Source: Bacteroidales bacterium (lineage in GTDB: Bacteria; Bacteroidota; Bacteroidia; Bacteroidales; M50B96). Taken from it: DNA of 33,943 bases. The stretch lies in contig JAGYLP010000008.1 in NCBI GenBank assembly GCA_018401015.1, positions 1-33,943 of the forward strand, given 5' to 3'. Numbering within the stretch: position 1 is the stretch's first letter; the number at the start of each line of letters is the position of its first letter. Of this stretch, positions 1 to 33,943 are shown one piece after another. Position numbers and translations under genes: made by a program. A model generated the notes under the pieces. The model saw only the letters and a program-made list of their open reading frames with translations, had not been told where the DNA came from and ran no database searches.

Positions 1-245
1 TAACCCGCACCACCCATATAAACGCGGTCGTAGGGCTCATAATGAGGAGCTTCTCCGCCGCAACCGCCTGCCGGAGCAACCGTATCGGGGGAATAAACAG
101 CCTGTAAATGAGCATAATTGGTATGACATCCAACACAAGATGCTACCGATAGTTCGTCGCCGTCGTCGCCTTTACAGCTGACCATAATTACCAGGCCCGA
201 TAAGGCCAGCATGACAAAGGGACCAAATAGTTTTTTGAAATTCAT
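1..245 (-). CDS. Putative haem-binding (c-type cytochrome-like) lipoprotein, C-terminus outside window
   Basis: The minus strand reads open from an ATG at 245 to the window edge (81 codons, no stop), so the C-terminus is missing. The N-terminus MNFKKLFGPFVML leads into a hydrophobic stretch ending in MVSC, a lipobox with Cys24, followed by an acidic KGDDGDE run of the kind that follows the Cys of exported Bacteroidota lipoproteins. A single CVGCH motif (CxxCH, covalent haem c attachment) lies about 15 residues later. The family cannot be named from 81 residues: a small cytochrome c or a larger haem-containing lipoprotein both fit. The haem motif and lipobox are seen directly; an electron-transfer role is inference. 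Confidence 0.75.
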   Translation of the reverse strand, partial: MNFKKLFGPFVMLALSGLVIMVSCKGDDGDELSVASCVGCHTNYAHLQAVYSPDTVAPAGGCGGEAPHYEPYDRVYMGGAG

Positions 246-849
246 AGCTAATAGAATTAGTTGATTAATAAAGTTGATTACGACCCTCCCTTTTACCTCA
301 TTTTCCATAGAGAAATTGTCCGGTTTCTCTTTGATTTCCCAATGCAATAGGTAGAAATCGTTGTTGCCTTTCGTAAAAATACCATGAAGGCATAGCGACT
401 CGCAATGGTTAACGATGTTTAAAAACAAACGAAAACATGTTCTACAACTTAAAATGAGGTCATTTAGAACGCAACCCCACTTAATTTCGAAATCATCTCA
501 TTATTTTATTGACATAGATCAATATTTCCATGAATTAGATCAGCAATCGGAGTGCCTCCAGATAAAGAAACCCGCAGAAAGCCTATAAACACATGCAACT
601 CCAATCAAAACGACCTCAGCAACCACGAAAACGCGCAAAATCGATTCGAAAACAAGAAAAGTGATCAAAAAAGAAGCTCAATTATCAACCCAAAAGAAGC
701 AATTTCGATTCCCGAAAAGGAAAATGGAGGATGGCTGTCCAAACAAAAAATGATACTTTTAGAAAGCAGGTGAAACGAAAAAATTCATCCGTGAATTAAT
801 CCGATTCAGACTAAAACAAAAGCCCGAACCCTGCAGTTAATAAGGTACG
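246..849. other. Intergenic region, about 600 nt, no convincing gene
   Basis: This AT-rich stretch separates two divergent genes and must carry both promoters. I found no TTG-N19-23-TAnnTTTG pair, tRNA, or U-tracted terminator. A GTG-started open frame at 552-773 (73 codons) gives a Lys/Asn/Glu/Arg-rich low-complexity product without a recognisable domain; I treat it as chance. A weak dyad lies at 309-330. Confidence 0.6.
309..330. repeat. Short inverted repeat (7-bp arms) upstream of the haem lipoprotein
   Basis: Arms AGAGAAA (309-315) and TTTCTCT (324-330) are perfect complements around an 8-nt spacer. The stem is AT-rich and has no U-tract, so a terminator is unlikely. It sits 64 nt or more upstream of the minus-strand start at 245 and could be an operator or chance. 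Confidence 0.25.
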
Positions 850-2547
850 ATGTTCTTAAATTCATTTCCCATGGCTAAAATGATTCGAGTATTCTGCGAA
901 AACAATCAAAGCACGCATTACTTCCCCCTCGGCACCTCCTTATCGGAGATGGCGCTTCAATCTGAAATTGCTCCCGACAATCAAACCATTTTGGGTGCTA
1001 TGGTTAACAACGAAGTGCATGAGTTATCCTATGAAATTTACAAACCCAAGAATATTTTCTTGCTCACCTATCAGCATAGTTATGGGAAGCAAATGTATAT
1101 CCGGTCGCTTACCATGGTATTATACAAAGCGATAAAGGATAGTTTCCCGCTTTTAAGACTGAAAGTAGAACATTCTATCTCGAAAGGTCTCTACTGCGAA
1201 TTGACCGGACCAGCCATGGACAAAGACATGCATCGGGAAGTGGTGATGCAAATCAAGCATCGAATGCAGGAAATTATACAAGAAGATTACCCGATAACCC
1301 GCGATGAAGTTGAAACTAGCGAGGCCATACAGATTTTTAAAGATCTCGGCTTGAACGATAAAGTTAAACTACTTTCTAGTCGTACTGATCTGTATTCCAG
1401 CGTATATCAGCTCGAAGATATTCGCGATTACTATTATGGACCGCTGGTCCCTTCGACTGGTTTTTTGAAGGTCTTCGACTTGATTCCTTATTATCATGGA
1501 ATGCTGCTCATCTTTCCAAAAACAGAGAATCCAATGGTGTTGGAAGATATCGTGATCCAACCGAAAATGTTTGAAATCTTTCAGGAACATAAGGATTGGG
1601 TAGAGATTTTAGAGGTCCCCACTGTGGGCGAGCTGAATGCCATGATTGAATCGAAAAAAATAAGCGAACTCATCAAAGTTGCCGAAGCTTTGCAGGAAAA
1701 AAAGCTAGCCTCTATCGCCGATCAGATTCACGAGCACAAACATCCGATTCGCGCGATTTTTGTCTCTGGCCCTTCATCCTCCGGGAAAACTACTTTCACC
1801 AAACGACTCGCCATCCAATTAAGAGTATTGGGTTATCGGCCTATTCAAATATCGCTCGACAACTATTTCGTGGAGCGAGAAAAAACGCCCCGCGATGAGC
1901 ATGGCGAATACGATTTTGAAACCCCCGATGCGTTAGACATTCGTTTATTTTCAAACCAGATGCGGGATTTACTCGACGGCAAGCCGGTGATTATGCCACG
2001 TTTTTCCTTTACGAATGGGAATCGTTATTTTGTCGATAAGGAATTGCAAATGGAGGAAAGGAGCATTTTAATTATCGAAGGGATTCATGCTCTGAACCCC
2101 TTACTCTCCGATTTTCTCGAAAGCCGGGAACAATTCAAGGTGTATGTTTCGGCCTTTACCCAGTTGAATCTCGATTTACACAATCGGATTCCCACGACCG
2201 ATAATCGACTCATTCGACGAATGGTAAGAGATTCCTTGTATCGAGGTTACTCGGCGCTCGACACCTTAAGCCGATGGCCGAGCGTTCGTCGAGGCGAAGA
2301 CCGCTACATTTTCCCCTTTCAGGAACAAGCCGATGTGATGTTTAATACCGCTTTAGTTTTTGAGCTAAGTGTATTAAAATGGTATGCACAACCGCTACTG
2401 GAGCAGGTTCCACGAAATGTTTCAGTGTATGCCGAAGCCAAACGCCTGATGAAATTTTTATCCTACTTTCAGGCTATTCCTGACCACGACATTCCGGCAA
2501 CCAGTATTTTGAGAGAATTTCTGGAAGGAAGTAGTTTTGAGTACTAA
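850..2547 (+). CDS. Nucleoside kinase, TGS + uridine kinase-like (PRK/URK) fusion
   Basis: The product is 565 residues. Residues about 10-75 look like a TGS domain, the next segment (to about 230) resembles the threonyl-tRNA synthetase second additional domain, and the C-terminal half is a phosphoribulokinase/uridine kinase-type P-loop kinase. The Walker A motif GPSSSGKT lies at residues 307-314, followed by SLDNYFVEREKTPRDE, a typical uridine-kinase substrate loop. This fusion is common in Bacteroidota and usually annotated simply as nucleoside kinase; the substrate is not shown by the sequence. The start at 850 has an AAGG-like element 6 nt upstream; ATGs at 871 and 880 are alternatives because homology appears to begin at MIRVFC. 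The 3' end overlaps the convergent OmpA-family gene by 4 nt. Confidence 0.9.
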   Translation: MFLNSFPMAKMIRVFCENNQSTHYFPLGTSLSEMALQSEIAPDNQTILGAMVNNEVHELSYEIYKPKNIFLLTYQHSYGKQMYIRSLTMVLYKAIKDSFPLLRLKVEHSISKGLYCELTGPAMDKDMHREVVMQIKHRMQEIIQEDYPITRDEVETSEAIQIFKDLGLNDKVKLLSSRTDLYSSVYQLEDIRDYYYGPLVPSTGFLKVFDLIPYYHGMLLIFPKTENPMVLEDIVIQPKMFEIFQEHKDWVEILEVPTVGELNAMIESKKISELIKVAEALQEKKLASIADQIHEHKHPIRAIFVSGPSSSGKTTFTKRLAIQLRVLGYRPIQISLDNYFVEREKTPRDEHGEYDFETPDALDIRLFSNQMRDLLDGKPVIMPRFSFTNGNRYFVDKELQMEERSILIIEGIHALNPLLSDFLESREQFKVYVSAFTQLNLDLHNRIPTTDNRLIRRMVRDSLYRGYSALDTLSRWPSVRRGEDRYIFPFQEQADVMFNTALVFELSVLKWYAQPLLEQVPRNVSVYAEAKRLMKFLSYFQAIPDHDIPATSILREFLEGSSFEY

Positions 2548-4565
2548 TCTTTTAGAATTTTAAACTCAACTCGGCGGTTTTGAGCTCTTCCTTCCGGGTT
2601 ATCGCTTCCGTCGGGATGTTGGTTCGGAGCAATGGGTTGTTTTTCTCCATAGCCTTTTGCAACCATCCGATGCGCCTCAATTCCCTGTTCAATCAAATAA
2701 TGCTTAACCGATTCCGCCCGCTTAAAGGAAAGCTCGCGATTATAGGCTGGTTTCCCCGTATTATCGGTATGAGCGGATAGTTCGATTCGTATTGAAGGTT
2801 TGGCTCTCAAAAAAGGAATAAGTCCGGTGTCGAGAACCGTCTTAACCTCCGGGAGCAAGTCGAAACGATCGTATTCAAAGTAAATATTATCGAGAACAAC
2901 CGGCTTTTCCGGCTTTAAATCCAAATCGAAATGAATGGCCAGGGTATCGGACAAAACATAATCGCGTGTGGATAAAGAAAAAGATTTCGATTCGTAATTA
3001 TCCGACTCCACCACGATTTCGTAGAGTTCCTCGGGTTCCAAATGAAGCTGAAAATCCTGCGTAAGTAAGGAATCGCGACTCAACAATACCCGCTCATTCG
3101 TGCGTTTGTCAAAAACATACAGCAGCACTTGAGGATTATCCAATTCAGGCATCAGCCCTTTTTTCGATTCCAGGCTACGCTGGGCAATACTACCGCGAAA
3201 GACGATATCGATGTATTTTTTCCATCGAAAATTATACAGGTCGTCGCAACAAGAAAAATCCTGATAATTGATACCACCGGTGCGGTTCGACACAAAAAAG
3301 CCTTCGCGCCGATTGGTTCCATGCGCAAAATATAGGTCGTCGGCATAGGAATTAAAGGGTTTGCCGAGATTTTCAGGTTCAGTCCAGGATCGTTTATTAC
3401 CCGATGATCGGAATAAATCGAAGCCACCTAAACCCGCCCATCCTTTACTGGCAAAATACAACTTACTCCCGGCTAAATCGTAACTGAGGGAAAACTCATC
3501 GGCCGGGGTATTAATTTGTTTCCCTGCGTTTCGAATGTCGGAATATTCGCCCGTTCTGTGATTATACTGAGTGTACCAAATATCGAGTCCACCCTCACCA
3601 TCCGGGCGATCGGAAATAAAATAGAGGATTTCGCGGGAGGTGGATCGTGGATCGCGTCCGATTGCCGGATGCGTGCTGGTATAAGTAGGCGAATTAATGG
3701 GCTCAGGCAGTCTTTCGCCTTTCGTCCATTTTCCTTCCTTGAAATGACTCACATAAAGCTGGCAGTTCACTTTCTGGTTTAAATCACGGATGCACCGAGT
3801 AAAATAAAATCGTTGTTTATCGGGCGATAATGCACCATTCCCTACAATGCCATCTTCCTGATTAAATGGCACATCCCAAACTTGGTCGTACACCCACCGA
3901 TAATCGCGCTTTTTCGCGAGATGAAACTGTTTCGAGGGTAATTCCTGATTGACAAACACCGGCTCGGAGTTCCGCATCCCGGCATAAAGCAAGGTGCTAT
4001 CGTTAAGCATGAGGGGTGCAAATTCAGAATCGATTTTATTAATGGTCGAATCGAGCAAAACGAGCACAATATCCTTAGGATGAGCATCCAGACTATCGGC
4101 CATGAGGGCACCTTTGATTTCCTGATCTAGTAACCAACGCAGCTCACGACTGGTTTCCCGCCCCTTGTAAACCGATTGAAAGCGCAAAAAGGCCCGAAGA
4201 GCCGATTCTGTAGCTCCCGACATTTTTAACATCTGGCCATAGGAAAACAAGCTCTCGATATATTCCACCGAATCGGCTTCATACACTTTCAGATACCAAT
4301 CGCCGGCGCGTTGATAGTCGCGTATCGACTCATATTGATTCGCTAAGAAGTACGCGGTGGCATTATCCTTAGGCTTACGAATACAGTATTTTTCCAAATA
4401 AGGTAAAGCTTCGTACATTCGTCCCTGACCAATAAGGTATTCCGCTTTGGTTTTGAGTCTCCAACTGAAAGCCTGAGCATTCAGATTCGACTGCCATAGA
4501 GTAGAAGCCAAAACCACTAGTAAGATAGTTTTCAAGGATAAGATTGAATTACTTCGACTCGTCAT
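2544..4565 (-). CDS. OmpA-family protein with TPR and PD40 propeller (T9SS accessory, PorE-like)
   Basis: The product is about 673 residues. An N-terminal signal peptide ends near NAQA; TPR-like helices follow (about 30-130), then WD40/PD40-type propeller blades (about 160-430, with repeats such as LYFISDRPDGEGGLDIW and KLYFASKGWAGLGGFDLF), a beta-rich segment, and a C-terminal OmpA domain (about 570-673, with ELSAHTDNTG and NRRVEFKI) expected to bind peptidoglycan. This is the architecture of P. gingivalis PorE and its many paralogues, which sit beside PorP/SprF proteins. I chose the ATG at 4565; an in-frame GTG lies at 4574. It is the last gene of a three-gene cassette, 10 nt after the PorP stop, and probably anchors the secreted partner's outer-membrane attachment complex to the wall. 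Confidence 0.88.
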   Translation of the reverse strand: MTSRSNSILSLKTILLVVLASTLWQSNLNAQAFSWRLKTKAEYLIGQGRMYEALPYLEKYCIRKPKDNATAYFLANQYESIRDYQRAGDWYLKVYEADSVEYIESLFSYGQMLKMSGATESALRAFLRFQSVYKGRETSRELRWLLDQEIKGALMADSLDAHPKDIVLVLLDSTINKIDSEFAPLMLNDSTLLYAGMRNSEPVFVNQELPSKQFHLAKKRDYRWVYDQVWDVPFNQEDGIVGNGALSPDKQRFYFTRCIRDLNQKVNCQLYVSHFKEGKWTKGERLPEPINSPTYTSTHPAIGRDPRSTSREILYFISDRPDGEGGLDIWYTQYNHRTGEYSDIRNAGKQINTPADEFSLSYDLAGSKLYFASKGWAGLGGFDLFRSSGNKRSWTEPENLGKPFNSYADDLYFAHGTNRREGFFVSNRTGGINYQDFSCCDDLYNFRWKKYIDIVFRGSIAQRSLESKKGLMPELDNPQVLLYVFDKRTNERVLLSRDSLLTQDFQLHLEPEELYEIVVESDNYESKSFSLSTRDYVLSDTLAIHFDLDLKPEKPVVLDNIYFEYDRFDLLPEVKTVLDTGLIPFLRAKPSIRIELSAHTDNTGKPAYNRELSFKRAESVKHYLIEQGIEAHRMVAKGYGEKQPIAPNQHPDGSDNPEGRAQNRRVEFKILKD

Positions 4566-4575
4566 AGGATTCACA

Positions 4576-5631
4576 TTATTGTCGGAAACACGGAATTACC
4601 GAAGGATTAGGCTTGCGAAAAGGCTGATAATAAACAAAATACAATTCGAAAGCCCCCCGGAAGCGGCTGGCCAATTGTACCCCGGAAATGGTTACATCGT
4701 AGCTTAACCCAAATTCGCTGCGAGGCATTCTGGCTCCGAGATGCAGAATGATGGCATCGAAATTCCGATTAAATCCGGATCGTATTTTAAAGCCCGACTG
4801 CCAAGCCAAAATTTGATAAGGATTGGTCCCTACTGCCGTAATAAAATCGACTCCCAACAGGGCATAATTTGCTTTGCTCTGATTTCGGTAAATAAAATTA
4901 GGTCGCAAGGAATACGCACCGGAAAAAGGAATGAGGATGGCATATTGGGCACTCCAGCTAAATGGCAGCACTTCTTCCTGATAAAAACCTACATTGGGCT
5001 GAAGCAGGTTAAAAGCCGAGAAACCCACATAGTTTTCGTATCGGTTAGCAATCCGAAAGCGATACAGGGCACCCAGTTGCACATTAGGATATAGGACTGC
5101 ATCGCCGTCGTTCAGTTCCATACTATTTAAAGTAGGGTTAAAGTATCCGATAGACGGATCCCATTGTGAATCGGTGGTGGTTCCGGCCAGGGTAAATTGG
5201 TTCGCACCTAAGCCGGCTTGCAGCCCAAAGCGAAGACTTTGCTGATAGAAATTGAGCTGGTATGCAGCCGCTAACTCCAATTTCATGATGCTCAACTGCG
5301 CCAACCCAGAACGATCGTAGAGCAATAAACCTCCAAAGCTGAGCTGGTTACGCTTTAACAAATAATTTTTTTCGAAGGAAAAGGAAAGGGTACGAAAGCC
5401 TTGATCGACCGATTGCCATTGAGAACGAAAATGGTGTGTGAAGCGCCAATCGGCCTGAAAATCACCAACATTGGCCGGATTTGTAACCAAAGGAGCATAG
5501 GTGTATTGCGAAAAATGCAAATCCTGCGCAGTTACACGGTAATTCGTTAGAAGAAGGAAGGAAAAGAGAAGGAGGAACAAGCTGAGAGCCTTTGCGCGTT
5601 GGTATGAAGGTAGATACGATTCCTGTTGCAT
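4576..5631 (-). CDS. PorP/SprF family type IX secretion outer-membrane protein
   Basis: The product is 351 residues. The N-terminus has a long hydrophobic signal peptide ending near VTAQ, directly followed by DLHFSQYTYAPLVTNPANVGDF, the hallmark start of PorP/SprF proteins (FSQ, PL, NPA, G). The remainder alternates short beta strands and turns (GGLLLYDRSG, LGALYRFR, FGLSYDVT), as expected of an outer-membrane beta barrel. Family members work with the T9SS to attach or export particular cargo, and a copy next to a CHU_C protein is normally dedicated to it. It lies 39 nt downstream of that cargo gene and 10 nt upstream of the OmpA gene, so the three are very likely one transcript. Confidence 0.92.
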   Translation of the reverse strand: MQQESYLPSYQRAKALSLFLLLFSFLLLTNYRVTAQDLHFSQYTYAPLVTNPANVGDFQADWRFTHHFRSQWQSVDQGFRTLSFSFEKNYLLKRNQLSFGGLLLYDRSGLAQLSIMKLELAAAYQLNFYQQSLRFGLQAGLGANQFTLAGTTTDSQWDPSIGYFNPTLNSMELNDGDAVLYPNVQLGALYRFRIANRYENYVGFSAFNLLQPNVGFYQEEVLPFSWSAQYAILIPFSGAYSLRPNFIYRNQSKANYALLGVDFITAVGTNPYQILAWQSGFKIRSGFNRNFDAIILHLGARMPRSEFGLSYDVTISGVQLASRFRGAFELYFVYYQPFRKPNPSVIPCFRQ

Positions 5632-5670
5632 GCTCTATTCTGGATTCCGGGTTTAAAATGGTCGGTAAAA

Positions 5671-8382
5671 CTAATAAATCAGGTTCATATTTCCCGAAAG
5701 CAAGTAGGGTTTCCCTTGAAAGTCCAGGTAGCGAAGTCGATAGGCATACGATCCCGGGGGGGCCAGATCACCGCCATTTAAACGACCATCCCAGCCATGA
5801 TCCGGATGATTCGATTCAAATATCTTTTCGCCCCACCGATTAAACACTTGCAAGAAATAGCCCTCGGGCGAAATTGCCCGACCAATAGGTTTAAATACTC
5901 GATTTTCTTCGATAAAACTGAATACCGAAATAGCATTCGGAACATAGGCTGTGGTATAATTATCGACCTCAATTTTCATCCAGTTGGTATCGCGACAAGC
6001 AAAAATATTTTCAGCAATCAGGCTCACCCAATAATTGCCTGGTTCTGGGTAAGAATGGGGTAATGGATTGAATGCATAAGCGGAGTCGCCATCGCCAAAC
6101 TGCCAGTAAAAACGGTCGCCACCAATACTCTGATTCAGGAAAGTGATTACCGGATTCAGCATATCAACCGAAGAGTAATTACTGGAGAAAAGTGCTTCCG
6201 GCTTCGGATAAACCTCAATCATCGATTGTTTCTCGACGCTTCGGCTACAACCAAATTCGTTCGTAATAGTGAGTCGTATATCATAAACCCCCGGATTTCG
6301 GAACAGGTGTTCCGGATCTCTTTCATAGGAAAAATCGTGGTAGGCCGATTCATCGAATTCCCAAAAATAGGTGTAGCCATCTACCGGGTCATTATTATTG
6401 GTAAAGCTTACTGCTAAGGGAGGGCAACCAGCTGTTAAGTTCGATTTGAAGCTCACATCGGGAGGATCGGAAACGAGCACGAAATTCGATTCAAAAACAG
6501 CAGGAGTTCCACATCCATCGTAAGCATAAACCACCACATGTTCAGAGTTTTGAGGCACATAAGAACTGCTATTCCCTATGGCGCCCGATCCTTGTAATTC
6601 CAGCACATAGGGTCCCCCATTCCCCCCAGTCACGTAGGAGTCGAGGTAAATGGTATCGCCCCTGCAGATAGAATCGTCGGAGATGCTTAGGTCGAGTTCA
6701 AGCGGCGGAAGGACTTCGATGCTAACACAGCGAAAATTACTCTTGCATTGGTTTGCATCGACAATGTGCACGCAATATTCCGTACTCCGTTCAGGCCTCA
6801 CCACCAACTGCGAAGAACCTAGTCCGCCGGGATCCCAAAAATATTTATACGGAGGCACACCCCCGATGGCATTGGTTACAATTTGTGCTTCCTGGCTCAG
6901 ACAGATGGTTTGATCGGCGCTGGTGTAGAGCAAAATGGGTGCAGGTTCGGTTAGCTGCACCGATTCGGTAACCTGGCATGCATTTGCATCGGAAAGAGTC
7001 AGCACGTAAGTCCCGGCACCCAGGTTGGTAATAGCATAAGCACCTTGACCGGTATTCCACTGATAATGATAAGGGGTAACACCTCCTGTTGCGTTCGAGG
7101 TAATAAAACCATTCGTATCTCCGGCGCAGGATAAATCCTGATAATCGAGATTCACTTCCAATTGATCGGGTTCGGATACCGTAACGGAATGCACGCGTAA
7201 GCATGCGGCATCGTCGAGAATACTCACAGTATAGGTTCCTCCGCTCAATCCGGAAACATCTTGTTGGGTAGAAAAACCCCAATCGTAGGTATAGGGGAAG
7301 GATCCGCCGTTGACCCAAAGATCGATGGCACCATTTTGATTTCCATTACAATCGACAGCAGTGGCAGTATGCCCAAATTCCAGTGGAGTTAAAGGTTCAT
7401 CGATCTGAGCACTCAACTCGATAAAACAACCTGCTTCGTCGGTAAGGGTGAGCGAGTAATTTCCGGCAGGCACATTTACAAGCGTGCTACCCGTTTGACC
7501 ATTGCTCCAATCATAGCTATAATCGGGGTAACCACCACTGATTGTTGTTGCAATTTCGCCGGTACTTTCACCTTTACAAGCGACATCTAATGGGTCGAGC
7601 GTTCCTGCCAGGTTCGAAGGATAAACAAAGATGGTATCGACACAAGGTATGACCGGTGCAAAGAAAATATCGTCCACCCCGAAATCGTTACCCGACAAAA
7701 CGGTTGTTTGGTTTACCAGGCTGATGGTTGCAGTTGTATTCCCTCCGGAATTCCAGATTTGAAAATATTCTATCCATTGATTGATTGCAGGCGGAGCCGA
7801 AAACACTGGCCCCAAAGGGATACCATTTATATAGAATTGCAATTGTGCCGGATTGGAAGCCACCAGCGTCGAGATCCAGGCTGAAAAAATATAATCGATA
7901 CCTTGTATCACATTGATTTCTTGCGACCAAACGACCGTTCCGGGAATTCCGGAACCATTTATGACCATAAAGTTCACCCCGGGAGGTGGCGTATGATCGG
8001 TTCCAACAAAATTGGAATGCACGATTGCCGCGTTGGGCCCTACCCAATAAGTTCCTTCGTTCCAAACACTGGTAGCATTGTAGATATAATTAGTAAAGAA
8101 GCCCGTATTCCCTAGTTCAAAATCGCCATTGTACACAATATTTTCGCCTACCGAAGTAACAGTAAGGGCATAAACGCCAACCGCATTGATATTGATTGAG
8201 GAAGTGGTGGCTCCGGTGCTCCAGAGGTAATTTTGGTAGCCACTGCCCGCATCGAGAACGAAGGGGTTGCCGCAATAAACCGTGTCGCTTCCTAAATCGA
8301 GGGTACATTGAGCACTCCCTTTGTCATAAACAAAGAGGCTTGCACACAGCAACATCGTTATAAAAATCTGGCTTCCAGGCAT
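5671..8382 (-). CDS. Large secreted surface protein: CBM-like region, SprB repeats, PKD domains, type B (CHU_C) T9SS C-terminus
   Basis: The product is 903 residues with a signal peptide ending near GSAQ. In order: an Ig-like segment (about 27-75); a jelly-roll-like segment (about 78-245, opening IVYNGDFELGNTGFF) reminiscent of CBM4/galactose-binding folds; three SprB-type repeats (about 255-480, each with GG-P-Y-Y-W and L-AG-Y-L-L-D); another Ig-like repeat; two PKD domains (FWEFDE and FYWQFGDGDS); and a C-terminal gliding-motility-associated CHU_C domain (about 805-903, with FNRWGEKIFES and PPGSYAYRLRY). The C-terminus marks it as a type B T9SS substrate exported to the cell surface. It heads the cassette with PorP and OmpA partners. 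Adhesin is the likely role; the ligand is unknown. Confidence 0.9.
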   Translation of the reverse strand: MPGSQIFITMLLCASLFVYDKGSAQCTLDLGSDTVYCGNPFVLDAGSGYQNYLWSTGATTSSININAVGVYALTVTSVGENIVYNGDFELGNTGFFTNYIYNATSVWNEGTYWVGPNAAIVHSNFVGTDHTPPPGVNFMVINGSGIPGTVVWSQEINVIQGIDYIFSAWISTLVASNPAQLQFYINGIPLGPVFSAPPAINQWIEYFQIWNSGGNTTATISLVNQTTVLSGNDFGVDDIFFAPVIPCVDTIFVYPSNLAGTLDPLDVACKGESTGEIATTISGGYPDYSYDWSNGQTGSTLVNVPAGNYSLTLTDEAGCFIELSAQIDEPLTPLEFGHTATAVDCNGNQNGAIDLWVNGGSFPYTYDWGFSTQQDVSGLSGGTYTVSILDDAACLRVHSVTVSEPDQLEVNLDYQDLSCAGDTNGFITSNATGGVTPYHYQWNTGQGAYAITNLGAGTYVLTLSDANACQVTESVQLTEPAPILLYTSADQTICLSQEAQIVTNAIGGVPPYKYFWDPGGLGSSQLVVRPERSTEYCVHIVDANQCKSNFRCVSIEVLPPLELDLSISDDSICRGDTIYLDSYVTGGNGGPYVLELQGSGAIGNSSSYVPQNSEHVVVYAYDGCGTPAVFESNFVLVSDPPDVSFKSNLTAGCPPLAVSFTNNNDPVDGYTYFWEFDESAYHDFSYERDPEHLFRNPGVYDIRLTITNEFGCSRSVEKQSMIEVYPKPEALFSSNYSSVDMLNPVITFLNQSIGGDRFYWQFGDGDSAYAFNPLPHSYPEPGNYWVSLIAENIFACRDTNWMKIEVDNYTTAYVPNAISVFSFIEENRVFKPIGRAISPEGYFLQVFNRWGEKIFESNHPDHGWDGRLNGGDLAPPGSYAYRLRYLDFQGKPYLLSGNMNLIY

Positions 8383-8411
8383 TCTATTATACTAAACCGT
8401 TAAAGTACCTC

Positions 8412-8442
8412 CAAAGTAGAGAAAAAGAGCGTTCATTGTCAA
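8412..8442 (-). promoter_or_regulatory. Candidate promoter of the T9SS cassette
   Basis: On the minus strand TTG (8442-8440) is followed after 21 nt by TACTTTG (8418-8412), one base short of the Bacteroidota -7 box TAnnTTTG. The predicted start lies about 20 nt before the ATG at 8382. Pattern match only. Confidence 0.4.
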
Positions 8443-8592
8443 GTAAAATCGCCAATTAATTTCACTACAAACACTAGACAGCACGAAGGGGAAAAAGTTG
8501 TTAAATCCACGGATTTTAACGTTTAGAGGGGAGAACTTTTTTTAAGAATATTTTGTTCCTTTGGGCACTAGTGCTTATTAAACTTAAATACC

Positions 8593-9117
8593 ATGAATGT
8601 TACCAAAGAAAAAGTAGTTAGTATTTCATACGAATTGCGCACCAACGAAGCTAATGGTGAACCGATTGAACAAGTAGATTCAAACAATCCGCTTCAATTT
8701 ATTTTCGGAACCGGATATATGCTTCCACAGTTCGAACGCAACCTGGAGGGTTTAACGGTTGGAGAGTCCTTCTCTTTTCAATTATCTCCTGAACAGGCAT
8801 ACGGAAACGTAGATCAGGAAGCGATTGTTGACTTGAGCAAAGATTTATTTGTGATGGATGGCAAGCTTCGCGAAGATTTATTAGTCTTAGGAAATACCAT
8901 TCCTATGCGCGATGGCGATGGCAATCGCATCGATGGCCGTGTTTTGGAAATTCAAGACGAAATCGTAAAACTCGACTTCAATCATCCATTGGCAGGCGAC
9001 ACCTTGTTCTTCTCCGGCTCGATTGTAGAAGTTCGTGAAGCAACCCACGAAGAAATGGAACATGGTCATATTCACCATGATCACCACGACTGCCACGGCT
9101 GCTCACATTGCGGATAA
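8593..9117 (+). CDS. slyD: SlyD-type FKBP peptidyl-prolyl cis-trans isomerase with metal-binding tail
   Basis: The product is 174 residues without a signal peptide, so cytoplasmic. The FKBP core includes FGTGYMLPQFERNLEGLTVG and SPEQAYG, and the middle segment (about 70-125, NTIPMRDGDGNRIDGRVL) corresponds to the SlyD insert-in-flap chaperone domain. The C-terminus (about 153-174) is rich in His and Cys (HIHHDHHDCHGCSHCG), as in SlyD proteins that bind Ni, Zn or Cu. It stands alone, divergent from the T9SS cassette and followed 87 nt later by tRNA-Phe, from which it is separated by a separate tRNA promoter. Role: prolyl isomerase and folding helper, possibly metallochaperone for nickel enzymes; no nickel enzyme is in the window. 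Confidence 0.95.
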   Translation: MNVTKEKVVSISYELRTNEANGEPIEQVDSNNPLQFIFGTGYMLPQFERNLEGLTVGESFSFQLSPEQAYGNVDQEAIVDLSKDLFVMDGKLREDLLVLGNTIPMRDGDGNRIDGRVLEIQDEIVKLDFNHPLAGDTLFFSGSIVEVREATHEEMEHGHIHHDHHDCHGCSHCG

Positions 9118-9156
9118 ACATTTTGCAGCAAAACGCGAATTTTCTCCCTTTTTTAC

Positions 9157-9188
9157 TTGGAAAAAACAAGGAAAAAATTCTATCTTTG
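9157..9188 (+). promoter_or_regulatory. Promoter of tRNA-Phe (Bacteroidota TTG...TAnnTTTG type)
   Basis: TTG at 9157-9159 and an exact TAnnTTTG match (TATCTTTG, 9181-9188) are spaced by 21 nt. Transcription would begin near 9195, about 10 nt before the mature tRNA 5' end at 9205. Spacing and sequence both fit the primary-sigma consensus known from Bacteroides and Flavobacterium. Confidence 0.75.
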
Positions 9189-9204
9189 CCGCGCTTAAAA
9201 GGCT

Positions 9205-9277
<73 letters not shown>

Positions 9278-9279
9278 CA

Positions 9280-9311
9280 AAAAAACCCGGAAATTACTCC
9301 GGGTTTTTTTT
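9280..9311. terminator. Bidirectional intrinsic terminator between tRNA-Phe and the PUL operon
   Basis: Stem CCCGGA (9286-9291) and TCCGGG (9298-9303) with a 6-nt loop, flanked by A-run 9279-9285 and T-run 9304-9311, gives a U-tracted hairpin on both strands. On the plus strand it ends the tRNA transcript; on the minus strand it begins at the stop codon of the phosphorylase (9310-9312) and ends the PUL operon. Confidence 0.9.
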
Positions 9312-12099
9312 ATGCTTTAGACTGAAGCTTGCTCAGCAAGACCTTTATCTCGCAGTAGCCACGAGGCGACAAGGCCTCTAATTGACCATAATCCAACAAG
9401 TAATCCTTCGCACCCGAATCAGGGGTGAATTTATGACCATTAACACTTACCGCCGCAAGCTGATAACTCGAATAATCGAGTGAATCGGGATTCTCGTAGC
9501 GTACACTTAACCGCAACTTTCGGAAATTGCGCTCCATTACCAACCCTTGTCCATCCTGAAACCAGGAAGCCGGTAAACGTGGCACCAGACGCAAATTGCC
9601 CCATTGCCCTTGAATTCCAAAAACCGCTGTTGTCAGCGCCAAAACCATCCAGGTAGACGATCCGGTAAGATAGGCATAAGCGCCCCGGTTATCGGGTTCG
9701 AAAAAAGATGGAATTCCCGGGAAGAGCTTCGATTGAGCACTATCGGTTCCCATGCGAATCAACATTTGTAAGATTCGATAGCCTTCCTCGACAAAACCTT
9801 GTTCGTACAAAGCTTGCATCAACATGATGTTTTGCTGGCTCCATTTGCTGCCATGTTCCTTGTATCCATATATAAACCCGGAAACTCGGCCCATATTCAA
9901 ATCTAGCTTCGGATACGGGGTACACAATCGATAACCCGAAAAGTGACTTTCTGCCAGGTTATAATCCAGTGCCGGAAGAATTTGACGAATCCGTTTATCC
10001 GGAACAATTCCAGACAAAATAGGAATAACCTGAGAGGTTAAATCCATGCTTACCCCATCGTTTTGCACTCCGTGTTGTGCCCGACCAAGGTTGTTGTAAT
10101 GGCCATTAAAGAAACCTTCCGTTGGCGATAAGGAAACCCATTCATGTTCCAATAAATGCCGGGAAATCTCTTGATATTTATGGCGCAAGTCGGCCACTAA
10201 ATCAGCAATGGGGACTGATACTTTTTGCCCGCTCACCCGATAACTTACAAGATTAAAATAGCTATTCAGACGCTTATTCTTCGCTTCCACACTTTCCATC
10301 TCTGTGCGAGGTGCTTTCAAGTCGAGTAAGAGGATAATTTCTTCGAGCAGATCAATCGATTGCTGCTTATTCCATTGAGCCAGCACCTCCAGCATATCGG
10401 CTAAACGACGAAAGTTGGCCGCATAAAAGGATGTAAAACAAACCGATTCTCCTTTCTCGCGAGCCATGTCGTAGGTGTCGTTCCAATCGCCGCCTTCGAG
10501 CAATACATTTTGGTGTTCCCCTACGTGATAAAAGGCGCTTAGTTGCTGAATCAATACATGTTCCAACACCGTGCTTTGGTATACTTTCCCTGAAATATCG
10601 AGTTGCCAGTTACCATGGGAGGATTGGTAGTGTTCATCGTGACGTTTGCTCCGATAAATGTGTTTATCTTTCCAGAAAGGAATTTCGCGAAGCAGAAAAT
10701 TGAAATCACCCGTTTCATGCAAGTAAAACTGAAGCACATACACCGGCCATGCACCATGATCGCTCCAGGTGCGAGGGATATTGTTTCGGTCGGCAATAAA
10801 CTCACCCGGCTTTGTGCCAATTATGGTAGCATTCGATCCATCGATACGAATACCGCGGAAATTGTTTAACATTTCCTCGCGTGCACTCTCGGCGTCGAGT
10901 AAAAAGATGGAGATCAAGTCCTGCCATAAATCACGCCATCCGCGACCACCTCGTCCATAGCCAAAATCGGGCAAATAGGAATTTCCATAAACTTGCCTGC
11001 ATTTAAGCTGAAAATTAAGCCAGGGCAACAAACCATTGAGGGACTTATCGTTTGTTTCTACCCGCAAACTATTACCATAATCTTCCCAAAAGTTTAAGGT
11101 TTGCCGAAGGATTTCTTCCGACTGATAATGGCTACGATAAGTTTGAATCCAGCGGTCGAAATCAGCTTCTTGGTCGCTAATCCCATGAAGGATGACCCAG
11201 GTTTTACTTTCTCCGGGAGTTAATTCCACCTCGTCGAATCGGAATGCACCAATGGCTTCCTTTCCGTGCGGCAAGCCTTTGCTTTCCCATTGAGGGGGAA
11301 GGTTTCGATACACTGTTTCAGGATTATCGAGCGATCCTCCTTCGCCGATAAAATCGAGCATGTAGGGATAGAAAGCATTGGGAGCTTCTCCCTCAGGATC
11401 AAACCCATATATCAGGTATTGCATGTCGTTATGGCGATGTCCATGCTCATCGTGCACCATGCGCGGCTTTACACGAACGCCATGCGTATCGACCCAAACT
11501 TCCTGAAACATGGTAGTTACTTGTCGATGATCGCGAAAATGATCGGGATGACGAGCAAAGATGGGATTGGCAAAAAATGGAATCATGCGAATATTTCGAT
11601 CCGACTCGTTCGTAATTTTCACTAACATGATCTCTACCTGGTCGCCATTGGACGGAACAAATACTTTTGTTTCTGCCTGCAAAGACCATTTTCGATGTTT
11701 TCTACGAAGAGTAAAGCAGCCGGGCATTCCTTCCACCTCGGAATAATCCGCCTCGTTGGACCACTTACTCTTTCGTTGAAAAACGCTATTTCCGCTCAAC
11801 GACCAAGGTTCTTCCCCTACTACCCTGAGCCAAAAATTGCGTCCGCCAACATTCCGGTGCAATTCCTCTGTAACGGTTGCGGGAGTGAGGTAATGTTCAA
11901 AGTTTAGTGCGATATCGCCTTTAAGCTCCGGGTTTACGAAGCTTTTCATTCCTTGCGTATTGAATAAGGGGAAATAAAGTCGGGAAACATAATCGGCTTG
12001 AGGGGCAAGGAATTTCCCATTCGATTCATTGGTAAACTTCCAGAGTGGCCCTTCTGCTTTACGGGCCACTTTACCTCCCCAGGTATCGTCTATCTGCAT
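9310..12099 (-). CDS. GH94-like (clan GH-Q) beta-glucoside/oligoglucan phosphorylase, cytoplasmic
   Basis: The product is 929 residues with no signal peptide or lipobox. The N-terminal half is a beta-rich supersandwich. The catalytic (alpha/alpha)6 domain shows GRGWRDLWQD (about 380, like the GYRD-QD phosphate-site region of GH94), WSDHGAWP, then GGDWNDT with Asp538 as the predicted general acid, and later HNNLGRAQ-like, GYRLCTPYPKL and KEHGSKW segments. The family cleaves beta-glucosides with phosphate, giving alpha-glucose 1-phosphate (or another sugar phosphate). GH94 proper is often near 800 residues; the greater length and GH16 context leave GH149 or GH161 (beta-1,3-oligoglucan phosphorylases) as open alternatives. 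It is the last gene of the PUL and overlaps the terminator. Phosphorylase fold: confident; substrate: inference. Confidence 0.85.
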   Translation of the reverse strand: MQIDDTWGGKVARKAEGPLWKFTNESNGKFLAPQADYVSRLYFPLFNTQGMKSFVNPELKGDIALNFEHYLTPATVTEELHRNVGGRNFWLRVVGEEPWSLSGNSVFQRKSKWSNEADYSEVEGMPGCFTLRRKHRKWSLQAETKVFVPSNGDQVEIMLVKITNESDRNIRMIPFFANPIFARHPDHFRDHRQVTTMFQEVWVDTHGVRVKPRMVHDEHGHRHNDMQYLIYGFDPEGEAPNAFYPYMLDFIGEGGSLDNPETVYRNLPPQWESKGLPHGKEAIGAFRFDEVELTPGESKTWVILHGISDQEADFDRWIQTYRSHYQSEEILRQTLNFWEDYGNSLRVETNDKSLNGLLPWLNFQLKCRQVYGNSYLPDFGYGRGGRGWRDLWQDLISIFLLDAESAREEMLNNFRGIRIDGSNATIIGTKPGEFIADRNNIPRTWSDHGAWPVYVLQFYLHETGDFNFLLREIPFWKDKHIYRSKRHDEHYQSSHGNWQLDISGKVYQSTVLEHVLIQQLSAFYHVGEHQNVLLEGGDWNDTYDMAREKGESVCFTSFYAANFRRLADMLEVLAQWNKQQSIDLLEEIILLLDLKAPRTEMESVEAKNKRLNSYFNLVSYRVSGQKVSVPIADLVADLRHKYQEISRHLLEHEWVSLSPTEGFFNGHYNNLGRAQHGVQNDGVSMDLTSQVIPILSGIVPDKRIRQILPALDYNLAESHFSGYRLCTPYPKLDLNMGRVSGFIYGYKEHGSKWSQQNIMLMQALYEQGFVEEGYRILQMLIRMGTDSAQSKLFPGIPSFFEPDNRGAYAYLTGSSTWMVLALTTAVFGIQGQWGNLRLVPRLPASWFQDGQGLVMERNFRKLRLSVRYENPDSLDYSSYQLAAVSVNGHKFTPDSGAKDYLLDYGQLEALSPRGYCEIKVLLSKLQSKA

Positions 12100-12145
12100 A
12101 ATTGAATGAGCTTAAAATGAAATGAAGGACAAGCAATAGAATTAA

Positions 12146-13465
12146 TTATCGTATTAAGATAGGAATATTTGCGGTAGCTGCATTTCGCTGTGAATCGAAT
12201 GCATACACAAACACCCGATATTCACCCGGCTCGGATGGCAATGGCAATTTAACCGCGTTCAAGTCAGACTCGAGTCGCATCAGCGTATCAGGACGCTTCT
12301 CGAAGTCGCCTCCTTCACTTTGTTGATCGACCGGCACTTCGGCAAGCAATTCGAACACATATTCGAGCTCGTCGCCTTCGGGATCGGTCACCTGCGCGAA
12401 TAAGTTGAGTGTATCGCCCGGTGCAAAAACAGCTTCGTTGGTATTGGCTTGTGTTTGTAATTCAAACTCCTGAATTTGAGGCGCTCTGTTTTCGGGATAG
12501 GAACCCGTCCACAAATAGTGCATTACATCGACCGCTTCGGTTTTTTCACCCCCTTCGAGGAACATACCGTACCAAGTAGGAGTTCTTTCCTGTTTTTGTC
12601 CCCACAAAAACACGAACGAGCCGAGGCAATGCTGCTTGTCGGAGGCAATTACTTGTTGATAACGAGACAAATAGCTTTCTGCCTTTGTATGACTATTCTG
12701 TTCGTAGGGTCGTCCCCAAGAGGTTGTAGCTACCTCCCAATGTCCGGTTGCTCCCCATTCTGTAACCAAATAAGCTCCTTCGTAATTTGCCTCTTTGATA
12801 TATCGGGGCAGATTAACGATATCGCCATATAATTGAAAACTTAAGAAATCGAGATCGGGAGCCCTTTCGCTCACCGCTTGAATTTCCTGCTTACCAGCAC
12901 CTGCAAGCATGGTAGTAGTTAAGTGATACGGATCTAGTTCATGTATCATTTTGGAGATGTCGTTTACAGCATCCCAAACCTTGAGGTTCTCGTAATGCAG
13001 GTTAAGCTCATTTCCGATACCCCAGGCCAATAAGGCCGGATGATCTTTAAACTGAAGAACTTCAGCTTTGATGCGCTCGAATTGCTCCTGAACCTGCTCC
13101 GGATCGTTGTAATCGAAACCATGTCGTTCGCGCCCCACTTCCAGACCCATGCAAACCATTAAACCGTGTTCGAGAGCAGCATCGAGCATTTCCTGACCGG
13201 TAATAAATGCATCGCCGGTGCGCCAGGTGCGTATGGTATTACCGCCATGCCTTGCAACCGACGATGGATCTTTCCCTTCGAATCCGGCCCCTTTCACATA
13301 AAAAGGAACTCCATTCCTAAGCAAGGTGTACTGACCGTCTTCATGTTTAAGCCCCACCTTAACCGGCTTATTTTCAGCTGCTTCGCCATTAGCTTCTGGG
13401 GAACAAGATGCTATTGAAAATTGGAGCATAGCAAGTATTCCCCCGAGGAAGAGTAATTGTTTCAT
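12146..13465 (-). CDS. GH2-like TIM-barrel glycosidase lipoprotein, candidate GH158 endo-beta-1,3-glucanase
   Basis: The product is 439 residues. The signal peptide ends in SIASC (lipidated Cys21). Residues about 40-325 form a clan A (beta/alpha)8 barrel: NTIRTWRT on an early strand, WGIGNELN with acid/base Glu153, and LVTEWGATGHWE with nucleophile Glu236. Residues about 328-439 are beta-rich (APQIQEFELQTQ, FAPGDTLNLFAQVTDPEGD) and look like an Ig-like domain. Automated pipelines would probably call it a GH2 TIM-barrel protein, but the usual GH2 sandwich domains are absent. A barrel plus Ig-like domain in a GH16/GH3/SusCD locus resembles the laminarin-active GH158 enzyme of Bacteroides uniformis; that assignment is inference. 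It lies 40 nt downstream of the MFS gene and 46 nt upstream of the phosphorylase. Confidence 0.75.
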   Translation of the reverse strand: MKQLLFLGGILAMLQFSIASCSPEANGEAAENKPVKVGLKHEDGQYTLLRNGVPFYVKGAGFEGKDPSSVARHGGNTIRTWRTGDAFITGQEMLDAALEHGLMVCMGLEVGRERHGFDYNDPEQVQEQFERIKAEVLQFKDHPALLAWGIGNELNLHYENLKVWDAVNDISKMIHELDPYHLTTTMLAGAGKQEIQAVSERAPDLDFLSFQLYGDIVNLPRYIKEANYEGAYLVTEWGATGHWEVATTSWGRPYEQNSHTKAESYLSRYQQVIASDKQHCLGSFVFLWGQKQERTPTWYGMFLEGGEKTEAVDVMHYLWTGSYPENRAPQIQEFELQTQANTNEAVFAPGDTLNLFAQVTDPEGDELEYVFELLAEVPVDQQSEGGDFEKRPDTLMRLESDLNAVKLPLPSEPGEYRVFVYAFDSQRNAATANIPILIR

Positions 13466-13505
13466 AGAATCAGAGTTTTGGGTTGATGATGATTGGGAAA
13501 AAATC

Positions 13506-15071
13506 TTATTCAGTTTTGATTAATACTGCTTCGAGTTCTTCCAACGATTTATTTTTAGTTTCAGGTAATATCCTGGCAATAACGATTAATCCGAGGAAGG
13601 CAAAAACACCATAAATTAAAAAGGTAGTCGAGGAGCCTAGCGCATCGAGTTCCCAGGGAAAGACTAACTGCACGGTAAAACTGACAGCCGAGTTAATAAA
13701 ACCGACAAAGGAGATGGCTAATCCACGAATGTAATTAGGGAATATTTCGGAGAATAGCACCCACATTACCGGACCAATGGAGATGGCAAAGGAAGCAACA
13801 AACGCCAGAATCCCCAGGAGTACCAGAAGCGAATCCATGTGAGTAGCGTAAGCCATCATTTCGCTTTCGACCTGGGTATATTCACTTTCGGTTAGAAGGT
13901 CTTTAATGGCCGTTTTAAACTCGATATCGGATTCAAAACGCATACTTTGAATGGACGCTAATTTCATTCGAATATCTTCATGAGCAAAAAGAGCCACGTC
14001 CTCTTCATCTAATTCGTAATGAGCATTGGCAAATCCATAAGAAATTAAGAACATACTAATTGCTATCCCGCTCAACCCAAAGAGCAGCAAGACCTTGCGT
14101 CCAAATCGATCGATAAACAGAATAGCTAAAATGGTAAAGATGAGATTTGTAAGCCCTACCAGGCTCGCTTGAATAAAAGATGCATCGGCTCCGATCCCTG
14201 ATTGTTCAAAAATCATGGGAGCATAGAAAAAGACCGAATTGATTCCTGTTATTTGTTGGAGCACAGCGACTAAGATTCCAATGAGCAGGACTAATCGGAA
14301 GGCAGGCTTGAGCAATTCTTTCCAGGGTGTTTGTTTTTTTCCTTGTTCCTTTTCCAGGCCTTTTCTCACCAGCTCGAGATCGGCTATTGCCCGGCTCTCC
14401 GAGCTAACTTGCTGAAAAACAGCTAAGGCTTCCTGATCGCGTTTACACATAACCAACCAGCGTGGGCTTTCGGGAACCCTAAATAAACCCAACCAATAAA
14501 CCAGGGCAGGAATTGCTTCCAGACCAAGCATAAATCGCCAGGCTGTTTCTTTCAGATTCCAGTTGATAGCGAGCGAATAATCCGACTTACTCCAATCGAA
14601 GATGAGGTAATTGGTAAAAAATGCGAGGGATATCCCCAGCACAATATTCAATTGATTGAGCGAAACCAAGCGTCCGCGGATGTTGGGCGGAGCAATTTCG
14701 GCAATATACATGGGAGCAATAATAAGCGAAGCACCCACTCCGAAACCGCCAAGCATACGAGCAATTACGAGCAAGGTATAGCTCGGAGCCAGAGCACTGG
14801 CAATAGCAGAAACGGCATAGAACAAAGCTGCCCAACTCAACACTATTTTTCGGCCATACCGTGTACTTATAGGACCGGCCACCATCATCGCTAAGGTAGA
14901 AGTAAGGGTAAGCGAACTTACTACCCAACCTATTTGTACTTTGCTCAACTCGAATTGTGGCTCGATAAAACGAATCACTCCGGAAATTACCGAAGCATCG
15001 AAGCCCATGAGAAACCCACCTAGTGCGACAATAAGCGAGGTTTTTATCGTATATCGTTGTTGTTTCGTCAT
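13506..15071 (-). CDS. MFS sugar porter (SP family) permease, inner membrane
   Basis: The product is 521 residues with 12 predicted membrane helices. Sugar-porter signatures are present: RYGRKIVL after helix 2, GRLVSLNQLNIVLGI, PESPRWL closing helix 6, QQITGINSVFFYAP in helix 7, DRFGRKVLLL after helix 8 and PETKNKSLEELE after helix 12. Helices 9 and 10 are separated by an acidic stretch of roughly 60 residues (about 350-415) much longer than in E. coli XylE and predicted periplasmic. The likely role is uptake of glucose or short oligosaccharides made in the periplasm, feeding the cytoplasmic phosphorylase two genes downstream. It starts 3 nt after the GH3 stop, indicating translational coupling. 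Confidence 0.93.
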   Translation of the reverse strand: MTKQQRYTIKTSLIVALGGFLMGFDASVISGVIRFIEPQFELSKVQIGWVVSSLTLTSTLAMMVAGPISTRYGRKIVLSWAALFYAVSAIASALAPSYTLLVIARMLGGFGVGASLIIAPMYIAEIAPPNIRGRLVSLNQLNIVLGISLAFFTNYLIFDWSKSDYSLAINWNLKETAWRFMLGLEAIPALVYWLGLFRVPESPRWLVMCKRDQEALAVFQQVSSESRAIADLELVRKGLEKEQGKKQTPWKELLKPAFRLVLLIGILVAVLQQITGINSVFFYAPMIFEQSGIGADASFIQASLVGLTNLIFTILAILFIDRFGRKVLLLFGLSGIAISMFLISYGFANAHYELDEEDVALFAHEDIRMKLASIQSMRFESDIEFKTAIKDLLTESEYTQVESEMMAYATHMDSLLVLLGILAFVASFAISIGPVMWVLFSEIFPNYIRGLAISFVGFINSAVSFTVQLVFPWELDALGSSTTFLIYGVFAFLGLIVIARILPETKNKSLEELEAVLIKTE

Positions 15072-15074
15072 AGC

Positions 15075-17315
15075 TTAATCGATTACATGAAAGGTTTGGT
15101 ATTGGATTGATGCCTCATTAGGCCCTACTCCCAGGTAAAATTCGCCCGGTTCCAGCAAATAGTTTCCTTCTTCGTTATAAAATCCCAGGGCTTGAACCGG
15201 AATAGCAACCTTCACCTGCTTCTCCTCCCCAGACTGAAGCGAAACCCGCTCAAAATGAACCAGTTCCTTCACCGGCCGGGTCCTGCTCGCTACAAAATCG
15301 CGAAAATAAACCTGAACGATTTCTTCGCCGGCGAAGGAGCCCCTGTTTTGCAGGATAAATGTTAACTCTACGGTATCGCTTCGCGAAAATGTATCGCTAT
15401 TTAGATGTGGTTCGCTGTACGCGTATTCCGTATAGCTCAATCCGTAACCAAAAGGATAGGCAGGCAAGGAGCCAATATCGAGGTAATGATTGGTATTGGG
15501 GAGTGAAGTCTGAAAGAGTCGTTCGGGAATCGTTTCCATGGGGACATGGTTTCGTTCGTCAACGGGTCTGCCGGTGTTTTTGTGTGCGTAGTAAATGGGA
15601 ATTTGTCCTTCGGTTTGAGGGAAAGTAATGGGTAATTTCCCGGATGGATTTCGTTTACCGGAAATCAAATCGACCAAGGCCGAACCTCCCATTGATCCGG
15701 GATGCCACAGGTACAAAATAGCCTCAACGAATGGCTCCACCTCGCTCAGCACAAGCGGACGACCTGCCATAACCACCAGGACAATCGGTTTTCCAAGTTC
15801 CGCCAAATTTTGAATAAGTTTGGTTTGAGCTCCGGGCAAACCCAAGTGCGCCCTCGAGTGAGCTTCTCCGCTTAGAATCGATTCCTCGCCAACCACTACA
15901 ACCATTACATCCGAGTGGCGACCTGCCTCCAGAGCAGCATTTATCCCGCGAGTATCGGCTGATCGCGTGTTCGCTAAGGCTTTTTCGTAAAGAAGCTTAT
16001 TCGCCCCAATCCAATTGGTAAAGGCCATTTTCGGAGTTACTGTAAGGAGCGTATCTCCATCAAAAATCCAAGTCCCTAGCTGCTCGTAGCGATTATCGGC
16101 AAGGGGCCCAATTAATGCTAATTGCTGAATCGATTCTAGCTTCAGCGGAAGAATCTGCCCTTTGTTTTTAAGAAGAACAGCCGATTGCACCGCCAACTCC
16201 CGAGCGAGGTCCTCTCCCTTTCGCGGAGGACGTTGAGCTATAGTAGCCCTCCGCTCATCGTATTGAAACAGCCCCAATTTCATCTTTACTTCGAGAATTC
16301 TTCTTACGGAAGCCTCGAGCTGATTACGGGAAATTTTTCCCTCGGCCAAGAGTTTTTCCAATTCTCCGGAATAACACGAACCCGACATTTCCATGTCGAG
16401 CCCTGCGCCGATGGCTAAATGTGCTGCCTCAGCATCACTCGTAGCGAATCCATGATTTTTCAGTTCATGAACCGAGGCCCAATCACTCACAACAAAGCCC
16501 GGGTATCCCCATTGCTCCTTGAGTGTTTCCTGAATAAGGTATCGATTGGCAGTGGCTGGCACGCCATTCAATTCATGGAAGGCCGTCATAAAGGATGCAA
16601 CGGAGTGTTTGGCTGCTTCCCTAAATGGTCGAAAATGAATATTTTCCAAATCGATACGCGGAACGGCTACGGTGTTGTAATCGCGTCCGCCCTCCACAGC
16701 TCCATAGGCTGCAAAATGTTTGGCACAAGCTGCAAGCAAGGATTCAGGATAAAGCGAATCGCCTTGATAGGCTTTTACCATGGCCACTCCCATTTGCGCA
16801 GCGAGGAAGGGATCTTCGCCAAAGGATTCGGCAACTCGCCCCCATCTTGGATCGCGGGTAATATCGAGCATGGGTGAAAATGTCCAGTTAATTCCGGCTC
16901 TTGCAGCTTCCCGGGCACTATGGGCAGCGGCCGCCTGCACTAAATCCGGATTCCACGAAGCAGCCTGAGCGAGGTTAATGGGAAAAATCAGCTTAAAACC
17001 ATGAATTACGTCACGTCCGATTATAAGTGGAATTCCTTTCGGACTTTCATTCAAAGCAGTACGCTGAAATAGTTCAATGCGCTCCGGATTATTTTCGTTC
17101 AGCACACCTCCAATTTCACCCCGCCGTATAGCATTTAAGAAGGATTCTTCATCCTCTTTCGAAGGAGAGTTTACCAAGTTCATTTGCCCTACAAGCTCAG
17201 GCACCGACATTGACCTCAACATCGAATCCAATTCCCGGGATTGCTTTCCCTCCTCACCCGACGAACAGGCGGTAAGCACAAAGCCCCAAACTAAAACCAT
17301 CCAACCAAACCGCAT
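15075..17315 (-). CDS. bglX: GH3 beta-glucosidase (BglX type), lipoprotein
   Basis: The product is 746 residues with signal peptide and lipobox LTAC (Cys17). The full three-part GH3 layout is present: N-terminal barrel with KHFAAYGAVEGGRDY and nucleophile Asp278 in VVSDWAS; alpha/beta sandwich with GEESILSGEAHSRAHL, whose Glu in SGE fits the acid/base position; and a C-terminal FnIII-like domain (from about 650). Length and motifs match periplasmic BglX-type exo-beta-glucosidases. It would release glucose from the non-reducing end of imported or surface-made oligosaccharides. The gene lies 41 nt after SusD and 3 nt before the MFS permease. Linkage preference cannot be read from the sequence; beta-1,3 fits the neighbours. 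Confidence 0.92.
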   Translation of the reverse strand: MRFGWMVLVWGFVLTACSSGEEGKQSRELDSMLRSMSVPELVGQMNLVNSPSKEDEESFLNAIRRGEIGGVLNENNPERIELFQRTALNESPKGIPLIIGRDVIHGFKLIFPINLAQAASWNPDLVQAAAAHSAREAARAGINWTFSPMLDITRDPRWGRVAESFGEDPFLAAQMGVAMVKAYQGDSLYPESLLAACAKHFAAYGAVEGGRDYNTVAVPRIDLENIHFRPFREAAKHSVASFMTAFHELNGVPATANRYLIQETLKEQWGYPGFVVSDWASVHELKNHGFATSDAEAAHLAIGAGLDMEMSGSCYSGELEKLLAEGKISRNQLEASVRRILEVKMKLGLFQYDERRATIAQRPPRKGEDLARELAVQSAVLLKNKGQILPLKLESIQQLALIGPLADNRYEQLGTWIFDGDTLLTVTPKMAFTNWIGANKLLYEKALANTRSADTRGINAALEAGRHSDVMVVVVGEESILSGEAHSRAHLGLPGAQTKLIQNLAELGKPIVLVVMAGRPLVLSEVEPFVEAILYLWHPGSMGGSALVDLISGKRNPSGKLPITFPQTEGQIPIYYAHKNTGRPVDERNHVPMETIPERLFQTSLPNTNHYLDIGSLPAYPFGYGLSYTEYAYSEPHLNSDTFSRSDTVELTFILQNRGSFAGEEIVQVYFRDFVASRTRPVKELVHFERVSLQSGEEKQVKVAIPVQALGFYNEEGNYLLEPGEFYLGVGPNEASIQYQTFHVID

Positions 17316-17356
17316 ATCACCCTCGTTTTAGGTCCTTTTACAATTGCTACTGGATT

Positions 17357-18913
17357 TTAATAACCTTGATTTTGACGAAAAACACCACCCGACAAATCGA
17401 CTTCGGCTTGTGGTATCGGGAGGAAACCACGAGTTATCGGATTAAAGGTCACATCGAACAGTTGTTCGTCGCCTTCGTAGTTCGGACCATAGAGTCCCGT
17501 AACGGTAAGTTCTTGTTGGGCGAAATCCATTCCTTTGCGGATTACATCAAAATAGCGTAATCCTTCCAGGCTTAACTCCAGACGACGTTCGCGGTAAATA
17601 TTTTCTGCGGTAGCAGGAATACTTGGTAAGCTAACACGCGCGCGCACTCGATCGAGGTAAACTTGAGCATTTGGGCTTCCCAATTCAGCAGCCATGAGCA
17701 GTACATCGGAAAAACGAATGACTCGGAAATTGCTGGTTCGGTTCAGTTCAAACTGACCGTCGCCACCCCAATGTTCGGCATCGGATGAATATTTTTTGGA
17801 AAAATAGCCCGTATGCTGAAAACCTTTATCAAGGCTGCCATCGAGATCCTCTTCAAACAACACGGTATGTGCTAAACGCGGATCACCGGCCAGGTCGTCG
17901 ACCAATTTTTGATTCACGGTGGCAAAGCTCCAACCGCGGTCGTAATCGTCGGAGCCGGTAACACGTGGTCCTTGCATTTGAGCGGCCAAGTTGCCTTCTC
18001 CACCGCGTGGATAGTCCCAATCCCACCAAGGAGGAGTATCCCCATGTGAGATTTCAAAAACCGATTCGATACCAAATTCACCGGCCAATTGAAAGTTCAT
18101 GGCGTAATCGTTCAACAAATCGTGCCCGCTCGATGTAATTAGTTCTTCTAGATAAGCTAAGACTGCAGCTTGATCGATGGTTTGGTCACCTGCCATCAGG
18201 TCGCGCTGATAAACACCGGAGTAAAACAAATAGACCCTTGCCAGTAAGGCTTGGCTGGCCCATTTGCTAATGCGTCCGGCCTCCATCGGCGAAATTACCG
18301 CCGGTAAACCGGCCATGGCTTCTACCAGGTCGAGAGCAATCTGATTGTACACCTCTTCGGGGGTATTTTGTTCCTGCTCATATTCCGATGGTCCTTTGAT
18401 GGTTTCGGTAAGAAGTGGAATATTTTCGAAGAAACGGACTTGTTCAAAATAGAAGTAGGCACGTAAGAATTTGCATTCAGCAATTACTCGGGTTTTAAAC
18501 TCGTCGGTAGCGTCAATCTCTCCAATTTTTTCTAGCAGCAAGTTGGCTCGATAGATTCCAATGTAGTTTTTTATCCAGATGGAATGAACCAATGGATTTG
18601 TGGTTGGAATATTAAATGTATTGAGCTGATTTTCTTCCATTCCATCGTTCGCATCGGCACCTCCTGCAAAGGAATCGTCGGACAAGATATCGGAAACTGT
18701 CAGGAAGGGAGCCCAACTGACACCGGGCGACGATTGGTATCCGAGGACATCATAAACGGCCACTAAGGCACGCATGGCATCTTCTTCGGTTTGATAAAAG
18801 TTTGAGCTAACTTCCCGATCGAGCGGATATCTTTCCAGAAATTCGTCGTTACAACCTGAGAGGAGAACTAAGGAGAAAGCAGCAAAAAGGGTAATAATTG
18901 TATTCTTTTTCAT
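17357..18913 (-). CDS. susD: SusD/RagB-family outer-membrane glycan-binding lipoprotein
   Basis: The product is 518 residues with lipobox LLSGC (Cys21) followed by NDEFLERYPLDREVSSNFYQTEEDA, a typical SusD mature start. Helical TPR-like segments (ALVAVYDVLGYQ, CKFLRAYFYFEQVRFF, WASQALLARVYLFYSGVYQ) and the C-terminal RRLELSLEGLRYFDVIRKG and NPITRGFLPIPQAEVDL motifs are diagnostic of the family. SusD caps the SusC channel at the outer surface and delivers glycan. It begins 17 nt after the SusC stop, the usual tight SusC-SusD pairing. The symbol is used in the family sense; the ligand is not starch on this context. Confidence 0.95.
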   Translation of the reverse strand: MKKNTIITLFAAFSLVLLSGCNDEFLERYPLDREVSSNFYQTEEDAMRALVAVYDVLGYQSSPGVSWAPFLTVSDILSDDSFAGGADANDGMEENQLNTFNIPTTNPLVHSIWIKNYIGIYRANLLLEKIGEIDATDEFKTRVIAECKFLRAYFYFEQVRFFENIPLLTETIKGPSEYEQEQNTPEEVYNQIALDLVEAMAGLPAVISPMEAGRISKWASQALLARVYLFYSGVYQRDLMAGDQTIDQAAVLAYLEELITSSGHDLLNDYAMNFQLAGEFGIESVFEISHGDTPPWWDWDYPRGGEGNLAAQMQGPRVTGSDDYDRGWSFATVNQKLVDDLAGDPRLAHTVLFEEDLDGSLDKGFQHTGYFSKKYSSDAEHWGGDGQFELNRTSNFRVIRFSDVLLMAAELGSPNAQVYLDRVRARVSLPSIPATAENIYRERRLELSLEGLRYFDVIRKGMDFAQQELTVTGLYGPNYEGDEQLFDVTFNPITRGFLPIPQAEVDLSGGVFRQNQGY

Positions 18914-18930
18914 GGTCTTAGGTTCTTAGG

Positions 18931-21900
18931 TTAGAAAGTTAAAGTTGTTCCTACCCGGAAGGTACGTGCTTGAGGATAGATGGCTCGGTCGATTCCGATA
19001 TCGAATGAGCTCATAGCTCCAATTTCGGGATCGGCTCCGGTGTATTGTGTAAGGGTAAACAGGTTTTCGGCCGACACATAGAAGCGCCATACGGTTGCAC
19101 CCATCCGTTGCAAAACGCGCATAGGTAAGGTGTATCCAACCTGAATATTTCTGAGACGGACGAAGGAACCATCTTCGATGTATAAATCGGAAACGCGGTA
19201 GTTGTTATTGGCGTCGATCCAAGTGTATCGGGGCACTTCGTTGGTTGATCCTTCTTCGGTCCAACGGTCGAGAGCCGACACCGGTCGGTTGGTGAATCGC
19301 AGATCTTCGCGCTGCGCACCATTGAAGATTTCATGTCCGAAGGCTCCTACTACGAGGAAGGAGAAATCGAAGGCTTTATAATTAAGCGAACCGTTAATAC
19401 CGAGAGTGAAATCGGGCGTTGGATTACCAATGTAGGTTCTATCTTCTTCGTTGAGCACTCCGTCGTTGTTTACATCGACAAATCGCACATCGCCTGGTTT
19501 TGCATTAGCTTGCAAGAGTTCGCCGGTAGAGCCAATGTGCTGAAATACCTCGGTTTGATTTTGGAAAATCCCATCAGTTTGAAAGCCCCAGAAATAGGCT
19601 ATGGGCAAGCCTTGTTCGGCGCGTGTCACCATTCCGGCAACGGCCCAGGTGGCTCCGGGCAATACTTTCTGGTCGTTTCCAATGAAAGTCATCTCGTTTT
19701 GGTTGTATGCTCCGTTCACTCCAATCGAATACCGGAATTCATTCACCCGATGACGCCAGTCGAGCGACAATTCAATGCCTCGATTTCGAACACTACCTAC
19801 ATTCGCAAAAGGAGGGTCGTTCCCCACATGAGCCGGAATAGGAATCCGCTCTAAAAGTCCACTGGTTGTTTTAATGTAGTAATCGGCAGTCGCAATTAAG
19901 CGATTGTTAAAGGCTGCCAGTTCGAGGGCAATATCGATTTGCTCGGATTCTTCCCAACGAATATCCGCGTTTTCGATAAACAAGGGCGAAGCACCCACCA
20001 TACGACCATCGCCAAAAATATAACCACGGCTGATATCAATGGTACTAACATATTGATAATCGCCAATTTCCTGATTACCATTCACACCCCACGAGGCACG
20101 AAACTTCAGATAGTCGACCGATTCCATTTTTGGCATGAAGCTCTCATCGGAAATGAGCCACGAAAATCCTAAGGATGGGAAAATTCCATAGCGGTTGTTC
20201 GGTCCAAATTTCGAGGAACCATCGCGGCGTAAAATCCCGGTAAAAGCATATTTGCTCTTGTAATCGTAGGTAATCCGGCCAAAAGTGGAAAACAAAGCGG
20301 CATGAGTTGCACCTCCGGTGGCAACCCAGGAAGTATCGGTAGCCATATTCAAGTAAATGTTCTCTGGATTAGCAGTGGGCACTCCGGCGTTGAATCCGGT
20401 CAAATTCTCAAAATTATACTCCCAGGCGGTGGTACCCATTAATACCGAAAACTGATGATCGTTGATTTTTTTCTCATACCGAAGCGTATTTTCCCATTGC
20501 CAGGTGTAGTAACGATCTACCCCTTTGAAAACAGATGTTTCGGCGGTATTATATTGCGCACCATTCAAATAAAACAGGGGTCGGTAGGAATCGTTGTTGA
20601 TATAAGCCATATCGAGTCCAAGGCTGGACCGAAACACTAACCCTTCGAGGGGCTCTAATTCACCGTAAATATTCCCAACGACTTTATCGACGCGGGTCTC
20701 TGCATTTTGAAGCTCAAGCAGGGCAAGCGGATTCACGACCTCCGCACCAACATAGTTCGATATACCATAAATATTCCCGGCGGCATCGGTCACAACCGGC
20801 TGATTACTGTAGGGGACATCGGCTAATTCCGTTGGGTCGGTTTCATACAAAGGAGTTAAGGGATCGAGGTTTAATGCGCTGGAATACGGACCATTGAAGG
20901 ATTGATTGCTGGCTACACCCCGACGAACGATGTTCGAATAGCTTAAATTATTCCCTATACGAATATTTCTATTCACCTCGTGATTACTATTGAGTCGGAA
21001 GGTGATTCGATCGAACTGCGATTTTTCTCCTCCGATAATCCCTTGCTGGGAAAAGTAAGAAAGAGAGGAGGCATAGGAGGATTTTTCGTTTCCGCCCGTT
21101 AAGGAGATTTCATGGTTGGTGATTGGGGCATTTTTCTGAAAAAGAAGCGATTGCCAATCGGTGTTATGTGGAGCAATTTCATTCAGGTCGAAAGGTTCGG
21201 ATAAACCGGCATTGCGGGCACCTTCGTTCATGAGCATTCGATACTGATCGGCATCGAGCATTTCGATGGTATTTGCCGGATTCTGAATTCCATAGTAAGC
21301 ACTATAGCTCAGGTTCACTTTCCCTTTTTTTCCGCTTTTGGTTGTTATAAGGACTACCCCATTGGCAGCACGCGCACCATAAATAGCAGCCGACGCAGCA
21401 TCTTTTAATACATCGATTGATTCAATATCACCCGGGTTCAAAAAGTCGATTCCACCCACGGGCATTCCATCGACAATGTAGAGCGGATCGGCATTACCGG
21501 TAGTACCTGCACCCCGAATTCGGACGGTTGGCGCTTCGCCCGGTTGTCCCGATAAGTTAGTAACCTGTACTCCGGCAGTTCGACCCTGCATGGCTTGCTC
21601 CATACGCAAATTTGGAGTTTCCGAAATCTGCTTGGCATCGACCGTTGCAATGGCACCGGTTACTACTTTTTTCTTTTGAGTACCATACCCAATTACAACA
21701 ACCTCGTCTAAATCGGCCTGATCGGGCTTCAAAACCACATCGAGAGTAGTTCGGCTTTGAACGTTTAGCTCCTGGCTCTCGTAACCAATAAATGAAAAAC
21801 GAAGAACGCTATTTGGCGAAGATACTTCGATCCGATAATTACCATCCATGTCGGTAATGGTTCCTGCTGTTGTTCCTACTTCCACGATAGTGGTTCCCGG

Positions 21901-22020
21901 AATACCGGTCTGGTCGCCAGCATCGGTTACCCGACCGCTCACTGTAAACTGAGCCATGGCGGTAGAAGTAATAAAGAGACCTGCTAAGGCCATCCAAAAA
22001 GAGAATAAATATTGCTTCAT
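18931..22020 (-). CDS. susC: SusC/RagA-family TonB-linked outer-membrane receptor
   Basis: The product is about 1029 residues from the ATG at 22020, chosen because it opens directly into a signal peptide (MKQYLFSFWMALAGLF, cleavage near AMAQ); ATG 22029 and TTG 22059 are upstream alternatives. A carboxypeptidase-D-like regulatory domain follows (about 25-105, VSGRVTDAGDQTGIPGTT), then the TonB box/plug region with VVVIGYGTQKKK, LYIVDGMPV and ESIDVLKDAASAAIYGARAANG, then the 22-strand barrel ending in aromatic LTF. SusC transports oligosaccharides across the outer membrane with TonB energy. Upstream is a 14-bp inverted repeat (22061-22093), so its leader may be structured. Confidence 0.96.
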   Translation of the reverse strand: MKQYLFSFWMALAGLFITSTAMAQFTVSGRVTDAGDQTGIPGTTIVEVGTTAGTITDMDGNYRIEVSSPNSVLRFSFIGYESQELNVQSRTTLDVVLKPDQADLDEVVVIGYGTQKKKVVTGAIATVDAKQISETPNLRMEQAMQGRTAGVQVTNLSGQPGEAPTVRIRGAGTTGNADPLYIVDGMPVGGIDFLNPGDIESIDVLKDAASAAIYGARAANGVVLITTKSGKKGKVNLSYSAYYGIQNPANTIEMLDADQYRMLMNEGARNAGLSEPFDLNEIAPHNTDWQSLLFQKNAPITNHEISLTGGNEKSSYASSLSYFSQQGIIGGEKSQFDRITFRLNSNHEVNRNIRIGNNLSYSNIVRRGVASNQSFNGPYSSALNLDPLTPLYETDPTELADVPYSNQPVVTDAAGNIYGISNYVGAEVVNPLALLELQNAETRVDKVVGNIYGELEPLEGLVFRSSLGLDMAYINNDSYRPLFYLNGAQYNTAETSVFKGVDRYYTWQWENTLRYEKKINDHQFSVLMGTTAWEYNFENLTGFNAGVPTANPENIYLNMATDTSWVATGGATHAALFSTFGRITYDYKSKYAFTGILRRDGSSKFGPNNRYGIFPSLGFSWLISDESFMPKMESVDYLKFRASWGVNGNQEIGDYQYVSTIDISRGYIFGDGRMVGASPLFIENADIRWEESEQIDIALELAAFNNRLIATADYYIKTTSGLLERIPIPAHVGNDPPFANVGSVRNRGIELSLDWRHRVNEFRYSIGVNGAYNQNEMTFIGNDQKVLPGATWAVAGMVTRAEQGLPIAYFWGFQTDGIFQNQTEVFQHIGSTGELLQANAKPGDVRFVDVNNDGVLNEEDRTYIGNPTPDFTLGINGSLNYKAFDFSFLVVGAFGHEIFNGAQREDLRFTNRPVSALDRWTEEGSTNEVPRYTWIDANNNYRVSDLYIEDGSFVRLRNIQVGYTLPMRVLQRMGATVWRFYVSAENLFTLTQYTGADPEIGAMSSFDIGIDRAIYPQARTFRVGTTLTF

Positions 22021-22060
22021 CGCATACATTTTTAAATCATCCAAACTCAAGTGAGGCAAG

Positions 22061-22093
22061 CTGAATCAAAATCATGGTGATTTTCAGATTCAG
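22061..22093. repeat. Inverted repeat between GH16 and susC
   Basis: Arms at 22061-22074 and 22078-22093 are complementary over 14 bp (7 bp, a 2-nt bulge at 22085-22086, then 7 bp) with a 3-nt loop (22075-22077). No U-tract follows in either direction, so it is not a standard terminator. It lies 32-64 nt upstream of the susC ATG (22029 or 22020) and would form a hairpin in the leader; as DNA it could be an operator. Confidence 0.6.
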
Positions 22094-22137
22094 GGGGAAT
22101 GCCTAAGTAATTTCCCATGGTATAAAACGATGGGGAT

Positions 22138-23253
22138 TTAAGGAATTGGCTGAAATACTCTCACGTAATCAACCTTCATACTTTGCGGGAAACGGGTGGT
22201 GATATTTGGATTTCCCGGCCAATTTCCGCCCACAGCTACATTAAAAATAAACCAATAATGTTGATGAAATTCACTCATAGAGATCGAAGTAATCGATGTT
22301 TCATGATAGAGCTGATTATCGACAAACCACTGAATTTTCGACTCATCCCAAATGATGGAGAAAACATGATAAGCCTCGACAAAAGTTCCTGCAGATAGTT
22401 GATAAGAACCACCAAAGGAAGCATGTCCGTCTTCGTCCCAATGAATCGTGCCATGAACTTCGTTTTCCCGCCCGGAGCCACCAATCATTTCCATGATATC
22501 AATCTCACCACAAGCCGGCCAACTCACCGAGCTAATGTTGGCACCCAACATCCACAATGCAGGCCATAGACCTTGTCCTTCCGGTAATAATGCACGAATA
22601 TCCACCCGACCATACTGAAATGAAAAACCATTTCGGGTAATGATGCGGGAGGAGGTGTATAAGCGTCCGCCATAATTTTCGTTTCGAGCTTCTATCTCCA
22701 ATACACCATCGTGTACACGAGTATTTTCAGCCCGATAATATTGTAATTCATTGTTTCCCCAACCACAGAGCGACGGACAACCATCGCCTATTTCGAAAGA
22801 CCAATAAGTCAGATCCAACTCGTTCCCATTGAATTCATCTTGCCAAACTAACTCCATTCCCTCGTAGGATAGTGGAGAGAAATATCCATTTTCGAGGGGC
22901 ACTTCGTTTTCGACCGGCAAATAATCAAAACTCAAGGAAGCTTTTAGGTATCGACCTGATGAACCATAGGCACGCAATTCGAAGTAGTACGAATTACCGG
23001 GCAGCAGTTCATACTCAAAAAAACCGATGGCATTCGAATCAACAGCTTGTTCACCGTCCAATTCATACAAGGCATAAGCTACTGCATGAGCCGCCGAAGC
23101 TTGCAATTGTGCCACATGATTGACAGTATCAATCGACAGCAACTGGAAGCTTAGGTTCGAAGGGTCGTCGGTTGAAATGGGGTCTTTTTCGGAACAGGAA
23201 AAAAGCATTCCAAGAACCAGCGAAACAGCGATTAGAGTGGAGTAACGGGCCAT
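22138..23253 (-). CDS. GH16 endo-beta-glucanase (laminarinase-type) lipoprotein
   Basis: The product is 371 residues from ATG 23253, chosen because it starts a lipoprotein signal peptide (MARYSTLIAVSL, lipobox LFSC, Cys20). The frame stays open upstream to ATG 23343, but that part crosses a terminator-like hairpin. Residues about 30-115 form an FnIII-like domain; about 125-371 are the GH16 jelly roll, with WQDEFNG, GYWSFEIGDG-type entry, WPALWMLG, and the catalytic GEIDIMEM with nucleophile Glu250, Asp252 and acid/base Glu255. The ExDxxE form with the extra Met is that of bacterial laminarinases/lichenases (GH16_3), which cut beta-1,3 or mixed beta-1,3/1,4-glucan. SEKD after the Cys favours surface display. 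Second gene of the PUL. Confidence 0.93.
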   Translation of the reverse strand: MARYSTLIAVSLVLGMLFSCSEKDPISTDDPSNLSFQLLSIDTVNHVAQLQASAAHAVAYALYELDGEQAVDSNAIGFFEYELLPGNSYYFELRAYGSSGRYLKASLSFDYLPVENEVPLENGYFSPLSYEGMELVWQDEFNGNELDLTYWSFEIGDGCPSLCGWGNNELQYYRAENTRVHDGVLEIEARNENYGGRLYTSSRIITRNGFSFQYGRVDIRALLPEGQGLWPALWMLGANISSVSWPACGEIDIMEMIGGSGRENEVHGTIHWDEDGHASFGGSYQLSAGTFVEAYHVFSIIWDESKIQWFVDNQLYHETSITSISMSEFHQHYWFIFNVAVGGNWPGNPNITTRFPQSMKVDYVRVFQPIP

Positions 23254-23258
23254 AAAAC

Positions 23259-23293
23259 AAAAAAAAGGCCCCGGCAAAAAACGCCGGAGGCCT
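23259..23293 (-). terminator. Terminator-like hairpin between PKD lipoprotein gene and GH16
   Basis: On the minus strand a 10-bp GC-rich stem (AGGCC/GGCCT outer 5 bp, CCGGC/GCCGG inner 5 bp, one bulged base at 23288, 7-nt loop) is followed by eight Us (23266-23259). It starts 12 nt after the PKD gene stop and its U-tract ends 6 nt before the GH16 ATG at 23253. This is a full intrinsic-terminator signature placed inside an apparent operon. Confidence 0.85.
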
Positions 23294-23305
23294 AAAAAAA
23301 CATGT

Positions 23306-24790
23306 TTAATTAAAACTAAAGTTGCGAATATAGAAGGTTCCATCTACGGCATGTCCGGAACCTCCGATTACTAAACCAACTAAATCGAGATCCGTTCTTG
23401 TTTTAGGTGTGCCGGTAGAACCTTCGGAAGGAGATTCCAGATCGAAGGTGTAAGTTTTCCATTGGTCAACAACAATTTCAGCAGGGTCCACATCGTACTG
23501 TACCCAGCTTGCCCAAAATTCTTGAGTTTGGCTGGCATCGGCAATCCAAAGTGTAATACCCGTAGTTAATCCGCCTTCAGCATAGGTATTGCTGCTTGGG
23601 ATGTAAACATCGATGGAAAAGCTGGTGAAATTATCGAATTGAATATCGAAATCCATTTGAAATTTAAGATCAGCATACATCTCGGTACCACGCACATATT
23701 CACCAACTTTAGCAGCGGTAGGATCGGTAGGATCGTCCACGCCAATGTTAATGGCAACAGCCGATTCACTTGGAATGAGGTAAGACACATCGGCAGCGTC
23801 GGTGGAAGCAAAGGTGTTAAAGAAAGCGGTTGGAGCGAAATCGTTCAGATCCTCACCAAAACCCTGGTTTTCAGTCACTACATCGGGTTCATCGGCCGGA
23901 TTGGCATAACTTACATATACAAATTGCCAATGTAATTCGGCGTAGGTATAGGAAATGGTTAATTGGTCGTAGGTACCCATCGATTCAATGGATGCAGTAA
24001 AGGTTTTGGAAGCTTCGGGAACCATACTTTCGGCGGATGTTCCTAATTGAGGTATACCCATCCAGGCTCCGGTTCCATTCAGAGTAATTGTTCCAGCAAC
24101 CGCATCGTATTCAAAAGAATGAGTTCCACTGAGCCAAGCACTCACATCTTGTCCATCGGAATTAACCATGTTCGCTGCAGTAGCTTCGAAACAAACTTCG
24201 TTGAGTGCAGTGCTACCAAACACAGCATTTTCGCCCCAGAAGACGCCATTATCGTTGAAAATGAATTCACCGGAACGATTGAATGTAAATTCGTGTTGGA
24301 ATACGCACGGACGAGAACCATCGTTTGTAAGCGACCACCAAATAAAAGGTTGAGTTGCATCGGGTCCAACTCCAAGAGCGACACCTTCGCGGATTAATTT
24401 CCAGGTTTTTTCGGTTTCGCCAGCTAACAGAGCTAAGGCAGAATTAGGATCGGTAAGTTCGAGGGTTTGCGAAAAACTGGCCGTTACCATTGCATCGTTG
24501 CTGGCCGTTAATACCACCGTATAAGTACCGGATGTTGCATAGGTGTACACCGGATTTTCGTCGGTAGAGGTGTTACCATCGCCAAAATCCCATGAATAGG
24601 AAGTAGCATTTTGCGAGAAGTTACTGAAGTTTACCTCGAGAAAGTTCTCAGTACTAACCGTGTATTGGAAGCTGGCGATGGGGTCTTCTGCTACCGGATC
24701 GTCGTCCTTACAAGAGGTAAAACTTATCATGGAAGCCATAGCTACCAACATCATTAAAGACGATAAGCGTAAGAAGGAATTCTTTTTCAT
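23306..24790 (-). CDS. PKD-domain lipoprotein, probable surface glycan-binding protein
   Basis: The product is 494 residues. Signal peptide and lipobox FTSC (Cys27) are followed by KDDD, matching the acidic Lys-Asp surface-export signal of Bacteroidota lipoproteins. A PKD domain (about 38-112, SYSWDFGDGNTSTDENPVYTY with GTYTVVLTA) follows. Residues about 120-300 form a beta-rich module (LLAGETEKTWKLI, GSRPCVFQHEFTFN) often seen in Bacteroidota secreted proteins, and about 320-494 look like a CBM-type jelly roll (TSFSIDVYIPSS, WKTYTFDLE, FYIRNFSFN). No catalytic motif is visible. It is first in the PUL transcript, beside GH16, and most likely tethers the glucan at the cell surface in the role of SusE/SGBP-B. 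The ligand is inferred from context. Confidence 0.8.
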   Translation of the reverse strand: MKKNSFLRLSSLMMLVAMASMISFTSCKDDDPVAEDPIASFQYTVSTENFLEVNFSNFSQNATSYSWDFGDGNTSTDENPVYTYATSGTYTVVLTASNDAMVTASFSQTLELTDPNSALALLAGETEKTWKLIREGVALGVGPDATQPFIWWSLTNDGSRPCVFQHEFTFNRSGEFIFNDNGVFWGENAVFGSTALNEVCFEATAANMVNSDGQDVSAWLSGTHSFEYDAVAGTITLNGTGAWMGIPQLGTSAESMVPEASKTFTASIESMGTYDQLTISYTYAELHWQFVYVSYANPADEPDVVTENQGFGEDLNDFAPTAFFNTFASTDAADVSYLIPSESAVAINIGVDDPTDPTAAKVGEYVRGTEMYADLKFQMDFDIQFDNFTSFSIDVYIPSSNTYAEGGLTTGITLWIADASQTQEFWASWVQYDVDPAEIVVDQWKTYTFDLESPSEGSTGTPKTRTDLDLVGLVIGGSGHAVDGTFYIRNFSFN

Positions 24791-25054
24791 AGTTGCGTAA
24801 AGTTTAGATTATTAATGAAAGATATTTTCGTGAAGTCAATTATAGATGATTTGGTTTAGTGAGCGGTGAATTAATCCTTACACAAAACCTCATCAATGCG
24901 AAAATACCTCCTCATCAATCCTACATCATAAAAATGTTATTTTGCTTATTTGCAGACAGATAAAACAAACAAAGATGATAAAACAGACTCATCAGGAGAG
25001 AAAAAAAGTTGGACTACTAAGGGTTGATTGAGTAAGGCTTTATTTGGCTGAAAT
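24791..25054 (-). promoter_or_regulatory. Probable PUL promoter region upstream of the PKD lipoprotein
   Basis: This 264-nt gap between the regulator remnant and the first PUL gene should contain the operon promoter. The best -7 match is TATCTTTC (24824-24817, 7 of 8 to TAnnTTTG), about 27 nt before the ATG at 24790, but no TTG lies at the right distance, as expected if activation is needed. No clear operator repeat or terminator was found. Confidence 0.3.
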
Positions 25055-25975
25055 TTAAAAAGACATGATGAATTCGGTAAGGTTCACATCGTGCTCCAAA
25101 CGAAGCTTTTTCCTTAAGCGATAACGACTTATCTCTACTCCACGAGTAGAAATATTCATCAGCGCAGCAATTTCCTTACTCGAAATATTCAAGCGCAGAT
25201 AAGCACATAGTTTCATCTCACGGGGAGTTAAATCGGGAAAAGCTGCCTTTAATCGACCTAAAAATTCTTCGTAAACGTTTTCGAAATGCTTTTCAAACAC
25301 CTCCCATTGCTGTTCGGAGTTAATTTCACGATCGATTTTTCGTATCATGCTAGCTAATTGACTCCTTAAAAGCTCATCGTTTATTTCTTTGGCAAATTTT
25401 TCAATATCGTTCTTTATCCGGGTAAGCGTTTTACTTTTCTGAATCATCTGCATGGTACTATTCGCTAACTCTTTGTCTTTCTGACGCATTGCATCGCGAA
25501 GATTCTCGTTACGCAAACGGATCACTTCTTTTTCAGCTTCTAATGCTTCGGCCTTGAGCTGCCTTTCGCGCTCTTCGTATAGCTGTCGCTGGCGAGCCTC
25601 TTCTTGCTTTTTAGAAACTTCAACCCGCTTTCGGATCAATAGGCTAAGGCTATAAATTCCAAACACGAAGACCATAAAATACAGCAAATAACCATAATAA
25701 CTTAAGTACCAAGGAGGTAGAATTTCAAATCGATAGGTAGCCTCTCGGCTCGTATGGTCAAAGACATTTTTAGCTTTCACCCTAAATACGTACTTACCCG
25801 ATGGTAGGTTGGTGTATTCTTTCGATGCCGAAGACTGAAAAGCAGACCATTGCGAATCGAATCCTTCCAAATAGCAAGCAAAGCTGGTTTCTTCGGGGTT
25901 CTCGTTAAAATTGGCGGCATACCGAAAACGCCAGTGATTCGATCGGCTCGAAACAGGTTTATGGTGATCAATCAT
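25055..25975 (-). CDS. C-terminal fragment of the regulator (Y_Y_Y, TM, coiled coil, LuxR HTH)
   Basis: The fragment is 306 residues from the first ATG after the third frameshift. Residues about 12-87 are a Y_Y_Y domain (FRYAANFNENPE, CYLEGFDSQWS, NLPSGKYVFRVKAKN), 91-114 a membrane helix, 115-180 a charged coiled coil, and about 240-300 a LuxR/GerE HTH (DLTPREMKLCAYLRLNISSKEIAALMNIS). There is no signal peptide, so expressed alone it would not place Y_Y_Y in the periplasm in a normal way. No histidine kinase or receiver domain is present. It is best read as the tail of the upstream open frame. Confidence 0.8.
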   Translation of the reverse strand: MIDHHKPVSSRSNHWRFRYAANFNENPEETSFACYLEGFDSQWSAFQSSASKEYTNLPSGKYVFRVKAKNVFDHTSREATYRFEILPPWYLSYYGYLLYFMVFVFGIYSLSLLIRKRVEVSKKQEEARQRQLYEERERQLKAEALEAEKEVIRLRNENLRDAMRQKDKELANSTMQMIQKSKTLTRIKNDIEKFAKEINDELLRSQLASMIRKIDREINSEQQWEVFEKHFENVYEEFLGRLKAAFPDLTPREMKLCAYLRLNISSKEIAALMNISTRGVEISRYRLRKKLRLEHDVNLTEFIMSF

Positions 25976-26193
25976 GCGCTCGTTTCCGCGAAACGTGGCT
26001 TATGCGCCCACGCTAGCCGAACTTCGCCAGATAAAAGCGGAAAAATCCTGTTTGATAATCTTTCCTGATAATTCGGGTTGTAATGCACAAAACCTTTTTG
26101 TACTATGATTACAAAAGCATCATCCAACAAATTAACATGTTCAAAGCCCTTAATAAACTCGTCGGTCCAACTCCCGAAAGGGCATCGATACGT

Positions 26194-27930
26194 TTACATA
26201 ATTGCCATCTTCCTGCAATCGGAACACTCCATTTGGTGCGCTGTAAAAATACCACACATTCCCATCTTCATCCTTCTTTTAATACCCCGAATCTCCGGGA
26301 GAGGAAATTTTCGTTCGAAAGACTCATTCCGAACAAATCGATTATTCTCCTCGTCGAAGCGATACAAACCCTCACCAGTAGCTATTACGATTTCTTTCTG
26401 AATGGGAGCGAGTTGCAGATTAAAATCGTTTGGCAAACCTTTGCTTTTTCCGTATAAGTTTACGTTTCTAATCTCCTGAAAAGCTGAATCGAACGTAAGT
26501 TGAAAAATCCCTTTGTATCCATGGGAGATCCACAACCGCTGTTTCTTGTCAAATGCTATTACTCTCGACGATTCTTTAAAACCAGGCACCTTCCCCTCTT
26601 CGAACCAACGACCATTCTTTTTCTCTAAGCGTAACAAGCCTTGGTAGGTTCCACACAGGATAGCATTTTTGTTTCCGGGTATGGGAATAAAAGCCCATCC
26701 ACCAGGCTCGTCACTAATTTTTTTTGCACTATTCCCGATAATCTGAAATACGCCAGCATTGTGCCCACAAAACAGATGACTATCAATTACTTGCAACGAC
26801 CACACTTGACCTTCGGTTCCGGGAATGCGAATGAAAGGTTCTGAGTTACCCGAGAGTAAATCCTCCCAGGCTTTGTAGAACACTCCTCGATTGGTTCCCA
26901 GATAAAGGATGCCCTCAAAAAGGGCAGAGGCGTAACCCGCACTGATCTGATCGGGATAGGAGAAATAGCTGAGCGGCGAATTGATTTCCAGGTAGTCGAT
27001 CCCGGCATCGAGCCCTAGCCACAAATTTCCGAACCGGTCGGGATACATGCTCAAAATCGTATTATTTTGCAATCCCCGATCGAAATTAATCAGCTGAAAT
27101 TGAATGCCGGAGGTATCGGTCAGCAACACTCCGTTTTGAACGGTTCCGAAAGCAAATTGTGCATCGCCTATTTGGCAAGCGGTATATATCTGACTCTCTT
27201 TCAACAAACTAGCTGCGGGACTCACCCATTCCGTCAATCCAACTCCATTGAAACGGAAGAGCCCCTTGCGATCGGTTGCCAGTAAAACCTCATCGCCAAA
27301 AGGCAACATGGCCCATATCTCTTTTCCTTTCAATTTGCCCACACCCGGGAGCAATGTTAAACGATTCTCGACCAATCGATGTAAACCCAACTTACGATCG
27401 TTGATAAATAGATCGCCGTTGAGTAGAAAAGAAAAGTGAAAACTCGACGGTGCCGGAATAACCTCAAAACGATTCTCCTGCAAGCACATTAGCTGCTCGT
27501 AGCTCTGAAACACGATTCCATCGCGATATGGATAAATCTTCCATATCTCTCCAAAATCTTGCTTATCGGGAGGTAAAAGATCCAATAAACTGTGGAATAC
27601 GTATCCACTCAGTTGATCCTTTTTCAAGTAGCCCAATTGATTAAAGCCTCCGGCATATACAATGGAATCGACCGGGGCATAAACCGACCTAACTACAATG
27701 CCACCGGGTAGCGGATAGGCGGTCCAATTCAGACCATCGAAGCTTATTACTCCTTCGTTATTGGCAAAGAAAACAATGCCGTCGGGGCTTTCATCGATCA
27801 TCCAGGTTTGCGCTCCTGCCGGTAGGTCGCTTACTTCGTAATTACGTATAATAGGTGTTCCCGGTTTTTGGGGTAGCAGACTCAAACCCGACACGATTAG
27901 CCCGATGAGTAGGAGTAGTTTTTTTGACAT
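26194..27930 (-). CDS. N-terminal fragment of the regulator (periplasmic beta-propeller)
   Basis: The fragment is 578 residues. A signal peptide (MSKKLLLLIGLIVSGLSLL) precedes repeated propeller blades, for example TWMIDESPDGIVFFANNEGV, ILSMYPDRFGNLWLGLDAGI, GLLRLE and IVIATGEGLYRFDEENN, of the Reg_prop type used by Bacteroidota glycan sensors. True homology ends near FPLPEIRGI; the last about 25 residues (from KRRMKM) are out-of-frame translation after the first frameshift. Divergent from the NagZ-like gene with 302 nt between. Confidence 0.8.
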   Translation of the reverse strand: MSKKLLLLIGLIVSGLSLLPQKPGTPIIRNYEVSDLPAGAQTWMIDESPDGIVFFANNEGVISFDGLNWTAYPLPGGIVVRSVYAPVDSIVYAGGFNQLGYLKKDQLSGYVFHSLLDLLPPDKQDFGEIWKIYPYRDGIVFQSYEQLMCLQENRFEVIPAPSSFHFSFLLNGDLFINDRKLGLHRLVENRLTLLPGVGKLKGKEIWAMLPFGDEVLLATDRKGLFRFNGVGLTEWVSPAASLLKESQIYTACQIGDAQFAFGTVQNGVLLTDTSGIQFQLINFDRGLQNNTILSMYPDRFGNLWLGLDAGIDYLEINSPLSYFSYPDQISAGYASALFEGILYLGTNRGVFYKAWEDLLSGNSEPFIRIPGTEGQVWSLQVIDSHLFCGHNAGVFQIIGNSAKKISDEPGGWAFIPIPGNKNAILCGTYQGLLRLEKKNGRWFEEGKVPGFKESSRVIAFDKKQRLWISHGYKGIFQLTFDSAFQEIRNVNLYGKSKGLPNDFNLQLAPIQKEIVIATGEGLYRFDEENNRFVRNESFERKFPLPEIRGIKRRMKMGMCGIFTAHQMECSDCRKMAIM

Positions 27931-28232
27931 ACTGATGAAGGTTTTCGAGGCAAACCAAGCCTCTGTTTGTTCTGATTTTCTGGTGTTTTATGAACTCAAA
28001 TCCATTCTCTTGAACCATTTGATTCGGGTAAGATAATCATTCCCTTTCGTATTTTATACCTTCCGGTTTCAACCTTTATTTTTGGCTTGTAATCCTTACC
28101 ATTTCTGGTTAAATTCGGTGGCTTATTTTGAATGGCATTTTTTAGATTAGCTATCGTGAAAAAAAATAGTTAAACGCTAAAAATGTTCAAATCCAGGCAA
28201 AACCATCGAGCACCCATAAATACAACAAACGC
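27931..28232. other. Intergenic region between divergent regulator and nagZ-like gene
   Basis: The 302-nt gap must hold two divergent promoters. A plus-strand candidate is given separately; no matching box was seen for the regulator. No RNA gene, repeat or terminator was found. Confidence 0.6.
28087..28117 (+). promoter_or_regulatory. Candidate promoter of the nagZ-like envelope cluster
   Basis: TTG (28087-28089), 20-nt spacer, TAAATTCG (28110-28117; 7 of 8 to TAnnTTTG). The 5' leader would be about 110 nt. Pattern match only. Confidence 0.35.
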
Positions 28233-29366
28233 ATGACTAACAAACACATAACAAAGTCAATTTTAGGATTGATGCTGGTTGCGTCTATCTTCTTTAGCCA
28301 ATGTACATCGGAGGTAAGCTATTCACTCGACGACAAGATTGGACAAATGCTCCTGGTTGGTTTTCGCGGTTCCGAAGTAGAGGAAATGAAGGATTTAATG
28401 GACGAGTTAAAGGAAGTACAACCTGGCGGAGTGATTTTTTACGATTACGATGTTCCCTCTCAAACCTACGACCGGAATATTGAGTCGCCCGAACAATTAA
28501 AAAAACTCATCCACCGCATCGATAAAACCTTACACATAACCCCTTTCCTGGCCATTGATCACGAAGGAGGAAAAGTAAACCGTCTTAAAGAAAAATATGG
28601 CTTCCCAAAAACCGTGTCGGCGGGCTATCTGGGAACAATGGACAATCGGGATTCAACCCGATTTTACGCCGAGAACTATGCGGAAACTCTCCACGATTTG
28701 GGTATCAACATGAACTTCGCTCCGGTGGTAGATGTGAACACCAATCCGGAATGCCCGGTAATTGGTCAAATTGAACGCTCCTTCTCGGCATCGCCGGAAA
28801 AAGTCATCCTCCATTCCGAAATCTTCATCGATACGTATAGCGATTATAGGATTATCTCCGCCCTCAAACATTTTCCGGGTCATGGTAGTTCCCGCAGCGA
28901 CAGTCACCTCGGATTTACCGATGTTTCTTCTACCTGGAGCGAGGTGGAATTGATTCCCTATCGGGAACTCATGAAACGAAACAAAGTGGACATGGTGATG
29001 ACGGCTCATGTTTTCAGCGAATTTTGGGATGCACGCTTTCCTGCCACTTTGTCGGATAACGTTATTCGATATTACTTGCGCCAGGAAATGGGCTTTCAGG
29101 GAGTCGTAATATCCGACGACATGTGCATGGGTGCGATCCAAGACAACTACACCTTAAAGAGTTCCCTCGAATTAGCCTTGAAAGCCGATGTTGATTTACT
29201 CATCTTCTCGAATAACGGAAAAAACTACCAACCCAAACTAATTAGCGAAGTGTTTGATACCATCAAAGAGTTGGTTGATGAAGGAACCATTAGCGAAGAT
29301 CGAATCAATCGTTCTTTCGAACGTATCATGTCATTAAAAAATAAGTACCGACTGATAAACGAATAA
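28233..29366 (+). CDS. NagZ-like GH3 beta-N-acetylhexosaminidase, exported, probable lipoprotein
   Basis: The product is 377 residues, the single-barrel GH3 form. The NagZ signature KHFPGHGSSRSDSH (His/Asp dyad acting as acid/base) is complete, and Asp295 in VISDDM is the predicted nucleophile; FLAIDHEGGKVNRL and NFAPVVDV also match. The N-terminus is a signal sequence ending FFSQC, a weak lipobox, so lipidation is possible rather than certain. Unlike cytoplasmic E. coli NagZ it is exported. The expected role is removal of N-acetylglucosamine from muropeptides or other glycans. The gene lies 17 nt upstream of the prc start. It differs from the long PUL GH3 in lacking domains two and three, so a role in glucan use is unlikely. 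Confidence 0.88.
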   Translation: MTNKHITKSILGLMLVASIFFSQCTSEVSYSLDDKIGQMLLVGFRGSEVEEMKDLMDELKEVQPGGVIFYDYDVPSQTYDRNIESPEQLKKLIHRIDKTLHITPFLAIDHEGGKVNRLKEKYGFPKTVSAGYLGTMDNRDSTRFYAENYAETLHDLGINMNFAPVVDVNTNPECPVIGQIERSFSASPEKVILHSEIFIDTYSDYRIISALKHFPGHGSSRSDSHLGFTDVSSTWSEVELIPYRELMKRNKVDMVMTAHVFSEFWDARFPATLSDNVIRYYLRQEMGFQGVVISDDMCMGAIQDNYTLKSSLELALKADVDLLIFSNNGKNYQPKLISEVFDTIKELVDEGTISEDRINRSFERIMSLKNKYRLINE

Positions 29367-29383
29367 GCTTTATTTGCGTTTAG

Positions 29384-31507
29384 ATGGATATTAAACCAAG
29401 CAGTATCATGAATATCATAAAACCCGGCAGCCGATTATTTCTCGGTATCCTCTTATTACTAGGAGCTTTCTCTTTCAAAAGTGACACCGACGAACAACAA
29501 CGAACCGAAATTTTACTCGACCTGGTGTATCAAGGTTTGTCCCAAAATCATTTCTCTTACATCGAATACAATGATGCCTTTTCGGAGCGAGTCTTTAACC
29601 TGTTCCTTGACCAAATGGATTACAGCAAACGCTTTTTTCTTCGTACCGACATCGAATCGTTTCGTATTTATGAGCATCAACTAGACGATGCCCTCAAAAA
29701 CAAATCGACGCAGTTTTTGCTTGCGGTCTCGGATACCTTTGAACAGCGACTTCAATATTTGGAAGCCTTATATCCGAAACTTTTGGCTGAAGCATTCGAC
29801 TTTTCGGTCCCCGACGAAGTTGAAACCGACCCCGATAAACGCGATTATCCAGATTCCTTTTCCGAACTCGATGCTTTTTGGAAGCGTATCCTCAAATATC
29901 AAGTGCTCACCCGTGTGTACGATGCGTACAAAGATCAAATGGAAAACGACAGCCTCGAACAAAAATCGCTTGCCATACTCGAAGAAGAAGCCCGTGAAAA
30001 AGTGCTAAAAAATAATCGCGACTGGTTCAAACGTTTGCGCGAAAATGATTTCAGCGATCACCGCGACCTTTACATTAACTGCCTCACGGCAGCTTTCGAT
30101 CCTCATACCTCTTTCTTCCCTCCGCGCGATAAAGAGAATTTCGATATATCCATGAGCGGACAATTCGAAGGGATTGGAGCAACCCTTACCGTCAAAGATG
30201 GGTACATTACGGTGAATGCAATTGTGCCCGGTTCGGCCTCCGATCGGCAAGGAGAGCTCGAAGTAGAAGATAAAATTCTGAAGGTAGCCCAAGGCCCCGA
30301 TGAACCCGTCGATGTAGTTGATATGCCGCTCGACGAAGCCGTTCAGCTCATTCGGGGGAAGAAAGGAACCGAAGTGCAGCTAACCATTCGCAAAGCCGAC
30401 GAAACCGTTAAAGTGATTCCTATCATTCGCGATGTAGTGGTTCTGGAAGAAACCTATGCGAAATCGCTTATCCTGGAACGAGAAAACAAAATCGGCTATA
30501 TCCGATTGCCAAAATTTTATGCCGATTTCACCCAGTCGGGAGCAAAAAGTTCTGCCGACGACATGAAAACAGAAATCCAAAAACTGATGGATGAAGAAGT
30601 AGAAGGCTTGATTATCGATTTACGAAATAATGGCGGTGGTTCTTTGCAAGATGTAGTCAAAATAGCCGGCTATTTTATCGAATCGGGCCCAATTGTTCAA
30701 GTAAAAGCAAGGAATTTCCCTCCCCTAATTTTAGAAGATACCGACCCTGGAGTCTTATACCAAGGTCCACTCACCATCCTGGTTAATTCTTACAGTGCCA
30801 GTGCCTCGGAAATTTTAGCGGCTGCCTTGCAGGATTATAACCGTGCCATTGTTTTGGGTAGCAAATCGACCTTCGGAAAAGGAACCGTACAAAAAATGAT
30901 CGATCTCGACCGCGTTATCCCCTTCAATTTACGTCACCTTTCGCCGCTCGGAGCGCTGAAGATGACCATTCAGAAATTCTACCGAATAAACGGACAAACA
31001 ACTCAGCTACAAGGAATTATTCCCGACATTATTTTCCCCGACGCACAAACCTACCTGGAAGTTGGCGAACGAGAGCTCGACTACCCACTGCCCTTCGATA
31101 CGATTGCTTCGACGGACTATCAAACCTGGGACAAGAAAAAAATCGAGGATAAAATTGTAAAACTGGAACACAATTCTCAGAATCGAATCGAGCAATCGGA
31201 CGCCTTCGAACTTATTGAGAAAAATGCCCTTCTCTTAAAAAAGCGACAAGAAGAAACTCTTTTGAGCCTCCAATTCGACACCTTCAGTGCCTATAAGGAA
31301 CAGGTAAACGACGAAGGTAAAACCCTCCGCGAAAAGCTTAAGGAAGAAACCGGACTTAAAGCCTACACGCTAGCCGCTGATCTCGAGAACATTGAATCGG
31401 ATTCGACCAAGTTGAAATTGCATAACAAATGGAAGGATGACTTGAAAAAAGATATTCAGCTTTTTGAAACCCTGCATGTTATGGACGATTTAGTCGAAAT
31501 TTGGTAG
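29384..31507 (+). CDS. prc: Carboxy-terminal processing protease, tail-specific (S41, Prc type)
   Basis: The product is 707 residues, near the size of E. coli Prc. The signal peptide is MNIIKPGSRLFLGILLLLG if the ATG at 29408 is used; 29384 is the longest start. An N-terminal TSP domain is followed by a PDZ domain (about 240-330, GIGATLTVKDGYITV, LIRGKKGTEVQL) and the S41 core with LRNNGGGSLQDV, the SASASE motif (catalytic Ser473) and TFGKGT (catalytic Lys499), then the C-terminal DUF3340-like helical region. It degrades or trims periplasmic proteins from the C-terminus and affects cell-wall enzymes. Second gene of the plus-strand cluster; its 3' end is 17 nt from the next ATG. Confidence 0.95.
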   Translation: MDIKPSSIMNIIKPGSRLFLGILLLLGAFSFKSDTDEQQRTEILLDLVYQGLSQNHFSYIEYNDAFSERVFNLFLDQMDYSKRFFLRTDIESFRIYEHQLDDALKNKSTQFLLAVSDTFEQRLQYLEALYPKLLAEAFDFSVPDEVETDPDKRDYPDSFSELDAFWKRILKYQVLTRVYDAYKDQMENDSLEQKSLAILEEEAREKVLKNNRDWFKRLRENDFSDHRDLYINCLTAAFDPHTSFFPPRDKENFDISMSGQFEGIGATLTVKDGYITVNAIVPGSASDRQGELEVEDKILKVAQGPDEPVDVVDMPLDEAVQLIRGKKGTEVQLTIRKADETVKVIPIIRDVVVLEETYAKSLILERENKIGYIRLPKFYADFTQSGAKSSADDMKTEIQKLMDEEVEGLIIDLRNNGGGSLQDVVKIAGYFIESGPIVQVKARNFPPLILEDTDPGVLYQGPLTILVNSYSASASEILAAALQDYNRAIVLGSKSTFGKGTVQKMIDLDRVIPFNLRHLSPLGALKMTIQKFYRINGQTTQLQGIIPDIIFPDAQTYLEVGERELDYPLPFDTIASTDYQTWDKKKIEDKIVKLEHNSQNRIEQSDAFELIEKNALLLKKRQEETLLSLQFDTFSAYKEQVNDEGKTLREKLKEETGLKAYTLAADLENIESDSTKLKLHNKWKDDLKKDIQLFETLHVMDDLVEIW

Positions 31508-31524
31508 CCAACAATTCTTATCGC

Positions 31525-32436
31525 ATGAATTGGAATACCTTCACCTCGCAATTTGTATCGAATCTTAGTCTGATGCTGGCCCGCTCTCCCGGATGGTTTC
31601 AGCAACTTCTCCGAAAATTTGTATTCCTGTTGGCTTATTACCTGATATCGTATCGAAAAAAAGTTGTCGATCAAAACCTTGAACTCGCCTTCCCTGCCTG
31701 GTCCGCCGTAAAACGAAAACACACACGGAAACTTTTTTACCAACATCTCTCGGAAACCCTTCTGGAAATAAATGCTATCCGAAACCTCAGCCGCGAAGCC
31801 TATCGGCAAAAGATTCACTACGAAAACATCGAAGTGCTGCAAAATCTCCTGAAGGAAGGAAAGAGTGTAATCATTGCCTATGCGCATTATGGAAATTGGG
31901 AATATACTACCAGTCTCCCCTTATGGATTGATGAACCCGTTTATGCCGTTTATCGAACCTTAAGCAATCCCATTGCCGATAGCGTTATTTTTGAAACCAG
32001 AAGTAGATTCGGAGCCATTCCGGTTCCCATGCAACACATTTATAAAGAGCTAAGTATGGCTCAGGTTGCCGGCAAAAACCACGTCGCCTTGTTCGTGGCC
32101 GACCAATCGCCACCCCGTTCGCAAATCAAAGCGTGGTTTCCTTTCTTTTCGCAACCTACTGCCTTCTTTCAAGGGGTTGAACGTATATCACGCAAACTCG
32201 GGCACGCAGTTGTTTACCTCGAAATGAGCAAGAAACCATCCGGTCAATATCGAGGTCGTTTTGAACTTATTACCGACAATCCCAAAACGTGTTTGCCCAA
32301 CGAAATTAGTTTGCGATACGTCCGTTTACTAGAGCAAACCATCCAAAAAGAACCAGCCCGCTGGTTATGGTCGCATCGCCGATGGAAACATAAACCCGAT
32401 GGATCCATTTTGTTAACTTCTTCTGCTCATGACTAA
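31525..32436 (+). CDS. LpxL/HtrB-like lysophospholipid or lipid A acyltransferase
   Basis: The product is 304 residues from ATG 31525 (a TTG start at 31501 would overlap prc). An N-terminal hydrophobic stretch (about 22-43, LLRKFVFLLAYYLISY) would anchor it on the inner membrane. His121 and Glu126 in AHYGNWEY form the H-x4-E acyltransferase motif, and VADQSPP and WLWSHRRWK match the Lip_A_acyltrans family. Members add a late acyl chain to Kdo-lipid A; in Bacteroidota some make other acyl lipids, so the acceptor stays open. The stop overlaps the following glycosyltransferase start by 8 nt, so the two are translationally coupled. Confidence 0.9.
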   Translation: MNWNTFTSQFVSNLSLMLARSPGWFQQLLRKFVFLLAYYLISYRKKVVDQNLELAFPAWSAVKRKHTRKLFYQHLSETLLEINAIRNLSREAYRQKIHYENIEVLQNLLKEGKSVIIAYAHYGNWEYTTSLPLWIDEPVYAVYRTLSNPIADSVIFETRSRFGAIPVPMQHIYKELSMAQVAGKNHVALFVADQSPPRSQIKAWFPFFSQPTAFFQGVERISRKLGHAVVYLEMSKKPSGQYRGRFELITDNPKTCLPNEISLRYVRLLEQTIQKEPARWLWSHRRWKHKPDGSILLTSSAHD

Positions 32437-33466
32437 AGTCGCCGTTGTCATCCTCAACTGGAACACAGAATCGATTCTACGCGAATTTCTTCCCAACGTG
32501 GTGATGCATACTCCGATGGCCGATCATCAAATTTACCTAATCGACAACGGTTCCACCGACGGATCTCTTCCATACGTGCAAAGCGAATTTCCAGAGTTAA
32601 GCATAATTCCGCTGGATAAAAATTATGGCTTTACCGGAGGTTATCAGCGAGGATTGGAAAGCATTGAGGCCGATTACTTCATCCTGCTTAACAGCGATGT
32701 AGCCGTTTCGCCACAATGGACCATTCCCATGCTGGAGCGGATGCAGAAAAATCCGAAGATTGCAGCTTGTCAACCGAAAATCCTGTCGTATAAAGAACCA
32801 TCATTTTTCGAATACGCCGGTGCAGCAGGCGGATTCATCGATTACCTCGGATATCCCTTTTGTCGTGGGCGAATATTCAACCAGGTTGAAAAAGACGAAG
32901 GACAATACAACGAAGCGGGTCCCATTTTTTGGGCGAGTGGAGCTGCTTTGATGGTTCGTTCCGATGTTTACAAAAAGCTGGGTGGGCTCGACGAGAACTT
33001 TTTTGCCCACATGGAAGAAATAGACCTCTGCTGGCGCTTTCACAATGCCGGTTACGAAGTATGGTACGAACCTCAAAGCGTCGTGTATCATCTGGGTGGG
33101 GGAACACTACCCAACGAAAGTCCCCGAAAAATCTACCTGAACTTCAGAAACAACCTTTATTTATTGCACAAAAATCTCCCTAAAAAAGGCTTACGCTCAC
33201 TCATTTTCCGACGCAAGTTATTCGACGGATTAGCCGCCATTCAATTCCTGTTGCGTTTTAAATTCGATTTTGTTTGGAGCATCGTACGAGCACATCGCGA
33301 TTACAAGAAACACATCCCGGAGCTGGAAAGACAACGAAAGAACTCGACAATCGACAAAGAATCACTCCATTATCCGGCGGGAGTTTACCACGAAAGCATT
33401 GTTTTAGCCTTCTTCCTAAAAGGTAAAAAACACTATCGGGAACTCAATTTAGACTCCATATCGTAG
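32429..33466 (+). CDS. Glycosyltransferase family 2 (rhamnosyltransferase-like)
   Basis: The product is 345 residues and begins directly with the GT-A nucleotide-sugar fold: VAVVILNWN, LIDNGSTDGS, DKNYGFTGGYQRGLE and LLNSDVAVS, where NSD (88-90) is the metal-binding DxD equivalent. FWASGAALMVRSDV and EIDLCWRFHNAGYEVWYEP match the acceptor end of GT2 proteins related to WbbL-type rhamnosyltransferases. There is no signal peptide; the C-terminal part carries basic and hydrophobic segments that may touch the membrane. Donor and acceptor cannot be told. Coupled to the acyltransferase, it likely serves lipopolysaccharide or another surface glycan. Its 3' end overlaps the convergent dusB-like gene by 18 nt. 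Confidence 0.92.
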   Translation: MTKVAVVILNWNTESILREFLPNVVMHTPMADHQIYLIDNGSTDGSLPYVQSEFPELSIIPLDKNYGFTGGYQRGLESIEADYFILLNSDVAVSPQWTIPMLERMQKNPKIAACQPKILSYKEPSFFEYAGAAGGFIDYLGYPFCRGRIFNQVEKDEGQYNEAGPIFWASGAALMVRSDVYKKLGGLDENFFAHMEEIDLCWRFHNAGYEVWYEPQSVVYHLGGGTLPNESPRKIYLNFRNNLYLLHKNLPKKGLRSLIFRRKLFDGLAAIQFLLRFKFDFVWSIVRAHRDYKKHIPELERQRKNSTIDKESLHYPAGVYHESIVLAFFLKGKKHYRELNLDSIS

Positions 33467-33943
33467 CGCAATCTCATCGAAAACCTGCCATAATTCCTCT
33501 TGACTCGATGCACGAAGCATTTGAATGCGTAGGTTTCTAAAATTGGGCAAACTCTTGAAATTATTGGCTAAATGCCTTCGCGCATGAAGAACCGCACCGG
33601 GCAAGCCTTTTAAAGGAATGGAATGTTCGATGAAGCGTTTCATCTGATCGATTTGCTCCAGAACCGTCAAGGCAGGTAGCTCCTCGCCCATTTCCAAATA
33701 ATGACGAATAAATCGGAAAATCGAAGGATTTCCAATAGCTCCCCGACCAATCATGATCCCATCCACGCCATAGCGGTCGAAATATTCGCGAGCGCGTTTC
33801 GGTGAAGTCACATCACCATTTCCAAAAACCGGGATGTGCATGCGCGGATTTTCTTTTATTTTGCCAATGAGCGACCAATCCGCTTCGCCGGTGTACATTT
33901 GCTCCCTCGTACGACCATGTACCGTAAGCGCCTGCACTCCAAT
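33449..33943 (-). CDS. dusB: tRNA-dihydrouridine synthase (DusB-like), N-terminus outside window
   Basis: The last 164 codons are present; the frame continues open past the window end, so the start is missing. The visible part begins in ALTVHGRTREQMY, followed by PVFGNGDVTSP, YGVDGIMIGRGAIGNP (FMN-phosphate-binding end of the TIM barrel) and the C-terminal helical tRNA-binding domain. The enzyme reduces uridines in the tRNA D-loop with FMN and NADPH. The catalytic Cys would lie upstream and cannot be seen. DusB versus another Dus paralogue is judged from the motif spacing and is likely, not certain. Confidence 0.9.
   Translation of the reverse strand: MGVQALTVHGRTREQMYTGEADWSLIGKIKENPRMHIPVFGNGDVTSPKRAREYFDRYGVDGIMIGRGAIGNPSIFRFIRHYLEMGEELPALTVLEQIDQMKRFIEHSIPLKGLPGAVLHARRHLANNFKSLPNFRNLRIQMLRASSQEELWQVFDEIALRYGV

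Follow-up and report, generated by a model that had tools for sequence, protein, structure and literature searches.

The 1,3GUL of Bacteroides uniformis comprises SusC, SusD, SGBP-B, GH16_3, GH158 and GH3 and has an HTCS regulator, with no phosphorylase or MFS porter named in the sections of PMC7157763 compared; the text of that paper contains no mention of a phosphorylase or of GH94. On laminarin, BuGH16 is reported to leave glucose, laminaribiose and a trisaccharide as limit products, and the same is said of BuGH158 (PMC7157763, excerpts). Laminarin PULs of Formosa (PMC6246565) and Muricauda (PMC13188888) combine SusCD and an MFS porter with an oligosaccharide-acting GH149, GH17, and GH30; in Formosa the porter is fused to GH17B, and the parts of both papers compared make no mention of GH158. 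In Gram-positive bacteria, β-1,3-glucan is phosphorolysed by the products of tandem GH94–GH161 loci, which include a disaccharide-acting GH94 and ABC transporters and are not PULs (PMC6484121, excerpts). The GH94 laminaribiose phosphorylase of Paenibacillus sp. YM-1 (PsLBP; 6ggy, 6gh2, 6gh3) is encoded beside ABC transporter components (PMC5827456, excerpts). A metagenomic screen has yielded GH94 laminaribiose phosphorylases (PMC8950772, review, excerpts), and no description of such an enzyme in a Bacteroidota PUL was found in the open PMC literature.

The locus studied here lies within a 33,943-nucleotide stretch of DNA from a Bacteroidales bacterium, referred to as the window. It has the same enzyme and binding-protein set as 1,3GUL, but with a GH94 enzyme, an MFS porter and a LuxR-type regulator. 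Like the Formosa and Muricauda loci it joins SusCD to an MFS porter, and its neighboring hydrolase and porter genes resemble the fused pair of Formosa; GH94 takes the place of GH149, and the hydrolases include GH158 where those loci have GH17 and GH30. The disaccharide-acting GH94 is shared with the Gram-positive loci, whereas GH161 is absent from the eight genes. The enzyme resembles PsLBP in its WND and RD motifs, length and fold, and differs in having KEHGSKWxQQN where PsLBP has KENGxxFxH, and in belonging to a SusCD PUL whose porter is of the MFS type. With a probability of roughly three in four, the window carries a β-1,3-glucan (laminarin-type) PUL with a phosphorolytic finish. Pathways of this kind are already known; the enzyme variant is new, and neither the variant, nor the exchange of phosphorylases, nor the extent of the porter linkage was found in the open PMC literature.

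Gene content, regulator, and surroundings of the locus

Eight minus-strand ORFs, all open over 15 kb and separated by 3 to 78 bases, follow one another in the transcriptional order PKD lipoprotein, GH16, SusC, SusD, GH3, MFS, GH158, GH94 (Table 1). The original prediction was of eight co-directional genes of these families, a β-1,3-glucan PUL in which proteins for glycan capture and glycosidases bearing export signals are joined by an MFS porter of the inner membrane and a signal-less clan GH-Q enzyme. It is supported by the ORFs and by Pfam/TIGRFAM-type domain matches, although it omitted the upstream regulator. As expected of a Bacteroidota β-1,3-glucan PUL, a SusC–SusD pair is linked to β-1,3-glucan enzymes and binding proteins. 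Further genomes of the order contain the same genes together, which is more than chance. Lipoboxes are present in GH158, GH3, SusD, GH16 and the PKD protein, and none was found in GH94, by a simple pattern rather than a trained predictor; no export signal was seen in GH94.

Table 1. Features of the locus, in window coordinates
Feature	Position	Strand	Basis
PUL regulator: propeller, Y_Y_Y, LuxR-type HTH	25055..27930	-	ORFs 26194-27930 and 25055-25975
PKD-domain lipoprotein, putative surface glycan-binding protein, 494 aa	23306..24790	-	PF18911 58.8 bits
Terminator-like hairpin with T-run	23269..23289	-	PKD gene–GH16 gap
GH16 laminarinase-type lipoprotein	22138..23253	-	PF00722 77.1 bits; GEIDIMEM motif
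SusC/RagA TonB-dependent transporter	18931..22020	-	TIGR04056 912.7 bits
SusD-like glycan-binding lipoprotein	17357..18913	-	PF14322, PF07980
GH3 exo-β-glucosidase, lipoprotein	15075..17315	-	PF00933 223 bits, PF01915, Fn3-like; lipobox LTAC
MFS sugar porter, XylE type	13506..15071	-	TIGR00879 338.9 bits, over cut-off
GH158 endo-β-1,3-glucanase, lipoprotein	12146..13465	-	solved GH158 structures; lipobox IASC
GH94 laminaribiose-phosphorylase-type, Gln clade, 929 aa	9310..12099	-	Pfam, PsLBP match, tree
13-pair hairpin with A- and T-run flanks	9279..9310	+	between tRNA-Phe and GH94 end
tRNA-Phe	9205-9278

The best solved relative of the SusD protein is 6gcz (E 1e-68), which we take to be a laminarin-binding SusD. 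Laminarinases are among the best solved relatives of the GH16 enzyme (E 1e-70). The enzyme previously called GH158-like is now firmly GH158, matching 9oro (E 1e-95) and 6pal (E 5e-73) over its full length. Its acid/base E153 and nucleophile E236, placed by motif from the BuGH158 residues (PMC7157763, excerpts), are invariant together with N152 in all nine sequences aligned. In the PKD protein the lipobox FTSC is followed by KDDD, and homologues 51–65% identical are encoded directly upstream of GH16 in the three relatives aligned; its predicted structure was set aside (mean pLDDT 55.8). Two listed starts were revised. GH16 probably begins at 23253 (MARYSTL, lipobox) and not at 23343, so that the overlap with the PKD gene would vanish, and SusC probably begins at 22020 rather than at the TTG at 22059.

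The hairpin between the PKD gene and GH16 has counterparts with a T-run in two of three relatives scanned (L017, 2874-2903; L021, 6480-6518; none in L013). Sequences differ and the place is the same in these three of four PULs, window included. With a hairpin at this position a single undivided operon is not certain; it may be a partial stop, lowering expression of the downstream genes and setting the level of the binding protein apart. The hairpin beyond the GH94 gene could act as a terminator on both strands. A promoter scan was discarded, having returned 14 sites against a shuffle mean of 31.1, i.e. fewer than the shuffles.

The regulator scores only 35.1 bits against NF053779 (BT3442 family), far below the cut-off of 940, and is split by frameshifts, a point against the main reading: the proteins of relatives align to it in two frames overlapping at 26065-26275. 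The corresponding regulators are single ORFs of 962–991 aa in L016, L019, and L021, and an ORF of at least 801 aa reaching the end of the stretch in L013. That the locus is decaying or silent here owing to a disrupted regulator is unlikely, and would be compatible with the gene roles of the main reading. The frames alternate around 25954-26300 where the four relatives keep a single frame over the part seen, but all eight structural genes are open, and the genome is an 84-contig assembly, so that the frameshifts may equally be real loss or assembly error.

A mobile island at the tRNA-Phe gene was considered and not borne out. Pfam names no integrase among the 20 window proteins, the PUL genes are not set apart in GC or GC3, and in the DNA examined around FKBP in G145 and G031 there is neither a tRNA-Phe nor any PUL gene. 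Elsewhere in the window, type IX secretion-related genes occupy 2544-8382 (a SprB-repeat/CHU_C protein, a PorP/SprF-like protein and OmpA-type proteins), and genes for a NagZ-type GH3 and a Prc-type protease are linked at 28233-31507. The latter two are also together in the congener G240 (60% complete; L023), where another gene, not the PUL, lies upstream within the 1.7 kb visible.

Family, catalytic residue, and phosphate pocket of the GH94 enzyme

On account of its 929 residues, longer than typical of GH94, the phosphorylase had been suggested to belong to GH149, GH161 or an uncharacterised branch. Both Pfam models exceed their cut-offs (PF17167, 84.1 bits against 27; PF06165, 42.8 against 23). 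Sixteen distinct solved sequences match at E ≤ 0.001, being laminaribiose, cellobiose, lactose, chitobiose, and β-glycan phosphorylases or cyclic glucan synthase. PsLBP is the best by far (752.7 bits over residues 20–923, 350 of 904 aligned positions identical, 38.7%), with the next solved relative at 94.3 bits. Neither GH149 Pro_7066 (6hq6) nor any solved GH161 chain matches at this threshold; in contrast, the true GH149 of G346 scores 1286 bits. A structure model built from eight sequences (mean pLDDT 73.1; below 50 at 377–389, 526–550, and 729–750, around the active site) was used for fold ranking only. The predicted fold is closest to PsLBP (E 1.6e-68, TMq 0.86), followed by the best other GH94 (E 9.8e-32), GH161 (E 1.7e-26, TMq 0.71) and GH149 (E 5e-21). 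Sequence search and fold ranking both favor PsLBP and GH94; membership of GH149 or GH161 is rejected, and a new family is not supported. The length is normal for the laminaribiose-phosphorylase type (the PsLBP chain has 913 residues). The notion of an uncharacterised branch survives at the level of a clade, a separate Bacteroidota/Calditrichota branch with an altered phosphate pocket, and fails at the level of the family. The source genome holds a single GH94 copy and no match to GH149. Among plasmids, the 131 GH94 records all fall below 60% identity and none covers 80% of the query.

The catalytic Asp of GH94 and GH149 is assigned in the published clan comparison to the last residue of WND (PMC6771811, excerpts), which makes it D541 here. 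Asp538, previously put forward for this role, is the Asp of GGD. D541, R389, and D390 are common to all 85 sequences of a set comprising the window enzyme, those of G103, G346, and G231 from the same order, PsLBP, and the best 80 of at least 546 relatives. These 80 derive from at least 589 pattern-matching contig stretches, at least 546 of which encode a relative, and thus sample the nearest relatives, not all of GH94. No gap of more than two residues relative to PsLBP occurs after residue 20, and a β-hairpin gate restricting the substrate to disaccharides, as described in excerpts of PMC6771811, is likely to be of PsLBP-like length judging from the alignment, although the model has low confidence around the active site.

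Twelve sequences of this set, 11 from Bacteroidota and one from a Calditrichaceae genome, form a clade on a long stem branch (1.1), with a support of 100 in the 85-sequence tree and 100/100 in a 37-row tree. All 12 share the motif KEHGSKWxQQN, and all 73 others among the best 80 of at least 546 relatives and the five added sequences, PsLBP included, have KENGxxFxH. In CgCBP, phosphate is bound by Arg351, His666, Thr731, and Gly732, and the sugar by Arg367, Asp368, Trp488, Tyr653, Glu659, Asn660, and Phe664 (PMC5501786, excerpts). His666 corresponds to Gln755 in the window enzyme and to Gln throughout the clade, hereafter the Gln clade, whereas His is found in all 73 others. Asn660 and Phe664 are replaced by His749 and Trp753 in the clade, and at position 667 the 12 have His where the 73 invariably have Tyr. 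Retained are Thr812 (12/12), Gly813 (11/12), Arg389–Asp390, Glu748, Asp541, and, in the eight sequences aligned there, Trp539. The phosphate-pocket His is present in alignments of cyclic glucan synthase, cellobionic acid phosphorylase, chitobiose phosphorylase and PsLBP, and by eye the GH149 of G346 apparently has the same His (YEGLGSIYWH).

The window GH94 lacks the phosphate-binding His (His666 of CgCBP) expected of a laminaribiose phosphorylase, and, since Gln755 takes its place, that name is used in the sense of "works like" and not of membership. Phosphorolysis is nevertheless the most likely reaction in view of the genomic context. It is proposed, tentatively and at well below even odds, that the Gln clade is a distinct subfamily with a phosphate pocket remodelled as a whole, Gln replacing His, His replacing Asn and Tyr, and Trp replacing Phe, which either phosphorolyses with other phosphate ligands or runs another reaction, while keeping its porter and GH158 partners. 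A departure from ordinary phosphorolysis altogether, with the clade acting in the slot of GH149 as an inverting laminaribiose hydrolase or using another nucleophile or donor sugar, is quite unlikely. It would fit the four replacements seen in 12/12 against 0/73, the long stem and the persistence of the His in the enzymes just listed; however, the residues named above as retained are still in place, the porter and GH158 are the same as those of canonical phosphorylases (see below), and the His makes no hydrogen bond to sulfate in the PsLBP or Pro_7066 structures (PMC6771811, excerpts). No description of the Gln motif was found in the open PMC literature, and a Gln-clade member may already have been assayed within the metagenomic screen mentioned in PMC8950772.

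Linkage of the MFS porter and GH158 to three types of phosphorylase

The porter aligns with XylE (4ja3) at E 2e-70 and keeps QQxxGIN and GPVxW. Relative to XylE, an insertion of about 60 residues at about 347–407 is seen in eight of nine sequences aligned, window included, and is absent in G233 (L021). In a survey of 393 genomes of the order, a porter of this type (E ≤ 1e-130) occurs in 27, GH149 in 48 and GH94 of the present type in eight, the source genome included. GH149 or GH94 is held by 26 of the 27 porter genomes, as against 55 of all 393 (Fisher p 2.9e-24 with the window, 2e-23 without it, treating genomes as independent and uncorrected for kinship). The phosphorylase is on the contig of the porter in 25 of the 27, within 4.1 kb in 24 and at 12.2 kb in one; for the remaining two genomes, GH149 sits on a separate contig in G363, and in G256 the contig measures 4.1 kb and ends inside GH158. 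The E ≤ 1e-130 line omits weaker porters, such as that of G233 (45% identical) and a cut one of G046, both of which adjoin GH158 and GH94.

GH158 is next to the porter in 22 of the 27. For the other five none was seen within 1.5 kb, which counts against the main reading; three of these have GH149 beside the porter, one is flanked by GH16 on both sides and one is cut by the contig. The linkage is also one-sided and in this respect counts against the main reading too: no window-type porter was found at E ≤ 1e-130 in 29 of the 55 GH149- or GH94-bearing genomes. An MFS_2 porter, 75–88% identical to one of G346, is found instead or additionally in eight of 30 GH149 loci examined, so that a different porter can act for GH149, if not for GH94. 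No MFS–GH158 fusion comparable to the MFS–GH17 of Formosa was found among 32 loci. Mutual exclusion of GH149 and GH94 is not claimed, the overlap of one genome (G346) being about that expected by chance for 48 and eight of 393.

The porter might instead import glucose released by GH3, the GH94 substrate entering by another door or arising inside the cell. The best-scoring solved relatives of the porter, which are xylose, glucose, and hexose porters (XylE, GlcP), speak for this and against the main reading, and glucose is among the endoglucanase limit products (PMC7157763, excerpts). This reading is still very unlikely, given that the porter goes with a phosphorylase in 26 of the 27 genomes and stays with GH94 in G202 and G233, where no GH3 was seen in the PUL.

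Among the 11 Bacteroidota loci of the Gln clade (from the set with the best 80 of at least 546 relatives), porter, GH158, and GH94 stand in a row in seven (window, G046, G202, G203, G103, G231, G233), and the order is porter, GH94, one gene, GH158 in three (L029, L030, and L032, the porter of L032 being two ORFs). In G346, GH94 adjoins an MFS_2 porter; a window-type porter lies 11 kb off beside GH149, and the GH158 relative is only distant. The 5.2-kb Calditrichaceae contig carries neither porter nor GH158. No homologue of either was found at the 72 remaining loci of the best 80 of at least 546, two of an unnamed phylum and the rest of other phyla, within the available DNA, which is short for some. 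The G346 locus (L018, 1-20000) also encodes GH17, GH30, and three MFS-type porters along with GH149 and GH94, and a division of labor by chain length is possible there.

Of 395 genomes sampled from the phylum, only the source genome, G527 and G575 have such a GH94 (E ≤ 1e-60). In the latter two, which belong to another family, a canonical-motif GH94 is encoded beside the same porter–GH158 pair, the gene order being GH94–porter–GH158. Their enzyme nests with those of Chloroflexota and Bacillota, with weak innermost forks (82/38 and 90/87). Given this separate position in the tree and the same neighboring pair, GH94 was probably recruited to the porter–GH158 pair twice. GH149 is the commoner partner. 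The pattern suggests that GH149, canonical GH94 and window-type GH94 interchange beside one pair in one pathway. As three types of phosphorylase accompany it, the porter–GH158 pair very probably feeds short β-1,3-glucans to a cytoplasmic phosphorylase, and the strongest argument for an unchanged role of the Gln clade is that this pair also accompanies the other phosphorylases.

Proposed pathway and its implications

The sequences show the families, a GH94 with no export signal seen, a porter and a GH158 that accompany phosphorylases in many genomes, and the altered pocket; from these we infer the substrate, what is transported, the direction of the reaction and its need for phosphate. In the proposed scheme, the PKD protein, SusD and SusC would bind glucan pieces and bring them in, and GH16 and GH158 would trim the glucan, largely down to laminaribiose and glucose. 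GH3 would hydrolyse a share outside the cytoplasm, and the XylE-type porter would move laminaribiose, and perhaps glucose as well, through the inner membrane. There the cytoplasmic GH94 would convert laminaribiose and phosphate to α-glucose 1-phosphate and glucose, with phosphoglucomutase leading on to central metabolism; the genome has two PGM/PMM-domain genes. In two relatives the porter–GH94 genes are divergent to Entner–Doudoroff genes, identified by Pfam in L029 (3656-8262; G6PDH, 6PGL, EDD, KDPG aldolase) and as similar ORFs by eye in L032 (1941-6498), which are likely an outlet for glucose 1-phosphate.

The original prediction held that some disaccharide merely escapes the GH3 enzyme. 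The PULs of G203, G103, and G231 have a GH3 as the window does. Those of G202 and G233 weaken the idea: porter, GH158, and GH94 are present and no GH3 was seen in the stretches examined, so that phosphorolysis could be the sole finishing step encoded there. A preference of GH94 for another β-glucoside such as cellobiose or sophorose, in a PUL serving mixed-linkage glucan, is highly improbable: cellobiose phosphorylases do belong to GH94 and mixed-linkage glucan is a further substrate of BuGH16, though a 4-fold poorer one, but high specificity for laminarin is reported for BuGH158 and BfGH158 (PMC7157763, excerpts), and cellobiose phosphorylases reach 59 bits against 753 for PsLBP and a fold E of 2e-31 against 1.6e-68.

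Laminarin represents a large carbon flow, and hydrolysis or phosphorolysis of its disaccharide sets the energy yield. The linkage described here points to the porter as a specific candidate for bringing laminaribiose across the inner membrane in Bacteroidota. The Gln clade offers a natural experiment on the extent to which phosphorolysis depends on an intact GH94 phosphate site, and may be of use in β-1,3-glucoside synthesis.
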